Part shown: piece after piece, positions 1 through 64,000 of the stretch
Layout of the letters: every line of letters begins with the position of its first letter
Position numbering within the stretch: position 1 is the stretch's first letter
Assembly (NCBI RefSeq): GCF_013388355.1
Contig: NZ_CP058246.1
Span: 372,001-436,000, forward strand
DNA from: Flavobacterium sp. LPB0248
GTDB taxonomy: Bacteria; Bacteroidota; Bacteroidia; Flavobacteriales; Flavobacteriaceae
DNA length: 64,000 nucleotides
Direction: 5' to 3'
The notes under the pieces: model-generated
What the model was told of the DNA's origin: nothing
Databases searched by the model: none
What the model saw: only the letters and a program-made list of their open reading frames with translations
Made by a program: the position numbers and the translations under genes

Positions 1-917
1 TTGAAAAAGTTTCAACTGGTCTTCTTTCTTTTGATGGAGAAGATGATTCACAATGGCCAATTTGGTATCGAGATGTGCTTTTCAAACAAAAAGCAATTGG
101 ACTTGATTATGATATGCTAAATCTGCTAAATATAAAAGTAATAAAAGGCAGAAATCTTAGTCCAAACATAGCTTCAGACACTATAAATTCTGTTTTAGTT
201 AATGAAAAATCATTGAGTTTAATGCAGATAAAAGATCCTATTGGCAAAGAGATCAAAATTGGAAATCAGAAAATGAGGATTATTGGCGTGGTAAAAGATT
301 TTAATCTTTTAAGTCCAGAAGTCGATGTTCCACCGATTACTTTTTATCATATAAAATCTCTAGATATGGCCGATGAAATGAATCGAATCTATGTAAAATT
401 AAAAGCAGATCAGATTCAAAGTAGTATTGCTGCAATTGAAAAATTTTGGAAAACAAAAGTCGATACCGAATATCCATTTCAATATGATTTTGCCGATAAA
501 GAATATGCCCGAACTTACGAGTCTTATGTAAAGCAGAAAAATTTGTTTTCTCTGCTCAATGTTATTGTGATTCTTATTGCCCTTTTTGGACTTTTTGCTC
601 TGGCATCTTATTCCATTCAAAGAAGAATGAAAGAAATTGCGATTCGAAAAACTTTGGGCGCAGAGACTAATATCTTATTGAAAGAACTGTCTAAACAATA
701 TGTAGTGTATTGTGCAATAGGTTTCCTTATTGCTGTATTTCCTGCCTATGTTTTATTGCAGAAATGGCTGAATAATTTTGCCTTTAGAATCGAAATTCCG
801 ATGCTGCCGTTTCTACTTTCCTTTTTGCTTTTATTGTTTTTAACGCTATGCATTGTTTTAGCAAAAGCGTATCAAGCAACAAAAGTCGATGTGCTGAAAT
901 ATTTAAAATACGAATAA
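1..917 (+). CDS. ABC transporter permease, MacB/FtsX type (5' end outside window)
   Basis: The frame is open from base 3, so the gene begins before the window; an internal GTG at 75 is not a likely start. About 304 C-terminal residues are visible: a periplasmic MacB-type core domain followed by an FtsX-type permease domain with three membrane segments in the last 130 residues. The cytoplasmic loop reads SIQRRMKEIAIRKTLGA, the family's conserved RxKEIxIRKxxGA signature, and the end (AYQATKVDVLKYLKYE) is typical of Bacteroidota members. Such permeases work with a MacB-like ATPase in macrolide/peptide efflux or lipoprotein-related export; the substrate cannot be told from the sequence. The partner ATPase is presumably upstream. 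A hairpin terminator follows at 942-981. Confidence 0.9.
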   Translation, partial: EKVSTGLLSFDGEDDSQWPIWYRDVLFKQKAIGLDYDMLNLLNIKVIKGRNLSPNIASDTINSVLVNEKSLSLMQIKDPIGKEIKIGNQKMRIIGVVKDFNLLSPEVDVPPITFYHIKSLDMADEMNRIYVKLKADQIQSSIAAIEKFWKTKVDTEYPFQYDFADKEYARTYESYVKQKNLFSLLNVIVILIALFGLFALASYSIQRRMKEIAIRKTLGAETNILLKELSKQYVVYCAIGFLIAVFPAYVLLQKWLNNFAFRIEIPMLPFLLSFLLLLFLTLCIVLAKAYQATKVDVLKYLKYE

Positions 918-941
918 GTTAGTTTTGAGTTTTTGTAAAAA

Positions 942-981
942 GCTGTGCAAGTCTGAGCCCTTGCGCAGCATTTTTTATTTT
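942..981. terminator. Bidirectional rho-independent terminator
   Basis: A 10-bp stem (GCTGTGCAAG with CTTGCGCAGC, one G-T wobble) and 8-nt loop is followed on the plus strand by a T-rich tract and on the minus strand by TTTTTAC. It lies between the convergent permease and DUF417 genes and can serve both. Confidence 0.8.
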
Positions 982-984
982 CGA

Positions 985-1596
985 TTAAGCGTAAAATCGT
1001 TTTAAAATTTTCTTTGCACTGTCTGAAGCTACGATCAATCCGCCACTCATCATGATAATATCTTTGAGAACCAAACGGTCTCCTACAGAAAGATACGGAA
1101 ACCCAAATTCTGGTGTTGGAAAATCTCCACCCAAATTCGGAACGTAAACTTCTGGCGTTGTGATTAAAAATGATAAAGTTACAAACGCCATTCCGAATGT
1201 CAGAAGTCCGCCCAAAAAGCCCATTTTAGGAAACCAGATTCCCAAAAGAACCAACAAACCAATTGTGACAATAACAGTTCCTAGTCCGTAAGAAAAAATA
1301 TAAGTTCCGTTGGCTTCGTGCCATTTGATGTTTTTCTCAACAGTTTTACCTTCAACGTTTTTGTAAAGTGTGTACACTTTTACTGTTTTACCTTCATCAT
1401 TTACAACCTGTTGATTAGCATCTTTATAAAAGAAACTCATAAACGGACTATTCGCAACCAGCGGAACAATTCCGTCAGCTTCATATTTAAAGGCTTTTAA
1501 TCCGCCAATCCATGCCATTACAACAAATATGGCAATTCTTAAAAAGTGAATAAAGTTATTTTGTCCACCCGCAATAAATCGTATAAATTTTTCCAT
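985..1596 (-). CDS. DUF417 family membrane protein (YkgB/RclC-like)
   Basis: A 203-residue inner-membrane protein. The N-terminus (IRFIAGGQNNFIHFLRIAIF, then VVMAWIGGLKAFKYEADGI) and the motif VANSPFMSFFY match the DUF417 family, which includes E. coli YkgB/RclC of the reactive-chlorine response. About four hydrophobic segments are visible (residues 18-36, 100-122, 125-145 and a weaker C-terminal one). A 50-residue polar insert between the first two segments is presumably periplasmic. The gene lies 79 bp downstream of an AraC-family regulator on the same strand, so it is probably that regulator's target; in E. coli rclC is also controlled by an AraC-type protein, RclR. Biochemical function is unknown for the family. 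Confidence 0.85.
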   Translation of the reverse strand: MEKFIRFIAGGQNNFIHFLRIAIFVVMAWIGGLKAFKYEADGIVPLVANSPFMSFFYKDANQQVVNDEGKTVKVYTLYKNVEGKTVEKNIKWHEANGTYIFSYGLGTVIVTIGLLVLLGIWFPKMGFLGGLLTFGMAFVTLSFLITTPEVYVPNLGGDFPTPEFGFPYLSVGDRLVLKDIIMMSGGLIVASDSAKKILKRFYA

Positions 1597-1675
1597 TTTG
1601 ATTCTGTTTTAAATACAAATCAAAATTACTTTATGCTTATCTGGATAAAAATGGACGTAAAGGAGTTTTCATGGA

Positions 1676-2488
1676 CTATTTTGCCACGATAGAAATGCCA
1701 ACTTCTTTTCTGAATTCTTTAGGCGAAATGCCCACACTTTTCTTGAAATATCGGCTGAAATAAAATTCGTCTTCAAAATTAAGATCGTCTGCAATTTCTT
1801 TTATTGTTTTGGTTGTCAAATGCAACAATTTCTTAGCTTCCAAAACAATGCGATCTTGAATAAGCTGAGAAGGCGATTTCCCGAAATGTTTTTTGATTCT
1901 TTTACTGAAAGTATTGACGCTCAAGTTGTATTTTGAGGCATAAAAAGCGACTTCTTTTGCCTCTAAAAAATGAGAATCCAACAAATGCTGAAACTTCAAA
2001 ATGTCAGCGTTTCCAATAGATTCCTGAATCTTTGGTGACATTTTGAGCTGTTTTTCTTTACTGCTCAAGGCTAGAATAACCTGCAGATAAGACTTTAGAA
2101 TCGAATTATCATAATCCATTTCTGAGTCTTCTACCCTTTTCATTCTTTCCATAATGCTCGTGATTTCCTCGTAAATAAAATCGGAAACAGCTACAAAAGG
2201 TTCGCTATAAATATCATTGAATAAAATTCCGTTGCAAGCCACTTCTTTTTTATGGTATTCAATACAGTAAAAATCTCCATGAAAACTGAGAATATTTAGG
2301 AAAGGTGCTGTCGAATTTTTCCATTGCAATAACTGATACGGTGTTAAAAACAAAAGACATTTTCCTTTACATTCGTAATCAGTTAAATCAACAGAAAAAG
2401 CCGCTTCTCCATCAAACATTAAAATGTTGTAATACGGTTCGTTGATTGCCTTTTCAAGAAAAGAAGATTGTTTCAGTTCGATTTTCAT
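1676..2488 (-). CDS. AraC family transcriptional regulator
   Basis: 270 residues. The C-terminal 100 residues form the double helix-turn-helix DNA-binding domain: KEVAFYASKYNLSVNTFSKR is the first HTH, and IKEIADDLNFEDEFYFSRYF followed by KKSVGISPKEFRKE is the strongly conserved second one. The N-terminal 160 residues are a cupin-like sensor region of the type seen in many Bacteroidota AraC proteins; it lacks signature residues that would name a ligand. It is transcribed towards the DUF417 gene with a 79-bp gap and probably regulates it. The upstream region holds an inverted repeat (2557-2650) but no clear TAnnTTTG promoter on this strand. Confidence 0.9.
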   Translation of the reverse strand: MKIELKQSSFLEKAINEPYYNILMFDGEAAFSVDLTDYECKGKCLLFLTPYQLLQWKNSTAPFLNILSFHGDFYCIEYHKKEVACNGILFNDIYSEPFVAVSDFIYEEITSIMERMKRVEDSEMDYDNSILKSYLQVILALSSKEKQLKMSPKIQESIGNADILKFQHLLDSHFLEAKEVAFYASKYNLSVNTFSKRIKKHFGKSPSQLIQDRIVLEAKKLLHLTTKTIKEIADDLNFEDEFYFSRYFKKSVGISPKEFRKEVGISIVAK

Positions 2489-2517
2489 TTTACTAAATTA
2501 CAGATTTGTTTTTGTTT

Positions 2518-2650
2518 CACGCAGATTCTGCAGATTTGAGCAGATTAAAACTTTAAAACTTTACGTCTTAGCGACTTTGCTAGATTATATTTTAAGTATC
2601 TTTTTCCATTCTTTGAAAAATTGCTCGCAAAGTCGCAAAGACGCAAAGTT
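2518..2650. repeat. Intergenic inverted repeat with CACGCAGATT and GCAAAGTCGC units
   Basis: Arms of 24 bp at 2557-2580 and 2627-2650 (AACTTTACGTCTTAGCGACT... and its complement) match at 22 of 24 positions with a 46-bp centre. Just before it, 2518-2535 carries CACGCAGATTCTGCAGAT, closely matching the arm of another inverted repeat at 62084-62140. I recall such units as common intergenic repeats in Flavobacterium, but copy number cannot be judged here. Confidence 0.65.
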
Positions 2651-2711
2651 ATTTATATTCATTCTTAAACCGATTTTGACATTCGTCAATGTTTTTTTCC
2701 TTGATTAACTT

Positions 2712-2719
2712 TACTTTTG
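2712..2719 (+). promoter_or_regulatory. Bacteroidota -7 element (TACTTTTG)
   Basis: TACTTTTG fits TAnnTTTG and lies 21 nt before the ATG of the Crp/Fnr-type gene. No clear TTG -33 element at the right distance, only a T-run, so this is a moderate call. Confidence 0.5.
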
Positions 2720-2740
2720 ATAATGATTAATTTTTGAGAA

Positions 2741-3310
2741 ATGATGAGTGAACTTGAGGCTTTAATTCAGAGTAGATTACAATTGGAAAATGATGAACTT
2801 AACACCATTTTATCCTGCTTTAAATTAATACAAGTAAAGAAGAATGAGCAGTTACTTAAAAGCGGAACCGTTGCGAATAAAATATTTTTTATAAAAAAAG
2901 GCTGTCTGCGATTGTATTACAGCACAGAAGATCATAATATAACTACACGTTTTATGGCTTTTGAAGGTACATTTCTAACTTCGATTGTCAGTTTTATTTC
3001 TAGAGAACCAAGCACTGAATACATTGAAGCGGTTGAGGCTTCAGAGCTTTTGGCTATTTCTTATGAAGATTTTTTTCATCTTCGCAACACCATTCCGCAA
3101 TGGGATAAAATGTACATCTATATTCTCGAATATGGTCTTACGGTGATTACTTCTAAACTTAGCAGCCTATTGACACAAAATGCAGCTGAACGGTATAGAA
3201 ATCTTCTTAAAAACAACCCCGAACTCATTCAGAGATTGTCCAATGCCAATCTTGCGGCATACCTTAATATTTCGCCAGAAACATTAAGCAGAATAAAATC
3301 ACAGATTTAA
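2741..3310 (+). CDS. Crp/Fnr family transcriptional regulator
   Basis: 189 residues with an N-terminal cyclic-nucleotide-binding-like jelly roll (LLKSGTVANKIFFIKKGCLRLYY is the usual strand/turn pattern) and a short C-terminal segment NANLAAYLNISPETLSRI that is the recognition HTH. No cysteine set for an Fe-S cluster of the Fnr kind and no clear cAMP-contact motif are visible, so the ligand is unknown; this short subclass is very common in Bacteroidota, often next to an enzyme gene it controls. The protein ends right after the HTH. ilvD follows 58 bp downstream on the same strand and may be co-transcribed or regulated. ATGs at 2741 and 2744 are equally possible starts. Confidence 0.9.
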   Translation: MMSELEALIQSRLQLENDELNTILSCFKLIQVKKNEQLLKSGTVANKIFFIKKGCLRLYYSTEDHNITTRFMAFEGTFLTSIVSFISREPSTEYIEAVEASELLAISYEDFFHLRNTIPQWDKMYIYILEYGLTVITSKLSSLLTQNAAERYRNLLKNNPELIQRLSNANLAAYLNISPETLSRIKSQI

Positions 3311-3368
3311 TTATAATCTGTTAACTATCAAAAAAAACAAAAAACAACATTAAAAAACATTTTCTATC

Positions 3369-5060
3369 ATGAGAAGTGATGAAGTAAAAAAAGGTGTTCA
3401 GCGAACTCCTCACAGATCCTTATTGCGAGCTACGGGCTTGAAAAATGAAGATTTCAGCAAACCATTTATTGGAGTGGCAAATTCGTTTATCGAAATCATT
3501 CCAGGACATTTTTTCCTAAACAAAGTCTCTGAAATTATCAAAGAAGAAATTCGTGCCAATGGCTGTGTTCCGTTTGAGTTTAATACAATCGGAATCGATG
3601 ACGGAATTGCAATGGGACATGACGGAATGTTATACTCGCTTCCGAGCCGTGAAATTATCGCCAACTCTATAGAAAGTGTAATGAATGCGCATAAACTGGA
3701 TGCGATGATTGCAATTCCAAATTGTGATAAAATTGTTCCCGGAATGATCATGGGTGCTTTACGTGTAGATGTTCCAACCATTTTTGTAAGCGGAGGCCCA
3801 ATGTCTAAAGGTTATACTAAAAATGGAACGGCAATTGACTTAGCTACAGCTTTTGAAGCAGTCGGAAAACACGAAGCAGGAAAAATCTCTGACGAAGAAT
3901 TATATGATATTGAATGTAATGCCTGTCCAAGCGGTGGAAGCTGTTCTGGAATGTTTACCGCAAATTCTATGAATACTTTGATGGAAGCAATGGGAATTGC
4001 ACTTCCTGGAAACGGTACTATTCTAGCTCAAACTCCAGAACGTGAACAATTGTACCGCGAAGCAGCAAGAAGAATCTGTGATATTGCAAAAGATCAGCAG
4101 GCTATTGAAAAATTCAAACTGAAAAATATCTTAAACGAAAATGCCGTTCGCAACGCTTTTGCTGTCGATATGGCAATGGGCGGAAGTACAAATACTGTTC
4201 TTCATATGCTTGCAATTGCGAACGAAGCTAATGTTGATTTTAAATTAAAAGACATTAATACCATTTCTGGAAATGTGGCGCATATTGCTAAGATTTCACC
4301 AAGTTTAAGCACGGTTCATATGGAAGATATCAACAGAGCTGGTGGTGTAAATGCGGTTATGAAGGAAATAAACAAAAGAGGTTCAGGCGTTTTAATTGAT
4401 AATCTTACGATTAGTGGTGAAACTTTATTGGAAAAAATTGCTAATGCCGAAATTAAAGATACTACAATTATTCATACTATCGATAATCCGTACAGTAGAG
4501 TTGGCGGATTGGCCATTTTATACGGAAATCTTGCTGAGCAAGGTGCAGTTATTAAAACTGCAGGATTAACTGGAGATCGCGTATTTACTGGTAGCGCAGT
4601 CTGTTTTGACGGTCAAGCCGAAGCGATTGCAGGAATTATGATGGGAAAAGTGAAAGCCGGAAATGTAGTGGTTATTCGTTACGAAGGGCCAAAAGGCGGA
4701 CCTGGAATGCAAGAAATGCTTTCTCCTACGAGTTTAATTATGGGAATGGGACTTGGAAGTTCTGTAGCTTTAATTACTGACGGAAGATTTAGCGGTGCAA
4801 CCAGAGGAGCTTCAATCGGACACGTTTCTCCAGAAGCTGCTGAGGGCGGTATGATTGGTTTGGTAAAAGACGGAGACGAAATTCACATTGATGTAGATCA
4901 GTATATTTTGTCTGTTAATTTAAGTGATGAAGAAATCGCAACAAGAAGAGCAGCTTTTAAACCATTAAAAAAACCATTAAACTCAAAATGGCTTTCACAA
5001 TACAGAGCGTTAGTAACTAATGCTAGTACTGGAGCTGTCTTAAAAACAGATTTAGATTAA
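3369..5060 (+). CDS. ilvD: Dihydroxy-acid dehydratase
   Basis: 563 residues, IlvD/Edd family: dehydrates 2,3-dihydroxy-3-methyl(iso)valerate to the 2-keto acids in isoleucine, valine and leucine synthesis. Visible signatures are NCDKIVPG (Cys119), [17 protein letters not shown] (Cys192), [10 protein letters not shown] and [12 protein letters not shown]. At residues 45-47 it has PGH where the [2Fe-2S] class has a third cluster cysteine; E. coli IlvD, a [4Fe-4S] enzyme, has the same PGH as I recall it. It is shorter than the E. coli enzyme (616). No ilvB, ilvN or ilvC neighbours: it stands alone after a Crp/Fnr-type regulator. This may be a second dehydratase in addition to an ilv-operon copy elsewhere; a sugar-acid dehydratase role is an alternative, but overall similarity favours IlvD. 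Confidence 0.88.
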
Positions 5061-5080
5061 AAATTAAAAAAATCCAAAAA

Positions 5081-5118
5081 GAAATGTCCCAGAAAGTTAG
5101 CTTTTCTGGGAACATTTC
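5081..5118 (-). terminator. Terminator hairpin between ilvD and the Rossmann-protein gene
   Basis: GAAATGTCCCAGAAA pairs with TTTTCTGGGAACATTTC across a 6-nt loop with one bulge. The T-rich run is on the minus-strand side (5061-5080 is A-rich on plus), so it best serves the leftward gene ending at 5171; it may also stop ilvD transcripts. Confidence 0.7.
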
Positions 5119-5170
5119 GGGGGTTTGAACAATTCTAATTATTCAAAGCTGGTATCGTAATATTTCTTTT

Positions 5171-5725
5171 TTAACTCATGAAACAAGAATGCATTGGAAG
5201 TTGGTACAATTCTTCAAAATCGATCCCAGTAAGATTTAGGCTTTTAAAAAATATTTTGGCTTTATTTTTTGCCTGTTTATTCAATCCTGTATAAAATATT
5301 TCATTGCCATTTTGCTCTTGGTTTACCATCGAAAGCACTTCTGGATTCACTATATTAAGCACCCTAATCACATGAGCTTCTGGCAAAAGTGATGCAATTA
5401 TTTCAGATGATGATTTTGCATTTGGCTCCAGACATTCTAAACTAAAAATTGGATTGCTGGAATGTATTAGCACTTTCTCATTCATGTCTGGCAAGTCTGT
5501 CAGGAATAATCCAACATCTTCACGTGGAATAAAGAGTATTAAAATACTGGCTTTTGCGGCTTCGTCTTTACTTACCAATTTTACATTCTTTCCTAAGGTT
5601 TTAGCTATATCTTTAAACTGGCTATTTTCGCGGGTCGAACTCAATAATACTTGATGTCCTGCCTCGACTGCACGGCTCACAAAATCCATTGTAAAACTAC
5701 ATAAACCTATTACTCCTATTTTCAT
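5171..5725 (-). CDS. NAD(P)-binding F420-reductase-like protein
   Basis: 184 residues resembling the F420-dependent NADP oxidoreductase (NADP_oxidoreductase, coenzyme F420) fold: MKIGVIGLCS start, an acidic/Ser-rich second strand (LLSSTRENS), ILILFIPREDV, and the family block SSSEIIASLLPEAHVIRVLN. The Rossmann glycine loop is degenerate: after IG the residues are LCSFT, where GxGxxG would be expected, so dinucleotide binding may be altered. Family members act as small reductases or as uncharacterised stress-related proteins; the substrate is unknown. It is divergent from the sensor kinase at 5889. Its -7 element TATATTTG (5757-5764) lies inside an ATAAGAC...GTCTTAT dyad, suggesting regulated expression. 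A terminator follows at 5081-5118. Confidence 0.7.
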   Translation of the reverse strand: MKIGVIGLCSFTMDFVSRAVEAGHQVLLSSTRENSQFKDIAKTLGKNVKLVSKDEAAKASILILFIPREDVGLFLTDLPDMNEKVLIHSSNPIFSLECLEPNAKSSSEIIASLLPEAHVIRVLNIVNPEVLSMVNQEQNGNEIFYTGLNKQAKNKAKIFFKSLNLTGIDFEELYQLPMHSCFMS

Positions 5726-5748
5726 ACTTCTAAACTTTGCCTTTAACC

Positions 5749-5878
5749 TTATAAGACAAATATAGTCTTATAGACTATTAGAAAGCTTGTCTTGTCTGTC
5801 TCAATAAATCTACAACGTTGTAGATTTAAAACTACAAACCGTGATTTCTGATTTATGTTTGCTAAGTTTGTCTTATAA
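5749..5878. promoter_or_regulatory. Divergent promoter region with shared TAnnTTTGTCTTATAA motif and palindrome
   Basis: Both divergent genes carry the same 16-base pattern at the start region: minus strand TATATTTGTCTTATAA (5764 to 5749) and plus strand TAAGTTTGTCTTATAA (5863-5878). The -7 box TAnnTTTG is directly followed by TCTTATAA in each. Between them, 5806-5827 is a perfect 22-bp palindrome with half-site AAATCTACAAC. ATAAGAC (5751-5757) and GTCTTAT (5765-5771) form a further perfect dyad around the minus -7 box. The plus element ends 10 nt before ATG 5889. Confidence 0.65.
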
Positions 5879-5888
5879 TTTTAGTCAG

Positions 5889-8800
5889 ATGCCAAAAATA
5901 GCGGTTCATATTTTACGTTACTGTTGTTTTCTGCTGTTGCTTACTACAACTAAAATGATCTGCCAAGAAAACTACTTGGCGAGATGGTATACTGCGGATA
6001 ATAATGAACTGCAACAGAATAGTATAAAAGCAATAGTTCAAGGCAAACACAATTTTATATGGATGACTACCGAAAATGGTATTGTTCGTTATGATGGAAA
6101 TAATTTTCTTGTTTTTAATTCTTCCAATACCTCTTTAGAACATACTCGTTTTACCGATATTTTTGGAAGCATTGAAAAAGACAGTCTCACAAGTTATAAT
6201 GAAAGCAAAAAAGAACTTGTCTTCATTAAAAATGCCAAAGTCCAGATACTTAAAAAAGATGCTCCAAAATCTAGTTTGGTGCGAAACGGAAGGCATTTCT
6301 TCTTTCATGATGGTCTTCCATCCAACTATTCTATTAATCAGCATGAGCCTTATTATATCAGATTATCTAATGGAAATATATTCTTTATAGACAACCAAAC
6401 CATTGAATTATGCGATTCTAAAATGAAAAGCATTTCTAAAACTCCTTTTAAAAACGATAATATTTTTAATTTTTTCGCAATCAGCAATTCTCTTTTTTAC
6501 CTAACCGATAACGGCTATTATCATTGTTTTTCTCAAAAAGCTGAATCTTCAGGAAAGCTGAATATAATACCAACTAAGAATCGTAAGTTATTCTGGAACA
6601 TCACAACAGGTCAGGTTTTTCTATCTGTAAAGAATAAAATTTATCAGTTAAAAAATCAAAATGACCAATTAACTGCTCAATTAATTGTCGAATACAAAGA
6701 TTTTGAAACAAGCAATATTATCGCAGTTTATTTTGATCCGAAAAATAAAAAACTGTACTTAGGAAGCGGCACAAACGGATTGTGCATTATTTCTTTTCCT
6801 ACTTTTAAAACCATAAAAAAAAGTAAAGAGAGAACCGAAGTTTACTACGCTGCGCAAACTTTTAGCGATAGTACCGTAATCACTTCTGAAGGATTGATTA
6901 TAAACGACAAAAAAGTGATTGACAGCATTCCTTTTCCTAAAAGTGTTTTTTTGGATGAACGGCTAAATATTGCTCTCGACGATGAAAAAAATATATGGAT
7001 CAGCCGAGCCATGAAAGTACTTTGCTATCTAAAAAAATCGGGATACAAAAAATATGTCACCTACCCTTTTGATCAAAATCCGAAAACCATATTTAAAGAT
7101 AATAGCAATACCATTTGGGTCTCTTTAGGAATAGACGAGTTTCATAAACCTAAATTGTATGCTATAAAAAACGGAATTGTAAAGCTTGAAGCCGTTTTTA
7201 AAAACAACATCAACTATATCGTTCAGCAAAACAATATTTTGTATTTGGCTGGAGATAACGGACTGTTTTTGTATGATTTAAAAACTAAAAAACTACATTT
7301 TGCAAAAAACACTAAAAACATAAACATTCGAAGCGTTTTTATAGACAGCAAGCAAAAAGTATGGCTTACAACATATGAAAAAGGCTTCTTTCTTTATGAA
7401 AACCAGAAACTGTATTCTTTTCCAACAGACGAAGAGCATTATCTTAATTCTGCTCATTGTATTATTGAAGACAAAAACGAATTTTTCTGGATATCAACCA
7501 ACAAAGGACTTTTTCAGGTTTCTAGAAAAGCGTTGCTACACCATTACAAAAATAAAAATACGGTTATATATTACCATCAATACAATAAAGCAGACGGTTT
7601 TCTGATTAATGAATTTAACGGCGGCTGCCAACCTTGCGGGAATTTTCTAAAAAACAATGATATTGTTTTTCCATCTATGAATGGAATTGTTTTTTTTAAT
7701 CCGTATAAAGTATCTCCTTTACTTCCTGGCAAAGACCTTTTTATTGACAGAGTTGTTCTCGACCAGAAAATAATTACTCCGAAAGATACTATTGTCTTAA
7801 AAAACAATTTTCAACGCGTAAGTTTTTTGGTTTCGTATCCTTATTACGGAAATCCAAAAAATGTAGCCATCGAAGCAAAAATGGACAGAATTGGAAGTGA
7901 TCGCTGGGAACGATTGAAAGCCGATAAATCAATTTCTTTTACGACATTGCCACCTGGAACTTATACGCTTACCTTTAGGAGTTTATCTGGTTTTGATGCC
8001 AATTATGCTTATAAAACTGTCATTCTTGTTGTACCTGCAAAATTTTATCAGACCATTTGGTTTGCTGTTCTTTGCTGTTTTCTTGCCGCCGGTTTTGTAA
8101 TTTCACTTTGGCATATACGATTGTATTACCAAAGAATGAAAAGAAGACAGCTGGAAGAAGTAATTGCTAAAAAAACAAAAAAATTAGCTTCTACCGTTAA
8201 AAAACTAGAAAAAGCAGAAAACAACTTAAAACAAAAAATTAAACAGCACGAAATGTTGGTTAAAAGCATGAGCCATGATATCAAAAGCCCGCTGAAATTC
8301 TTGTCTTCTTCTATTAAACATCTTTCTGAAAACAATACCATTCAAGAAGATCAGAAACTTAAACAGCAATTGGGAACTTTGCAGACTTCTACCTCTCAAT
8401 TATACGAATATGTAGAAAATCTTATCAAATATTCTTCTATTTTTATTGAAGGAAAAAAACTGGAAAATGAAAGTTATTCTTTGTATGAATTGATTGAGGA
8501 ACGAATTCAGATTTTTGAAAAAATTGCCGAAGCAGAAAACATTTCCATTTTTAATAATGTAGAAAAAGATTTTCACGTACGAACAAACAAAACAGCACTT
8601 TCGATTATCATTCATAATTTAATTGATAACGCCATAAAAAATACCAAAAATGGAAAAATTGAGCTTTTATGTACAACCAAAAAGGCTCTTCTAATCTTAA
8701 AAATTATAGATAATGGTAAAGGAATGAGCAAAGAGCTTATTGATTATTATCACAATTTTTATAAAAATCCGATTTCAAAAAATTATCATCTCGGACTTCA

Positions 8801-8900
8801 TATGATTATTGAGCTTCTTATTCTTATCGAGGGAAACATCAATATTATTAGTGATATTGATAAAGGAACTACGATCGAGATTATGGTCGAATACAACTAA
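5889..8900 (+). CDS. Propeller-type sensor histidine kinase
   Basis: 1003 residues from ATG 5889, chosen because the TAAGTTTG -7 box lies just upstream; a GTG at 5841 in the same frame is upstream of that box. Order: signal peptide or membrane segment (about 5-25), two-component-regulator propeller repeats filling most of the periplasmic part (recurrent IWxTTENGIxRYDG-like and FFWISTNKGLF-like blades), a Y_Y_Y domain ending in LPPGTYTLTFRS, one membrane helix (about 718-745), a coiled coil, HisKA with MSHDIKSPL (His796) and an HATPase domain with NLIDNAIKN and DNGKGM. There is no receiver or HTH domain, unlike the hybrid versions of this architecture. Such sensors detect extracellular polymers or oligosaccharides. 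It is convergent with, and overlaps by 4 bp, the LuxR-type response regulator, a plausible partner. Confidence 0.88.
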   Translation: MPKIAVHILRYCCFLLLLTTTKMICQENYLARWYTADNNELQQNSIKAIVQGKHNFIWMTTENGIVRYDGNNFLVFNSSNTSLEHTRFTDIFGSIEKDSLTSYNESKKELVFIKNAKVQILKKDAPKSSLVRNGRHFFFHDGLPSNYSINQHEPYYIRLSNGNIFFIDNQTIELCDSKMKSISKTPFKNDNIFNFFAISNSLFYLTDNGYYHCFSQKAESSGKLNIIPTKNRKLFWNITTGQVFLSVKNKIYQLKNQNDQLTAQLIVEYKDFETSNIIAVYFDPKNKKLYLGSGTNGLCIISFPTFKTIKKSKERTEVYYAAQTFSDSTVITSEGLIINDKKVIDSIPFPKSVFLDERLNIALDDEKNIWISRAMKVLCYLKKSGYKKYVTYPFDQNPKTIFKDNSNTIWVSLGIDEFHKPKLYAIKNGIVKLEAVFKNNINYIVQQNNILYLAGDNGLFLYDLKTKKLHFAKNTKNINIRSVFIDSKQKVWLTTYEKGFFLYENQKLYSFPTDEEHYLNSAHCIIEDKNEFFWISTNKGLFQVSRKALLHHYKNKNTVIYYHQYNKADGFLINEFNGGCQPCGNFLKNNDIVFPSMNGIVFFNPYKVSPLLPGKDLFIDRVVLDQKIITPKDTIVLKNNFQRVSFLVSYPYYGNPKNVAIEAKMDRIGSDRWERLKADKSISFTTLPPGTYTLTFRSLSGFDANYAYKTVILVVPAKFYQTIWFAVLCCFLAAGFVISLWHIRLYYQRMKRRQLEEVIAKKTKKLASTVKKLEKAENNLKQKIKQHEMLVKSMSHDIKSPLKFLSSSIKHLSENNTIQEDQKLKQQLGTLQTSTSQLYEYVENLIKYSSIFIEGKKLENESYSLYELIEERIQIFEKIAEAENISIFNNVEKDFHVRTNKTALSIIIHNLIDNAIKNTKNGKIELLCTTKKALLILKIIDNGKGMSKELIDYYHNFYKNPISKNYHLGLHMIIELLILIEGNINIISDIDKGTTIEIMVEYN

Positions 8901-9532
8901 CTTTTGAAAGTATTATATAACTTAATGAGTTCTACTAGATTATTGACTTTTAGTTTTTCAAAAACTCTTGCTTTGTAGGTACTCACAGTAGACATATGAA
9001 TGTTGAGTTTATTTGAAATTTCTAAATTGCCATTTCCCTCCACTAAAAGGGCTGTAATTTGAAGCTCTCTTTTAGACAACCCTTCTAACGGATTTAAAGT
9101 TTTTTTGCTTGTTTTAATATTGACTAATTTGCTAACCAGTTCTGAAGAAATATAAGTCCCAGACTCAAAAATGGAAGTAATAGCAAACATGATTTTTTCT
9201 TCACTGCATAGTTTATCTACATAACCGTTGGCACCAGAAGAAAGGTATTTTAAAGCATATTGTTCTTCTTCATGAGCCGAGAAAACCAATATTTTGACAT
9301 CGGGCTGAATCGCTCTAATGTCGGTTATCATATCGGTATTTTTTCCTCCCGGAATATTAATATCTAAGATAACTAAATCAAAAGGCAGATTTTTTAAAAG
9401 TGTAATCGCTTCAAAGAAATTTTCAGCATTAGAAATGGCAACATCTTCAAATTGCCTTTCCAAAATCATAGCAACTCCGTTTCGCACCACCAAATGATCA
9501 TCTACTATTAAAATCTTCTTTGTCATTTTCAT
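8897..9532 (-). CDS. NarL/LuxR-type response regulator
   Basis: 211 residues. Receiver domain with acidic pocket VDD at residues 10-12, phospho-acceptor Asp57 (VILDINIPGG) and conserved Lys in YVDK; linker; then a LuxR-type HTH from about 145 (LSKRELQITALLVEGNGNLE, then STVSTYKARVFEKL). It is the last gene of a six-gene minus-strand cluster, overlapping the glycosyltransferase by 1 bp, so translation is probably coupled. It also overlaps the end of the convergent propeller kinase gene by 4 bp. It probably transmits the signal of that kinase or of the hybrid kinase at the head of the cluster to transcription; targets are unknown. No obvious terminator lies at its 3' end. Confidence 0.92.
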   Translation of the reverse strand: MKMTKKILIVDDHLVVRNGVAMILERQFEDVAISNAENFFEAITLLKNLPFDLVILDINIPGGKNTDMITDIRAIQPDVKILVFSAHEEEQYALKYLSSGANGYVDKLCSEEKIMFAITSIFESGTYISSELVSKLVNIKTSKKTLNPLEGLSKRELQITALLVEGNGNLEISNKLNIHMSTVSTYKARVFEKLKVNNLVELIKLYNTFKS

Positions 9533-10962
9533 TATTTCTTGGTAAATCCTTTTCTGGTCATTTCGCCCCAGCCTTTGGTTCCCATAATTTTTTCCTTATA
9601 ACCAATTAACGCTGCATAAACCGTAAGCGGATGAAAGTAAAACGGTTCTATAAAAGCCGCCATTAGCAACTTAAAAAAATCGGTTTGTTTGGGATATTTA
9701 TGATAGGTTTTTTCTTCGCTGTACAAAGCAATCACCGAAAAGAACACTGCAAAGGTATATACAAAAAGCAGCAGTAAAAAGAAAAAATACCAGTTTAGCA
9801 AACCTAATATTATAAACACTGCAGTGATAACCAAACCAATAAACTCTATTGCAGGAGCCAGAAATTCAAACAAAGTCCAATATGGAACGCTTAACATTCC
9901 TAATAATTTGTATTTTGGATTTAAGAACATTCCACGATGAATGCTCAATGTTTCTATCGTTCCTCGCATCCAACGAGAACGCTGTTTTTTAAATATATTG
10001 AAATCTTCAGGCGCTTCGGTCCAACACAACGGATCTGGAATATAACTTACCGAATAAGGCAGTTTATTATCCAACATAAAGCGGCGCATTCTTACAATGA
10101 GCTCCATATCTTCTCCGACCGTTTTGGTACTGTAACCACCAGAAAGTATAGCAATTTCTTTATCAAAAGCTCCAAAGGCACCGCTTATCAGCAATAATCC
10201 ATCTAGTTTCCCCCAAGCCATTCTTCCTAATAGAAAAGCTCTAAGATATTCTAAAACCTGAATTCTCGATAGCATTACATCTGGAACATTTACTTCGACC
10301 AAACGTCCGTTTTTAATGATACATTGGTTGGCAATTCGAACTACTCCTCCAGTTGCAATAATACGTTTTCCGTACGATTCTAAAAATGGTTTTGCGAGTT
10401 TTAAAAGCGAATCTTTATCGAGAATACAATCGACATCAATACAAACAACATACGGATTTTGCGCAATATTTAGTCCGACGTTTAAGGCATCGGCTTTACC
10501 TCCATTTTCTTTATCAACGACAATCAGTTTTTTGAAAGCCGCATTTCTTGAAGTATAAATTCCTCTGATTTTTTTGGTTTCAATTTTCGGATGAAATTCC
10601 AAATCAGTCAAAACAAGATCGTAGGTTTTAGTCAAGATTTCCATTGAATTGTCTTTACTTCCATCATTAACCACAATAACCTGATAATTATTGTAATTCA
10701 GCGAAAGCAGCGATTTTACATTCTCTTCAATCGTAAGACCTTCATTGTAAGCCGGAGCAATTAGCGAAAGATGAGGAGCAAATTCACTAGTCAACAAAAC
10801 ATCATAATCGACAAAACTGTTTCTTTTAAGATACTTTCTCAGCTCTTTTGTAGAAAGATAAGCCAAGATTAGGTACGAAGACATGATAAGTATGGCGTAA
10901 CCGAGAATAAAGAGTATATATGCCTCTAAAAACCACGTTATTTCTGTATTAAAAAAAGTCAT
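9532..10962 (-). CDS. Processive family 2 glycosyltransferase (PgaC/BcsA-like)
   Basis: 476 residues. N-terminal membrane helix or pair (about 8-40), cytoplasmic GT-A domain and three to four C-terminal membrane segments (about 355-425 and a reentrant part near 445). All processive-synthase motifs are present: Asp100 (VVNDGSKD), DVD at 176-178, GED with Asp285, and QRSRW at 327-331. The family polymerises UDP-sugars and moves the chain across the inner membrane (PNAG, cellulose, hyaluronan); the product here cannot be named. No PilZ domain is present. It overlaps the downstream response regulator by 1 bp and follows the HEAT-repeat gene by 11 bp, in one cluster with a TPR/barrel outer-membrane protein that could be the exit channel. 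Confidence 0.88.
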   Translation of the reverse strand: MTFFNTEITWFLEAYILFILGYAILIMSSYLILAYLSTKELRKYLKRNSFVDYDVLLTSEFAPHLSLIAPAYNEGLTIEENVKSLLSLNYNNYQVIVVNDGSKDNSMEILTKTYDLVLTDLEFHPKIETKKIRGIYTSRNAAFKKLIVVDKENGGKADALNVGLNIAQNPYVVCIDVDCILDKDSLLKLAKPFLESYGKRIIATGGVVRIANQCIIKNGRLVEVNVPDVMLSRIQVLEYLRAFLLGRMAWGKLDGLLLISGAFGAFDKEIAILSGGYSTKTVGEDMELIVRMRRFMLDNKLPYSVSYIPDPLCWTEAPEDFNIFKKQRSRWMRGTIETLSIHRGMFLNPKYKLLGMLSVPYWTLFEFLAPAIEFIGLVITAVFIILGLLNWYFFFLLLLFVYTFAVFFSVIALYSEEKTYHKYPKQTDFFKLLMAAFIEPFYFHPLTVYAALIGYKEKIMGTKGWGEMTRKGFTKK

Positions 10963-10973
10963 TTCTTGTTCAA

Positions 10974-11795
10974 TTATACCGTTAATGTCTGCAAAAGACT
11001 CTGGGCTTTGTATTTAATTACAGTGTTTGAAGTATGTTCTGCCAAATGAGCCACATAAGGAAGCTTCTGTGTTAGCTTAAGTTCTTTTATAAGTTTTAAA
11101 CCAAGTGCAATTACTGTTGTGTTTTGCGATTCTAATAAATGCTCAACTCCTTCCGTATCGCCAATATCATGTTTTTTGAAAGCTCCAATAATATTCAGCT
11201 GCATCCAATCGTCTATAGGGTCTGAATGCTTTACTAAATATTTTATGCTCCGTCCTCCTTCAAGTTTGATAGCGGCACTTAGAGCAACAATCTTTAGTGT
11301 TTTTTTTCTGGCTTTAGAACAGGATACAATTGGAACAAATGCTTCTTTAATATTAAATTCTGCCAATTCGGTAATCCCTTTACATTTTACTTCCCATTTT
11401 AGGCTTTTAAGTTTTCGAAAAGAAACTTTTATCAAGTGGGAATCTTTATAAAACTGCTCTAGTTTTTGAGCATAAACACCTTCGTAGTTTTTATGCAGAT
11501 TGATAAGAGATTCTGTCAAAACTTCTCGAAAAAAAGGTGTATCAAAAAGCATTTGAAAATTCTCGTCTCCTTTAATTTTTGAAAAAGGAACATCTTCAAA
11601 AATAACGGCCGACAATATTTTATCTATTATAACACTGTATTCTTTACTAAGTCTTTCCTTTTTAATTTTACTGTTTCTGCTGGCCACAATAACGAGATAT
11701 AGAACAAGTGAAGCCGCAACGAACAGATAAATAGAAAAGGTAAGAAAAGGCACTTCCCATTGGCCGTTTTTATATAGATTCCAGATTTCTGTCAT
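10974..11795 (-). CDS. Membrane-anchored HEAT-repeat protein
   Basis: 273 residues: a short N-terminus, one membrane helix (about 17-39), then a basic stretch (SRNSKIKKERLSKEY) that by the positive-inside rule puts the rest in the cytoplasm. Residues about 125-270 are alpha-helical repeats of HEAT type (LKWEVKCKGITELAEFN, KKTLKIVALSAAIKLEGG, WMQLNIIGAFKKHDIGD, TTVIALGLKLIKELK). HEAT arrays are protein-binding scaffolds and no catalytic motif is seen. It sits between the YaiO-type outer-membrane gene (1-bp gap) and the synthase (11-bp gap). I infer a role in assembling or regulating the synthase, perhaps by contacting a receiver protein; this is not shown by sequence. Confidence 0.75.
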   Translation of the reverse strand: MTEIWNLYKNGQWEVPFLTFSIYLFVAASLVLYLVIVASRNSKIKKERLSKEYSVIIDKILSAVIFEDVPFSKIKGDENFQMLFDTPFFREVLTESLINLHKNYEGVYAQKLEQFYKDSHLIKVSFRKLKSLKWEVKCKGITELAEFNIKEAFVPIVSCSKARKKTLKIVALSAAIKLEGGRSIKYLVKHSDPIDDWMQLNIIGAFKKHDIGDTEGVEHLLESQNTTVIALGLKLIKELKLTQKLPYVAHLAEHTSNTVIKYKAQSLLQTLTV

Positions 11796-11796
11796 A

Positions 11797-13011
11797 TTAA
11801 AAACGTTTCGTTACAATTAACTGGACATTAAACTTGTTTCTATATTCTCCTGGAATATATTCTTCGTATTCGTAAAGGAAAATCGGACGCACAAAAAACG
11901 AATCGCCAAAACGATGCTGATACTGAATTCCAACACGATATGCTTTTAGCGGTTGCGTAAAATTATTGTATAAATAGAGATAAGGAACATTTCCGTATTG
12001 CAATTCCAATCTTATTAAGCGCTCTTTTTCTTCATTTACTCGCTGAACACTCAAAACATGAGAAAACAATTCGTTCGAAATATCGTAATAAGGTCTATAA
12101 GCAAAACTGTAAATTCCGGCGTGATAGGCAACTTGTCCTGTTAGCAGCGTAATATCGTCTGTATCAAAATGCATGAATCGTCCTCCAAGCGAAAAATCAA
12201 ACTTTTTCTGTGGCTTAAAATAATATTCTAAACCTGCTTTGGCTACAGGAAATATTGTTTCTCCTGTTGATACGCCAGCATTTGCATACAAATAGCTTTT
12301 GTTTGAAAAGGTCTGATAGAAATCGGTTTCAAACAACATTTGAGTTTCATTGCCAATATTTCCAATATTTGCTCTTCCTACGATTGCCGATTTGCTGAAT
12401 TTATGCGAATACTCTACATATCCATAATGAAATGGCTGCTGTCCAGAATCTGAAGTTGAGATATTTAAATAGGAAGCCGAAACTGTATTTTTGACTTTAC
12501 GTCCAATAAGTGTGCGTATTCCGCTAAAAGCTTGAGTACTATTATCAATATAAGATGCTTTTTCGATTAAATCTAAAGCTTCCTGATCGCGATTTAGTTT
12601 CTCCAGACAAGTGGCTTTAATCTTTAAAACATCAATAGATTTTGGATCAATAGCCAGATATTTATCACAGTAAGAAATGCATTTTTCGTAATCTTCGGTC
12701 CAGAAATAAACATTTAGAAGTGCTTGCAAAGCTTCAGGATTTGGATTGTTTCTGTCTGCCATTGGAGACAAAATCTTTATGGCAGTTTTATATTCTTTTT
12801 TCCAACTATAGATACGTCCTGCGTATGTCTGTATATCTTCATTTTCAGGATATTTGGCACGCAGAGGCTCAATAATCGATAAGGCTTTATCAAAATTTTC
12901 TTTTTCGACCTCGCGCTTCACATTAGCTAAAGCTTCGTCTATATTGATTTCTTGCGCAATTGCAACAGAAGAAATAAAAAGCAGGAAAATAGAATAATAA
13001 ATAAACTTCAT
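11797..13011 (-). CDS. YaiO-family outer membrane protein with TPR domain
   Basis: 404 residues. Signal peptide ending VAIAQ, then TPR-like helical pairs (about 22-150; AGRIYSWKKEYKTAIKILSP, YFWTEDYEKCISYCDKYLAI), then a YaiO-type beta-barrel of about 240 residues with alternating aromatic strands and a C-terminal Phe (LIVTKRF), the usual outer-membrane insertion signal. A periplasmic TPR scaffold followed by an outer-membrane barrel is the layout of the polysaccharide exporters PgaA and BcsC, though this barrel is smaller. With a processive glycosyltransferase two genes away, export of the polymer is the most attractive role. It overlaps the CheY-like gene by 1 bp. Confidence 0.82.
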   Translation of the reverse strand: MKFIYYSIFLLFISSVAIAQEINIDEALANVKREVEKENFDKALSIIEPLRAKYPENEDIQTYAGRIYSWKKEYKTAIKILSPMADRNNPNPEALQALLNVYFWTEDYEKCISYCDKYLAIDPKSIDVLKIKATCLEKLNRDQEALDLIEKASYIDNSTQAFSGIRTLIGRKVKNTVSASYLNISTSDSGQQPFHYGYVEYSHKFSKSAIVGRANIGNIGNETQMLFETDFYQTFSNKSYLYANAGVSTGETIFPVAKAGLEYYFKPQKKFDFSLGGRFMHFDTDDITLLTGQVAYHAGIYSFAYRPYYDISNELFSHVLSVQRVNEEKERLIRLELQYGNVPYLYLYNNFTQPLKAYRVGIQYQHRFGDSFFVRPIFLYEYEEYIPGEYRNKFNVQLIVTKRF

Positions 13012-13376
13012 CAGATTCGGGTTTTTAGTAATTTATTAATTCTCACTAAAAGTACTGCCGGACTTACTGGTTTAGCAATAAATTCATTTGCTCCGATATC
13101 AAAAGAATCGAGCTCAGTTTGCTCAACGCCCGAAGAAGTCAATATAATTACAGGAATATCAGATTTAAGGTTTTCTCGTACGTGCTGCGTAATTTCCATT
13201 CCGCTAACACCCGGCATGTTTATATCAGTCAATATTAAATCATAGTTTTCTTTTTCGATCGCTTCAAGCGCCTCTTTTCCGTCAGAAAACTGGTCAACAC
13301 TAAATCCTTTAGACTCTAAGAAAAAAGATAACGATTTGCGTAGGATATCATTATCTTCGGCTACAATAATTCTCAT
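13011..13376 (-). CDS. Single-domain (CheY-like) response regulator
   Basis: 121 residues consisting only of a receiver domain: acidic pocket EDND at 7-10, phospho-acceptor Asp51 (LILTDINMPG), Thr/Ser in VIILTSS and the conserved Lys in FIAKPVSP. There is no output domain, so it must act by protein contact or pass phosphate on. It lies 75 bp after the hybrid kinase with HPt domain and overlaps the YaiO-type gene by 1 bp. The natural reading is a phosphorelay: hybrid kinase, HPt, this receiver, then control of the secretion machinery. That order is inferred from gene layout. Confidence 0.92.
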   Translation of the reverse strand: MRIIVAEDNDILRKSLSFFLESKGFSVDQFSDGKEALEAIEKENYDLILTDINMPGVSGMEITQHVRENLKSDIPVIILTSSGVEQTELDSFDIGANEFIAKPVSPAVLLVRINKLLKTRI

Positions 13377-13451
13377 TTTTTATTTTTTTATCTGGGGGAT
13401 ATTCAAAATTTAAACATCTTTATTATAAAGCTACTGCATATTTCTTTTATA

Positions 13452-15437
13452 TCATAGCTCTTTCAAAATTTTAACGACTTCTTCAATTCCGCAATGAAAA
13501 ATATTCACTTTATCTAATGTTTCGGCAGTAAATTCGCCAGATGACGCTTCTTCTTCGATAATCGACAAACAATTACTTAAATCTTGCAGCATAAAAATAT
13601 CCATGCTTGATTTCATATTATGCGCCAATTTTTTTACGCTGTCGTAATCGGTATTTTTAAAGGCTTCTTCTAACTGTGCCGACTGACTTGGAATCTTTTC
13701 AATAAAAAGACCTATCATATCTTGCCTAAATTCGGGATCGCCTCCAGACATATCATCCAAAAAAGACAAATCAATAATTCTTTTATGATGTGCATCACTG
13801 TCTGGTGTCATTACCGTTTTTATGGCTTTTAAAAGTATCGACTGTTTAAAAGGCTTTGGTACATAAGCATTCATTCCCACTTTGTAGCATCGCTCCTGCT
13901 CTCCTACTAGAGAATGTGCTGTCATGGCAATAATTGGTATGCTGGAATTCATTTCATTCCTGATATATTCTGTGGTTTGGTAGCCATCTTTTACAGGCAT
14001 CTGCAAATCCATTAAAACCAAATCATAGTTATTTTGAGACAAAAGTTCAATGCCTTCTTCACCGTTTTGTGCAATATCCAAATCGAAGCCAAAATTATTA
14101 ATTACGCTTTTTGCAAGCTTTTGGTTTAAAACATTGTCTTCGCAAAGCAATATTTTAAGATTTCCTAAATCATTTTTAGAAACCGTTTTTACCGTTGTTT
14201 CTTCAAAGTTTGATTTTTTGTACGAAAGGGTAAAGAAAAACTCTGAACCACGATTTAGAGTACTTTTTACGTGAACTTCTCCTTTCTGAAGCTCTACTAA
14301 CTGTTTTACAATATTCAGTCCAAGTCCGGTACCGCCAAATGTTCTTGTAGTACTTTCTTCGCCTTGTGTAAAACGTTCAAAAATAGTTTCGAGTTTATCT
14401 TTTGGGATTCCGATTCCGGTATCTTTTATAGAAAACTTAAACGAGTAACTGTCTTCCGTTTCCTCTATTTTCTTTACCGAGACGGTTACTTCTCCTTCAT
14501 TTGTAAACTTAAGCGCATTACCGATAAGGTTTACCAAGATCTGATTTAATCTTCCTTGATCGCCAACAACCAAATCTGGCAATTCGGCATCAAGAAAAAG
14601 ATTAAACTCAACGTCTTTCTGTGCTTTTACTTTGAGTAAACTATAAACATGTTTAAGTGTTTTCTTTAGATTAAATGGCTCAGATTCTATAGGTAAATTT
14701 CCTGATTCAATTTTTGAAAGATCTAGAATATCATTTACAATCAGAAGCAGATTTTCGCCTGCAATTTGTACACTTGCAATATAATCTCGCTGTGTATCAT
14801 CTAGTTCGGTCTGCGCAAGTAAATCTGTAAATCCGATAATGGCGTTTAATGGCGTTCTAATTTCGTGGCTCATATTAGCCAAAAAACTATCTCTCGCCAA
14901 AACGGCACGTTCGGCAATTTTTCTCTGTGTATATAACTGATTGTTTTTTGTGCTTAATTCCAGCTGTGCAATAACATGTTTTGCAATAATAGAAAGTGCA
15001 TTACGCTGATTCTCATTCAGTTCTTTTGCTACATGATCAATAGCGCACAATGTTCCAATATTATAACCGTCTGGCGTTGTAAGTGGTACACCAGCGTAGA
15101 ATCTCACATTGAAACCTCCCGTAACATTTGGATCGTCTTTGAATCTATCGTTGACATGTGTATCATTAATTTCTACAATTTCTGTATCTAAAATAGTGTA
15201 ATTGCAGAAAGTGATTTCACGGGGCACTTCCGAAACTCCAATTCCAATCTCCGATTTAAACCATTGCCTGTCTTCATCGATAAAAGAAATATGGGCTATT
15301 GGTACGCCGCAGATATAAGAAACAAGCTTTGTAGCATCGTCAAAAGCATTGTCTGGAAGCGTATCTAGTATGTTATAACGTTTAAGGGCTGCTAAACGCT
15401 GTAGTTCGTTTTCTGGAATGGGGTAATCTTTATTCAT
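13452..15437 (-). CDS. GAF-domain hybrid sensor histidine kinase with HPt domain
   Basis: 661 residues without membrane segments, so cytoplasmic. Order: GAF domain (about 25-160; begins with the common ELQRLAALKRYNILDTLPD block), HisKA with His191 (NMSHEIRTPLNAI), HATPase (N-box NLIGNALKFT, DTGIGIP, GTGLGLNIVKQL), receiver with Asp477 (VLMDLQMPVKDG) and Lys in PKPF, and a C-terminal HPt with His606 (LAHNMKSSMDIF). It has all modules for a full phosphorelay and could phosphorylate the CheY-like protein encoded next and the LuxR-type regulator at the end of the cluster. The GAF ligand is not evident. It is the first gene of the minus-strand cluster. Confidence 0.93.
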   Translation of the reverse strand: MNKDYPIPENELQRLAALKRYNILDTLPDNAFDDATKLVSYICGVPIAHISFIDEDRQWFKSEIGIGVSEVPREITFCNYTILDTEIVEINDTHVNDRFKDDPNVTGGFNVRFYAGVPLTTPDGYNIGTLCAIDHVAKELNENQRNALSIIAKHVIAQLELSTKNNQLYTQRKIAERAVLARDSFLANMSHEIRTPLNAIIGFTDLLAQTELDDTQRDYIASVQIAGENLLLIVNDILDLSKIESGNLPIESEPFNLKKTLKHVYSLLKVKAQKDVEFNLFLDAELPDLVVGDQGRLNQILVNLIGNALKFTNEGEVTVSVKKIEETEDSYSFKFSIKDTGIGIPKDKLETIFERFTQGEESTTRTFGGTGLGLNIVKQLVELQKGEVHVKSTLNRGSEFFFTLSYKKSNFEETTVKTVSKNDLGNLKILLCEDNVLNQKLAKSVINNFGFDLDIAQNGEEGIELLSQNNYDLVLMDLQMPVKDGYQTTEYIRNEMNSSIPIIAMTAHSLVGEQERCYKVGMNAYVPKPFKQSILLKAIKTVMTPDSDAHHKRIIDLSFLDDMSGGDPEFRQDMIGLFIEKIPSQSAQLEEAFKNTDYDSVKKLAHNMKSSMDIFMLQDLSNCLSIIEEEASSGEFTAETLDKVNIFHCGIEEVVKILKEL

Positions 15438-15555
15438 TTCTTTGGCGTGGTAAAGGTATAAAGGTAAGGCAAATTCGTCTAAAACCCTTAATTAGCAAGA
15501 ATTCTTATTTAAAAAGATACCGAATTCATTCTCGATGCTATAAAAAGATTACAAG

Positions 15556-16194
15556 TTAAAGCTGCAGAATTCGATCCAATTCTAATATTGTTGTTCCTGT
15601 TGAAAGTACCTTAGGCGCTTTTACTAGTTTTTTGGCTAAAAATGCGGTTGTAATTGGTTTCAGATTTTTGAAAAGCCCAATTGCATTAAAGAATTTTATG
15701 ACTTTGACTGAAATTTTTTCGCCTAAACGATCTGTATTTTCTCGAATTAAAGGCCCAGGTCTGAAAATAATATATTGCGGAAAATGAAGCTCTTGAAGAT
15801 GGTCTTCTAATTTTCCTTTCATCATAGAATAATATACGTTGCTTTTTGCTGATGCTCCATAAGAAGAAACTAAAACCAAAGAATTAACTCCATTTTGTTT
15901 TGTAGCAGCTGCGAATTCAGCAGGAATATCGTAGTCGATTTTCCATTGTTTTTCTTTGGACCCCGCATCTTTCAAAGTAGTTCCTAAACAAGAGAAAAGC
16001 ACATCTCCAGTAATGGCGCTTTGAAATGAATTTATATTCGAAAAATCAACTATATGCTCGGTCAATTTTGGATGTGATTTTCCTGTTGAACGTCTCACAA
16101 AAATTGAAACTGCCGTATAATTATTATCTTTTAAAAGAAGATCAACCAGCTCTTTTCCTGTTGCGCCTGTGGCTCCAATTACCAATGCTTTCAT
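15556..16194 (-). CDS. NAD(P)H-binding oxidoreductase, NmrA/HTATIP2-like
   Basis: 212 residues from ATG 16194; a start 14 codons upstream is possible, but MKALVIGATGATGKEL is the typical beginning of this atypical SDR family. It shows the glycine loop GATGATG, FVRRS after the second strand, DVLFSCLGTTLKDAGSKE (nicotinamide-side loop), LVLVSSYGA and the YYSMMKGKLE segment with the Tyr-x3-Lys-like pair, then FRPGPL. These proteins bind NADP(H) and act as reductases or redox sensors; substrate unknown. It is a single gene, separated by 118 bp from the kinase cluster downstream. The upstream region contains a copy of the two-hairpin repeat (16256-16326). Confidence 0.85.
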   Translation of the reverse strand: MKALVIGATGATGKELVDLLLKDNNYTAVSIFVRRSTGKSHPKLTEHIVDFSNINSFQSAITGDVLFSCLGTTLKDAGSKEKQWKIDYDIPAEFAAATKQNGVNSLVLVSSYGASAKSNVYYSMMKGKLEDHLQELHFPQYIIFRPGPLIRENTDRLGEKISVKVIKFFNAIGLFKNLKPITTAFLAKKLVKAPKVLSTGTTILELDRILQL

Positions 16195-16255
16195 AATGTT
16201 CGGAATTTTGTATTGTAAATATAATGATCTTTTCATTGAAAAAAACGTCTACCAA

Positions 16256-16326
16256 TATGTCGCTCCTCTGGAGCTTTTTCTCTCGTTATTTTATTTGCTA
16301 TAAATATTTTGCTTCTCCGAAGCATT
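16256..16326 (+). repeat. Two-hairpin interspersed repeat, copy 1
   Basis: TATGTCGCTCCTCTGGAGC followed by about 30 bp of AT-rich sequence, then CTATAAATATTTTGCTTCTC and CGAAGC. Each half contains a short palindrome (GCTCC/GGAGC and GCTTC/GAAGC). The same layout recurs at 38425-38496 and twice at 57821-57979. Confidence 0.8.
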
Positions 16327-16331
16327 TTGTT

Positions 16332-16367
16332 CCCCAAAAAAAAGGCTGTCTCCAAAGTGACAGCCTT
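16332..16367 (-). terminator. Rho-independent terminator of the B12 operon
   Basis: AAGGCTGTC (16342-16350) pairs with GACAGCCTT (16359-16367) over an 8-nt loop. On the minus strand it is followed by an eight-T run, directly downstream of the gene ending at 16389. Confidence 0.88.
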
Positions 16368-16388
16368 AAGTTATTTAATTTTAGAATT

Positions 16389-18668
16389 TTATCTTTTAAT
16401 AAATTTCTGTGTATACTTCGCTTTATCGGTTGCAATATTGATGATGTAAAATCCTTTGGCAAAATTACTTACGTCAATTTGATTGTTATTTAATCTGGTA
16501 TTGATCGTTCTTCCATTAACATCATAAATCACAACATCTGTAATTTCATCTTCAGTACTGATATTTAGATAATCTGAAACTGGATTTGGATAAATTGATA
16601 ATTGCACTTTCGTGAATTCATCTCTGCCTAAAACCGCTGTATCAACCAAAATCGATTTTTCGACTATTTTACCATTTGAGTTAAAACTGATTACAATTGT
16701 CGCAGTTCCTCCTATTTTTGGTGTTAAAATCAGTTCTTCGTTTGTATTAATTTCTGCTGAAACAATAGTTTCATTACTGTTTGATTTTATCGTTTTTACA
16801 ATCGCTGCAGATAAATTGTCTTCATCTGAAACTACTGTTTTTAAATCAATGATTGTTGGACTTCCTGTTGAAAGTTGCGATGGCAGAATTGCATTTACAA
16901 CTGGTGCTGCATTATCTGGAAATACCGTCATGGCAGGAAACCAGTAATAATCGTTTAACGTTTTTGTATCGATCAATTTTCCTGTATTGTCAAAAGTATG
17001 AATCCAGTTTTTTTGGTAATGTGCTCCAAAACCGCTTTCTGTTGTGTTTACAATAATCTGATCTGAAACAGGATCGATTCTCAACGCTGCTCCATAAGGA
17101 ATTTGTTTAAAGCTTCCCGTTTGTCCCGGAAGTGTAGCAAAACTTTCATTGAATTTTTTGGTTGCCACATCAAACTTTATAATTTGAACGCCCGAAGTAA
17201 ATGCGTTAACAGAATTCATCCAATACAAAGCATTTTCTTTATTGCTATACGTAAAACTACCAGCATTCCATGCTCCCCAAGAGCCTAAATATTGAGTGGT
17301 TGGTATGGCATATTCAATAGTTGCAAAAGTCAACGGATCAATATTAATTATTTTCTTATTCTGGATTCCCCAGATGCTACCGTCTTTAGATTGTGTAACA
17401 GAATGAAACGCGCCTGTAATCGTTTTTACGACACTATTTGTTTTAGGATCAATGACCAAAATTCCACCATTTTGTTTTACTGCAAATACATATTGAGAAG
17501 TACGAATCATGTTTCCAATCTGCCCCGCATACTGACTTCCTCCTCCTGTTCCTGCAATGAGAGTTCCCACTTTCATATTGGCAATATCAAAAGTAAAAAC
17601 TCCATTTGAAGCGCCTATATATCCCGTTTTTTCATCAACTCCAACAAAAGAACGACCGTCTCCTCCTCCAATATTATCAAACTCTGCAAGGGTTTTCATC
17701 GTTAAAGCATCGGCAACAACTAGTCTTCCGCCAGGAGTATATTGTGTATCACCTCCATCTTTAGCCTGTTTAGAAACAAAATAAAATTTATCTCCATAAA
17801 TAGTTCCGTATTGCGTTGTAGCACCAAAAGCTTTATTTTCATTTACATCACTATACACTCTATAATTAATTTTCCCGTCATTGGTGACAAAATTTACAGA
17901 TCCATTGGTGTGGCCAAACCATTCTTCGTTTACCATGAAATACCCTTTTGTAAAATCTACGGCATTCGAATACGGTGTGACAGGAGTAAATGCTGCAATT
18001 GGTTCTTCTGCAAACGAAACATTAAAATTCCAGACGTCCCAAGAACCATCTTGTAAAACTCGGCTCGATGCGCCTAAACCAGAATAATCAAAACCGTTAT
18101 TCACATCATCTCTTACCCAATAAGACCAGTATCCTTTAGCCGTCCAGCCAGACTGCCAGTGATCTGATGCATCAATTGGTGTATATTCGTCAAAATCATA
18201 AACGGTTGTATTTACAATACCACTTACAGGATAATAAGGATAGGTTAGGTTTCCGCTTTTGTACAATCCGATTGTGTTGGTTCCATCCAAATCGAAACCG
18301 AATCCTCCAATTGCAGTTCCAAATTGTGTTCCCTGCAATAAAAGAGTATAAAAACGAGGGTCAGCTTTGGCAATGGCTTTCATCATATCTTCGCCAGTTG
18401 CATTTCCATCCCATTTAAATCCCCAGATTAGTGCGTCTGCATTTTTTCCGTCATTCCATTGCACGGCAAATGCTGCTTTATTGGCACCGCTACCAACCCA
18501 AAACTGAATATCATCAAAAGTGGTTGCATTGGCACTTTTTGCTGTTAGTTGCTGTTGCGTCGCTGTTTTTAATTTGATGTCATTTCTAGGAACGCCTTGC
18601 ACTTTTATTTGTGCGTGGGTTAGAAATGCAAAAAATAGCATTATTACTATAAAGTAGTTTTTCTTCAT
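16389..18668 (-). CDS. T9SS-exported propeller protein with DUF5074-like region
   Basis: 759 residues: signal peptide ending LTHAQ; an N-terminal domain (about 45-230) opening DDIQFWVGSGANKAAF and containing GWTAKGYWSYWVRDD, of a kind I also recall from PEP-CTERM proteins; a YncE/DUF5074-like beta-propeller (about 235-600; repeated IDPKTNSVVKTITGA-like blades); a cadherin/Ig-like linker; and a type A sorting domain (YPNPVSDYLNIS ... GFYIINIATDKAKYTQKFIKR-like end) of about 75 residues. It should be secreted by T9SS and anchored at the cell surface. It is the last gene of the riboswitch-led B12 operon, 26 bp after the lipoprotein gene. A role as an additional surface cobalamin binder is inferred from context and propeller resemblance to BtuG-type proteins. 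Confidence 0.8.
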   Translation of the reverse strand: MKKNYFIVIMLFFAFLTHAQIKVQGVPRNDIKLKTATQQQLTAKSANATTFDDIQFWVGSGANKAAFAVQWNDGKNADALIWGFKWDGNATGEDMMKAIAKADPRFYTLLLQGTQFGTAIGGFGFDLDGTNTIGLYKSGNLTYPYYPVSGIVNTTVYDFDEYTPIDASDHWQSGWTAKGYWSYWVRDDVNNGFDYSGLGASSRVLQDGSWDVWNFNVSFAEEPIAAFTPVTPYSNAVDFTKGYFMVNEEWFGHTNGSVNFVTNDGKINYRVYSDVNENKAFGATTQYGTIYGDKFYFVSKQAKDGGDTQYTPGGRLVVADALTMKTLAEFDNIGGGDGRSFVGVDEKTGYIGASNGVFTFDIANMKVGTLIAGTGGGSQYAGQIGNMIRTSQYVFAVKQNGGILVIDPKTNSVVKTITGAFHSVTQSKDGSIWGIQNKKIINIDPLTFATIEYAIPTTQYLGSWGAWNAGSFTYSNKENALYWMNSVNAFTSGVQIIKFDVATKKFNESFATLPGQTGSFKQIPYGAALRIDPVSDQIIVNTTESGFGAHYQKNWIHTFDNTGKLIDTKTLNDYYWFPAMTVFPDNAAPVVNAILPSQLSTGSPTIIDLKTVVSDEDNLSAAIVKTIKSNSNETIVSAEINTNEELILTPKIGGTATIVISFNSNGKIVEKSILVDTAVLGRDEFTKVQLSIYPNPVSDYLNISTEDEITDVVIYDVNGRTINTRLNNNQIDVSNFAKGFYIINIATDKAKYTQKFIKR

Positions 18669-18694
18669 AATTGTATTGATTTTAAAGTGTTGTA

Positions 18695-19897
18695 TTAGTT
18701 AAGATGTAAATCGTAAGCGCCTGAAACTTCTGTAGAAACTTCGCCAAGCCAGCCTGCTTCCTGATTGATTGCAGTGTATATTTTTACGAAATCTATTCCA
18801 GGAAGTTTTACGTATTTTCCGTTTTTATCGACTGCCCAAGAAATATCAATATTCGAAGCTTCATCATTATTTGGTGCATTATCGGCATAACCAAATTCAA
18901 AAGATTTGCCTACCCAATATGAACCTTCGCCACTTTGATCGTAGAAATTATCGGCTATTCGCGTTCCTTTTAAAGTATAAGACGTATCGACAATCCAGAG
19001 CGGGTAATAACTTTGGTCATGAAACACATTTTGTGATTTATAAGCTGAATTTCCAGCATTGTCCTGCCATTTGATATATTCGGTGTTAACCTGCCAAAAC
19101 TCGTTTCCTGCAGCTGGCAATTTGTTTGGATCTGGTTTGAAATAAGTAATCGAGTAATTTTTTGTAGTCGTATTTTTAAAGTATTCGCTTCCAGCAATTT
19201 CATACCATTCGTCTTCGTCTGGTTTTCCATTTTTATTCTTGTCGTAAGCCACCATAATAATTCCGGGTTCACAAGATCCTGCACGCGCTTCGTTGGCTTC
19301 ATTTCCCCAAAAAGCATTTCCTAAAACTTTAAAATCTCGTCCGTTCATGTTCGGAATGGTGTGATCGAAACCAAAAACCACATAACCGCCAAAACCACCT
19401 AGCGAAATCATTGTGGTGTTGGAACCCACAATTGCTTTTTTCGCTGCAGAAATTATGCTGGCTTCTGTATTTCCTGATGTATATAGTGGAATTTCGTTTG
19501 TGAATTGTCCAACTGCGGGACGAAAATCAAATACATTAGAAATATATTTACTGTATGTTCCTGTTTCTTTTATCACATTTATGGATGCGTTATAAATCTT
19601 GGTTTCTCCATTTACTTCAACTTTTAAAGTCAATGGATAACTTTTTTGAAACGGACTTATAAAATCCAAATCGGCATTTTCTGAGATAATCGAATCTTTA
19701 ATGCTCCAAGTCAGTTTTGCCGTACTTGGAAGATCTGTTGCAATATTCAGAACTTTAAAACGATCAATTGTGTAGTTTTCCTTCAGCACTTCTGCTGGAA
19801 GCAGATTTTCTTCATTGTCATTATCCTTATCGCAAGAAACAAATCCTACGAAAAGAATTAAAAACAGAGCGATTTTAAAAAAAGCTTTATTCATCAT
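18695..19897 (-). CDS. Surface lipoprotein of the B12 locus
   Basis: 400 residues with a lipoprotein signal (LFVGFVSC, lipobox Cys at residue 22), a PKD/Ig-like segment (about 40-110), then a globular domain with FDFRPAVGQFTNE, GGFGGYVVFGFDH and a Ca-binding-like loop DKNKNGKPDEDEW. Proteins of this kind are usually called cell-surface proteins and accompany BtuB-like receptors in Bacteroidota; I cannot assign a named fold. It lies between the propeller lipoprotein (3-bp gap) and the T9SS propeller protein in the riboswitch-controlled operon. Surface exposure and help in cobalamin capture are inferred from position and lipidation, by analogy with BtuG and BtuH. A second ATG immediately after the first makes the start uncertain by one codon. 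Confidence 0.78.
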   Translation of the reverse strand: MMNKAFFKIALFLILFVGFVSCDKDNDNEENLLPAEVLKENYTIDRFKVLNIATDLPSTAKLTWSIKDSIISENADLDFISPFQKSYPLTLKVEVNGETKIYNASINVIKETGTYSKYISNVFDFRPAVGQFTNEIPLYTSGNTEASIISAAKKAIVGSNTTMISLGGFGGYVVFGFDHTIPNMNGRDFKVLGNAFWGNEANEARAGSCEPGIIMVAYDKNKNGKPDEDEWYEIAGSEYFKNTTTKNYSITYFKPDPNKLPAAGNEFWQVNTEYIKWQDNAGNSAYKSQNVFHDQSYYPLWIVDTSYTLKGTRIADNFYDQSGEGSYWVGKSFEFGYADNAPNNDEASNIDISWAVDKNGKYVKLPGIDFVKIYTAINQEAGWLGEVSTEVSGAYDLHLN

Positions 19898-19900
19898 TTT

Positions 19901-21046
19901 TTAATTTTTAGTTATAAAAGCAATATGAGCGGGAATATTTCCTGCGGTTGTTTTCCATTTTAGTTTTCCATCTGGCGTAAAACAGTAGATATAGCCTGTT
20001 ACAACGTAGTTTTGCGCATCGGTAATGTAGATTTCTTTGGTTTCAGGATTAACCTGAAGTCCATACGGAATCATGATTTTTTTGTCGGTTCCATCAGTGA
20101 TAATCTGATTGGTAATTACTTTTTTGGTTTTAGTATCCAAAATCCCATAACTCACTTTATTACTGCCTGATAAGTAACTCCAAGAAACGCTGTAGTAATA
20201 CAACAAATCGTCAACGAGACAGGTTCCAGAAACAGGAATATCGAGCTGCATTTTCTTTTCGTCTGTCTGTGTATCAATCACAAAAAGATTAGATGGCGTG
20301 TTGTAGTAATCGCCTCGCGAACTGACGTAAATATCACCGCGGCTGTCAATCTGCATGCTGTACAAATTAATGCCCACATCTATTTTTTTGATTTCTGTGA
20401 AAGTCGCCAGATCAATAACCGAAACAGTTCTATCGTAATTTGGAACTCTGTAACCGCCAGAATTTGCGACATACAATTTTCCGTTATGAACAACCATTTG
20501 TTCAGGCTGATAACCAACGGTTACTTTTCTCTTTAATTCTAATGAAGTGGTATCAATTTCGGCCACAAAACCGATTTCTGCATTCGGATTAATGGCAACT
20601 GGTCCCGAATAAGAACTCACATAGGCTTTGTCTTTATAAAAAGCCATATAACGACAATTCGGAATGTCTATTTTTTTGATGCGTTTTGCCGTCCACTTTT
20701 CTAAAACCTCCACTTTGTTGGAGCAATTTATAACTGCATAAACCTTATTCCCGTAGATTTTAATATCGTTTCCAACATCTCCCAATTCTTTTACGACACT
20801 AGGGTTTCGTTCTGAATATACATCTGTGGTATAATTTCCTGTTCGGTAATTAAAAACATCCAGACTCGCACGATTCATTCCCATATTTCCTTCGTTTAAA
20901 AGATAGAAACCTTCAATATTTCCGTCACTTCTGGGTGCGGCAACGGCAGTATCGGAAGAAAGAAATACAGTTTCATCTTCACGGCAGGAAATCATCAAAA
21001 CCGTTACGGCTAAAACAAATAGTATTTTTAAAAAGCTCTTTTTCAT
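19901..21046 (-). CDS. YncE/DUF5074-type propeller lipoprotein (BtuG-like)
   Basis: 381 residues. Lipoprotein signal with lipobox VLMISC, then a single beta-propeller: FYLLNEGNMGMNRASLDVFN opening, followed by blades of the YVANSGG...TVSVIDLATFTEIKKIDVG type. In Bacteroides, BtuG is such a surface-exposed propeller lipoprotein; it binds cobalamin very tightly and caps BtuB. The start codon overlaps the end of the TonB-receptor gene by 4 bp (ATGA), so the two are translationally coupled, as expected for a receptor and its lid. Identification as BtuG-like rests on fold pattern, lipidation, coupling and the riboswitch; residue-level cobalamin contacts cannot be checked here. Confidence 0.82.
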   Translation of the reverse strand: MKKSFLKILFVLAVTVLMISCREDETVFLSSDTAVAAPRSDGNIEGFYLLNEGNMGMNRASLDVFNYRTGNYTTDVYSERNPSVVKELGDVGNDIKIYGNKVYAVINCSNKVEVLEKWTAKRIKKIDIPNCRYMAFYKDKAYVSSYSGPVAINPNAEIGFVAEIDTTSLELKRKVTVGYQPEQMVVHNGKLYVANSGGYRVPNYDRTVSVIDLATFTEIKKIDVGINLYSMQIDSRGDIYVSSRGDYYNTPSNLFVIDTQTDEKKMQLDIPVSGTCLVDDLLYYYSVSWSYLSGSNKVSYGILDTKTKKVITNQIITDGTDKKIMIPYGLQVNPETKEIYITDAQNYVVTGYIYCFTPDGKLKWKTTAGNIPAHIAFITKN

Positions 21047-23094
21047 AACTCAAAACTGATTATAAATTTGAATGTTCGCCCTGGCATCGGGTAATTGTAA
21101 ATCACTTCATATTGCTGATTAAAAGCGTTGTTGATTTCAATCGTTCCGTTTAATTTGTAATTTTTAAATGCGAAAGATTTCTGAACCGCCAAATCGTGTG
21201 TGTACCACGGCTGTACTTCGTTTACTTTAATATTATTGACATTTCCGTTGTAACGCTTTCCGACATAAATGAAGCTGTAATTGAAGTTCCAAGATTCATA
21301 ATTGGCATTCAAAATCCCAGATCCGCTATGCCAAGGCGTGTACGGAATCTGATCTCCGTAAGAAGACATTTCTAAACCGACAATTTTTGTAAAATCCTGA
21401 CTTTGAGAATACGTATAGGTTAAGTTGGCATCTAATTTTAACTTATTAAAATGAGTTCCCATATTGAGAACCGTTTCGATTCCTTTTCCTTTTACTTGTC
21501 CGATATTAGTCATCATCCAACGAAATAAATTTCCAGTCGGAGCCGCAACAATTTTGTCTTTTGTATTGGTATAATAAGCATCTGCCTGAAAAGAAAATTT
21601 GTCGAAAAAACTTTCCCTTACCGGGAAATTATACGTAAAACCAACATCGTACTGATTCATATATTCTGGCCTCAAAGTGCTCGAACCAATCATGGTATAA
21701 TACAAATCGTTGAAAGTTGGCATTCTGAAAATACGTTTGGCAAATGCTCTTAAATTGAAATCATATTTTTTAAAAGGCGTGTAGCCTAGAAATATAGCGG
21801 GCGTAAATTCAGTTTTATTGGGAGCTTTGGCATTGTATTCTACTTCCTCAATGACACGGGTTCCTAATACATTTCCTAAAACTTTAAAACCTTCATATCG
21901 ATACGAAGTTGCTAGAGAAACAAGCGCTGTATAACGTTGTGGAAAAGAGAATTGTGTTTGGATTCCTCTTCTTGTCGCATTTAGTTTATTGTATTGAAAA
22001 TCGGTCGACAGCGAAACATCCCAAGTGGGTAAAATGCTGTACATATTGACTGCAGAGAAATAAGCTTCCTGTTGAAAATAACTGTCATCAGATTGTGCTC
22101 CTTCGGTTACGGTTTCGCCTAAAACATTAGTCGTATCTCGTGCAATATAATGGGTATAATCGTAAGCGAATTTTCCTTTTATCTGGAATTTATATTTTTC
22201 TGAAACATCTTTAGTTAAAGAAGACTGTCCGAAAAAGTTCTTATCAAATTGTCTGAAACCGTCTTTAAACTTGTTTTCTACAATTGCTCCCGGTGCACCA
22301 CGTTCAGAATCATAATAATATACTTTAGCATCCCACGTTCCCTTGTTTATTTTTCCATACAAACCAGATTCAAATCGGAATGCTTCTATATCGCTGTTCC
22401 ATCGAGTAGCTGTGGTATCGTAGGCAATGCTTCCGTCTTGGTTTTTTCTTTTGTATCTAAATTTATACTGTCCGTTTGATTTGATGTATTCAGAACTTAC
22501 GCTTAAACTTACTTTATCGCTCAGCTTTTGTTCCCATCTAAAAGAAGGATCATGATAATTAATGGACATTGTTTTGTAACGAACCAGTAGATTCGTTTTT
22601 TTATTGCCAATAAAAACAGGACGTTTGGTTCGCAAATAAATGGTAGAAGCAGCTGCAAAGTCTTTTGCTGACTGGAAAATTTCGCTTTTCTGGCCATTGT
22701 ACATCGTAAGCGATTCCATATCGTCAAGCGAATACTTTCCTAGATCGGTTACGCCGTTTTGTGCATTTCCCAGCTGAATTCCGTCATAAAAAACACCAAC
22801 ATGATGCGTTCCCATATTACGAACATCAACTGTTTTGAGTCCACCAACACCTCCATAATCTTTGATTTGTGTTCCCGCAAAATAACGAAGCGCATCGGCA
22901 ACATTATGACTGGAAAGATTTTCGAGCAGAACACCCGAAAGGCTTTGAACAGGAATAACTTCCTGATAAGGCTTTCCTTTTAGAATAACTTCTTTCAAAA
23001 CCCGCGAACTATCGGTCACTGCTTGGGAATGAAGCAAAAAAGGAATCAATAAAACAAAAGTTGCAAGAAGCGTTTTTCTAAAATTATACATCAC
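21043..23094 (-). CDS. btuB: TonB-dependent outer-membrane receptor, BtuB-like
   Basis: 683 residues: signal peptide ending LLHSQ, a short N-terminal stretch with a TonB-box-like VLKEVILKG, plug domain (about 45-150; ADALRYFAGTQIKDYGGVGG, VDVRNMGTHHVGVFYDGIQL), then a 22-strand-type barrel ending in Phe-rich FKFIISFEL. There is no carboxypeptidase-like N-terminal extension, so it is not a SusC-type receptor. A cobalamin riboswitch in its leader (23212-23392) and a co-transcribed BtuG-like lipoprotein make cobalamin or another corrinoid the likely substrate. First gene of the operon. The symbol is by function, not by close similarity to E. coli BtuB. Confidence 0.87.
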   Translation of the reverse strand: MMYNFRKTLLATFVLLIPFLLHSQAVTDSSRVLKEVILKGKPYQEVIPVQSLSGVLLENLSSHNVADALRYFAGTQIKDYGGVGGLKTVDVRNMGTHHVGVFYDGIQLGNAQNGVTDLGKYSLDDMESLTMYNGQKSEIFQSAKDFAAASTIYLRTKRPVFIGNKKTNLLVRYKTMSINYHDPSFRWEQKLSDKVSLSVSSEYIKSNGQYKFRYKRKNQDGSIAYDTTATRWNSDIEAFRFESGLYGKINKGTWDAKVYYYDSERGAPGAIVENKFKDGFRQFDKNFFGQSSLTKDVSEKYKFQIKGKFAYDYTHYIARDTTNVLGETVTEGAQSDDSYFQQEAYFSAVNMYSILPTWDVSLSTDFQYNKLNATRRGIQTQFSFPQRYTALVSLATSYRYEGFKVLGNVLGTRVIEEVEYNAKAPNKTEFTPAIFLGYTPFKKYDFNLRAFAKRIFRMPTFNDLYYTMIGSSTLRPEYMNQYDVGFTYNFPVRESFFDKFSFQADAYYTNTKDKIVAAPTGNLFRWMMTNIGQVKGKGIETVLNMGTHFNKLKLDANLTYTYSQSQDFTKIVGLEMSSYGDQIPYTPWHSGSGILNANYESWNFNYSFIYVGKRYNGNVNNIKVNEVQPWYTHDLAVQKSFAFKNYKLNGTIEINNAFNQQYEVIYNYPMPGRTFKFIISFEL

Positions 23095-23204
23095 GATTTA
23101 ATTAAATAAACTTTGCGTGATGCCGTAATTATATAACAGTAGTAATCCCGCTATGCAATAGCAGGTTATTTCTTGTCATCAACTTCATACCACGAAAGTT
23201 TTAA

Positions 23205-23395
23205 ACTATGTGATCGTGGCAGGTCTCCTGACTTATTCTATCTTTAAACGGCCTTCTCATCCCTCAAAACGGAACAATGGCATTGGTAATGTTTAAAGAC
23301 TTTGTGTAGAACTTACAGTAGCGGGTCTGTTCAGGATTTGCACCTGATTCCCTTTTAACTGCTTTTTCGGTTTGAAAAAGCAGACCAAAATCTGA
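23205..23395 (-). ncRNA. Cobalamin riboswitch
   Basis: Reading the minus strand, the leader holds the conserved aptamer elements in order: AAAAGGGAATCAGGTGCAAA, ACAGACCCGCTACTGTAAGT, GCCATTG, and the B12-box region AAGTCAGGAGACCTGCC. A CCACGA/TCGTGG stem (about 23219 and 23190) just after the aptamer may belong to the expression platform. It lies 111-301 nt upstream of the BtuB-like gene and should switch that operon off when cobalamin is present. The transcript probably starts near 23392 from the promoter at 23399-23429. Confidence 0.96.
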
Positions 23396-23398
23396 GGG

Positions 23399-23429
23399 TA
23401 AAGATATAACTCAGGTATGGTGTCTGCAA
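23399..23429 (-). promoter_or_regulatory. Promoter of the riboswitch-controlled B12 operon
   Basis: On the minus strand TTG (23429-23427) is followed after exactly 20 nt by TATCTTTA (23406-23399), one mismatch from TAnnTTTG. The predicted start falls at the 5' edge of the riboswitch. Confidence 0.7.
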
Positions 23430-23456
23430 GTTAGAATTTGATTTTTTACAAAAAAC

Positions 23457-23486
23457 AAAAAACCACTCTTAAAAAAGAGTGGTTTT
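23457..23486. terminator. Terminator hairpin
   Basis: AAAAACCACTCTT pairs with AAGAGTGGTTTTT over a short A-rich loop. T-rich on both strands. It follows the minus-strand outer-membrane gene ending at 23511. Confidence 0.85.
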
Positions 23487-23510
23487 TAACAGTGATGAAG
23501 GTTACTAACT

Positions 23511-24158
23511 CTAATTAAAAAAATAACCGATTGTTATTTGAAAAACTTTATTCTTCATATCGCTGTTTATAATATAATTGGTGTTTGCTGTTACGTCTTT
23601 AAACACATTGGTATAAGACAAATTATATCTTGCATCTGCATAAAATTTATCCTTAAACTGGTAACCCAATCCGAAATTTACAGAAGCATCTACTCCATTT
23701 GAATAGTCTGACAAATTCATTTTTTCGCTATTCTCATAACCCAAAAAGTTGTCCTGATATTTGTTGTTTGCTTTAAGTAAAATTCCAACTTGTGGTCCTG
23801 CTTGCAAGCTCAAACCTTTTACAACATAATACTTCAACATTACGGGAATGTTTAAATAGTTTAAGGCAATAGTACTTTTGTAATGCGAATTCTGAACGTC
23901 TGGATCTGAATAAGATAATTTCATTCCCTGCTGGCTGTACAATAATTCTGGCTGTACTGCGAAGTTTTTTGCCAACGGAATCTCTGCCATTAAACCGGCA
24001 GTAAATCCTGTTTTTGCAGATGAGTTCAATTCATTTTCATCAAATGTAAGGCTCGCAACATTTAATCCTGCTTTTACGCCCAGTTTAACCTTTTCGGTTT
24101 GAGCCATTGCACCTGCACACATCATTAGTGCACAAATTATCAGCTTTGATTTTTTCAT
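23511..24158 (-). CDS. Small outer-membrane beta-barrel protein (PorT-like/OMP_b-brl_2)
   Basis: 215 residues. Signal peptide ending AGAMAQ, then alternating strands starting VKLGVKAGLNVASLTF and containing MAEIPLAKNFAVQPELLYSQ, LNIPVMLKYYVVKGLSLQAG and a C-terminal ITIGYFFN. This is the common eight-stranded porin-family barrel of Bacteroidota (outer membrane protein beta-barrel domain). Function is not known for most members. It is a single gene bounded by terminators at 23457-23486 and 24181-24205, so it has its own promoter in the short gap after the peptidase terminator or upstream of it. Confidence 0.85.
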   Translation of the reverse strand: MKKSKLIICALMMCAGAMAQTEKVKLGVKAGLNVASLTFDENELNSSAKTGFTAGLMAEIPLAKNFAVQPELLYSQQGMKLSYSDPDVQNSHYKSTIALNYLNIPVMLKYYVVKGLSLQAGPQVGILLKANNKYQDNFLGYENSEKMNLSDYSNGVDASVNFGLGYQFKDKFYADARYNLSYTNVFKDVTANTNYIINSDMKNKVFQITIGYFFN

Positions 24159-24180
24159 CGTATGTATTTGTTTTTTAGAA

Positions 24181-24205
24181 GGGCAGTTCTACGCGAGAAC
24201 TGCCG
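24181..24205. terminator. Terminator hairpin after the M4 peptidase gene
   Basis: GGCAGTTCT and AGAACTGCC form a perfect 9-bp stem with loop ACGCG at 24182-24204, just beyond the stop of the peptidase gene. On the minus strand the following bases are only moderately T-rich. Confidence 0.75.
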
Positions 24206-24222
24206 TTTCTATCTGTAATTTG

Positions 24223-27200
24223 TTACTTTTTAATAATCTTAGCCGTGTACTTTTTACCTTGTACAGTACAATCTAGAATATAAACTCCGGTTGTAAGCTG
24301 ACTTACATTTACGCTTGACGGAACAGCAGAATAGGTTTTACTCCAAACTGCATTACCTTCCATAGAATAAATTTTCATCTCTGCTTGACCTTCTGCTTTT
24401 TCAGCCAAGAAGATATTTACATTGTCTGCCGCTGGATTTGGAAACACTCTGAAAGAGTTTGTCAGTTTTCCAATAAGAAGACCTTTAGAATCAATTGGAG
24501 CCGACATACTTGTACAGCCATGTGCATTAGTTACTTGAAGACTATAGCTTCCTTCCCAAATTGTAGAAACCATTTTTTCGGTTGCATTTGGCAAAGGTTT
24601 TCCGTTCAAATACCATTGGTAACCAGCCGCATCAGCAGAAGCAGTTATTTTGTTTCCTTCTAATGCCTGAATTTCTGGAACTGTATTCTCAAGAACATTG
24701 ATCGTTGTAATGAAAATTTTACCTAATCCATGTTCGTTGTAAACCGTTACGTAATATTCACCGCTTTCTGTTGTAGTGAAAGTCGGATCTGTAGAACCAT
24801 CAAACCATTCATAAGCAGCATAATTCCCTGGATTTAAAACTACTTCAGGTCCGCATACATCACCGCTTGGAAGATCAGAGTCGAAAGTGTCAAATGTTAC
24901 TGTTACTTTTTCTGTTATCGTACATCCGTTTTCAAGAACCGCCGTAACAATATAATCGCCCGGTTTAGTCACTTCAATATCGCTCGTTGTTTCTCCAGTA
25001 TTCCATTTGTATGAAACTGCATCAAGCTCTTTAATCAGTAAATTGGTTTGAGCATTAATGTAAACACTTTTACCTGCATAACCGTGAATCAAAGCATTAT
25101 CAAATAATTTGAAATCACCAGAAACCCCTTGGTAGTAATAGTTTTCGATAGTATTATTTTGATCAACAATATCACCTTCCAATTTGGCTGTAAAATTAAA
25201 CACATGCGAATCTCCCATATCGTCTAATTTTGGCTGTTTTTTGAAGATATATTCGATACTCTCTCCAACAGGAATTCCTGCTTCTACTGTTTCTGAAATA
25301 GTTTCAGAAGTATTTACATATTGTATTTCTACCTGAACTGTATTTTCTTTGATTGCAACCTGACCTTCATTAGTCAATCTAACTTTATACTCTTGACTTC
25401 CGCAAACATCTTTTGGCGATAAAATCTGCATAGCAACGTCTGTAATCTCTTCGTTGAAGATTTTTAAATCGTCTAAAACCATATAAGAATACCCTGCCGC
25501 TTTTGCATGTCTAAAACGGAACATTACCGATTTACCTTTGTATTTACTGATATTCAATGATGCTCGTTTCCAATCTGCATCTGCATACATGCCTTCTTTA
25601 TTTCTTCTCCAAAGTTCTGTCCATTCTCCACCGGCAACTTTGATGTCTACTAAGAAAATATCATTTGCATTACTCTGCATTGCATAATAAAACTCTACGG
25701 CAGAAGCTTTTTCAGACAATTTATACATTGGTGAAATTAATTCGCCATAATAAGACAATCCTTCTAACTGGCTATAAAGCAATGTTTTTGCTGTATCCCC
25801 AGTATGATCTTTTTTAGGAACAGTTAAGTTCACATTATCAGGAGTAGTTACAGCTCTCCAAGGATAATTATCATCGCTTTGGCTTGAAACAAATCCTTTT
25901 TGTCCCAATAATGAACCAGCTGGCAGATTTGAAAAAGTTTCAACACTTAATTCTGGAGCGTTTGCAGCAACTTGGAAAGAACCTTTTACCACCTGAGCCT
26001 GATCTTTTGGTTCATCTGCCGTAAATGCTTTTAAAGCAATTTCATAATTTCCTGCAGCCAATTTCGGTAAACCATCAATTTTATAGGTAATGGTCTGACC
26101 CACTAATATTTCATCATTTTTTTCTAAAGAAACTGGTGCTCCAATGGCAGTTCCGTTTTGAGAAATCTGATACTCAACTGTAACTTTATTAATTGGTTTA
26201 TAAGCTGAATTTCTAGCGCTTACTACAAATTCGTGTGAAGCTGAATCTTCGTATACATTTTCTGCAACACTTAGATTTGACAGCCTTACATTCGATTTTG
26301 TTTCTTTAATTTCAATGTTATCTACTGCAAAACCATTTGCAAAATATCCATTATCATTATGTACAAATGCTACCATTACACAAGATTTTCCTGCATACTC
26401 AGTCAAATCTACACCATATTCCCACCAAGCTCCATAATAAGGCATGTGGAATACTTCTTTCCAAGTTTCACCACCATCAGTACTTACTTTTACATATCCA
26501 TCTGAAAGGTGCTGACCATCACCAAAGCCGTCAAAAGTTAAGTGTGCTGTTTTGTAATTTGTTAAGTCAAATACAGGCGAAACCAACATATCATTTCCTT
26601 CATCACAATTACATTTATCATCGTTACTCGCCATGAACTTCGTATGATCATCAATAAACCAGCCCGGAGAACCTAAATCTGCACGCACACCGTGATTCCA
26701 TCCTGCAGAACCATTATTTTCATACGTTCTCCAGCCCTTGTATTTACTATCGTCTTCAAAGTCCATTTTATAAGGAAGAACAGAAACTTTTAAGTCTTCA
26801 TTATTCCAATTATCATACGTAAAGGTCAAAGCATTATTACCTTGTTTTACATCCTTAGTCATATCTTCTGGGAAAACAGAAACCGAAATAGTATGCGTTC
26901 CAACAGTCTTTAAACTAATATTTGGAGTAGAAAAACTAATAGTATCCTTAAATTTTGTAAAGTTTAAAGTTGTTAATTCTGTTTTAGAGAAAACTTCATT
27001 TTTAGCCGCATCTAGAATTTTAGTTGTAACATTTACACGCTGACTTGTTGTTGGAAAATTGTTACTGATTTTACTAACTATTGTTACATTATTATTATCT
27101 ACAGTACATTTTCCTGCTTCTAGTTTTGATGATAACAATGCCAAATCGTAAGGCGCATCGCTCACTTTAATATTGTCAACAAACCCTCCTAAGAAACCAT

Positions 27201-30200
27201 CATTATAATCGTCTGTTTTGATACGAAAACGAACTGCTACTTTTTTTCCTGCCAAGTCGTTTAAACGCATTTGATAAGGATCTTTTTTAAGAACCGTATT
27301 TACTCCTGTAAACCATGGTCCACCAAATGATTCATATTCATCATAATGCACAGTTTGCGGATAATTAATATTTTCTACTTTTTTCCAGTTTTTACCTTTA
27401 TCCTCTGAATATTCAACAATTAATCCGTCATATCCAGCATGGAACAAATAATACAAATCGAATTCAATGTACGGCGAAGCTACATTCGTAAAGTCAAATA
27501 TTGGAGATTCTAATACAAAATCAGAATTAAGAGCCATTCTTTCATTTGATCTAAAGTCTACTGTTGCCCAATTGTATTGTGATTTTATATCTCTAAAAGA
27601 TCCTGGATAGTTTTGAAACACAAACTTTTGATTTACATCATTTAATGACCTTGTATTCCATCCTCCAGGTGTTCTTTCAAAACCTTCACTGTAAGGAAGC
27701 TGAGTTACAATACCACTGTAAGCGGCATTCAAAACACTGTTGTTGGTTGTAACTGGATCTTGAGCCAATGTTACATATCCTTCATAAGTATGCAAGCCAA
27801 GTCCAGATAAATCGAAAGTACTATCAAAAGCAATTGTCATTTCTGAATTTCCTTTGAAATCTGCGGCTAAAGTAACGTCTTTCCAAACGGTTGTACTTCC
27901 AGGAGCTGTATCAGCATATCCTACTTTTAGCACAGTTCCTGCTGGAATAGCTGCGCAACCTAAATTAAAAATTGTAATTGATGACTGATAACTTGAAGAA
28001 AGCGCATCTCCAGTATAGTAAGGCATGCTTAATGCGGTCGCTTTAAGATCGTAATCTTTTTGAGCCGTTGGAACAACTACTTGTGAAATAAAGGTATATC
28101 CTTCTTTTGCTCCAAATTCTGCGATCGGATTTAAATCTATTTTTACTTCTACATAATTTATTGCTCCTCCTGTTTGGTACGGAATTTTACTTTTTAAAGC
28201 AAGCGTAGCTTCTTCACCTGGTTTTAAATCTTTTCCAAAAGCAGTTGTACCATCATAAGTATAAAAAGTAATCATTCTTCCTAGAGCGCTTGCCATTGCT
28301 CTCAATTTGAAGTTTAAATTTTCATCTGCTTTAATGACAGTGCTTCCTGTATTTTTAATTTTCACATAAAAAGGTTCTTCTCCTTTTAAAGGACCGCAAG
28401 GAACAGATGGATTTTCATAAGAAACCAAAAGCACTTGTTTATCTCCATACGCAGGTCCTACGCCAATTGCATACCAAGCATTTGTAACTTGTTTGTATTC
28501 TTCAGAACCTAATCCATATAAATCTTCAGTTGCCAATAAACTTGCCTGACGCATTGCCATAAAGTTCGAAGACGGCGATAAATATTCGGTAAGCGTAGCA
28601 TAAGCAATTTTTTCTGCTTTCTCAAGACCAATTGCTTTTACACTATAGCTATTATTTAAATCATTAACTCCATTGCCACCTTCAACTAGAAGATAATACC
28701 AATAATTGGTGATTCCGCTATTTTGATGCACTCCACCATTGTCGTCTTGGATGTTTGCTGGATTAGTCCAAAATTCACCTGCATAAGTATCAGGCTGTCC
28801 AGCTGCTTTTGGGTTAGACATGCTTCTTAAACTTCCGTGTTTGTACAATTCATCACCCAGCATCCAGATATCATTTTTAGAATCTTTTCCAGCATAAAGC
28901 TCAATCGAAATTCCAAAAATATCACTGAAAGATTCGTTCATCGCTCCAGATTCTCCCTGATAAATCAATCCAGCAGAAAACTGCGTTACAGCATGTGTCA
29001 TTTCGTGACCTGTAATTGCTAAACTTACAAAAGGCTGCTTATCTCCATCACCAAACTGTGCCCATCCACCTGTCCAAGAAGCATTTTGAACATTGGTTCC
29101 TAAATGCGCTAGTCCAAAAATGGTCATTCCTTCATTATCAACACTATTGCGATCAAATTTTTCTTCGTAATAGTTCAAAGTCTTTTGTAACCCCCAATGA
29201 ATATCTATTGCTACTTCATCGTGATCTTTATTATATAAATCATTCCAGTTATTATCTTCATCGATATATTCTGTAAGCACTTCATCAGATGCGTGCTCGG
29301 CATGATTCATGTTTAAAGTATAAATAGGCACTTTATATTTTCCTTCTAAAGTTTCCAACTTATAACCTTCCCTATATTGAGTGGTTCCAAAAGTAACATC
29401 TCCAGAAAATCTCGCTTTTCCTTTACCGATAGCTGCTCTTCCATCAGCAACAGATGCAGAAGACAAACGAAGATCTCTGTTTAAATCAATTTTTAGAATG
29501 ATTTTTCCAGTATTTGCATCTACATAAATTGTCTGGCTTGACTGTGGATTTGTAGCAAAAACATCAAATTTCCAAGCCAAATAGTATTCTTTTAATTCTG
29601 AAGAAAAATTTGGGCCTACATAAACTAATTCTCCTTGAGGTTTTGTGCTTATTTTTTTATGAACTAATGGCGAAAGCTTTTTACTCTGCCAAACATATTC
29701 TTTTGCATTTACCTCTCTTAAAGCATTCTCTAATCCTTGCGAAGCACTTACTTTGTAATTGCTGTTTGTTGGAAGCTTTTTAGAAGTTTCACCAAAAGCA
29801 TCAATTTTAGTTTTATTTTCTCTAACCTTGTAAATTGCGCCTTCTACAGGAACAGAATTGTGCAGTTGCTGATAAGTTGCCAGCTTTCTGCCATGTTTTT
29901 CTGAAACCGATTTCAACTGCATTTTGTCTGCATTCGACAGTTCAAAATCTTCTTTCCTAACTTCAAACACGTTTCGTAATGTCAAATTAGAAGATTTGGC
30001 AAAAGATCTCACTTTAGTGCTATCTGAAGCAACCTGAATAGTTCTAGCCGTTGCTGAACTCTGATTTGAACTCAAAAGCTTTTGGCTTTCCTTCATTCTT
30101 TTATTGACAGCGTCACTTTCTTCCTGCGAAAGTGTTATGCCATTTACACTTTTCTGAGTTAAAAAAGGATTAACATTATCTTCTTGATTGAGGGTTGGAT

Positions 30201-30375
30201 CAGAAGCTTTCTTAAAAACTTGATCATTTTTCTGATTTGCGCCAGACGATCCTAATGTCGTCTGCACATTTGCGGTTTTGTTCTTTGGCAAAGGAGACTG
30301 AGCCATTCCAGCAGAATAGGTCAGTAAACCTAACAAAAGAAACAAATACCTCGGTTTAGGGTAAATCTGGTTCAT
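24223..30375 (-). CDS. Giant T9SS-exported M4 (thermolysin-type) metallopeptidase
   Basis: 2050 residues from ATG 30375 (the frame extends 30 codons upstream, but MNQIYPKPRYLFLLLGLLTY is the signal peptide). Order: signal peptide; propeptide with FTP/PepSY-like region (about 130-330); M4 catalytic domain with HEMTH at 457-461 and third zinc ligand Glu481 (GAMNESFSD) plus catalytic His region VHQNSGITNYWYY; then about 1150 residues of alternating CARDB-like and MAM-like beta domains (three MAM-like units ending FVDNIKVSD, FAVDNIEIK, MVLDDLKIF); two PKD/Ig-like domains; and a type A sorting domain (FPNPAADNVNIF ... KKYTAKIIKK). It should be a surface-exposed or released protease. Ordinary M4 enzymes are 500-800 residues, so the adhesive tail is unusually long. 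Confidence 0.93.
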   Translation of the reverse strand: MNQIYPKPRYLFLLLGLLTYSAGMAQSPLPKNKTANVQTTLGSSGANQKNDQVFKKASDPTLNQEDNVNPFLTQKSVNGITLSQEESDAVNKRMKESQKLLSSNQSSATARTIQVASDSTKVRSFAKSSNLTLRNVFEVRKEDFELSNADKMQLKSVSEKHGRKLATYQQLHNSVPVEGAIYKVRENKTKIDAFGETSKKLPTNSNYKVSASQGLENALREVNAKEYVWQSKKLSPLVHKKISTKPQGELVYVGPNFSSELKEYYLAWKFDVFATNPQSSQTIYVDANTGKIILKIDLNRDLRLSSASVADGRAAIGKGKARFSGDVTFGTTQYREGYKLETLEGKYKVPIYTLNMNHAEHASDEVLTEYIDEDNNWNDLYNKDHDEVAIDIHWGLQKTLNYYEEKFDRNSVDNEGMTIFGLAHLGTNVQNASWTGGWAQFGDGDKQPFVSLAITGHEMTHAVTQFSAGLIYQGESGAMNESFSDIFGISIELYAGKDSKNDIWMLGDELYKHGSLRSMSNPKAAGQPDTYAGEFWTNPANIQDDNGGVHQNSGITNYWYYLLVEGGNGVNDLNNSYSVKAIGLEKAEKIAYATLTEYLSPSSNFMAMRQASLLATEDLYGLGSEEYKQVTNAWYAIGVGPAYGDKQVLLVSYENPSVPCGPLKGEEPFYVKIKNTGSTVIKADENLNFKLRAMASALGRMITFYTYDGTTAFGKDLKPGEEATLALKSKIPYQTGGAINYVEVKIDLNPIAEFGAKEGYTFISQVVVPTAQKDYDLKATALSMPYYTGDALSSSYQSSITIFNLGCAAIPAGTVLKVGYADTAPGSTTVWKDVTLAADFKGNSEMTIAFDSTFDLSGLGLHTYEGYVTLAQDPVTTNNSVLNAAYSGIVTQLPYSEGFERTPGGWNTRSLNDVNQKFVFQNYPGSFRDIKSQYNWATVDFRSNERMALNSDFVLESPIFDFTNVASPYIEFDLYYLFHAGYDGLIVEYSEDKGKNWKKVENINYPQTVHYDEYESFGGPWFTGVNTVLKKDPYQMRLNDLAGKKVAVRFRIKTDDYNDGFLGGFVDNIKVSDAPYDLALLSSKLEAGKCTVDNNNVTIVSKISNNFPTTSQRVNVTTKILDAAKNEVFSKTELTTLNFTKFKDTISFSTPNISLKTVGTHTISVSVFPEDMTKDVKQGNNALTFTYDNWNNEDLKVSVLPYKMDFEDDSKYKGWRTYENNGSAGWNHGVRADLGSPGWFIDDHTKFMASNDDKCNCDEGNDMLVSPVFDLTNYKTAHLTFDGFGDGQHLSDGYVKVSTDGGETWKEVFHMPYYGAWWEYGVDLTEYAGKSCVMVAFVHNDNGYFANGFAVDNIEIKETKSNVRLSNLSVAENVYEDSASHEFVVSARNSAYKPINKVTVEYQISQNGTAIGAPVSLEKNDEILVGQTITYKIDGLPKLAAGNYEIALKAFTADEPKDQAQVVKGSFQVAANAPELSVETFSNLPAGSLLGQKGFVSSQSDDNYPWRAVTTPDNVNLTVPKKDHTGDTAKTLLYSQLEGLSYYGELISPMYKLSEKASAVEFYYAMQSNANDIFLVDIKVAGGEWTELWRRNKEGMYADADWKRASLNISKYKGKSVMFRFRHAKAAGYSYMVLDDLKIFNEEITDVAMQILSPKDVCGSQEYKVRLTNEGQVAIKENTVQVEIQYVNTSETISETVEAGIPVGESIEYIFKKQPKLDDMGDSHVFNFTAKLEGDIVDQNNTIENYYYQGVSGDFKLFDNALIHGYAGKSVYINAQTNLLIKELDAVSYKWNTGETTSDIEVTKPGDYIVTAVLENGCTITEKVTVTFDTFDSDLPSGDVCGPEVVLNPGNYAAYEWFDGSTDPTFTTTESGEYYVTVYNEHGLGKIFITTINVLENTVPEIQALEGNKITASADAAGYQWYLNGKPLPNATEKMVSTIWEGSYSLQVTNAHGCTSMSAPIDSKGLLIGKLTNSFRVFPNPAADNVNIFLAEKAEGQAEMKIYSMEGNAVWSKTYSAVPSSVNVSQLTTGVYILDCTVQGKKYTAKIIKK

Positions 30376-30461
30376 TCTTTTTAATTTAAAATTAGTATTA
30401 AGGCTTCGAGTTAATAGCGCAAAAGCTTTTACAGAAAACCACATAGGCAATTTCCTTAGAA

Positions 30462-30599
30462 TCAATTTGGCGGTTGATTCTTAGAATTTGTTTTTGTTAT
30501 TTTTTGTAGAATTTTTAAGAGAGCGCTCTTCTTAGTTTTGGTTTCTTCTAAAAGTTCTTCTAAACTTTTATTAGGTTCTTCTTTTTTTGTGGTATTCAT
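30462..30599 (-). CDS. Small hypothetical protein (45 residues)
   Basis: ATG 30599 to TGA 30464-30462. The product is highly charged with a Lys/Glu/Leu-rich amphipathic helix (KSLEELLEETKTKKSALLKI) and a polar Asn/Lys/Pro tail. No signal peptide or membrane segment. It lies 86 bp upstream of the peptidase start on the same strand, in the gap after the TPR-HTH regulator gene. Helix-forming composition and sensible codon use favour a real gene, but there is no family match I can name. It could equally be a leader peptide or chance. Confidence 0.45.
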   Translation of the reverse strand: MNTTKKEEPNKSLEELLEETKTKKSALLKILQKITKTNSKNQPPN

Positions 30600-30761
30600 C
30601 AAACGTATTTATTGCAATCGTCTGGTAAAAATAGAATGGGGATTCTTTGCTCAAAAAAAAAGGACTAATGCAAAAACACTCACGGGTAAAAAAGGAGCAC
30701 TTATTAAGCACTCATTTTAAAATAAAATAAACTATACCAATTAGTTACAGTAAAAATTATT

Positions 30762-32387
30762 TTAAATGGATTCTGCCTTAAAACTGTTTAAATAAGTGGA
30801 AAGATTAACTTTTTCGTTGGTTAAATCGAACTTTTTACGCAATCTGGTTCGCGCATTTTCTATCGATTTAAACGATTGTCCTGTAATTTGAGAAATTTCT
30901 TTTGTAGTTAAATCTAAATAAAGCAGTGCGCAAAGTCGACGCTCTTTTGGGGTAAGACTTGGGTAATCGATAGTTAGTTTATCAAAGAAAGATTTATGAA
31001 CCTGCTCGAAACTGATTTCAAATTCTTTCCAGATATCTGTATTCAAATCTTTCTCCAGACGCTTTAAAACAATATCAATTGCCTGCTGCAATTCTTTGTT
31101 AGGCGTTTTGAGTTTGATCATTTTAAGATCGGTCAAGATTTCATTAATATTATCAGTACGGTGAATTTCAGCCATAGCTTTTCCAACCAAAACCATATTT
31201 TTAGCCTCTAGACTTTGGTTGAGCTCCTGCTGCTTTGCTCTTAATTTCTCTTGTTCGAGCTGGTTTTTGATGTGTTTATTGCGATATTTAATCAGTAAAA
31301 TAATGAGAACCAAGATTCCGACAATCAATATTAACCCAACTACATAATACTTAAATCTTGTTTTCTCTTCTACCAATGTTCTTATCTGGCTTCTTACTTT
31401 ATAATCTTGCTCTAGTTTAAGCCTCTCCAGATTTACCGCTTTTTGTTCGATATTAATGCTGTCGCTTATTTTATTGTATTGTTGAAAATAATACACTGCA
31501 TTTTTATAATCTCCTTTACTCAAATAGGCATCATAAAGCATTTTGTTCAAACGCATGCTCGAAAAACCAAATAGATTTTCTTTGGAATATTCTAACGACT
31601 TTTTTGCGTTTAGAATGACTTCATCTAGTTTTTTTTCTTGCAATTTATATTCAGAAAACGATTCGAAAACAAAGGCTTTTAATGAATTATCGATAGGAGT
31701 ATCTATTAATGAAAAAGCTTTTTCAAAATATAAATCAGCATTTTTTTTATCTTTTTTTAAACTATAAGCCCTAGCCAAATTGGTGTATACATAAACCGTT
31801 AAGGTATAGTTTTTCAGTTTTTTTGCAATTGCATCGGCTTTATGATAATAATGCAACGAAGAATCTAAACTTTTACCGAGATAAGCTGTACCAATATTGT
31901 TTAAGATTTTTACTAGTTTATCTGGCTTATTCTTAGCTTTCTCATAACGATATACATTCAGGAAATATTTAAGCGCTTTTTCTTGGTTATTGGTTTTTCC
32001 ATAAATAATAGCAAGACTATTTTCTACCTGAACAATTTCATCTTCAATATTATTGCTTTTATAAATTTCATAAGCCTTTAAATAATATTGTAAGGTAATA
32101 TCAAAGACATCTTTTGAACTATAAATTCCTCCTGCAGATAAATAAACTTTAGCCAAAGCTAAATCGGCTTTGTCTACTTTTTTTGCCTCTGTTTCAGCAA
32201 GCTCTATATATTTTATGGCTCTGTCCCAATCAGTATCCTTAAGTTTGGAAGCGATTTTTAGGGCTAAGTCAACCTTTTTCTCGTGGCTGTCAGTAATATT
32301 TAGACTATCAATCCATTCTTTTGTTGAAGATTGCGGATAAATATAAAAAGTAGTGAAAATAAAAAATATGCAAAGTAATCGACCCAT
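30762..32387 (-). CDS. TPR-domain membrane regulator with C-terminal LuxR-like HTH
   Basis: 541 residues: signal peptide or N-terminal helix, tetratricopeptide repeats (about 40-320; e.g. ENSLAIIYGKTNNQEKALKYF, NNIGTAYLGKSLDSSLHYYHK), one membrane helix (about 346-367, YVVGLILIVGILVLIILLI), a basic coiled coil, and a C-terminal HTH (LTPKERRLCALLYLDLTTKE, ISQITGQSFKSIENARTRLR). This periplasmic-TPR / cytoplasmic-HTH layout is a Bacteroidota regulator class whose signals are largely unknown. It is upstream of the giant peptidase gene on the same strand, with the 45-codon frame between, and could control it; that is inference. Confidence 0.88.
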   Translation of the reverse strand: MGRLLCIFFIFTTFYIYPQSSTKEWIDSLNITDSHEKKVDLALKIASKLKDTDWDRAIKYIELAETEAKKVDKADLALAKVYLSAGGIYSSKDVFDITLQYYLKAYEIYKSNNIEDEIVQVENSLAIIYGKTNNQEKALKYFLNVYRYEKAKNKPDKLVKILNNIGTAYLGKSLDSSLHYYHKADAIAKKLKNYTLTVYVYTNLARAYSLKKDKKNADLYFEKAFSLIDTPIDNSLKAFVFESFSEYKLQEKKLDEVILNAKKSLEYSKENLFGFSSMRLNKMLYDAYLSKGDYKNAVYYFQQYNKISDSINIEQKAVNLERLKLEQDYKVRSQIRTLVEEKTRFKYYVVGLILIVGILVLIILLIKYRNKHIKNQLEQEKLRAKQQELNQSLEAKNMVLVGKAMAEIHRTDNINEILTDLKMIKLKTPNKELQQAIDIVLKRLEKDLNTDIWKEFEISFEQVHKSFFDKLTIDYPSLTPKERRLCALLYLDLTTKEISQITGQSFKSIENARTRLRKKFDLTNEKVNLSTYLNSFKAESI

Positions 32388-32487
32388 CGTGTATAAAAAT
32401 CATAAAGATGGATTCAAAATTATATAAAATTACTAGCATTTAATAATAAATAGAAGAAATAAACCATATCATGAAAAAACTAAAAAG

Positions 32488-33399
32488 TTAATCATGATTT
32501 ACGATTTGGCGAAAAAGCAGTAGTGCTCCATCATTATTTTTTTTCCAAACGTTCATGCTTTTACCTTTTACATTTCCGTGATTTTCGCCGTCATGCCAAT
32601 CTACACTATAAAAACCAAACTCTATAATTGCTGTTCTAGCATAGATAATTCCAGAAGTTAGAATCGAAATCTTATCAATACTTAAAGTTCCTGGTTTTTC
32701 ATGTTCGGTAAAATAGTCTGTAATTTCCTTTTCACCAGAAAGAATCGGAGTATAATATGTCAGGTACATGGCATCTGGCATAAACATTTTGGCATGTTCT
32801 GCTCCTTGCCTATTTTGAACAAAATCTTTAATAGCCTTATTTTGTTCTTTAATCTCTGATGCTAATTTGTCTGACACACTATATTCTTCCGTTTTTGGAA
32901 CAGAACTGTCGTTAATATCAGGAATATTTTTGTCATCAAAATAACTTGTAGAGCCCCATATTTCAGTAGCAATTGTTAAAGGAAGACTTCTTTGCGAAGG
33001 TTTTTTCCATAAAACCGCATATTTTCCAATATATGAGAACGGATTTTGTTCGGTTAGATTTAAGGTTTCATCAAAAGTTCCAATTTCCAGAATATAGTTT
33101 CCAAAATCTTGCAATTCCAGAATTTTTCTCTCGAAAGAAGCAATTTTTGCCTGAGTCAGCCATTGCTTGTAAAAATCTTCAATCGCTTTTCTGCCCACTC
33201 GCTGTCTACTATGCTCTGGCATAAATATGGTTTGATCGGTATAAGCATTTACCAAATCGCCCCTACTTCCTTTTATAAAAGCGCTGGCAAATGAAGAATT
33301 GTACTCTTCAATTTGTTTTTTAATAACCGAATCGATTTTATTTCCCTGAGCAAAAGCACTGAATGCAAAAAGGAAAAAGATAAAACTTAACCTATTCAT
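32488..33399 (-). CDS. Exported protein with two NTF2-like (DUF4440/SnoaL) domains
   Basis: 303 residues with a signal peptide ending AFAQG. Two NTF2-like cone domains follow: residues about 25-150 (YNSSFASAFIKGSRGDLVNA, then YTDQTIFMPEH and VGRKAIEDFYKQW) and about 175-300 (IKDFVQNRQGAEHAKMFMPD, LSGEKEITDYF, GKSMNVWKKNNDGALLLFRQ). Each has the typical pattern of the DUF4440 ketosteroid-isomerase-like family. No catalytic Asp/His pair of known isomerases is obvious. Tandem duplication within one exported protein is unusual. Single gene; function unknown. Confidence 0.72.
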   Translation of the reverse strand: MNRLSFIFFLFAFSAFAQGNKIDSVIKKQIEEYNSSFASAFIKGSRGDLVNAYTDQTIFMPEHSRQRVGRKAIEDFYKQWLTQAKIASFERKILELQDFGNYILEIGTFDETLNLTEQNPFSYIGKYAVLWKKPSQRSLPLTIATEIWGSTSYFDDKNIPDINDSSVPKTEEYSVSDKLASEIKEQNKAIKDFVQNRQGAEHAKMFMPDAMYLTYYTPILSGEKEITDYFTEHEKPGTLSIDKISILTSGIIYARTAIIEFGFYSVDWHDGENHGNVKGKSMNVWKKNNDGALLLFRQIVNHD

Positions 33400-33612
33400 A
33401 TTTGGGCTTATTTAATTGAACAACTAATATACAAAATATTATTATTCAATAACTTACAAATAAAATAGATACAAAAAGAACTCCAATTAATTATTTTTCA
33501 TTCTTTAAATAATTTAAAAAAAGTCACAAATCTTTGTCGAGTTTCTCGTGAAGATTTCTCCTTCGTCGAAATGACAAATAGTACGATTTTGAATCATTTC
33601 TAAACTAAAATT

Positions 33613-34677
33613 TCAGACAAAGCTTTCTGTTTCTTCTATTAAGTTTCGGATGATAATTTCAGTGGAAACTTCACTATAACTGCCAATTGACTGTCCCGCC
33701 CAAATACTAACAAAATCAGTCTTTTGTTCCAGTTTTGCTGTTTTTCTCAACTCCGCAGTCAGCTTATTTTGATACGGATACGGCAACACAAATTCAGAAT
33801 TTTCAATTTCTTTTATAAAAGCATTTCGAATACCGCGCGCGTATCTTCCTGTAAAACTTTTGGTTAATACAATTTCATTTTCTTTTAAATTTCTAAGACG
33901 GTGCTTTTCAAAATCCTGCAAGGCACTTTCAGCAGATCCTAAAAGCAAACTTCCAATCTGGAAACCATCTGCGCCTAAAGTTTTAGATGCTAGCAACGTT
34001 TTTGCGTTATAAATTCCACCAGCATAAATAACGGGGGTATTTACCGTTTCGGTTACTTGCGAAAGTAGTGATAATCCTCCAATCTGCGGAATGGTTTCTT
34101 CTATAAAACTTCCGCGATGGCCTCCTGCTTCAATACCTTGTACACAAATAATATCAATACCGTTATTTTCTAATGCAATAGCCTCTTGAACCGACGTACA
34201 GGTTCCAATTAAAAGCACTTTATTTTCTTTTAAAGTCAAAATACTTTCGTTATCCAAATTTCCAAAAGTAAAACTCACGATATTGCAGTTTTCCAATACT
34301 ATAGCTTCAATCTGATTGTGATAATCAGTGAGTTTGATTTCGTTTATATTTGGAAAATCGGCTTTAATTCCTGTTTTCTCAGCAAACTTTTCCAAATGAT
34401 TTTTCGTTTTAGCATAATCAGCTTCCAATTTTGGTGTAATTGGATCTATTGTATGGACAAAAATATTTACGGCAAAAGGTTTATTGGTTAATTTCTTTGT
34501 AGTCCTAATTAATTCAATACATTTTTCTGCGGGAAGATCACCTAATGCCAATGATCCCAAAACTCCAGCGTTACTTGCAGCCGCAACCATTTCTGGAGTT
34601 GTAACGCCTAACATTGGCGCTTGTATTATCGGATAATCCGTTTTAAATAAATCGGTCAGAACATTTTTCCATTCCAT
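33613..34677 (-). CDS. Nitronate monooxygenase-like FMN enzyme (2-nitropropane dioxygenase family)
   Basis: 354 residues, TIM-barrel FMN enzyme. PIIQAPMLGVTTPEMVAAAS at the N-terminus, QGIEAGGHRG (catalytic His and FMN-phosphate region), VIYAGGIYNAKTLLASKTLGADGFQIGSLLLG and KSFTGRYARGIRN are all family motifs. These enzymes oxidise alkyl nitronates; many relatives are enoyl-ACP reductases (FabK) or quinone reductases, which this length and motif set do not exclude. Single gene on the minus strand; no supporting context. The intergenic region downstream (33400-33612) holds an AT-rich stretch with a TTCGTCGAAATGACAAA sequence but no gene. Confidence 0.85.
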   Translation of the reverse strand: MEWKNVLTDLFKTDYPIIQAPMLGVTTPEMVAAASNAGVLGSLALGDLPAEKCIELIRTTKKLTNKPFAVNIFVHTIDPITPKLEADYAKTKNHLEKFAEKTGIKADFPNINEIKLTDYHNQIEAIVLENCNIVSFTFGNLDNESILTLKENKVLLIGTCTSVQEAIALENNGIDIICVQGIEAGGHRGSFIEETIPQIGGLSLLSQVTETVNTPVIYAGGIYNAKTLLASKTLGADGFQIGSLLLGSAESALQDFEKHRLRNLKENEIVLTKSFTGRYARGIRNAFIKEIENSEFVLPYPYQNKLTAELRKTAKLEQKTDFVSIWAGQSIGSYSEVSTEIIIRNLIEETESFV

Positions 34678-34920
34678 GATATTTGATTTTATTGTTTGAA
34701 GAGAATCTTTTAAAAGATAGAATCTTCAAAACTTCAAGAGAACATAAAGATAAGTCAGTTTCAGCAGAAAATATTAGATTTTTACTCGCAAAGAAGTTAA
34801 TTTTTCGACAAAAAAATCTTAACGATGCAATATTTGGTTTCATAAAATGTTTATATATAAAAGATTATGATGCATCTAATTTTTTTAATCAATACCACAC
34901 AAGATTAATAGTATAAAAAC

Positions 34921-35514
34921 ATGAAAAAAATATTTTTTATAATTGCCTTTGCTTCCTTTTCACTGCATAGTTTTGCTCAAGAACTTGATAATAAATTCAA
35001 ATCGATTCCGGCAAAAAAATCTCCAGTAAAAGAAGTTATTCCGCCAGCAGAAGCTGCTCCGAAAGAAAATCCGCCAGCGCCTATAGAAAAGCCTGCACCA
35101 TTACAGGTTAATCCAGACGAATTATTTAAAAACACAAATCTTTATAAGCCAGAAGCTAATGTTGAAGGGATATTTTATAGAAGAAATCAATTCTTAGGCA
35201 ATTTCAACACAACTGCAGTAACTTCTACTATAATGTACCGTGATGCCGCTTTTGTAGACGGCGATAAAATAAAAGTATATTTGAACGATAAAGTTATTGA
35301 GCCTGAAGTCTTTTTAAACGGAGATTTTAAAAGCGTCAAAATCAATTTGGAAAAAGGAATTAATAAAATTGATATCGAAGCTTTAAACGAAGGTTTTGCT
35401 TCTCCAAATACAGCCGAATTCAAGGTTTATGATGATAAAGGCCAGGTTATTTCGTCAAGCGAATGGAATGTTGGAACGGGATATAAAGCTGTTATTGTAT
35501 TAGTTAAAGAATAA
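34921..35514 (+). CDS. Exported hypothetical protein with Pro-rich linker
   Basis: 197 residues: signal peptide ending HSFAQ, a Pro/Lys/Ala-rich linker (about 28-75), then a compact beta domain (about 78-197) with EGIFYRRNQFLGNFNTTAVT, DKIKVYLNDKVIEPEVFLNG and a repeat-like strand set ending GTGYKAVIVLVKE. I do not recognise a named family, although the end domain looks like an immunoglobulin-like or secreted-barrel fold of the kind common in flavobacterial periplasmic proteins. A good terminator follows (35556-35582). No neighbours in operon. Confidence 0.7.
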   Translation: MKKIFFIIAFASFSLHSFAQELDNKFKSIPAKKSPVKEVIPPAEAAPKENPPAPIEKPAPLQVNPDELFKNTNLYKPEANVEGIFYRRNQFLGNFNTTAVTSTIMYRDAAFVDGDKIKVYLNDKVIEPEVFLNGDFKSVKINLEKGINKIDIEALNEGFASPNTAEFKVYDDKGQVISSSEWNVGTGYKAVIVLVKE

Positions 35515-35555
35515 AATCAGAAATAAAAAATTGTAATAAATCATAAAAAACACTT

Positions 35556-35582
35556 AAAACTGCTAAGTTCGGCAGTTTTTTT
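35556..35582 (+). terminator. Rho-independent terminator
   Basis: AAAACTGC (35556-35563) and GCAGTTTT (35572-35579) with loop TAAGTTCG, followed by a run of T residues. It ends the transcript of the exported hypothetical gene. Confidence 0.85.
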
Positions 35583-35583
35583 C

Positions 35584-35614
35584 TTGCATATATGTAGTCA
35601 ACTACGTAGTTTTG
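35584..35614 (+). promoter_or_regulatory. Promoter with MarR-type operator dyad
   Basis: TTG (35584-35586), 20 nt, then TAGTTTTG (35607-35614): a good match to the Bacteroidota promoter. Overlapping the -7 box is the perfect palindrome AACTACGTAGTT (35600-35611), preceded by GTAGTCAACTAC (35594-35605), so GTAGT half-sites repeat across 35594-35611. This fits an autoregulated MarR operator for the GNAT-MarR operon. Confidence 0.7.
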
Positions 35615-35640
35615 TACTGTTATTTAATTTTTGAAATACC

Positions 35641-36126
35641 ATGCAGATTCAGCCAATACAAAATGAGTACGAAAACCAGATCGTAGATTTAATCTTAAAC
35701 ATTCAGCAAAAGGAATTTAATGTTCCTATTACTCTAGAAGATCAGCCCGATTTACAGGATATTGCAAACTTTTACTATAAGCCAGGCGGGATTTTTCTGG
35801 GTGCGTTTATAGACGAAAAACTTGTTGGAACGATTGCTTTGGTAAAGTTTAATGCCAAAGCTGGAGCCATCAGAAAAATGTTTGTAAAAAAAGAGTTTAG
35901 AGGAAAAGAATTTAATATTGCCCAACAGTTATTAGAACAGTTAGTAAAATACAGTGAAGAAAACGGAATTAAAGACTTATATTTAGGAACGGTTACTATT
36001 TTGCAGGCAGCATTGCGTTTTTACGAAAGGAACAATTTTGTTACTATACCAAAGGAAACGCTTCCGGTAGATTTTCCGTTAATGAAACCTGATAATGTTT
36101 TTTGTCATTTAAAATTAAATCCATAG
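35641..36126 (+). CDS. GNAT family N-acetyltransferase
   Basis: 161 residues with the GNAT fold pattern: LVGTIALVKF (strand 4), then motif A IRKMFVKKEFRGKEFNIAQQ carrying an acetyl-CoA pyrophosphate loop variant R-G-K-E-F-N, and motif B ending RFYERNNFVTI. It transfers an acetyl group to an amine of a small molecule or protein; the substrate is unknown. Stop at 36126, only 2 bp before the MarR gene, so the two are one operon under the dyad-overlapped promoter at 35584-35614. MarR-GNAT pairs are common and often serve detoxification. Confidence 0.9.
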   Translation: MQIQPIQNEYENQIVDLILNIQQKEFNVPITLEDQPDLQDIANFYYKPGGIFLGAFIDEKLVGTIALVKFNAKAGAIRKMFVKKEFRGKEFNIAQQLLEQLVKYSEENGIKDLYLGTVTILQAALRFYERNNFVTIPKETLPVDFPLMKPDNVFCHLKLNP

Positions 36127-36128
36127 CA

Positions 36129-36608
36129 ATGAATATAATTGACGAAATTGGCATTTTGGCCATATCAACTCGCTTGCAGCGCTTGAGCGAACAATTGCGC
36201 AAAGACGGTGCACAGATTTATAGTTATTTCAATATAGATTTTGAACCGAAATGGTTCCCCGTAATCTACACCTTGCATATAAAAGAAATGCTGAGTGTGG
36301 TCGAAATTGCCAGCGAAATTGGTTATAGCCATCCTTCAACCATCAGTTTATTAAAGGAATTAGAAAAAGAAAAACTTATCAGTTCTAAAAAAGACAAACA
36401 AGACGAACGCAAAAGATTGATTATCTTAACTGTAAAAGGAAAAGAATTGGTTTCTAAAATGCAACCGGTTTGGACGATTATGGCCAAAGCTTTAAACGAA
36501 ATTACCAATCCTCAAAATAACCTTCTTCGAGCAATTGAAGAAGCAGAAGATAATTTGACGCGCCAAAGCTTTTTTCAAAAAGCAATTGAACTAAAAGACA
36601 AAGACTAA
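36129..36608 (+). CDS. MarR family transcriptional regulator
   Basis: 159 residues from ATG 36129 (a frame-open start 9 codons upstream lies inside the GNAT gene and is unlikely). A winged HTH is clear: LSVVEIASEIGYSHPSTISL (recognition helix), LLKELEKEKLISSKKDKQDE, RKRLIILTVKGKELV with the MarR wing. The flanking helices would form the dimer interface. It is translated immediately after the GNAT acetyltransferase and probably represses this operon through the AACTACGTAGTT dyad in the promoter. Its 3' end overlaps the convergent HxlR gene by 4 bp. The ligand is unknown. Confidence 0.9.
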   Translation: MNIIDEIGILAISTRLQRLSEQLRKDGAQIYSYFNIDFEPKWFPVIYTLHIKEMLSVVEIASEIGYSHPSTISLLKELEKEKLISSKKDKQDERKRLIILTVKGKELVSKMQPVWTIMAKALNEITNPQNNLLRAIEEAEDNLTRQSFFQKAIELKDKD

Positions 36609-36961
36609 TCTTTTCCTGTAATTTTCTTTCTATGGTTGTGTCCCCACTTTGCTAGAGAATCTATCACTTCTTTTAAAGTATGTCCATATTCTGTTAACTT
36701 ATACTCAACTGTAACGGGCTGTGTATTTAGAACAGTTCTTGTAACCAATTGATTTTCTTCTAGATTTTTTAATTCCCTGCTAAGCATTTTTCCAGAAATG
36801 CCTTCCACTTCTCTTAATAAGTCGGTAAACCTCAATGTATTGAAGCATAACGATGCTATAATAGAAATTTTCCATCTTCCGTTTAAAATATACATGGCGT
36901 CGTGTACTGCCATAATATGCTGATTGCAAGATTTTTTATCGTGTATTGGTTCTTTTATCAT
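36605..36961 (-). CDS. HxlR family transcriptional regulator
   Basis: 118 residues with the HxlR winged-helix: VHDAMYILNGRWKISIIASL, then LRFTDLLREVEGISGKMLSR, ELKNLEENQLVTRTV and the wing VEYKLTEYGHTLKEVI. A cysteine at residue 12 sits where quinone/diamide-sensing members such as YodB have their reactive N-terminal Cys. It is divergent from a nitroreductase gene (37070), the same arrangement of regulator and flavin oxidoreductase as in YodB-controlled genes. A -7 element TATTTTTG (minus strand, 37021-37014) precedes it. Terminal 4-bp overlap with the MarR gene. Confidence 0.9.
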   Translation of the reverse strand: MIKEPIHDKKSCNQHIMAVHDAMYILNGRWKISIIASLCFNTLRFTDLLREVEGISGKMLSRELKNLEENQLVTRTVLNTQPVTVEYKLTEYGHTLKEVIDSLAKWGHNHRKKITGKD

Positions 36962-36969
36962 GTTCTATT

Positions 36970-37021
36970 AGTAAGTTACCTCGATGTTACAGTTACTTTT
37001 GGTAATCAGATGACAAAAATA
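36970..37021. promoter_or_regulatory. Divergent HxlR-nitroreductase promoter region with GTAA/TTAC dyads
   Basis: GTAAGTTAC (36971-36979) is a near-perfect dyad; TTACTTTTGGTAA (36993-37005) is a second one that contains the plus -7 box TACTTTTG (36994-37001). A further TTAC lies between them. The minus -7 TATTTTTG is at 37021-37014. Spacing suits a repressor covering both starts. Confidence 0.5.
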
Positions 37022-37069
37022 CACTTAAGTTTTTTTACATTTGAATACAATTTTAATCAATTAAAAAAA

Positions 37070-37702
37070 ATGGCCTTAATAGATGCACTAAAGTGGCGTT
37101 ACGCTACAAAAAAAATGAACGGACAAGCGGTTCCGCAAGAAAAAGTAGATTATATTCTTGAAGCTGCAAAGCTAGCTCCTTCTTCTTCTGGTTTACAGCC
37201 TTATAAAATCTTTGTTATTACAAACCAAGAAGTTAAAGAAAAACTTAGAGCGGTAAGTTTCGACCAAAGCCAAGTTACTGATGCTTCTCACGTTTTGGTT
37301 TGGGCTGCATGGGATGGTTATAATTTAGAGAAAATTTCTGCTGTATTTGACAAAACAATTGCTGAAAGAGGAATTCCTGCTGATGCAATGGACGAGTACA
37401 AACAAAGACTTTGGGGAATGTACGAACCTCTTGGACAAGAATGGCATGCTAACCATGCTGCAAAACAAGCTTATATTTCGTTTGGTATTGCAATTGCTGC
37501 TGCTGCCGAACAGCAAGTAGATTCAACTCCAATGGAAGGATTTATTCCTGCTGAAGTAGATAAACTTTTAGGTTTAGGCGAACTTGGTCTAAAAAGCGTT
37601 TTAATTTTACCTCTTGGTTATAGAGATGATGCAAATGACTGGTTGGTAAATCTTAAAAAAGTAAGAACTGCTCAAGAAGAATTTATAACAGAAATCAAGT
37701 AA
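37070..37702 (+). CDS. Nitroreductase family NAD(P)H-dependent flavin oxidoreductase
   Basis: 210 residues from ATG 37070; longer in-frame starts would include the promoter. FMN-binding features: LKWRYATKKMNG (phosphate-contact Arg/Lys), AKLAPSSSGLQPYK, and near the C-terminus ILPLGYRDDANDW, matching the NfsB/YdgI group. It reduces nitro compounds or quinones by two electrons using NAD(P)H. Divergent from the HxlR regulator and probably under its control, which points to electrophile or quinone stress. A hairpin (37725-37770) follows the stop. Confidence 0.92.
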   Translation: MALIDALKWRYATKKMNGQAVPQEKVDYILEAAKLAPSSSGLQPYKIFVITNQEVKEKLRAVSFDQSQVTDASHVLVWAAWDGYNLEKISAVFDKTIAERGIPADAMDEYKQRLWGMYEPLGQEWHANHAAKQAYISFGIAIAAAAEQQVDSTPMEGFIPAEVDKLLGLGELGLKSVLILPLGYRDDANDWLVNLKKVRTAQEEFITEIK

Positions 37703-37724
37703 AAAATTAATTTTTGCTTAAATA

Positions 37725-37770
37725 AAAATGCTTTTGGAATGGCACGACCGTGCTTTTTCAGAAGCATTTT
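37725..37770 (+). terminator. Candidate terminator after the nitroreductase gene
   Basis: AAAATGCTT (37725-37733) pairs with GAAGCATTTT (37761-37770), with an inner GCAC/GTGC stem. The following T run is weak, so it may be a less efficient terminator. Confidence 0.55.
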
Positions 37771-37971
37771 CAGTTTAAATATTTCATTTTCAAAACAAAA
37801 ACAAACTCAGTTTGCAAGAATAAAAAACGGGTTTTAGAACGCTAATATTATTTTTTAATTATTGTATAAAAAAAGGTACGCAATACGGATAATTAAATAA
37901 TATTGTATCCCTAATTTTGCTTTTATCCAAAACAATTCAATCTTATTTACAACATTTAAAATTCTAACATT

Positions 37972-38349
37972 ATGTCTGATTTTTTAACGCAATTTGGGGA
38001 AGACCTAAAAAAGAACGTCCCAGGTTTTATTGCCGTTTCGGTAGCTGAAATCGCGAGCGGTATGTCCTATTATTCTCAGTCTGTTGTCGCAGATTTTGAT
38101 CCAGAATTGGCATCTGCATACAACCTTGAAGTAGTTAAAGCAAAAATGAATGCTATTAAAGCTCTAGGATTAAAGGGTCAGGTTATTGATAATATCATGA
38201 TCACCTTAAGTTCTCAAATTCACATTATTGATGTTTCTGATAATCAGGAATATTTTATTTACTTAGCGGTAGACTCAACTAAAGCTAATTTAGGTATGAC
38301 AAAATCTATCCTTAATAAGTATAAAAAAGAAATCGCAGCTAAATTATAA
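37972..38349 (+). CDS. Roadblock/LC7-like protein
   Basis: 125 residues, no signal peptide. Pattern of a Roadblock/LC7 (MglB-like) domain: helix 1 LTQFGEDLKKNVPGFIAVSV, strand pair around SYYSQSVVADFDPELASAYN, a helix with KAKMNAIKALGL, strands MITLSSQIHIIDVSDNQEYF, and the final LGMTKSILNKYKKEI helix. Such small dimers bind Ras-like GTPases or serve as scaffolds; no MglA-type GTPase gene is in the window. It has its own unit: -7 element TAATTTTG (37912-37919) and a strong terminator at 38368-38409. Family call is by eye only. Confidence 0.6.
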   Translation: MSDFLTQFGEDLKKNVPGFIAVSVAEIASGMSYYSQSVVADFDPELASAYNLEVVKAKMNAIKALGLKGQVIDNIMITLSSQIHIIDVSDNQEYFIYLAVDSTKANLGMTKSILNKYKKEIAAKL

Positions 38350-38367
38350 CACAATTTTGCCCCTGAT

Positions 38368-38409
38368 AAAAAGGAATATTCAGCTCTTGAATGTTCCTTT
38401 TTATTTTTT
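38368..38409 (+). terminator. Strong rho-independent terminator
   Basis: AAAAAGGAATATTCA (38368-38382) pairs with TGAATGTTCCTTTTT (38388-38402) over loop GCTCT, 15 bp with one wobble, followed by a T-rich tract. It ends the Roadblock-like gene. Confidence 0.92.
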
Positions 38410-38424
38410 AGACCTATTTTAAAA

Positions 38425-38496
38425 TCTGTCGCTCCTCTGGAGCTTTATATTCTTTACGCTATTTCCTTCCATAAATATATCGCCTAACTGAGGCTC
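38425..38496 (+). repeat. Two-hairpin interspersed repeat, copy 2
   Basis: TCTGTCGCTCCTCTGGAGC, about 27 bp of AT-rich spacer, then CATAAATATATCGCCTAACT with a diverged second hairpin (GCCTAACTGAGGC). Same layout as at 16256-16326 and 57821-57979. Confidence 0.75.
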
Positions 38497-38634
38497 TTCT
38501 AAAATAGAAACAATCTTTTTCTAGAAATACACCTATTCAAGAAATCACAAAAAACCTTTCTATTTTTATATAAATTGTTATTCGGTTCTGTTAAAATAAT
38601 CTATATTTCGAAATGTTAACAAGGAACTGTATAA

Positions 38635-39108
38635 ATGGAATTACGCGCTTATTTCGAAAAATATTCTGATGAAGCAACCTGTATTGAAGAGCTCAAAAAC
38701 AAACGTTTAGAAAATGGTCTTTTATGCAGGAAATGCGGACATGACGTACATTCTTTCAGACAAAATGATTTAAAATTTCAATGCCGAAAATGCGGCAGCC
38801 GCACTAGTCTTCGTTCTGGAACTGTAATGGAAAATTCTAATCTTCCTATTCGATATTGGATGATCTGCATTGAATTGATGACGCTTTCGCACAGAAAAAT
38901 GTCAATTCTTAAAATTCAATATTTACTTGGACATAAAAGATACGAACCAATCTGGCTGATGGTTCAGAAAATACGTCTGGTAATGAGAATTAGAGATGAG
39001 AAATATCGATTAAGAGCTTACTCCGAATTTGACCCCGAATTTCTTCAGAAAATAGATAAACTTGCCATGCAGAAAAAAAAGCAAAAGCTGAATGATGGTG
39101 AGATGTGA
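38635..39108 (+). CDS. Transposase-type zinc-ribbon protein (IS1595-like N-terminal part, no DDE domain)
   Basis: 157 residues. A zinc ribbon with Cys31, Cys34 (CRKCG) and Cys50, Cys53 (CRKCG) is followed by an all-helical segment (PIRYWMICIELMTLSHRKMS, LKIQYLLGHKRYEPIWLMVQ) of the kind that precedes the DDE catalytic domain in IS1595-family transposases. The protein then ends with a short basic tail; no DDE residues are encoded here or downstream to 39285. The stop lies within a heptamer tandem repeat (39098-39139), so the last residues (GEM) come from the repeat. It may be a domesticated DNA-binding protein or the remnant of an element. No terminal inverted repeats are apparent around it. 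Confidence 0.75.
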   Translation: MELRAYFEKYSDEATCIEELKNKRLENGLLCRKCGHDVHSFRQNDLKFQCRKCGSRTSLRSGTVMENSNLPIRYWMICIELMTLSHRKMSILKIQYLLGHKRYEPIWLMVQKIRLVMRIRDEKYRLRAYSEFDPEFLQKIDKLAMQKKKQKLNDGEM

Positions 39109-39139
39109 AATGTGAAATGTGAAACGTGAGATGTGAGAT
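39098..39139 (+). repeat. Heptamer tandem repeat, six copies
   Basis: GTGAGAT, GTGAAAT, GTGAAAT, GTGAAAC, GTGAGAT, GTGAGAT in direct succession. The tract starts inside the last codons of the zinc-ribbon gene and continues past its stop. Confidence 0.9.
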
Positions 39140-39160
39140 GAAAAAACTTTTGAATAAAAA

Positions 39161-39220
39161 AGCCACAGATTACAAGATTAAAATGATTTTAAATCAGCGC
39201 TAATCCTGTAATCTGTGGCT
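39161..39220. repeat. Long inverted repeat (hairpin) between zinc-ribbon and Lys-rich genes
   Basis: AGCCACAGATTACAAGATTA (39161-39180) and the complementary TAATCCTGTAATCTGTGGCT (39201-39220) match at 19 of 20 positions around a 20-nt loop. It may act as a terminator for either convergent gene or be one of the ACAGATT-type mobile intergenic repeats seen in flavobacteria. Confidence 0.85.
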
Positions 39221-39285
39221 CTATAATTCTATTGTTACAATTGCTTTGGAAAAATTTACAATTAACCATTCACAATTCACAATTA

Positions 39286-39804
39286 TTATTTCTTTTTATT
39301 CTTTTTCGCTTTAGATCTTTTTGCTTTGTTTTTAGCGATCTTTTTTGCTTTAGCTTTTTCTTTAGCTTTTTTAGCTTTTGCTTTCTTTTTAGCTTTAGCT
39401 TTTAGTTTTGCTTTTTTAGCTTTCTCTTTCTTTTTGTCTTTTGCTTTTTCTTTTTTCTTAGCAACAGCTTTTTTCTTTTTCTCTTTTTTCTCTTTTTCCT
39501 TTTCTTTTTCTTTCATTTTTTTACTCTTTTTAGATTTTGGCTGATTTTCGTTTTCTTCAGATGTTTCTTCTTCAGCCTCAGATGAAATTTCTTCTATTTG
39601 TGATGATTCTTGCACTATTTCCTCAACTGCATTATCCTCTTTTTCTGCTACTTTTTTTGGAGCTCTTTTAGGTTTTGGTTTTACTTCCGGAGTTTCAGCA
39701 GATTCTAGAACTGGAGCCTCTTTTTGCTCGATTTCGTCATTTGAAATAACCGAAACAGCTTCTGCCTCCTGATTGATTTCATCAACAAGTATTTCTTTTG
39801 CCAT
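39286..39804 (-). CDS. Lysine/alanine-rich low-complexity protein, histone H1-like tail
   Basis: 172 residues in two blocks. Residues 1-95 are acidic (Glu/Ser-rich, with a short KPKPKRAPKKVAEKE insert) and 96-172 are almost entirely Lys, Ala and Glu in KAKAKKA-like repeats, ending in poly-Lys. The basic half resembles histone H1 and H1-like bacterial DNA-binding proteins. No signal peptide, no membrane segment. A nucleoid or RNA/polyanion-binding role is inferred from composition only. A Phe/Leu/Ala-rich open frame antisense to it is a compositional shadow. Expected to be intrinsically disordered. Confidence 0.7.
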   Translation of the reverse strand: MAKEILVDEINQEAEAVSVISNDEIEQKEAPVLESAETPEVKPKPKRAPKKVAEKEDNAVEEIVQESSQIEEISSEAEEETSEENENQPKSKKSKKMKEKEKEKEKKEKKKKAVAKKKEKAKDKKKEKAKKAKLKAKAKKKAKAKKAKEKAKAKKIAKNKAKRSKAKKNKKK

Positions 39805-39926
39805 TATTCTGTTAATTTTAAGAAATTGATTAAATTTATTTTTAATTAAACTAATTTTTAATGTTATTAAATCATTAAATTAACATCAAAAAATAATAAA
39901 CAAAGATAGATTGAAAAAGACATTCG

Positions 39927-40006
39927 CCAATGTTAAGTTTTTCATTGCAAGAAAAAACCACCTCTAAGATACTAAAAAACAACAACTTACCCAATGTTAA
40001 GTTTTT
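39927..40006. repeat. 16-bp direct repeats in divergent intergenic region
   Basis: CCAATGTTAAGTTTTT occurs at 39927-39942 and again at 39991-40006, 64 bp apart (about six helical turns), between the Lys-rich and AraC genes. Possible twin binding sites for one regulator. Confidence 0.6.
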
Positions 40007-40114
40007 TATCACACTTTTTATCAAATTACAAAGTCTCTTATAAGCTTTCTATGAGCGATACTTTTAATAGAAATAAAGTACATTTTGTTTAATTTCACTT
40101 TAAAATTTGATAAA

Positions 40115-40873
40115 ATGCATCACGATTTATCCTATCAATACATCAAACCCAACAAAAACCTTTCAGATTTTGTGGATAGTTTTTGGTGTATGGAAAATAA
40201 ATCGGGTGAAACACTGGAAACAATTGGCCTTCCCGACGGACGAATTGATTTATCACTTATAAAAACAGCTGAAAATCCTTTTCAAATCAGACTTCTGGGT
40301 TTAGGAACGCAGCAATATGAAAAAGGAATAATTCCTGCTAACAGCTTAACGTTTGTTATTAGTTTTAAACTTCTTGCAGCCGAATATATTTTTCATGAAA
40401 GCATTGCAGATCTTATAAATTCTGGAAAAATACTGGAGTCTGGCTTTTGGGATTTCGAAGAAAGTGATCTGGAAAATTTTGAATTGTTCTGCGAAAAAGC
40501 TGCTTCAAAAATCAACTCCTTATTAATAAAGGAAGTTGATAGCCGAAAGCAAAAGCTATTCCACCTTATTTATGAAACTCATGGAGCAATGACTGTAAAA
40601 GAATTATCGGAACAATCTAACTGGAGCAGCCGTCAGATTAATAGGTATTTTAATCAGTATTTTGGAATTTCGTTGAAAGGGTATTGTTCGATTCTTCGTT
40701 TTCGCGCTTCATTGGAGCATATTGCAAAAGGGAAATTGTTTCCTGAAGAGAATTTTTCTGATCAGACTCATTTTATTAAAGAAGTTAAGAAAATATCGGG
40801 CTCACTTCCAAAGGAACTTTTTCAAAACAAAAACGACCGATTTATACTATTATCAGCTCTTTCATCACAATAA
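40115..40873 (+). CDS. AraC family transcriptional regulator (DUF6597-like N-terminus)
   Basis: 252 residues from ATG 40115; the frame is open from a TTG at 40085 but MHHDLSYQYIKPNKNLSDFV is the expected beginning of this subgroup. N-terminal half has the DUF6597-type pattern (FVDSFWCMENKSGE, LPDGRIDLSL, LGTQQYEKGI). C-terminal double HTH: MTVKELSEQSNWSSRQINRY and a second, somewhat degenerate one (FSDQTHFIKEVKKISGSLPK). It is 30 bp upstream of a TetX-like monooxygenase gene on the same strand and is probably its regulator or partner in one operon. Confidence 0.88.
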   Translation: MHHDLSYQYIKPNKNLSDFVDSFWCMENKSGETLETIGLPDGRIDLSLIKTAENPFQIRLLGLGTQQYEKGIIPANSLTFVISFKLLAAEYIFHESIADLINSGKILESGFWDFEESDLENFELFCEKAASKINSLLIKEVDSRKQKLFHLIYETHGAMTVKELSEQSNWSSRQINRYFNQYFGISLKGYCSILRFRASLEHIAKGKLFPEENFSDQTHFIKEVKKISGSLPKELFQNKNDRFILLSALSSQ

Positions 40874-40903
40874 TTTTGCAACATAGATTTTAAATAGAAA
40901 ACT

Positions 40904-42106
40904 ATGTTACTTAAAAATAAGAAAGTCGCTATTATTGGCGGCGGAATGGGCGGTTTAATTTTAGCCCGTCTTTTACAGCTGCAAAATATTAATGTTGAAG
41001 TTTACGAAAGAGACCTCAACTCAGAAGTACGTGTTCAAGGTTCTCCTTTAGACTTACACGAGGATTCGGGTTTAAAAGCCATGAAGGAAGCTAATTTATT
41101 GACTGAATTCTATCAAAACATTCGCCCGAATGCCAGCAAAGCTCGAATTGTGAATCAGAATTTTGAATTAAAATTTGACGAACATGCTATTCAGAAAGGC
41201 GTTTCTCATACAAACTCAGAAAGCAATCAAGATTCGCTTCAAGCCATTTCAAAACCGCGTCCAGAAATAGATCGTTCGGTTCTTCGCAATATTTTATTGA
41301 ATTCTCTCCTACCCGAAAGCATTGTTTGGGACAGTCAATTTATTTCTATGGAAAAAGAAAATGAAGGCTGGAGACTATATTTCAAAAACGGAACAACTGT
41401 TTATGCCGATCTGGTTATTGCCGCAGATGGTGCAAATTCTAAAGTACGTCCTTATATAAGCATAGAAAAGCCCATTTATTCGGGAATCACGATGATTGAA
41501 GGTACTATTTATAATGCAAGAGAAAATGCTCCAAATCTTTTTGAGTTTTCCAAAGGCGGAAAAGTTCTTGCCCTCGGAAAGGAACAAACCATTATGTACG
41601 GTACAAAAGGAGACGGTTCATTAATGTTTTTACTTAGCAGCAAGATTCCTGAAAATTGGATCATCGAAAATGATTTGGATTTTAAAGACAATCAGAAAAT
41701 TTTTGAGTGGTTTAAAGAAGTTTACCAGGATTGGAGCACAGAATGGCATGAACTTTTTAAAAGTAATGATCTGTATTTTACACCTCGCCCGCAATACTAT
41801 TTCCCGCAAGATCAATCTTGGCAAACAAAAGAAAACATCACCATGATTGGAGATGCAGCGCATAGAATGCCTCCTTTTGCGGGAAAAGGTGCCAATTTGG
41901 CCATGCTTGATGCTTTGGAATTGGCAGAATCTTTAACCAGTAATCCATTTTCTGATATAAAAACTGCTATTTCATACTTTGAAAAACGAATGCTAAAAAG
42001 AGCGGCAAAGGCTTTAGAGGATACTTTAAATAATGGCAAACAGCTGCATTCTAAAGATGCTCTGGAAAGATTGCTTGTAATATTTAACCGACAGAACAAA
42101 ACTTAA
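40904..42106 (+). CDS. TetX-like FAD-dependent monooxygenase
   Basis: 400 residues, class A flavoprotein monooxygenase. N-terminal GGGMGG (residues 12-17), VYERD, GSPLDLHEDSG, KPRPEIDRSVLRNILLNSLL, VIAADGANSKVR and GDAAHRMPPFAGKGANLAML (second FAD motif) closely parallel the tetracycline-inactivating TetX. But the residues that contact tetracycline in TetX as I recall them (Gln192, Arg213, His234) align with Glu199, Lys220 and Met241, so activity on tetracycline is doubtful. It probably hydroxylates another aromatic or polyketide-like compound. Follows an AraC regulator gene with a 30-bp gap. Confidence 0.88.
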   Translation: MLLKNKKVAIIGGGMGGLILARLLQLQNINVEVYERDLNSEVRVQGSPLDLHEDSGLKAMKEANLLTEFYQNIRPNASKARIVNQNFELKFDEHAIQKGVSHTNSESNQDSLQAISKPRPEIDRSVLRNILLNSLLPESIVWDSQFISMEKENEGWRLYFKNGTTVYADLVIAADGANSKVRPYISIEKPIYSGITMIEGTIYNARENAPNLFEFSKGGKVLALGKEQTIMYGTKGDGSLMFLLSSKIPENWIIENDLDFKDNQKIFEWFKEVYQDWSTEWHELFKSNDLYFTPRPQYYFPQDQSWQTKENITMIGDAAHRMPPFAGKGANLAMLDALELAESLTSNPFSDIKTAISYFEKRMLKRAAKALEDTLNNGKQLHSKDALERLLVIFNRQNKT

Positions 42107-42216
42107 TTATTTTTATTTCAAACACTTACATTTTTTACTTAAATTTACAAGTATCGGAAAAGCGTAATTTTAAGTAATTATACGCCAATATAAGTTTCAC
42201 CAAACAAATTTATACA

Positions 42217-43284
42217 ATGAGGCATCTTCTACTCCTATTCTTTTTTACAGCTTTTATATCTTCTTGTTTCGGTCAAAAAATTAAAGATTCTGTTACCGAA
42301 AAACCTAAAGAAAAGAAAATTGAATTAAGGGTAATGCCATATTTGAGTTATAACAGAAATCTTGATTTTATGTTTGGGGTTATTCCAATGGCGATGTATA
42401 AAGTCAATCACAACGATACTATTTCTCCTAAATCATTGTCTGGAATGTCGGCCATTTATACGACCAATAAATCTTATGTTTTGGCTTTCTTTAATAGATG
42501 GTATTTAAAAGAAGACAAATGGCGTTTCAAACTTTTCTTTTTTACAGGAAATCAGAATTCTCAATTTTATGTTGATGATGTAGATCAGCCTGATTTTTAT
42601 GATTATGGAACCAAAACAACTATTTTAGGCATTGGTGGACAGCGGAAAATTGTTGGGAAATTTTATGGAGGTCTATCGTATACCTATTCCCATTACAACA
42701 CAGTATATCAAGATAATATTTCTCCATCGTCGGTTTCACATAGTAATGCCTTAGTTGTAAACTTATTATATGATACTAGAGATGCCGTTTATTATCCAAC
42801 AACAGGATATAAAATTAAATTGGACTGGTCTACTTATCCCGATTTTTTAGACAATGATCTGGCATCTAACAGAATATCCTTTCAAGCCAATAGATATATT
42901 CCAACTAGAGATAAAAAAGATGTCATCGCAGTTCGTGCTTTTGGCAAATTTGGACTTGGAAATGTCGCTTTTGAACAGCAAAGCACAATTGGAGGAACAG
43001 ATATTCGCGGTTATTCTGAAGGAAAATATAGAGGTGCAGGATTAATGGATATTCAAGGCGAATACCGATACAACTTTGGACAGAAAATGGGATTGGTTGG
43101 CTTTTTTGGTATTGCCACTATTTATGGTTCGGACACTCCAAGCTTTGATTGGAAAATGTATCCTGGTGGTGGTGTTGGATATCGATACAATCCATTCAAA
43201 AAATCAAAATTCAATGTTGGTTTAGACGGTGCGGTTGGTAAAGGAGATTGGGGAGTTTATTTTAGAATTGGTGAAGCTTTTTAA
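42217..43284 (+). CDS. Omp85/BamA-superfamily outer-membrane barrel without POTRA domains
   Basis: 355 residues: signal peptide (MRHLLLLFFFTAFISSCFGQ), a short charged linker (KPKEKKIEL) and then directly a 16-strand-type barrel. The conserved surface-loop-6 signature IRGYSEGKYRG is present (the (V/I)RG(F/Y) motif of Omp85 proteins), and GYKIKLDWSTYPDF and FGKFGLGNVAF are typical strands. No POTRA domains, unlike BamA or TamA; such short forms are common in Bacteroidota with unknown roles. Last residues RIGEAF end in Phe. A terminator follows at 43307-43336. A Cys at residue 17 is inside the hydrophobic signal, and lipidation looks unlikely. Confidence 0.82.
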   Translation: MRHLLLLFFFTAFISSCFGQKIKDSVTEKPKEKKIELRVMPYLSYNRNLDFMFGVIPMAMYKVNHNDTISPKSLSGMSAIYTTNKSYVLAFFNRWYLKEDKWRFKLFFFTGNQNSQFYVDDVDQPDFYDYGTKTTILGIGGQRKIVGKFYGGLSYTYSHYNTVYQDNISPSSVSHSNALVVNLLYDTRDAVYYPTTGYKIKLDWSTYPDFLDNDLASNRISFQANRYIPTRDKKDVIAVRAFGKFGLGNVAFEQQSTIGGTDIRGYSEGKYRGAGLMDIQGEYRYNFGQKMGLVGFFGIATIYGSDTPSFDWKMYPGGGVGYRYNPFKKSKFNVGLDGAVGKGDWGVYFRIGEAF

Positions 43285-43306
43285 TTTTCAGGAAAAGATT
43301 AAAACG

Positions 43307-43336
43307 AAGGGCTGTCTTAAAAAGGCAGCCCTTTCT
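43307..43336 (+). terminator. Rho-independent terminator
   Basis: AAGGGCTGTCTT (43307-43318) pairs with AAGGCAGCCCTT (43322-43333) with one mismatch near the loop, followed by a short T tract. Confidence 0.8.
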
Positions 43337-43697
43337 TATTTATATCATATCACATTCTTCATCTCTTTTCTAAGTCTTTTTTGATAGTTTAAAAACTAAA
43401 TTTGATTAAAATATTTCACTCTACTCAAACTTTTTTGTAAAAATAAGACTAAGTCCACTATTACAGTAAACGCTTACTGACGCTATTATAAAGCAGTTTA
43501 TTGTTTCAAAACCTATTTTTTATGTTTCATTTTATAATCTGCAACATACAAAAAAAAAAATCATAACTATCTTTCTTTAAATTTGAAGTAACCCCAAAAT
43601 ATATTCTAAATCTTAACTACGATTAATGCTCAAAATCAATTTATTAATTTAAGGTAGTTATAAATTTGCTGTGCTGCCTTTTCATTCCTGATTGCTT
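43337..43697 (+). promoter_or_regulatory. Long AT-rich leader/promoter region of the giant adhesin operon
   Basis: About 360 bp without a gene. A -7 element TAAATTTG lies at 43661-43668, 29 nt before ATG 43698, with no good TTG upstream. A small dyad CAGTAA/TTACTG is at 43464-43479. The rest is AT-rich with A- and T-tracts, possibly bent DNA; nothing else is supported. Confidence 0.5.
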
Positions 43698-46600
43698 ATG
43701 GCACAATTTTATTTTTCTTGGAGAACTTGCATTTTATCAAAAAAACTAGCTTTTGCTGCATTATTAATCTTTCTCACTTTTCAATCAAATGCACAAAACT
43801 GTACTGTAAACGCCGGAGTATTGAATATAACCATTTGCGCCACTGATGCAATGGTTTTAACCGGAAATAATCCGAGCCCCATTATTGGCACAGTCAAATG
43901 GACTCAAATTTCTGGTCCAGCAGTAACCATCAATTCACCAACAAGTCCAAGCACAACTGTTTCTGGCTATACAGGAGGAAATACTTACATTTTTAGATAT
44001 AGCGCAACCTGTGCAGATGGAATTACAGCCTATCAGGATAAAGTGGTAAATGTTAAGCCTATTACTACTGCAATTGCAGGAAGCAATATAACAAGCTGTC
44101 CAAATAGTTCTGGAAATTTATCTATTACAGCAAATGCGCCTCAAAATACAGGCGAAACAGGTCATTGGGAAATCGTCGGGGCTAATAATGCCGGAGTCGT
44201 AATTAATTTTCCTAACCTGCCAACCTCAACTATAACTTTACCTACAACAAGCTGTGGTGTTACAACTCTTCAATGGGTTATTGAAGGTCCTGAATATGCT
44301 CCAGGACAGCGCTGTAGAACTACTTCTCAAATAACCGTAACCAATTATGGAGGTGTAAAACCAGTTTCAGCAGGACCAGATCAAACACTCAGCAATTGTT
44401 ATACCACTACACAAAGCACCAATCTTGATGCAACTTATGGCGGTTGCGGACTTAATGGACAAAATGGACAATGGACTTTTGTAAGCGGTCCCAATACGCC
44501 AACAATTGCCAATCCTAGCGCTAATAATACAGGAGTTTCAAATCTCGTTCAGGGAACTTACACTTTTCGATGGACTGTAACTGGTCCTTGTGCTTCTGGC
44601 AATGATACGGTGGTAATTAATGTTCCTGCTGCGACACAAGATGTTACGACTCTTCCTGGTGGCGATGAAAATATTTTCTTTTGCGACAACAATATTAATC
44701 AAGTAACATTAGTAGCACAAACTCCATTATATGCTGGCGAGACTGTTCAATGGACACAAATAGCCGGAGATTCTGGTGCTGTGATTGTTTCCCCAACAAA
44801 CCCTACTACATTAGTTACAAATATATCTGATGCTGGTGATCCATATACGTTTAGATATACACTTACCAATAACAATACAGGTTGCGTTTTTACTAAAGAT
44901 TATCATGTCGAGTATAACGGAGCAACAAGAACTATTGTTGCCAATAATGGTGATGATATGGTTGGAAGCTGTAATGCAACTGTGTTTACAATACCACTTA
45001 CTGTTACAGGAACTGGAGTAAATCAATATCGAATTGTGACAGGACCAGACACTTCTCCGCTCGCTCCTTTTCCTACTGCATTACAAGATGCCGGGAATTC
45101 TTTGACTTTAACGCTTACTACACCTGGAGAATATACTGTCGAATTTATTAGAAGCCAAAACGGATCAATTCTTGCTGGTTGCGATTATGGTTTTGATACT
45201 CTAAATATTCTAGTTTCTGGTGATCCTACTCCATCTAATGCAGGATCTGATGTAAGTTTGCCTTGCGGTGATACCAGTACAATGCTTTCTGGAGTTGTAA
45301 CTGGCGAAGGCATGCATTTTTGGAGCCAGCTTAGCGGACCAAATCAGGCTATAATTGCAGATAATTTTGCCACAGATACTCAGGTAACTGGACTTGTTCC
45401 TGGAACTTATGTTTTTCAATACATAACCAAAGGAGGCGGTGCAACCTGTGGTTTTTCAGTTGCCACAGTAACTATTTACGTATCCGATACTAACTTAGGA
45501 ACTCCAAATGCAGGACCGGATCAGGTTGTCTGTGCCAATTCTCAAGTTCAACTTGCAGCGGCACCTGTACAAAGTGGAGAAATAGGCACATGGAGCCAAA
45601 TTTCGGGACCAGATCCTATTACATTTTCTAATATTAATGATCCAAATGCGATAGCCAAAGGCTTTACATTAAATTCAACACTATATGAATTACAGTGGAC
45701 CGTTTCTTATCTTCATCCCGGTCCATCTTGTAGTTCATCTGTTTCAGATACCGTGCTAATCATTACTAATAATTCTACTGCATCATCAACTTCAGATGCT
45801 GGTCCAGATGCCTGTTATCCTTCTGGAACAACTTCTTTTAATCTTAGCGGTAATACTCCCGGTTTTTTTGAAATAGGACTTTGGTCGGTAACACCATCTG
45901 CAGGAGTTGTTTTTGCGGATACTAGTGATCCAAATACATTGGTAACTGTTCCAGGAAACGGAACCTACGTTTTTACCTGGTCTATAGAAACCATAACAAG
46001 ACTTTGCACACCCAATAAAAGTGATGTTTCGGTTACAATTGCCAATACTCCTCCTGCGGCAAATGCTGGTCCTGATCAAGAAATCTGTGCATCTACCATT
46101 ACAATGGCCGCTACAACCAGCAGTGGAGCAGTTGGAACTTGGACAAGAATTTCTGGTGTTGGAGACTATACTATAAGTGATATTCATGACCCGAATGCGG
46201 TTTTTACTTTTACCTATAGTGGTTATTATATTTTTAGATGGACAGTAGATGCTGCGGTCTGCGGTCAGGCATTCGACGACGTTAATTTAACAATAGGTAT
46301 TCCGCCTCACCAAGCTATTGCGGGGCCAGATCAAAATATTTGCGCTAGTACAAGCGTTACAATGGCTGGAAGCGCTTATGACAGCTTTTTTGAAACTGGA
46401 CAATGGTCTGTATTAACTGGCGCACCAAACCAGCCCAATATTGTTGATCCGACTAATCCAAACACTGTAATTAACGGGCTTGTAGCGGGAACTTATACCT
46501 TTAGATGGACTATAACTGCAAAAAGTATTTTCTTATGCCAAGGAACTTTTGATGATATGGTTGTAGTGGTTACTCCAGCGGCAGATGCAGGACCTGATCA

Positions 46601-49600
46601 AACTTATTGCGATGTTACCAGCATTCAGCTAACAGGAAATAAAAATTCAACTGGAACCTGGACACTTACTAGCACTTCTGGAAATCCAGCAGATGTTCAT
46701 ATATCCCAATCTCCACCTAACAGTTATATTGCAAATGCTACTGTTGTTCCTGGGACTAGCTACGTTTTTACCTACACCACATCTAGTGCCAATTTTCCTA
46801 ACGGATCAACTTGTCCAGGATCCTCTGATTCTGTAAATGTTGAAATATTCAGCGGAGCGAGTATACCACCAAATGCAGGTCCAGATCAAACATTATGTAT
46901 TTCTGATGTTAACGGAACCGCAACTTTACAAGGAAACATACCTCCACCAGACGTTGCTACCTTCGAATGGCGTTTTGCATCTCAACCTGCTGGAAGTGTA
47001 GCTGTAATCACAACTCCTACTGCTCCACTGACAACAGTTACAGGTTTAACAGTGCCAGGTTTATATATTTTGGAATGGGTTTTTGAAAGCCCTTCTTGTA
47101 GAACATTGTCTGATATTGTGAGAATCGTCATGAATGCACCTCCAAGTGGTGCAAATGCTGGCCCTGATGACACAGTAGCTTGTCAGACTACTTACAAAAC
47201 TGCAGCTGTACCACCTACGGTAGGTATTGGTACATGGACATTTGCTTCTCAGCCTCCGGGAGGAGCTGCTGTAATTGATAATCCAAACAGTCCAGTTACT
47301 ACATTATCCAATATTAATGTTTTAGGGACTTATGTCTTAACTTGGACAGTTACAAACGGTCCTTTTACCAACCCTTCGTTATGTCAGCCAACCTCAGACA
47401 CAGTCAATATTACTTTTAACGATAATCCACCAACCGTAGCCAATGCAGGTCCTGATCAAGAAATGTGTAATGTTACTACAGCAACTATGGCTGCGAATAC
47501 TCCACTTATTGGCACTGGACTTTGGACTCAAGTTTCTGGACCTAATACGGCTACAATATCAGCTCCAAATAATCCAAACTCGCTGATGTTAACTTTAATT
47601 CCTGGGACATACATATTTAAATGGACAATAACCACAACCGGATGTATTTCTGAAGATACTGTTCAAGTTACAATTTATGCAAATCCATCCACTGCAGAAG
47701 CAGGTCCAAATCAAAGAGTTCCTCAATTTACAGCAGTAAATATGAATGCAACTCCTCCAACAGTTGGTACTGGAGAATGGACTCAGGTTTCAGGACCAAG
47801 TACGGTAGGTTTTATGGATCCAACCTCACCTACGACAGCCATTACGGGAACTGTTCCTGGAATATATACTTTGCAATGGACCGTAAGTAATGGTAATTGT
47901 GCCGTTTCATCAGACACTATGAACCTAACCATTTTATCGATTGCTGATCTTGAATTAACTAAAACAGTAACACCAACAACAGGAAGTATTGGCGATGTAG
48001 TTACTTTCAATATCAACGTTTTCAATAATAACGCACTAGGTGGGTCCGCTACCGCAACTAATGTTTCCATACGTGATTTCATTCCGTTCGGTTTTGCACT
48101 TGTTGCTGGAACGGTTACTTCGGGAGGAGTATACAATGTTGGAGACAATACCATTACTTGGAGTGGTATAACAATTCCGAGTGGCAGTATTTTAAGTTTA
48201 TCTTTTAAAGCCACAATTCTGGGCGGAGGATCTTATGTTAATACTGCAGAAGTTGTCGCATCAGATCAATTCGATCCTGATAGCACACCTAACAATCAAA
48301 ATCCTGCAGAAGATGATCAGGATAGCGCAACAGTAGTTCTAGATGTGGCCGATTTATCATTACAGAAAACCGTTTCACCTGCTACTGTAAGTATAAACGA
48401 TAACGTCGTGTTTACAATTAGAGTTACCAATAGTGGTCCTAATAATGCTACTGGAATTACAGTTTCAGACAATCTGCCACCTGGATATACGTATGTAAGC
48501 GATAATGGAGGTGGAAAATACAATAATACCACTGGAATTTGGAATGTTGGCAATCTGAATAATGGAAACTCTCTTGCCTTGCAAATCACAGCAAAGGTAA
48601 ATGTTGTGACATCAATGAGCGATTATTTTAATACGGCAGAAATTCAGACCGCACATCAATTCGATCCCGATAGTACCCCAGGAAACGGATTACCTGAAGA
48701 TGACATGGCCAGCGCTACAGTTTCTTTAAAACAAGCTGACTTAGAACTTACTAAAACGGTAACTCCAACTTCTGCCGCAGCTGGAGATCAAATAACTTTT
48801 ACAATTAATGTGCTTAACAGAGGACCTGGAAACGCGACTGGAGTTGCAGTAAAAGATGTTATTCCTGTGGGATACACACTTATTCCAGGATCAGTATCTG
48901 CTGGCGGAACCTATCAGGTTGCGACAGCAACACTTGAATGGAAAAATCTGTTAATACCTGCAAACTCTAATGTCAATCTGACTTTTAATGCGTTTGTTAA
49001 TCCTTTAGGAAATTATCTAAATGTTGCACAAATTACAGCTAGCGATTTACCTGATCCCGATAGTGTGCCAAATAATAATGTTCCATCTGAAGATGATCAA
49101 GATGATGCTGAAATAACTTTTATCGGGCCTTCTGCCGACTTATCTTTAACCAAAAATGTAGTTACAGGTAATACAAGTCCTGTAGTTGGAAGCCAAGTTT
49201 CATTTGAACTTAAAATAAAAAATGACGGTCCAAATAATGCAACTGGAGTGCAAGTAACAGATTTATTGCCTTCTGGCTTTCAATACGTAAATTATAGTTC
49301 GTCTGCCGGAACATACGACAGCACCACTGGAATTTGGGATGTTGGTACAGTTGATACTGGTGTTACTGAATCACTTATTCTTGATGCAAAAGTATTGCCA
49401 ACAGGAGATTATAAAAATATAACACAAGTTACTGCCAGTGATCTTCCTGATCCTGACAGTACACCAAATAATGACGATGGAGATCAAAGTGAAGATGATG
49501 AAGATAATGTGGTATTAACTCCTATACCTCCATCTGCAGATTTATCATTGACTAAAACGGTAAGTAACACTACTCCTCTGGTTGGTTCTCTTGTAACATT

Positions 49601-52600
49601 TACTATTATCACTAAAAACAGCGGTCCACAAGACGCCGCTCAAGTCCAAGTAACCGATTTACTGCCTTCAGGTTATACTTTTGCCACTTTTAATGCAACA
49701 AGCGGAACTTATGACAGCACAACTGGTTTATGGACTCTGGATATATTAAAGAACAGTGAGTCCGAAACCTTACAGATAAATGCAATAGTCAACTCAACGG
49801 GAGATTATACTAATATTGCAGAAGTTACCAATAGTGATACTCCTGATCCAGACTCAACTCCAAATAACGGAGTACCGACAGAAGACGATTACGGAACGGC
49901 GACTACTACTCCTATCCAACAGTCTTCAGATTTATCTTTGGCTAAGATGGTTAATAATGCTACACCGTTAGTGGGTTCTCTAGTTACTTTTGAAGTGGTT
50001 GTAACCAATAATGGCCCACAAGATAATCTTGGCATACAAGTAACAGATGTACTACCGTCAGGATATACTTTTACTGGATTTACCGTTTCTACAGGAACTT
50101 ATGACACCGCTACAGGAATATGGAATGTTGGTAATTTGGTAACGGGCGATGCAGAAACGCTTCAAATTGTGGCAAAAGTAAATCCGAGCGGCGATTATAC
50201 CAACAAAGCTGAAATAACCGCTGCAAATCTTCCAGATCCAGACTCCACACCAAACAATGGAGTTACTACAGAAGATGATTATGCCGAAGCTACAACAGTT
50301 CCTATTCCTACATCAGCAGATTTATCTTTAACTAAAACCGTAAATAATGCTGCTCCGCTTGTTGGTTCGCAAGTAACTTTCAGTATTCAGGTAACTAATT
50401 CTGGTCCGCAGGAAGCCAATGGAGTTACTGTTACCGATTTACTTCCTTCTGGATATACCTACGTATCGTATAGCGCAACAACAGGAAGTTATAATCCGAC
50501 GACAGGTCTATGGACAGTTGGAAACATGCCTATTTCAGATTCTTACACTTTACAGATAACAGCTATAGTAAATGCTTCTGGAAATTATACTAATAGTGCA
50601 GAAATTACAGCAAGCAGTCAGCCAGATCCTGATTCAACTCCAAATAATGGTGTTACGACGGAAGATGACTATGCCGAAGCAACAACAGTTCCGGTACCAG
50701 TATCGGCCGATTTATCATTAACTAAAACAGTAAATAACACTGCCCCACTTGTAGGTTCTCAGATAACTTTCAGCCTTCAAATAAGCAATGCTGGACCACA
50801 AGCCGCTGATGGCGTTGCAGTTACCGATTTACTGCCTTCTGGATATACTTACGCTTCTTATAGTGCAACGGCTGGAAGCTACGACTCGGCAACAGGAATA
50901 TGGACTGTTGGAAATGTCGCAATTGGTGTTACTCATACTTTACAAATAACAGCGGTAGTAAATGCTGCAGGAAACTACACAAATACTTCCGAAATTACAG
51001 CAAGTAATCAGCCTGATCCTGATTCAACTCCAAATAATGGAGTTACGACAGAAGATGATTATGCTGAAGTATCAACAACGCCTGTAACGCAATCATCTGA
51101 TTTATCCTTAACTAAAACGGTAAACAATACTACGCCTGTAGCTGGCTCACCAGTAACTTTTGCAGTTGTTGTTACCAATAATGGACCACAGGATAATACG
51201 GGAGTTCAAATAACCGACTTGTTGCCTTCAGGATATACATATAGTGGTTTCACTCTTTCTAGAGGAACTTATAATTCAACAACAGGTCTTTGGACAGTTG
51301 GTAATTTAGCTAATGGAGAATCTGAAACACTGCAAATTACAGCCATAGTAAATGCTTCTGGTGATTATCTTAATATTGCCGAAGTAACTGCAGCAACTCT
51401 TCCTGATCCTAATTCTACTCCAAACAATGGTGTTCCTACTGAAAATGATTATGCTACAGCCACTATTAATCCAACAGCACAATCTGCAGATTTATCATTG
51501 ACCAAAACAGTAAGCAATAGTAATCCGCTAGTAGGTTCTTTAGTTACTTTTGAAGTGATTGTAACCAATAACGGGCCTCAAGATACTTCGGGCGTGACGG
51601 TTACCGATTTACTTCCAAGTGGCTATACTTACTCGAATTTCACAATTTCTACAGGAACCTATAATCCAACGACTGGATTATGGACCGTTGGCAATTTAAT
51701 CAACGGAAAATCCGAAACTTTACAAATCTTGGCATTAGTAAATCCGACAGGAAATTATGTAAACGTTGCCGAAGTAACCGCAAGCGCGCTTCCCGATCCT
51801 GACTCAACACCAAACAATGGAGTTACTACAGAAGACGATTATGCAACGGCAACAGTTACTCCAAACGCACAAGCGGCAGATTTATCTTTAACTAAAACAG
51901 TTAACAATACAGTTCCATTAGTAGGTTCACCGGTTATATTTGAAGTAATTGCAACTAATAATGGGCCTCAAAATACGACTGGCGTTGAAGTTACCGATTT
52001 ATTGCCTTCTGGCTATACTTTTGCCAATTACAGTGCTACAAAAGGAACTTACAATCCCACAACTGGAAAATGGACAATTGGTACATTCTTAAACGGAGAC
52101 TCGCAAGTATTACGTATAACCGCTATAGTAAATGCTACAGGAAATTATACAAATGTGGCTGAAGTAACAGCTAGCAGTCTTCCAGATCCTAATTCTACTC
52201 CTGGCAATGGTGTTCCTACTGAAAATGATTACGGTACAGCTACCACTTCTCCTTTAGGACAAGCAGCAGATTTATCTTTAACTAAAACAGTAAATAATCC
52301 AACACCATTAATTGGAACTCCTGTAACTTTTGAAATAATCATAACTAATCAGGGACCTCAAAATGCAACAGGAGTTGAAGTAACCGATTTACTGCCTTCT
52401 GGTTACACTTTTAGCAATTTTACAGCGACAAAAGGGACTTATACGAGTGCAACCGGAAAATGGAACATTGGATCTTTGGCCAGTGGAGATTCTCAAACAC
52501 TTCAGTTAACAGCTATAGTAAATGCTTCTGGCAATTATTTAAATACAACAGAAGTAACCGCCAGCAGTCTTCCCGACCCAGATTCTACTCCAAACAACGG

Positions 52601-54887
52601 AATCAAGACAGAAGATGATTATGCCGAAGTCGCAACAGTCCCTGTTGTTCCAATGGCCGATTTATCACTTACAAAAGCGATCGTAGGCGGTAACTTAAGT
52701 CCAATATTTGGTGCAACTGTTACTTTTGAGATAACAGTGACAAACAGCGGACCGCAAAACGCAACAGGTGTTAAAGTAATAGATATGCTACCAAGCGGTT
52801 ACGATTATGTGGTATACGCCTCAACAGCAGGACAATATCATAATTCTACTGGAATCTGGGATGTTGGAACTATACCAAATGGAAGTTCAGAATCTTTACT
52901 AATAGGTGCAAAAGTAAATACCACTGGTGTTTACCAAAATATTGCAGAAGTTTATGCTTCTAATGAATTGGATCCAGATTCGACACCAAATAATAATGTG
53001 AGCGGTGAAGACGATATGAGTTCATTATTATTAACTCCTGTTCCTGCAGTTGCCGATCTTTCTATTGAGAAAAAAGTAATCAACAACATACTTAACCCTG
53101 CTGTAGGATCGCAAATTTCATTCTCTATTACGGTAACCAACTCAGGACCTAGCAATTCTACAGGCGTTACTATAAAAGATGTATTGCCTTCTGGATATGA
53201 TTATATTTTCTATAATTCAACTTCTGGAGCTTACAACCCTACAACAGGCATATGGACTCCTGGAGTCATACTTGCTGGAAATAGCCATACTTTGCTTTTA
53301 AATGTTTTTGTAAAAAGTCCGACAGGCACTCCAGATGAATACTTAAATACAGCCGAAATTATGACTGCAGATCAATTTGATCCAGATAGTACGCCTGGCA
53401 ATGGAGTTATAACGGAAGATGATTATGATAGTATTGCTGTTACGCCAGTAATTGTAATGGCAGATTTATCTATTAAGAAAACAGCTCTTAATCAGGATGC
53501 GGTTCATGATGTTGGTTCAACAGTTATTTTCACTGTCACTGTTACCAATGATGGTCCGGCAGATGCTTCTGGTGTAAGAGTCAAAGACTTGCTGCCACCT
53601 GGATTTACCTATCAGACTAGTAGTCCTACAAGTGGTTTATACAACTATGTTACTGGAGTTTGGAATGTCGGAAACATTCCAACTGGAACCGATCAGTCAC
53701 TAGATATTTATACAACAGTAAATAAGCCGAAAGGTATAGCAGGCGAATATACCAATATAACCGAGGTTATTGCCAGCAATCTTCCTGATCCTGATTCTAC
53801 TCCAAACAATGGAGTGACAACAGAAGACGATTATGATAGTTTGCAAATCAAAGTTGCAGTTGCCGATTTAAGTCTGGAGAAAACAGCCAGCAACAAAAAC
53901 GCAAATGTAAACGAGGTAGTTACATTCACCCTGCAGCTTAACAATGAAGGTCCGAGCACCGCTACCGGAGTTGCTGTTGAAGACTTGATACCGCTTGGAT
54001 TCAAGAATATATCGAATATCAATAATGGAGGTATTTTCAGTAAGAATGCGATCAAATGGGTTGACCTAACTGTTCCTGTGGGAGGTATTACGTTAACCTA
54101 TGAAGCAACTGTAGCGAATCCGTTGGGACTTGAAAGCGTTGATTATGTTAATATCGCTCAAGTAACTGCCAGCAATCAATTTGATCCAGATTCGACACCA
54201 AATAATGATAACGGAGACCAAAGCGAAGATGATGAAGATTCTGAATCTATCAACATTCCTTCTACCGACGTAGCCATCAATAAAGAAGTCGATAAAACAG
54301 ATGTTCCGATGGATAGCCAAGTAGTCTTTACCATAACAGCAGAAAATTTAGGCAATTTAACTGCAACAAATGTAGAGGTTCAAGATGCATTGCCTAAAGG
54401 ATATTTATTAGTAAACTCAGCGGTAACTTCTGGAACTTACGATTCGAAAACAGGCATCTGGAGCATTCCAACAATTAATAAAGGAACTCCTCAAACATTA
54501 ACACTAACTGTTAAAGTGGTTGATTTTAATGATTATTTGAATAATGCTCATTTGGTTAAACTAGATCAGATAGACACCAATTCAGCAAACAATCAGGATA
54601 GCGCTACCGTTTCGCCAAACTGTCTGAAAATCTACAATGAGTTTTCACCAAATGACGACGGCCAAAACGATTTCTTCTACATTGATTGTATTGAAAGATA
54701 TCCAAATAATCAGCTCGAAATCTTTAACCGCTGGGGTAATTTGGTTTACTACCAAAAAGGATATAAAAATACTTGGGACGGAAAAGCAGATGGTTCTGCC
54801 AAAACGCTTCCTGAAGGCACCTATTTCTATATCCTTGATTTAGGAGACGGATCTAAAAAAACCTCTGGATGGGTTTACCTAAAATAA
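43698..54887 (+). CDS. Giant DUF11/PKD-repeat adhesin with T9SS type B sorting domain
   Basis: 3729 residues from ATG 43698 (TTG 43692 is in frame but ATG fits better). Signal peptide ending QSNAQ (about residue 33). Residues about 35-1415 hold some 14 PKD/Ig-like repeats, recognisable by NAGPDQxxC and a GTYxFxWT-type strand. Residues about 1416-3645 hold 17 DUF11 repeats of about 131 residues (ADLSLTKTVNN ... TDLLPSGYTF ... DPDSTPNN). The last 85 residues are a gliding-motility-associated/type B sorting domain (EFSPNDDGQNDFFYI ... NRWGNLVYY ... LPEGTYFYILDL). It should be secreted by T9SS to the surface, with help of the PorP/SprF protein encoded next. SprB-like adhesion or gliding is the likely role. 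Confidence 0.93.
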   Translation: MAQFYFSWRTCILSKKLAFAALLIFLTFQSNAQNCTVNAGVLNITICATDAMVLTGNNPSPIIGTVKWTQISGPAVTINSPTSPSTTVSGYTGGNTYIFRYSATCADGITAYQDKVVNVKPITTAIAGSNITSCPNSSGNLSITANAPQNTGETGHWEIVGANNAGVVINFPNLPTSTITLPTTSCGVTTLQWVIEGPEYAPGQRCRTTSQITVTNYGGVKPVSAGPDQTLSNCYTTTQSTNLDATYGGCGLNGQNGQWTFVSGPNTPTIANPSANNTGVSNLVQGTYTFRWTVTGPCASGNDTVVINVPAATQDVTTLPGGDENIFFCDNNINQVTLVAQTPLYAGETVQWTQIAGDSGAVIVSPTNPTTLVTNISDAGDPYTFRYTLTNNNTGCVFTKDYHVEYNGATRTIVANNGDDMVGSCNATVFTIPLTVTGTGVNQYRIVTGPDTSPLAPFPTALQDAGNSLTLTLTTPGEYTVEFIRSQNGSILAGCDYGFDTLNILVSGDPTPSNAGSDVSLPCGDTSTMLSGVVTGEGMHFWSQLSGPNQAIIADNFATDTQVTGLVPGTYVFQYITKGGGATCGFSVATVTIYVSDTNLGTPNAGPDQVVCANSQVQLAAAPVQSGEIGTWSQISGPDPITFSNINDPNAIAKGFTLNSTLYELQWTVSYLHPGPSCSSSVSDTVLIITNNSTASSTSDAGPDACYPSGTTSFNLSGNTPGFFEIGLWSVTPSAGVVFADTSDPNTLVTVPGNGTYVFTWSIETITRLCTPNKSDVSVTIANTPPAANAGPDQEICASTITMAATTSSGAVGTWTRISGVGDYTISDIHDPNAVFTFTYSGYYIFRWTVDAAVCGQAFDDVNLTIGIPPHQAIAGPDQNICASTSVTMAGSAYDSFFETGQWSVLTGAPNQPNIVDPTNPNTVINGLVAGTYTFRWTITAKSIFLCQGTFDDMVVVVTPAADAGPDQTYCDVTSIQLTGNKNSTGTWTLTSTSGNPADVHISQSPPNSYIANATVVPGTSYVFTYTTSSANFPNGSTCPGSSDSVNVEIFSGASIPPNAGPDQTLCISDVNGTATLQGNIPPPDVATFEWRFASQPAGSVAVITTPTAPLTTVTGLTVPGLYILEWVFESPSCRTLSDIVRIVMNAPPSGANAGPDDTVACQTTYKTAAVPPTVGIGTWTFASQPPGGAAVIDNPNSPVTTLSNINVLGTYVLTWTVTNGPFTNPSLCQPTSDTVNITFNDNPPTVANAGPDQEMCNVTTATMAANTPLIGTGLWTQVSGPNTATISAPNNPNSLMLTLIPGTYIFKWTITTTGCISEDTVQVTIYANPSTAEAGPNQRVPQFTAVNMNATPPTVGTGEWTQVSGPSTVGFMDPTSPTTAITGTVPGIYTLQWTVSNGNCAVSSDTMNLTILSIADLELTKTVTPTTGSIGDVVTFNINVFNNNALGGSATATNVSIRDFIPFGFALVAGTVTSGGVYNVGDNTITWSGITIPSGSILSLSFKATILGGGSYVNTAEVVASDQFDPDSTPNNQNPAEDDQDSATVVLDVADLSLQKTVSPATVSINDNVVFTIRVTNSGPNNATGITVSDNLPPGYTYVSDNGGGKYNNTTGIWNVGNLNNGNSLALQITAKVNVVTSMSDYFNTAEIQTAHQFDPDSTPGNGLPEDDMASATVSLKQADLELTKTVTPTSAAAGDQITFTINVLNRGPGNATGVAVKDVIPVGYTLIPGSVSAGGTYQVATATLEWKNLLIPANSNVNLTFNAFVNPLGNYLNVAQITASDLPDPDSVPNNNVPSEDDQDDAEITFIGPSADLSLTKNVVTGNTSPVVGSQVSFELKIKNDGPNNATGVQVTDLLPSGFQYVNYSSSAGTYDSTTGIWDVGTVDTGVTESLILDAKVLPTGDYKNITQVTASDLPDPDSTPNNDDGDQSEDDEDNVVLTPIPPSADLSLTKTVSNTTPLVGSLVTFTIITKNSGPQDAAQVQVTDLLPSGYTFATFNATSGTYDSTTGLWTLDILKNSESETLQINAIVNSTGDYTNIAEVTNSDTPDPDSTPNNGVPTEDDYGTATTTPIQQSSDLSLAKMVNNATPLVGSLVTFEVVVTNNGPQDNLGIQVTDVLPSGYTFTGFTVSTGTYDTATGIWNVGNLVTGDAETLQIVAKVNPSGDYTNKAEITAANLPDPDSTPNNGVTTEDDYAEATTVPIPTSADLSLTKTVNNAAPLVGSQVTFSIQVTNSGPQEANGVTVTDLLPSGYTYVSYSATTGSYNPTTGLWTVGNMPISDSYTLQITAIVNASGNYTNSAEITASSQPDPDSTPNNGVTTEDDYAEATTVPVPVSADLSLTKTVNNTAPLVGSQITFSLQISNAGPQAADGVAVTDLLPSGYTYASYSATAGSYDSATGIWTVGNVAIGVTHTLQITAVVNAAGNYTNTSEITASNQPDPDSTPNNGVTTEDDYAEVSTTPVTQSSDLSLTKTVNNTTPVAGSPVTFAVVVTNNGPQDNTGVQITDLLPSGYTYSGFTLSRGTYNSTTGLWTVGNLANGESETLQITAIVNASGDYLNIAEVTAATLPDPNSTPNNGVPTENDYATATINPTAQSADLSLTKTVSNSNPLVGSLVTFEVIVTNNGPQDTSGVTVTDLLPSGYTYSNFTISTGTYNPTTGLWTVGNLINGKSETLQILALVNPTGNYVNVAEVTASALPDPDSTPNNGVTTEDDYATATVTPNAQAADLSLTKTVNNTVPLVGSPVIFEVIATNNGPQNTTGVEVTDLLPSGYTFANYSATKGTYNPTTGKWTIGTFLNGDSQVLRITAIVNATGNYTNVAEVTASSLPDPNSTPGNGVPTENDYGTATTSPLGQAADLSLTKTVNNPTPLIGTPVTFEIIITNQGPQNATGVEVTDLLPSGYTFSNFTATKGTYTSATGKWNIGSLASGDSQTLQLTAIVNASGNYLNTTEVTASSLPDPDSTPNNGIKTEDDYAEVATVPVVPMADLSLTKAIVGGNLSPIFGATVTFEITVTNSGPQNATGVKVIDMLPSGYDYVVYASTAGQYHNSTGIWDVGTIPNGSSESLLIGAKVNTTGVYQNIAEVYASNELDPDSTPNNNVSGEDDMSSLLLTPVPAVADLSIEKKVINNILNPAVGSQISFSITVTNSGPSNSTGVTIKDVLPSGYDYIFYNSTSGAYNPTTGIWTPGVILAGNSHTLLLNVFVKSPTGTPDEYLNTAEIMTADQFDPDSTPGNGVITEDDYDSIAVTPVIVMADLSIKKTALNQDAVHDVGSTVIFTVTVTNDGPADASGVRVKDLLPPGFTYQTSSPTSGLYNYVTGVWNVGNIPTGTDQSLDIYTTVNKPKGIAGEYTNITEVIASNLPDPDSTPNNGVTTEDDYDSLQIKVAVADLSLEKTASNKNANVNEVVTFTLQLNNEGPSTATGVAVEDLIPLGFKNISNINNGGIFSKNAIKWVDLTVPVGGITLTYEATVANPLGLESVDYVNIAQVTASNQFDPDSTPNNDNGDQSEDDEDSESINIPSTDVAINKEVDKTDVPMDSQVVFTITAENLGNLTATNVEVQDALPKGYLLVNSAVTSGTYDSKTGIWSIPTINKGTPQTLTLTVKVVDFNDYLNNAHLVKLDQIDTNSANNQDSATVSPNCLKIYNEFSPNDDGQNDFFYIDCIERYPNNQLEIFNRWGNLVYYQKGYKNTWDGKADGSAKTLPEGTYFYILDLGDGSKKTSGWVYLK
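47941..54620 (+). repeat. Seventeen tandem DUF11 repeat units (about 393 bp each)
   Basis: Protein-level tandem repeats within the giant adhesin gene. Sixteen units end with a DPDSTPNN/DPNSTPGN-like Asp-rich linker followed by EDD or END; the last has DTNSANNQDSA in its place. DNA identity between units is moderate, except that units 6-8 share nearly identical linker-coding sequence. Confidence 0.9.
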
Positions 54888-54941
54888 AACCATCCAGAAA
54901 AAGAAAATTTAAGAATAGGATTAACCAAAATAAAATTGGCT

Positions 54942-55865
54942 ATGATTAAAAATATAAAAAAGGTTTTCGCGATAATAACTCTATTCTCGGTATATGGAGC
55001 CTTTGCGCAGCAAGACCCACAATACACGCAGTATATGTACAACACACTCACCGTAAACTCTGCTTATGCCGGTTCGTTGGGGCATTTAGCTATAACAGGA
55101 ATCTACAGAACGCAGTGGGTTGGTATTCAAGGTGCTCCAGACACCCAAAGTTTTTCTTTGGATACACCAGTCGGAAAAAATGTAGGTCTTGGAATTTCAA
55201 TCGTAAACGAAGAAATCGGACCAACAGATGAGCAATATCTAGATGCCAATTTCTCTTATACCATTAAATCTGGAGAAAATCATAAACTTTCTTTTGGAGT
55301 AAAAGGAGGCGGACGTGTCATCAATATCGACTGGTCTAAAGGAAGTTATAAAGATCCCGATGTACAATTTCGTGAAAACATTACCAACAAATTCCTTCCT
55401 GTTATCGGTGCTGGATTGTATTGGCATGGAGAGAGAGATTATATCGGACTTTCCATTCCGAATTTTATGACCCGCGAACGTTATACTTACGATGATATCA
55501 GCGAAGATTTGGTCAATCAGAGAATACACGTTTATCTTATTGGAGGTTATGTTTTTGACCTTTCGGCACATACCAAATTCAAACCTGCTCTTTTCTTAAA
55601 ATATGTGGCTGGCGCTCCAATGATTGCCGATATATCTGCCAATTTTATGTTCAACAATGCTCTTACACTCGGTGTTTCCTATCGTACATCAGATTCTGTG
55701 AGCGGTCTTGTTGGAATACAAATCACACCAATGATTATGGCAGGTTATGCTTACGATTATACTACAACCGCTTTGCAGAATTACAACAGCGGTACGCACG
55801 AAATTATGCTTCGTTTTGAACTGGTTTCACGCAAAAAAGGACTAAAATCACCAAGATTCTTTTAA
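54942..55865 (+). CDS. PorP/SprF family T9SS membrane protein
   Basis: 307 residues from ATG 54942. Signal peptide ending AFAQ, then the family hallmark QDPQYTQYMYNTLTVNSAYA and GSLGHLAITGIYRTQWVGIQGAP, followed by a beta-barrel of alternating strands ending LRFELVSRKKG. PorP/SprF-type proteins are outer-membrane partners required for secretion and cell-surface attachment of type B sorting-domain proteins; SprF does this for SprB in F. johnsoniae. The gene starts 54 bp after the adhesin and is almost certainly its dedicated partner. It is followed after 12 bp by the PorE-like gene, forming one operon. Confidence 0.94.
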   Translation: MIKNIKKVFAIITLFSVYGAFAQQDPQYTQYMYNTLTVNSAYAGSLGHLAITGIYRTQWVGIQGAPDTQSFSLDTPVGKNVGLGISIVNEEIGPTDEQYLDANFSYTIKSGENHKLSFGVKGGGRVINIDWSKGSYKDPDVQFRENITNKFLPVIGAGLYWHGERDYIGLSIPNFMTRERYTYDDISEDLVNQRIHVYLIGGYVFDLSAHTKFKPALFLKYVAGAPMIADISANFMFNNALTLGVSYRTSDSVSGLVGIQITPMIMAGYAYDYTTTALQNYNSGTHEIMLRFELVSRKKGLKSPRFF

Positions 55866-55877
55866 TACGGATAGTCT

Positions 55878-57806
55878 ATGAAAAGAACAATTACTATACT
55901 CGCATTATTGGTTTTACAGCTGATTCATTCGCAAACCAAAAACAAAACTGCCGATGCTCTTTTTGATAAGATGTATTATGTTGAAGCCGCAAAATCGTAT
56001 GAACTTTCCATCAACAATGGAGATGCTTCCAAAGAAACACTTCAGCGACTTGGAGACGCTTATTATTTCAATACAAAAATGTCCAGTGCTTCAAAATGGT
56101 ACGGAAAACTGATTAATGAATATCCTAATGAAGTTTCCGCCGAATATCTATTCCGTTATGCACAATCACTGCAAGGAATTCAGAATTACGAACTGGCAAA
56201 AAAATGGATGAAAAGCTTCGCCGAAAAACAAAAATCGACCGATGCCAGAGCGAAGAACTTTTCGCTTAAAAATGTCACTCTAGAAGATATCGAAAATATA
56301 AAACCTTCTTTTATACTGGAGAATTTAGACATAAATACTGCTAATTCCGATTTTGGACCAATGTATTACAAAGGCGATTTAGTGTATTCCACTACTGCTG
56401 ACTCTTCGTATTGGAAAACAGATAAATACGGCTGGAACGATCAGCCTTATCTGAATATGCAACTGGGAAAAATAAGCGAAACGCAATCTAGTGTCACTTT
56501 CAAAGAACGTTTCGGAAAAGACATCACCACCAAATATCATGAAGCCTGCATTGCCTTTTCTCCAGACGAAAAAACAATTTACTTTACCCGAAACAACTAT
56601 AACGGTAAGCTGAAACGTGACAGCAAAGGCATTAATAACCTAAAAATCTACTCCGCAACGGCTGTAGAAAACCAAAATGGCACCACACAATGGACTGACA
56701 TTAAAGAATTGCCTTTTAACAGCGACAATTACTCAGTTGGACATCCTTCAGTAAGCAAAGATGGTAAAAAGCTTTATTTCGTTTCAGATATGCCAGGAAC
56801 AATTGGTTCTACCGATATTTTTGTAGTGGATATTTTGGGCAATAATCAATTCTCGGAACCCAAAAATTTAGGCGAAAAAATAAATACGACGGGACGTGAA
56901 ATGTTCCCATACATTACCGATCAAGCATTGTATTTTTCTTCTGACGGATTTTTAGGATTAGGAGGTTTAGACGTATTTGAAAGCCGAATAAATAATGGTG
57001 CTTTTGACACACCAGCCAATCTCGGAGCGCCTTTAAACAGCAATAGAGATGATTTTGGATATATCGTTAACGAAGCAACTAACAAGGGTTTTGTGTGCTC
57101 AAATAGAAAAACAGGAAAAGGCGATGATGATATTTACTCTTTTGAAAGATCGTGCAACCAAGCCATAAGCGGTTATGTTTTCGATGCTATTTCAAACAAC
57201 AGAATTGCAGGTGCTATGGTAACACTGAAAAACGCAAACGGGATAAAAGTGGCAGAAACCGTTTCTCAGCTCGACGGAAAATATGATTTTAATAACAATG
57301 TAAATTGTAATACTCCTTACACAATTGAGGTTACAAAAGACAATTATAACGCCAATAACAAGGCAATTGTTACCGCAAACAGCTCTGGAAAAACAGAAGC
57401 TCTTGTAGGTTTGGATCCTGCTTTAATTGCTAGGGAAAACGGGGTCCTGAAAATAAAAATCGGAATTATTTTCTTTGATTTAAACAAATCAGATATTCGC
57501 TATGATGCTGAAATAGAATTAAATAAAATAGTTCTCTTAATGCATCAGTATAACTCAATTGTTATAAAAATTGAATCGCACACCGACTCTCGTGCCAATG
57601 ATCAATACAATTTAGAATTGTCGGACAGAAGAGCAAAAGCCACAAGAGACTATCTCATTTCTCAAGGAGTTGCTCCCGAAAGAATCGAAAGCGCAATAGG
57701 CTACGGAGAAACTCAGCTAATCAATAATTGTTCTAACGGCGTTCCGTGTACAGAAGCGCAACATCAAGTCAATCGCCGAAGCGAATTCATCATAACAAAA
57801 ATGTAA
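55878..57806 (+). CDS. OmpA family protein with TPR and PD40 propeller (PorE-like)
   Basis: 642 residues: signal peptide (ALLVLQLIHSQ), TPR region (about 25-115; RLGDAYYFNTKMSSASKWYG), a PD40/WD40-type propeller (about 195-425; FSPDEKTIYFTRNNY, VSKDGKKLYFVSD, LYFSSDGFLGLGGLDVF), a carboxypeptidase-regulatory-like domain (about 432-505; ISGYVFDAISNNRIAGAMV) and a C-terminal OmpA peptidoglycan-binding domain (about 530-642; IKIESHTDSRANDQYNLELS, DRRAKATRDYLISQGV). This is the layout of PorE, which links T9SS to peptidoglycan. Here it is the third gene of an adhesin operon, so it may be a paralogue dedicated to this system. A 25-bp hairpin follows at 57869-57929. Confidence 0.93.
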   Translation: MKRTITILALLVLQLIHSQTKNKTADALFDKMYYVEAAKSYELSINNGDASKETLQRLGDAYYFNTKMSSASKWYGKLINEYPNEVSAEYLFRYAQSLQGIQNYELAKKWMKSFAEKQKSTDARAKNFSLKNVTLEDIENIKPSFILENLDINTANSDFGPMYYKGDLVYSTTADSSYWKTDKYGWNDQPYLNMQLGKISETQSSVTFKERFGKDITTKYHEACIAFSPDEKTIYFTRNNYNGKLKRDSKGINNLKIYSATAVENQNGTTQWTDIKELPFNSDNYSVGHPSVSKDGKKLYFVSDMPGTIGSTDIFVVDILGNNQFSEPKNLGEKINTTGREMFPYITDQALYFSSDGFLGLGGLDVFESRINNGAFDTPANLGAPLNSNRDDFGYIVNEATNKGFVCSNRKTGKGDDDIYSFERSCNQAISGYVFDAISNNRIAGAMVTLKNANGIKVAETVSQLDGKYDFNNNVNCNTPYTIEVTKDNYNANNKAIVTANSSGKTEALVGLDPALIARENGVLKIKIGIIFFDLNKSDIRYDAEIELNKIVLLMHQYNSIVIKIESHTDSRANDQYNLELSDRRAKATRDYLISQGVAPERIESAIGYGETQLINNCSNGVPCTEAQHQVNRRSEFIITKM

Positions 57807-57820
57807 AAAAAATATTTGCA

Positions 57821-57979
57821 ACACCCCAGCGGGGTGAAATATTTATAGAATTACGGTAAGAAAAATAGAAAAAGCTCCGGAGGAGCGACATATCTAGCTA
57901 AGAAATATGTCGCTCCTCCGGAGCTTTTTACTTTAAAATTTTATCCCAAGCTATAAATATTTCGCTTCTCCGAAGCTTT
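57821..57979. repeat. Two-hairpin interspersed repeat, inverted pair (copies 3a and 3b)
   Basis: 57904-57979 is a plus-oriented copy (ATGTCGCTCCTCCGGAGC, then CTATAAATATTTCGCTTCTC). 57821-57893 is a minus-oriented copy ending in a different palindrome (CACCCC/GGGGTG). Their inner arms, 57869-57893 and 57905-57929, are perfectly complementary over 25 bp with an 11-nt loop and a T run, so the pair should act as a strong transcript-ending hairpin after the PorE-like gene. Confidence 0.88.
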
Positions 57980-57984
57980 AAAAA

Positions 57985-58099
57985 ACCTCTTTTCGATACA
58001 TCCACTAGATATTCTATATCTAGCTTCTTACTTCTATAGTCTTACTTCTATAATCTTGCTTCTTTCATCTCTCTTCTTACTTCTCTCTTCTATACCACA
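57985..58099. repeat. Pyrimidine-rich imperfect tandem tract
   Basis: Several imperfect CTTCTTACTTCTATA-type units between the repeat pair and the FabZ-like gene. No gene or clear signal seen. Confidence 0.5.
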
Positions 58100-58513
58100 T
58101 TACTGAAGCTTCACACACATCCATTCGCCTTTCATAATCAATTTATCTTCATCAAAAGCTTCACCAGATTGTTTTATGATTTTTTCGCTTGTACGAATGT
58201 TTTTTACAACAAATTTAACGAGTTTATTGAATTCAACACCGCCAAAAAATTCCACTTTATCTAAGCTTACTAAGCCAAAAACGCCATCTGCGATTCCTAA
58301 AAGCTTTATTCCTGCACCACCACATTGCGCCATAGCTTCGATCAAAATAGTTCCCGGAACAAAATTAAAATCGGGAAAACTGCCCTGAAGCCAGGCATCT
58401 TTATCTGTAAATGTCTTTAAACCAATGATTGTGTCTGTTGTATAAGAAATAATTTCATCTACAAAGAGAAAGGGAGCACGATGCGGAATTAAATCTTCTA
58501 TTTTTTTAGTCAT
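58100..58513 (-). CDS. FabZ-like hotdog protein lacking the catalytic histidine
   Basis: 137 residues from ATG 58513 (15 codons shorter than the longest frame; MTKKIEDLIPHRAPFLFVDE is the usual FabZ beginning). Matches 3-hydroxyacyl-ACP dehydratases: IPHRAPFLFVDEI, VPGTILIEAMAQCGGAG and a following helix. In FabZ the block reads GHFPGxPxxPG; here it is GSFPDFNFVPG, so the catalytic His is Ser45. The active-site Glu59 is present. It may be an inactive or altered-activity relative binding acyl-ACP, perhaps related to the specialised dehydratases of flexirubin or aryl-polyene pathways, but no such genes are nearby. Single gene. Confidence 0.78.
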   Translation of the reverse strand: MTKKIEDLIPHRAPFLFVDEIISYTTDTIIGLKTFTDKDAWLQGSFPDFNFVPGTILIEAMAQCGGAGIKLLGIADGVFGLVSLDKVEFFGGVEFNKLVKFVVKNIRTSEKIIKQSGEAFDEDKLIMKGEWMCVKLQ

Positions 58514-58597
58514 GTCTGTAATTTTTAACAATGTACGAATCTGAACTGAAATAGACAATATTAAAATGGCATCTGTGTTAAAAGCAGGTTAAAATGT

Positions 58598-58629
58598 TAA
58601 AAAAAGGCTGACTTAAAAACAAGTCAGCC
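58598..58629 (-). terminator. Rho-independent terminator of the glycan-utilisation genes
   Basis: GGCTGACTT and AAGTCAGCC (58606-58629) with loop AAAAAC; on the minus strand a run of T residues follows. It lies just beyond the GH43 gene ending at 58658. Confidence 0.88.
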
Positions 58630-58657
58630 CACGTTATCAACTCTAAAATCACAAGTT

Positions 58658-59638
58658 TTATTCTGTTAGCAAAACAAAACTTTTCGCATCTGCTTTGATT
58701 TTATTTCCTTCAAAATCAATATCGATTATTGCCGCTTTTCTTGGAGAAACACCGCTATTGCTAAAATGCGTATGCAGCACATACTTCATTTTTCCGTTTT
58801 TATCATAGAAAACATCACCGTGACCTACTCCATTTACACCAACATCTTTTCTGCTGATTATCGGACTTTCAGCTGCTTTTTCCCAAGGCCCCATTGGACT
58901 TGTAGCTGTCGCATAACCCACTGCGTAATCGGGATTTCTAAAATCGTTTGCAGAATAAATCATATAATACAGGTTATTGTGCTTTAAAACTGTCGGACCT
59001 TCTGTAACCGGCCATGAAACATTCTGGCTGTTTTCCCACGGAAGAACACCAGAGATACATTCTTTAAGCGTTTCTTCTTTTATTCCAGAGAAATCATCAT
59101 TCAATTCAGCTACAAAAATTCGGTTTCCATTAGTCAAACGCACCTGATAAAGGTATTTTTTGCCGTCCTGATCAACAAAAAAGAAAGGATCAATCTGTTT
59201 GCCCGAATTAAACATTGAAGCCTTAGAATCGTTTTTAAATGGCCCAAGCGGACTATCGCTGCTTGCAATGGCAATATTCTCATCGGCAGTATAAATCATA
59301 TAAAACTTATTGTTGTTTTTAAAAACTTGCGGTGCCCAAAAACCTTTCGTTCCATAAGCGTCTCCCTTTTTTAATGCCAATCCATTTTGCGCTCCAACAG
59401 GACCTTTCCATTTTTTCAAATCGGAAGAAGTGTATACTTGAAAACCTTCTCCATTAGGAAAATCTCCTGTCGTCGTTCCATATAAATAATAAACTCCATT
59501 TTCGTAAAAAATGGTTGGATCTGCCAACAAGATTGGTTGCTCTTTTGAAGTCGTTTTTTTAACCGTTTCTTTATCTTGAGAACAACAAATAAAGGCACAA
59601 AACAGACTTAAAAGCGTAAAATACTTTTTTATTTTCAT
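58658..59638 (-). CDS. GH43 family glycoside hydrolase, lipoprotein
   Basis: 326 residues: lipoprotein signal (LFCAFICC, lipid Cys at 18 or 19), then a five-bladed GH43 propeller. The three catalytic acids are visible: Asp40 (LLADPTIFY), Asp150 (KQIDPFFF) and Glu213 (VTEGPTV). WAPQVF and MGPWEKA are further family motifs. GH43 enzymes are mostly alpha-arabinofuranosidases, arabinanases or beta-xylosidases; specificity cannot be told. It is the last gene of the minus-strand GH2-GH43-epimerase-GH43 set and, as a lipoprotein, probably acts at the outer membrane. Terminator at 58598-58629. Confidence 0.88.
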   Translation of the reverse strand: MKIKKYFTLLSLFCAFICCSQDKETVKKTTSKEQPILLADPTIFYENGVYYLYGTTTGDFPNGEGFQVYTSSDLKKWKGPVGAQNGLALKKGDAYGTKGFWAPQVFKNNNKFYMIYTADENIAIASSDSPLGPFKNDSKASMFNSGKQIDPFFFVDQDGKKYLYQVRLTNGNRIFVAELNDDFSGIKEETLKECISGVLPWENSQNVSWPVTEGPTVLKHNNLYYMIYSANDFRNPDYAVGYATATSPMGPWEKAAESPIISRKDVGVNGVGHGDVFYDKNGKMKYVLHTHFSNSGVSPRKAAIIDIDFEGNKIKADAKSFVLLTE

Positions 59639-59834
59639 TGTTAAACTTTTTATTTAATTAAATCAATTTAAAAACTAAAAATCAATTAGTTAAAACAACA
59701 CTATAGAAAACCTCTATGAAGCTAATTTTGATAAAAATCCGTTATTTCGCTTCAAAAAACTCCTTTTTATTTTTCACAAAAAAGTCTTTCGCATAACGCT
59801 TTTCAACTCCTAATTTCCAGCTCAAAACTCATTA

Positions 59835-61010
59835 CTATTTTGCCGAAAATTGATATAAAGAAACCGTATGATACTTCTCTCCTGCCTTTAAAGTTATTTG
59901 AGGGAATTTTGGCTGATTTGGCGCATCTGGAAAGTGCTGTGTTTCTAAGGCGAAAGCAGTCCTAAAATCATCTTTAGCGCCTGATTTAAAGGTATTTTTG
60001 CTTTGCATGAAGTTTCCGCTATAAAATTGTAGTCCAAGCTCTTCTGTATAAATATCTAAAGTAATACCTGAAACATCACCTTTAATCGTTGCCGCATGCA
60101 TAAATCCGTCTTTTTTAGCCCCATTAAGCACATAATTATGGTCATAACCTTTTCCGAATTTCAGCTGTTCGTCTTTGGTTTCTATTCTTTCGCCAATTTT
60201 ATGTTTTGATGTAAAATCGAAAGGTGTATTTTTTACCGATTTCAATTCTCCAGTCGGAATCAAACCTTCATCAACTGGTGTAAATTTATCTCCGTAAATC
60301 TGTAATTCATGATTTAAAATTGTTCCGCTTCCTTCTCCATTCAAATTGAAAAAGGCGTGATTGGTTAAATTGACAATCGTAGTTTTATCCGTTGTAGCTT
60401 CATATTCCATTTTTACCGTATGATCATCTGTAATAGAATAAGTTACTTTTACGTTTAAATTTCCAGGAAAACCTTGTTCTCCATCTGGCGAAGCATACGT
60501 AAAAACCAGCGTATTCTCATTTGTCTTTTCAGCATTCCAAACAACGTCTTGAAACCCTTTTACACCACCGTGTAACGCATTTTTCCCGTTATTAAGCGGA
60601 ATCTGATAGTGTTTTCCTTCGAGCGTAAATTTGCCTAATGCAACTCTGTTGCCAACTCTTCCGATTGTAGCACCAAAATAAGGTTCAGTTGAATTCTTAA
60701 AGCCTTTTACGCTATTCATTCCGACTACGACATCGGTTGGTTTTCCGTTTTTATCCTTAACCCATAAACCTACTAATCGCCCGCCATAGTTGGTAAAAGC
60801 AGCTTTTATATCTTTATTTTCGATCCAATACAAACTGACTTTTTTACCATCGATTATCGTATCGAAGTTTTTAGTCTCTAAAACCGTTTTTATAGAATCT
60901 GATTTGGTTTCTAAGTTTTCTTTTGAAGCTGTATTTTCTTTTTTATTGTCTTTACAGTTAAATTGGAAAAGTACAAGCAACAAAACTGCAGCAATTTGAA
61001 TATTTTTCAT
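59835..61010 (-). CDS. galM: Aldose 1-epimerase (mutarotase), lipoprotein
   Basis: 391 residues from ATG 61010, chosen because it gives a lipoprotein signal (VLLLVLFQFNC). Interconverts alpha and beta anomers of free aldoses such as galactose or arabinose. Family features: NYGGRLVGLWVKDK, GATIGRVGNRVALGKF, NALHGGVKGF, the catalytic-His region NLTNHAFFNLNG, GYDHNYVLNG and the base-Glu region ALETQHFPDAPNQP. Its exported location matches glycan-utilisation loci, where it treats sugars released outside. It lies 22 bp after a GH43 gene in a likely operon. The 195-bp gap before the next gene holds no further feature. Confidence 0.93.
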   Translation of the reverse strand: MKNIQIAAVLLLVLFQFNCKDNKKENTASKENLETKSDSIKTVLETKNFDTIIDGKKVSLYWIENKDIKAAFTNYGGRLVGLWVKDKNGKPTDVVVGMNSVKGFKNSTEPYFGATIGRVGNRVALGKFTLEGKHYQIPLNNGKNALHGGVKGFQDVVWNAEKTNENTLVFTYASPDGEQGFPGNLNVKVTYSITDDHTVKMEYEATTDKTTIVNLTNHAFFNLNGEGSGTILNHELQIYGDKFTPVDEGLIPTGELKSVKNTPFDFTSKHKIGERIETKDEQLKFGKGYDHNYVLNGAKKDGFMHAATIKGDVSGITLDIYTEELGLQFYSGNFMQSKNTFKSGAKDDFRTAFALETQHFPDAPNQPKFPQITLKAGEKYHTVSLYQFSAK

Positions 61011-61032
61011 TTTTATCTTTTTTGAAATGATT

Positions 61033-62055
61033 TTAATTTGACGGAATAGCCAATGGCATTCCTTCACTAACTGGTTCGCCCAAAACTGGAAAACCGTTGG
61101 CGTCCCATTCTATTTTTTGCATTCTTGGCGATCTTTTGTTACCGCATCCCTCTCCTGGGTTTGAATTGGCATGATACAAAATCCAGTCTTCCTTTCCGTC
61201 AGGAGATTTAAAGAATGAATTATGTCCCGGCGCGTAAACTTTGTTTTTTTCTGATTGTTTGAAAATAGGCTCAGGAGATTTCTTCCAAGCATTTGCATCT
61301 AGCAAATTATCTGTGCCCGTAAAGGTTAACAATCCTAAAGCATAGAAATCGGTCCAACAGCCGCTTGCAGAAAACACAATAAAGATTTTTCCGTTTCTTT
61401 CTAAAAACTGTGGCCCTTCGTTCACATTTACCTGTGGCGGATTCACCTCATCATGCAAAGCTCCGTGCGTTTCCCAATCGTTTGTTGGTGCAGAAATCAT
61501 AACGCGATCGCCATCAATCTCTAACGGATTTTTCATTTTGGCAATGTAAATATTCTGCTGACCGTTTTTGTCTCCTTCCCAGCCTGCCCAAATCATGTAC
61601 AGCTGTTTTTTATATTCAAAAACATTTCCGTCAATTGCCCATTTATCGGTTTTTGCAGCGATTTTGCCTTTAAACTCAAATTTCCCTTTAAACGGATCTG
61701 AAGATTTATTTTCTAAAACATACATCCTGTGATTGTTGTTATCGCCATTATCTGCCGCAAAATAGCAATACCATTTTCCGTTGATAATATGAAACTCAGG
61801 CGCCCAGATTTCTGCCGAATAATCGGTGTTTTTCGGCGGTATCCAAATCACTTTGCTTTCTGCATTTTTAATATCCGAAAGATCTTTTGTTTTCCACAAA
61901 ACCAATTTGTTTCCAAGTGTGTTCGTATAGTAATAATAGCCTTTGTAATACGTGCTGTAAGGATCTGCTCCCGATGGAAGGATTGGATTAGTGAATGTTT
62001 TTTGCTGTGCGAAACTTATCGTTGTGAACAGGAAAAGGATTAGATATTTTTTCAT
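61033..62055 (-). CDS. GH43 family glycoside hydrolase, exported
   Basis: 340 residues with a signal peptide ending SFAQQ. GH43 signatures: Asp31 (PSGADPYSTYY), Asp142 (KWAIDGNVFE) and Glu213 (NVNEGPQFL), plus IWAPEFHIINGKWY and GHNSFFKSPDG. The catalytic triad and length are typical of arabinosidase/xylosidase members; the subgroup differs clearly from the lipoprotein GH43 at 58658. It is between the GH2 gene (98-bp gap with a palindromic repeat) and the epimerase (22-bp gap) on the minus strand. Substrate: probably an arabinose- or galactose-containing plant polysaccharide, inferred from the neighbours. Confidence 0.9.
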   Translation of the reverse strand: MKKYLILFLFTTISFAQQKTFTNPILPSGADPYSTYYKGYYYYTNTLGNKLVLWKTKDLSDIKNAESKVIWIPPKNTDYSAEIWAPEFHIINGKWYCYFAADNGDNNNHRMYVLENKSSDPFKGKFEFKGKIAAKTDKWAIDGNVFEYKKQLYMIWAGWEGDKNGQQNIYIAKMKNPLEIDGDRVMISAPTNDWETHGALHDEVNPPQVNVNEGPQFLERNGKIFIVFSASGCWTDFYALGLLTFTGTDNLLDANAWKKSPEPIFKQSEKNKVYAPGHNSFFKSPDGKEDWILYHANSNPGEGCGNKRSPRMQKIEWDANGFPVLGEPVSEGMPLAIPSN

Positions 62056-62083
62056 TTTTAGTTTTTTGTTAGTCTTTGAATTT

Positions 62084-62140
62084 TCTCACGCAGATTTTAC
62101 AGATTTTTTTATCAGCGTAATCTGCCAAATCTGCGGGAGA
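62084..62140. repeat. Palindromic intergenic repeat (CACGCAGATT type)
   Basis: Arms 62084-62105 and 62119-62140 match at 19 of 22 positions. The left arm shares CACGCAGATT...CAGATT with 2518-2535. It lies between the GH2 and GH43 genes. Confidence 0.75.
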
Positions 62141-62153
62141 AATAAATGTAATT

Positions 62154-63962
62154 CTAATTCAAAGCATTGATAACCTCCGTGTTAATTTTGTTCACAGCTT
62201 TAAAATCCATTTTATCCACTTTTCTATCGTAGGTCATAAAACCGTTTACTTCGCCTTCAACATCGGTTGTTTGATTATAGACTGCAGCCGAGAATCCCGT
62301 TTTAACGTATTTTCGAAGCGTTTCCGCGTACTTTTTGTATTCGGCGGTAACTTCTGCCTCATTTTTAAATTTGATGTAACCCCAGTTGTCATTTGCTCTC
62401 CAAAGATGTCCTTCTAACGGAAGACCGATTCCGCCATACTCTCCCAAGACCGTAACTCTTCTGGCATCGTACAAATACATATCTGGACCAGGATAATTGT
62501 GTAAATCTAAAATATCTCCCGTTTGAAAGTGATTTCCTCCACTTGCAGAATTAATCAGACGCGTTGCATCATGATTTTTTGTCCATTCTGTAATTTCAAC
62601 AGTTTTAAATTGTCCCCAAGCTTCGTTAAACGGAACCCAAACCACAATACTTGGATAAGAATACAGATGATCCATAATTTCGCGCCACTCTTTTCTGTAA
62701 ATTTCTTCCGATTTTGCTGAACGCTGTAATTCTGTTCCTTCAAAATACTTTCTATTTTGCCAAACTGGCTGATCATCTCCGCTTGGCATATCTTGCCAAA
62801 CCAAAATCCCTAACTGATCGCAATGCGTATACCAGCGCTCCGGCTCAACTTTTACGTGTTTACGAATCATATTAAAACCTAGTTCTTTGGTTTTAATAAT
62901 ATCATATTTCAAAGCTTCATCAGTTGGCGCTGTATACAATCCGTCTGGCCACCAGCCTTGATCAAGAGGTCCGAATTGAAAATAATCTTTGTTATTTAAC
63001 TGCATTCTCACGATTCCGTTTTCATCGCGTTTAGACGAGATTTTTCGCATTGCAAAATAACCTTTCACCTCATCAACCACTTTGTTTTTGCTGATTAAGC
63101 GAATTTTAGTCTGATACAAAAACGGACTTTCAGGCGACCACAATTTCGGATTATTCAAAACAATATCATTACTTTCGCCCACAACCGCTTTTTCTTTAGC
63201 AATCTCTTTTCCGTTATCGAAAACAAAAATTTCAACTAAATCGCCTTTTTCTGCTCCATTTGCCTCAGCTTTTATACTAATCGTATTTTGATCAATATTT
63301 GGCGTTGTTTTTAATGCTGCAATGTTTTTAGCATTTACAGGCTCAATCCAAACCGTTTGCCAGATTCCAGTAACAGGCGTGTACCAAATTCCTTCTGGAT
63401 TCTTAACTTGTTTTCCTCTTGGTTGAGGCCCATCGTTGGAAGGATCCCAAACTTTTACAACTAGCTTTTGATTTTTCCCTTTTTGGATGAATGGCGTAAT
63501 GTCAAACGAAAACGGCGTATAACCTCCCGTATGCGAACCCACTTTTACATCATTCACAAAAACTTCTGTTTTCCAATCGACAGCTCCGAAATGCAAAAGG
63601 ATATTTTTTCCGTTCCAGCCCGATTCAATCGAAAATTGAGTTTCGTACCAAAGTTCATTTTTAGCACCAACTTCTTTCATCACGCCAGACAAACTCGATT
63701 CGGCTGCAAACGGAACCAGAATCTGCCCGTCATATTTTGAAGGCGCGGCTTTTCCAAACTCTTGAATGCTATAATTCCACAAACCATTCAAATTTTTCCA
63801 TTGGCCGCGCTCCATAATCGGACGGGGATATTCGGGTAAAGTTTTCTTCGGATCAACCTGCTCTGCCCATTTGGTCTTGATTTTATCACCTTGTGGTTTC
63901 CATTGCGCATTAGCAGCAAACATGGATAACAAGGCTAAAAAAAGGATACTTTTTCTTTTCAT
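62154..63962 (-). CDS. GH2 family glycoside hydrolase (beta-galactosidase/glucuronidase-like)
   Basis: 602 residues: signal peptide ending AANAQ, a sugar-binding jelly roll (about 55-205; VFVNDVKVGSHTGGYTPFSF, GIWYTPVTGIWQTVWI), an Ig-like middle domain (about 210-305) and a TIM barrel. Catalytic acids are visible: acid/base Glu447 (VPFNEAWGQ) and nucleophile Glu508 (VLGEYGGIG). Shorter than LacZ, in the range of exported Bacteroidota GH2 enzymes. First visible gene of the minus-strand set GH2, GH43, epimerase, GH43; the upstream part of the locus (perhaps SusC/SusD) would lie past 64000. Substrate not determinable. Confidence 0.92.
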   Translation of the reverse strand: MKRKSILFLALLSMFAANAQWKPQGDKIKTKWAEQVDPKKTLPEYPRPIMERGQWKNLNGLWNYSIQEFGKAAPSKYDGQILVPFAAESSLSGVMKEVGAKNELWYETQFSIESGWNGKNILLHFGAVDWKTEVFVNDVKVGSHTGGYTPFSFDITPFIQKGKNQKLVVKVWDPSNDGPQPRGKQVKNPEGIWYTPVTGIWQTVWIEPVNAKNIAALKTTPNIDQNTISIKAEANGAEKGDLVEIFVFDNGKEIAKEKAVVGESNDIVLNNPKLWSPESPFLYQTKIRLISKNKVVDEVKGYFAMRKISSKRDENGIVRMQLNNKDYFQFGPLDQGWWPDGLYTAPTDEALKYDIIKTKELGFNMIRKHVKVEPERWYTHCDQLGILVWQDMPSGDDQPVWQNRKYFEGTELQRSAKSEEIYRKEWREIMDHLYSYPSIVVWVPFNEAWGQFKTVEITEWTKNHDATRLINSASGGNHFQTGDILDLHNYPGPDMYLYDARRVTVLGEYGGIGLPLEGHLWRANDNWGYIKFKNEAEVTAEYKKYAETLRKYVKTGFSAAVYNQTTDVEGEVNGFMTYDRKVDKMDFKAVNKINTEVINALN

Positions 63963-64000
63963 GTTTTATATTTTTAGGCATTTAATGAATGCCATGATTT

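Follow-up and report, generated by a model that had tools for sequence, protein, structure and literature searches.

The window analysed here, a 64,000-nucleotide stretch of the Flavobacterium sp. LPB0248 genome (contig NZ_CP058246.1, positions 372,001 to 436,000), raises the question of whether a compact run of minus-strand genes encodes a polysaccharide synthesis and export system and, if so, what controls it in place of c-di-GMP. A preliminary description had recognized six tightly spaced minus-strand genes at positions 8897..15437, and all 6 open reading frames (ORFs) are present, with spacings that range from a 1 bp overlap to a 75 bp gap. Five of them form a coherent unit, comprising a soluble hybrid histidine kinase (HK), a lone CheY-like receiver (REC), a YaiO-family outer-membrane protein, a HEAT-repeat protein and a family 2 glycosyltransferase (GT2), but the sixth, a LuxR/NarL regulator, is absent from the clusters of relatives. 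The kinase and receiver genes are separated by 75 bp, as computed from their coordinates; the receiver and YaiO genes overlap by 1 bp, and gaps of 1 bp and 11 bp separate YaiO from HEAT and HEAT from GT2, respectively.

According to the accessible part of PMC7112194, synthase-dependent exopolysaccharide systems combine an inner-membrane synthase, a c-di-GMP-binding regulatory domain or co-polymerase, periplasmic modification enzymes, and a periplasmic TPR protein with an outer-membrane pore. By sequence, the inner-membrane synthase is represented by the 476 aa GT2 protein (9532..10962, minus strand), which Pfam and NCBIfam searches, alignment, motifs and hydropathy predict to be a processive-type polysaccharide synthase. 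Its catalytic domain scores above threshold (PF00535, 82.7 vs a cut-off of 23.3 bits), and the D,D,D,QxxRW motifs ascribed to it earlier are intact: NDGS with D100, DVD at 176-178, GED with D285, and QRSRW at 327-331. These motifs are invariant across a 16-row alignment, and 92 of the 102 GT2 ORFs of a wider set match all four patterns, while 10 fail. Hydropathy peaks lie at residues 16-34 and 393-411.

The TPR and pore component is predicted to be the 404 aa YaiO protein (11797..13011, minus strand), in which an N-terminal hydrophobic signal precedes about 4.5 TPRs and a β-barrel; TPR families are matched as well. It exceeds the cut-offs of both YaiO family models (TIGR04390, 167.2 vs 32 bits; PF19413, 129.9 vs 23.9 bits), and its AlphaFold model (mean pLDDT 89.2) combines the TPRs with a 14-stranded barrel. 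The best two Foldseek matches of this model are to BcsC (E 2.0e-10 and 8.5e-10); OmpG is also recovered (E 1.8e-8), as are PelBC at rank 5 (9h80; E 4.9e-8) and, at rank 33, entry 4y25, which we take to be the PgaA structure. The GT2 motifs, the association of the genes and the BcsC-like model together uphold the proposal that the cluster follows the synthase plus TPR-barrel logic of PgaA/PgaC and BcsC/BcsA. Like the BcsA-BcsB/BcsC system it pairs a GT2 of the inner membrane, bearing D,D,D,QxxRW, with a TPR-barrel exporter, but it has HEAT and REC proteins in place of a PilZ domain, and its exporter has about 4.5 TPRs and 14 predicted strands, whereas the BcsC barrel has 16. PelBC is likewise a polysaccharide exporter, but no Pel model occurs in the full NCBIfam lists for the YaiO, HEAT and GT2 proteins. 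We predict that YaiO is an outer-membrane exporter of TPR-plus-14-stranded-barrel type, whose barrel would have an open pore. The structural likeness to known exporters stands, but the strand count departs from the 16 to 18 given for the barrels of synthase-dependent outer-membrane translocons in the accessible part of PMC9601211.

The other two components were not found. The well-studied Gram-negative synthase-type machines are described, in the accessible part of PMC7112194, with a c-di-GMP-binding control part, but Pfam detects no PilZ domain in the six proteins, and neither PilZ nor GGDEF, the two families searched, is found in the whole genome, listed as 70.5% complete; the earlier remark on the absence of PilZ thus extends genome-wide. 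Among 60 related genomes, own included, GGDEF occurs in only one (G004), which lacks the cluster, and the synthase and HEAT protein are kept in 24. Periplasmic modification enzymes are likewise absent from the six window genes; in a subset of relatives the GT2 adjoins, or is fused with, a sulfatase/LtaS-superfamily protein.

The 273 aa HEAT protein (10974..11795, minus strand) is predicted, from homologues, hydropathy, model and fold search, to carry a single TM segment near its N-terminus (residues 20-38) and a solenoid after it. The window's protein itself has no Pfam match at E<=0.1, and is named HEAT because its homologues match HEAT_2, its family profile matches designed alphaRep/Armadillo proteins and its model (pLDDT 84.7) is a helical solenoid. 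At E<=0.001 a fold search with this model retrieved no more than 3 PDB entries, each of them either a designed repeat protein or a complex containing such a protein. By prediction and homology it is therefore a HEAT/ARM-type helical solenoid. It had been proposed to be a membrane-anchored scaffold; the fold and the predicted anchor hold, but partner of the synthase is a better reading than generic scaffold.

This reading comes from the gene neighborhoods. Of 80 loci collected by GT2 similarity alone, 71 were kept; the ORF caller gave no GT2 ORF in five of the others (L100, L107, L108, L120, L127), and in four the sequence upstream was shorter than 400 bp (L067, L075, L109, L121). In 63 of the 71, spread across many phyla, HEAT lies beside GT2 on the same strand within 300 bp, the pair being found also in Bacillota, Pseudomonadota, Myxococcota, Bdellovibrio and others. 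Among the eight remaining loci, four, from some Spirochaetota and Bacillota, encode an N-terminal hydrophobic segment, a HEAT part and the GT2 in one protein (L116, L129, L130, L132); L074 is near a contig end, in L080 HEAT adjoins the first of two tandem GT2 genes, and at L106 and L128 no HEAT was found. HEAT_2 is matched in the fusions with E 2.7e-7 to 0.0019, above the gathering cut-off only in L130, and their joint profile matches the HEAT family with a probability of 98.4 over 325 columns. The two genes abut or overlap (gap <=4 bp) in 48 of 64 HEAT-GT2 pairs, and the median gap of the pairs is -2.5 bp. When HEAT-family ORFs were sought without regard to position in 101 loci, all except the window's chosen via GT2 or HEAT matches, only 5/92 were not beside a called GT2, and in 2 of these 5 the ORF caller had missed the GT2. 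HEAT distances track GT2 distances across 53 loci (r 0.84, computed without a neutral control gene), a value that shared ancestry alone would give as well.

The phyletic distribution points in the same direction. The 25 of the 60 related genomes that have YaiO are also those that have GT2, and 24 of them have HEAT; apart from the own genome, HEAT is matched in 23 relatives, of which 20 were read (all but G003, G009 and G031). Of 296 Bacteroidota genomes, 70 have the GT2, 69 have YaiO and 69 have both, vs 16 expected by a statistic that ignores phylogeny; YaiO matches were counted only over the family cut-off (69 of 76 genomes), and 67 HEAT rows were used, those dropped being weak and away from GT2. 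HEAT stands beside GT2 at 75 of 78 Bacteroidota places (53 in a first pass, 22 of the remaining 25 with a wider profile; the exceptions are L155, L156 and L157), and YaiO lies within 10 kb at 67. Close relatives hold the order REC-YaiO-HEAT-GT2; beyond them the HEAT-GT2 adjacency is kept, but YaiO comes before, after or on the opposite strand, so that the suggested conservation of the YaiO-HEAT-GT2 order applies broadly to its HEAT-GT2 part only. The own genome has one HEAT match in total, and the eight other GT2 loci read in it (about 3.5 kb each, one over 18 kb) contain no HEAT, YaiO or REC match. The partnership of HEAT and synthase is well supported.

The signaling genes are less uniform. 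ORF calling, Pfam and hydropathy define the 661 aa HK (13452..15437, minus strand), in which HisKA, HATPase_c and Response_reg are above Pfam cut-offs, the HPt-like C-terminus falls just short (23.6 vs 24.6 bits, E 6.1e-5) and a weak GAF_2 match well short (17.9 vs 28.6 bits); no TM segment is seen by hydropathy. The 121 aa REC (13011..13376, minus strand) was defined by ORF call, Pfam and a REC alignment that places its phospho-acceptor at Asp51 and a lysine at position 102. Both had been proposed as parts of the cluster, but only the receiver is fairly constant, being present on the same strand within 4 kb in 52/71 GT2-anchored loci, while a same-strand histidine kinase within 6 kb is found in only 15/71. 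Among short RECs from cluster loci, the window's included, Asp is present at position 51 in 57/59 and Lys at 102 in 58/59. REC is directly upstream of HEAT in 28 of the 64 HEAT-GT2 pairs and on the same strand within 4 kb in 19 more, and a Pfam scan of 11 REC proteins reported no DNA-binding output domain.

We consider it about an even chance that the HEAT-GT2 pair makes and exports a surface polysaccharide under the control of the phosphorylated receiver instead of c-di-GMP. In this scheme, phosphate would travel within the soluble kinase to its REC domain and HPt-like part and from there to the lone receiver. Once phosphorylated, the receiver may bind the solenoid of HEAT in the cytoplasm, and HEAT, fixed by its anchor next to the synthase, might in turn gate the active site or the channel of GT2, a role comparable to that of PilZ/c-di-GMP in BcsA or of PgaD in relation to PgaC. 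The growing polymer would pass through GT2 across the inner membrane, and the TPRs of YaiO would then guide it to the barrel, its exit. An alternative that we regard as unlikely, although the strongest of those considered, is that HEAT serves the synthase constitutively, as an assembly or co-polymerase subunit with a PgaD- or BcsB-like role, the kinase and receiver being merely linked to it and acting elsewhere, for instance in transcription or motility. The greater constancy of HEAT compared with REC or HK (63, 52 and 15 of 71) and the existence of HEAT-GT2 fusions would fit such a subunit, but the recurrent placement of REC at or near HEAT, its retained phosphorylation site and its want of a reported DNA-binding output domain speak against it.

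The same proteins could belong to a divergent Pga/Ica-type PNAG system with a swapped regulator, which we regard as improbable. PgaC/IcaA is indeed the nearest curated synthase family, and PgaA, like YaiO, consists of TPRs and a barrel. However, the GT2 reaches 126.3 bits on the PgaC/IcaA model (TIGR03937), and the synthases of four relatives 107-155 bits, against a cut-off of 422.3; YaiO reaches 22.6 bits on the PgaA model (TIGR03939), in its TPR part only, against 366.65; and none of the six proteins matches a deacetylase or PgaD in Pfam, in agreement with the earlier statement that Pga/Bcs accessory genes are lacking. The cellulose synthase (CelA) model TIGR03030 gives 28.0 bits against a cut-off of 699.1, and scores below curated cut-offs lead us to reject membership in Pga, Bcs or Ica. 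The own genome does encode a GH18-deacetylase-GT2 fusion (L158), but at a separate locus with no HEAT, REC or YaiO match nearby, and it was discarded as a competing synthase.

In a VIA alignment the closest structures to the YaiO model by Z, among the best 50 rows, are the FadL/OmpG/CymA channels, and BcsC, PgaA and PelB are absent from these rows though Foldseek puts BcsC first. Least probable of all is that the GT2 adds sugars to a lipid or an envelope polymer without any free exopolysaccharide, with YaiO acting as a 14-stranded channel or a receptor for smaller cargo; this would suit the VIA neighbors and the adjoining or fused sulfatase/LtaS-superfamily protein, an enzyme type that moves phospho-groups onto envelope glycans, but not the processive-type motifs including QxxRW and hydrophobic segments of the GT2, its near-perfect co-occurrence with YaiO in Bacteroidota or the polysaccharide exporter in the top two Foldseek places.

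Returning to receiver control, we tentatively suggest, at somewhat under an even chance, that these loci represent a widespread, undescribed synthase class, in which a receiver rather than c-di-GMP acts on a membrane-anchored HEAT protein welded to the synthase, and export parts are exchangeable (the 14-stranded YaiO in Bacteroidota; elsewhere different TPR proteins, or no such part). If so, two-component signaling would drive sugar-polymer synthesis directly and post-translationally from Flavobacterium to Paenibacillus. Control of the synthase via HEAT would provide a direct path from such signaling to matrix synthesis, explain the regulation of biofilm polymers in c-di-GMP-poor bacteria, and assign a role, and a complex open to testing, to YaiO, the HEAT-repeat protein and the family 2 glycosyltransferase, whose present names reflect just their fold or family. 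The barrel family TIGR04390 is shared with Escherichia coli YaiO, E. coli being the only one of 14 control genomes with a YaiO match; YaiP and YaiS are near YaiO there, and we know of no HEAT-GT2-REC module beside it. A Flavobacterium johnsoniae record contains a YaiO that is 85% identical to the window's. In the accessible portion of a mainly open-access literature we found no description of a GT2 module that includes YaiO, HEAT or a receiver; the parts available of PMC7112194 make no mention of HEAT, YaiO or a receiver, and those of PMC9601211 none of YaiO.

As to the polymer, a hexosamine-rich (PNAG-like) chain is a first guess, for the sole reason that no curated synthase family is closer than PgaC/IcaA. 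Neighbors of the module in relatives include a DUF4838 protein, a GH65 protein and, in one Paenibacillus, a UDP-glucose/GDP-mannose dehydrogenase; together with the sulfatase/LtaS-like proteins they indicate nothing firm about polymer identity. Pfam matches nothing in four large proteins encoded next to Gram-positive modules.

The 211 aa NarL/LuxR-type response regulator (8897..9532, minus strand; ORF call, Pfam, relatives' clusters) overlaps the GT2 gene by 1 bp but is missing from the conserved clusters of relatives, and is therefore not core. In the nearest relative, whose GT2 is 95% identical, AraC and DUF417 genes directly follow GT2; these are 94-95% identical to positions 1676-2488 and 985-1596 of the window, where about 7 kb, regulator included, lies between them and GT2. 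The regulator has matches at E<=1e-60 in 7 of the 60 relatives, own included; apart from the own genome there are six, with identities of 49-57%; five of these six genomes hold the cluster, and there the match and the cluster are on different contigs. Its convergent neighbor, likewise not core, is a two-component propeller sensor histidine kinase (5841..8900, plus strand; 1019 aa as called; ORF call, Pfam), which overlaps it by 4 bp and is possibly its partner.

The six minus-strand genes of the preliminary description are present as it had them, separated by 75, 1 and 11 bp or, at two junctions, overlapping by 1 bp. By Pfam and NCBIfam profiles they encode, in order, a HisKA-HATPase-REC kinase with an HPt domain below threshold (13452-15437), lacking a transmembrane segment by hydropathy; a lone receiver (13011-13376); a TPR protein with a YaiO barrel (11797-13011); a product without a family above cut-off (10974-11795), referred to here as the HEAT protein; a GT2 synthase (9532-10962); and a NarL-type REC-GerE regulator (8897-9532). 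The YaiO and HEAT folds and the membrane topology are predicted. Among named homologues, those that match the HEAT protein best (83-86% identity) are labelled Flavobacterium, which places the host near this genus. One YaiO record (P0217), 71% identical to that of the window, is labelled Pseudomonas shirazensis and is probably mislabelled or contaminated.

Among 60 related genomes, own included, YaiO and the GT2 (E<=1e-30) occur in the same 25, and the HEAT protein in 24 (absent from G001). Neighbourhoods were inspected in 20 of the 23 other HEAT-positive genomes: the HEAT gene adjoins the GT2 in every one, usually with a short receiver gene nearby. Of the gene order proposed earlier, this adjacency held and a fixed place for YaiO did not: it lies before the pair, after it or on the opposite strand, and a few stretches have no visible YaiO. 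In one group of relatives a sulfatase/LtaS-superfamily protein with TPRs is fused to the GT2 or follows it. Across 296 Bacteroidota genomes, the GT2 (E<=1e-80) was found in 70 and YaiO (above family cut-off) in 69, each of the latter also having the GT2; YaiO lies within 10 kb at 67 of 78 GT2 places. A first profile placed HEAT on the same strand within 1.5 kb at 53 of the 78, and a wider profile, applied to the 25 others, all fetched, detected it adjoining the GT2 in 22, giving 75/78.

Used as the sole query against GTDB genomes, the GT2 alignment yielded at least 444 confirmed relatives, of which the best 80 were kept. By record titles, these 80 include Bacteroidota, Bacillota (Clostridium, Paenibacillus, Brevibacillus), Pseudomonadota (Mesorhizobium, Stutzerimonas, Lysobacter, Acidithiobacillus), Bdellovibrio, Myxococcota, Gemmatimonadetes, Terriglobia, Elusimicrobia, Sphaerochaeta and others. 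At the 71 usable loci among these best 80 (GT2 ORF called, with room upstream), HEAT lies on the same strand within 300 bp in 63, a receiver within 4 kb in 52, YaiO within 6 kb on either strand in 39, and a same-strand kinase within 6 kb in just 15. Typical Bacillota lack an outer membrane, so YaiO is not expected there. The median HEAT-GT2 gap is -2.5 bp (64 pairs). Some distant HEAT matches are weak (e.g. Acidithiobacillus, 24 bits); HEAT_2 exceeded the Pfam cut-off in all four unfused distant proteins scanned (L098, L105, L112, L118). Four of the eight loci lacking HEAT in this position encode single proteins of 904-967 aa, with an N-terminal hydrophobic segment and HEAT region and a C-terminal GT2; fusions of this kind argue strongly, if indirectly, that HEAT and GT2 are physical partners.

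The short receivers retain Asp at position 51 (57/59) and Lys at position 102 (58/59), and hence look phosphorylatable. At other loci the receiver sits within larger proteins, with architectures of two RECs, HPt-REC-GGDEF-REC, GGDEF-REC and, in Sphaerochaeta, ODP-GGDEF-REC. The last (L130:6454-8466), encoded immediately ahead of a HEAT-GT2 fusion, joins an ODP-type metallo-beta-lactamase fold to GGDEF and REC and suggests an oxygen or redox input. The most economical reading of the cluster is a route in which the kinase would act through REC~P on HEAT, then GT2 and YaiO. The data show the component genes with their motifs, their adjacency, the fusions and the co-occurrence; we infer the transfer of phosphate, the docking of REC on HEAT, whether regulation is positive or negative, the polymer and the pore.

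No GGDEF or PilZ match was found in the own genome (listed completeness 70.5%; the search covered these two domains), against 8 and 5, respectively, of 14 control genomes. GGDEF occurs in one of the 60 relatives, which lacks the cluster. Since GGDEF domains accompany the module in other phyla, independence from c-di-GMP is claimed for this lineage alone. Assignment to the Pga or Bcs systems, or to the canonical synthase systems controlled by c-di-GMP, was rejected because scores fall below the PgaC, PgaA and CelA cut-offs and the cluster departs from synthase-dependent exopolysaccharide systems in the c-di-GMP feature, modification enzymes and barrel strand count. It is best called a variant that functions like such systems with a different control module.

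The NarL regulator lies inside a ~7 kb segment (about 2500-9532), placed between the GT2 and an AraC-DUF417 pair, that also encodes a cNMP-binding protein, an IlvD/EDD dehydratase, an F420-type oxidoreductase and a convergent propeller kinase, with which, at a guess, it may pair. The nearest relative lacks this segment there and has the AraC-DUF417 pair directly after the GT2.

Sulfatase/LtaS-superfamily domains fused to or adjoining the synthase (L043:7972-11409; L044:9500-11929, where the TPRs were seen; L060, L062, L064, L069) could possibly be phospho-group transferases working on the polymer. DUF4838 proteins adjoining TPR or TPR-YaiO proteins of ~950-1000 aa (L080, with two tandem GT2 genes, L087, L097) mark another cluster variant. 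The own genome also encodes a 1145 aa GH18-polysaccharide deacetylase-GT2 fusion (G000:C1:3607156-3610593; L158:7157-10594), likely a second hexosaminan enzyme, in whose neighbourhood HEAT, REC and YaiO were not found.

Elsewhere in the window, a minus-strand cobalamin riboswitch (Rfam RF00174, 23201-23404, 107.5 bits) lies upstream of a gene for a TonB-plug protein (21043-23094), behind which come a gene with a weak PKD-like match (18695-19897) and one for a DUF5074/T9SS-tail protein (16389-18668), together resembling a B12-controlled uptake cluster. Two large ORFs encode 2080 aa (24223-30465, minus strand; thermolysin-type M4 protease, MAM and type IX secretion tail domains) and 3731 aa (43692-54887, plus strand).
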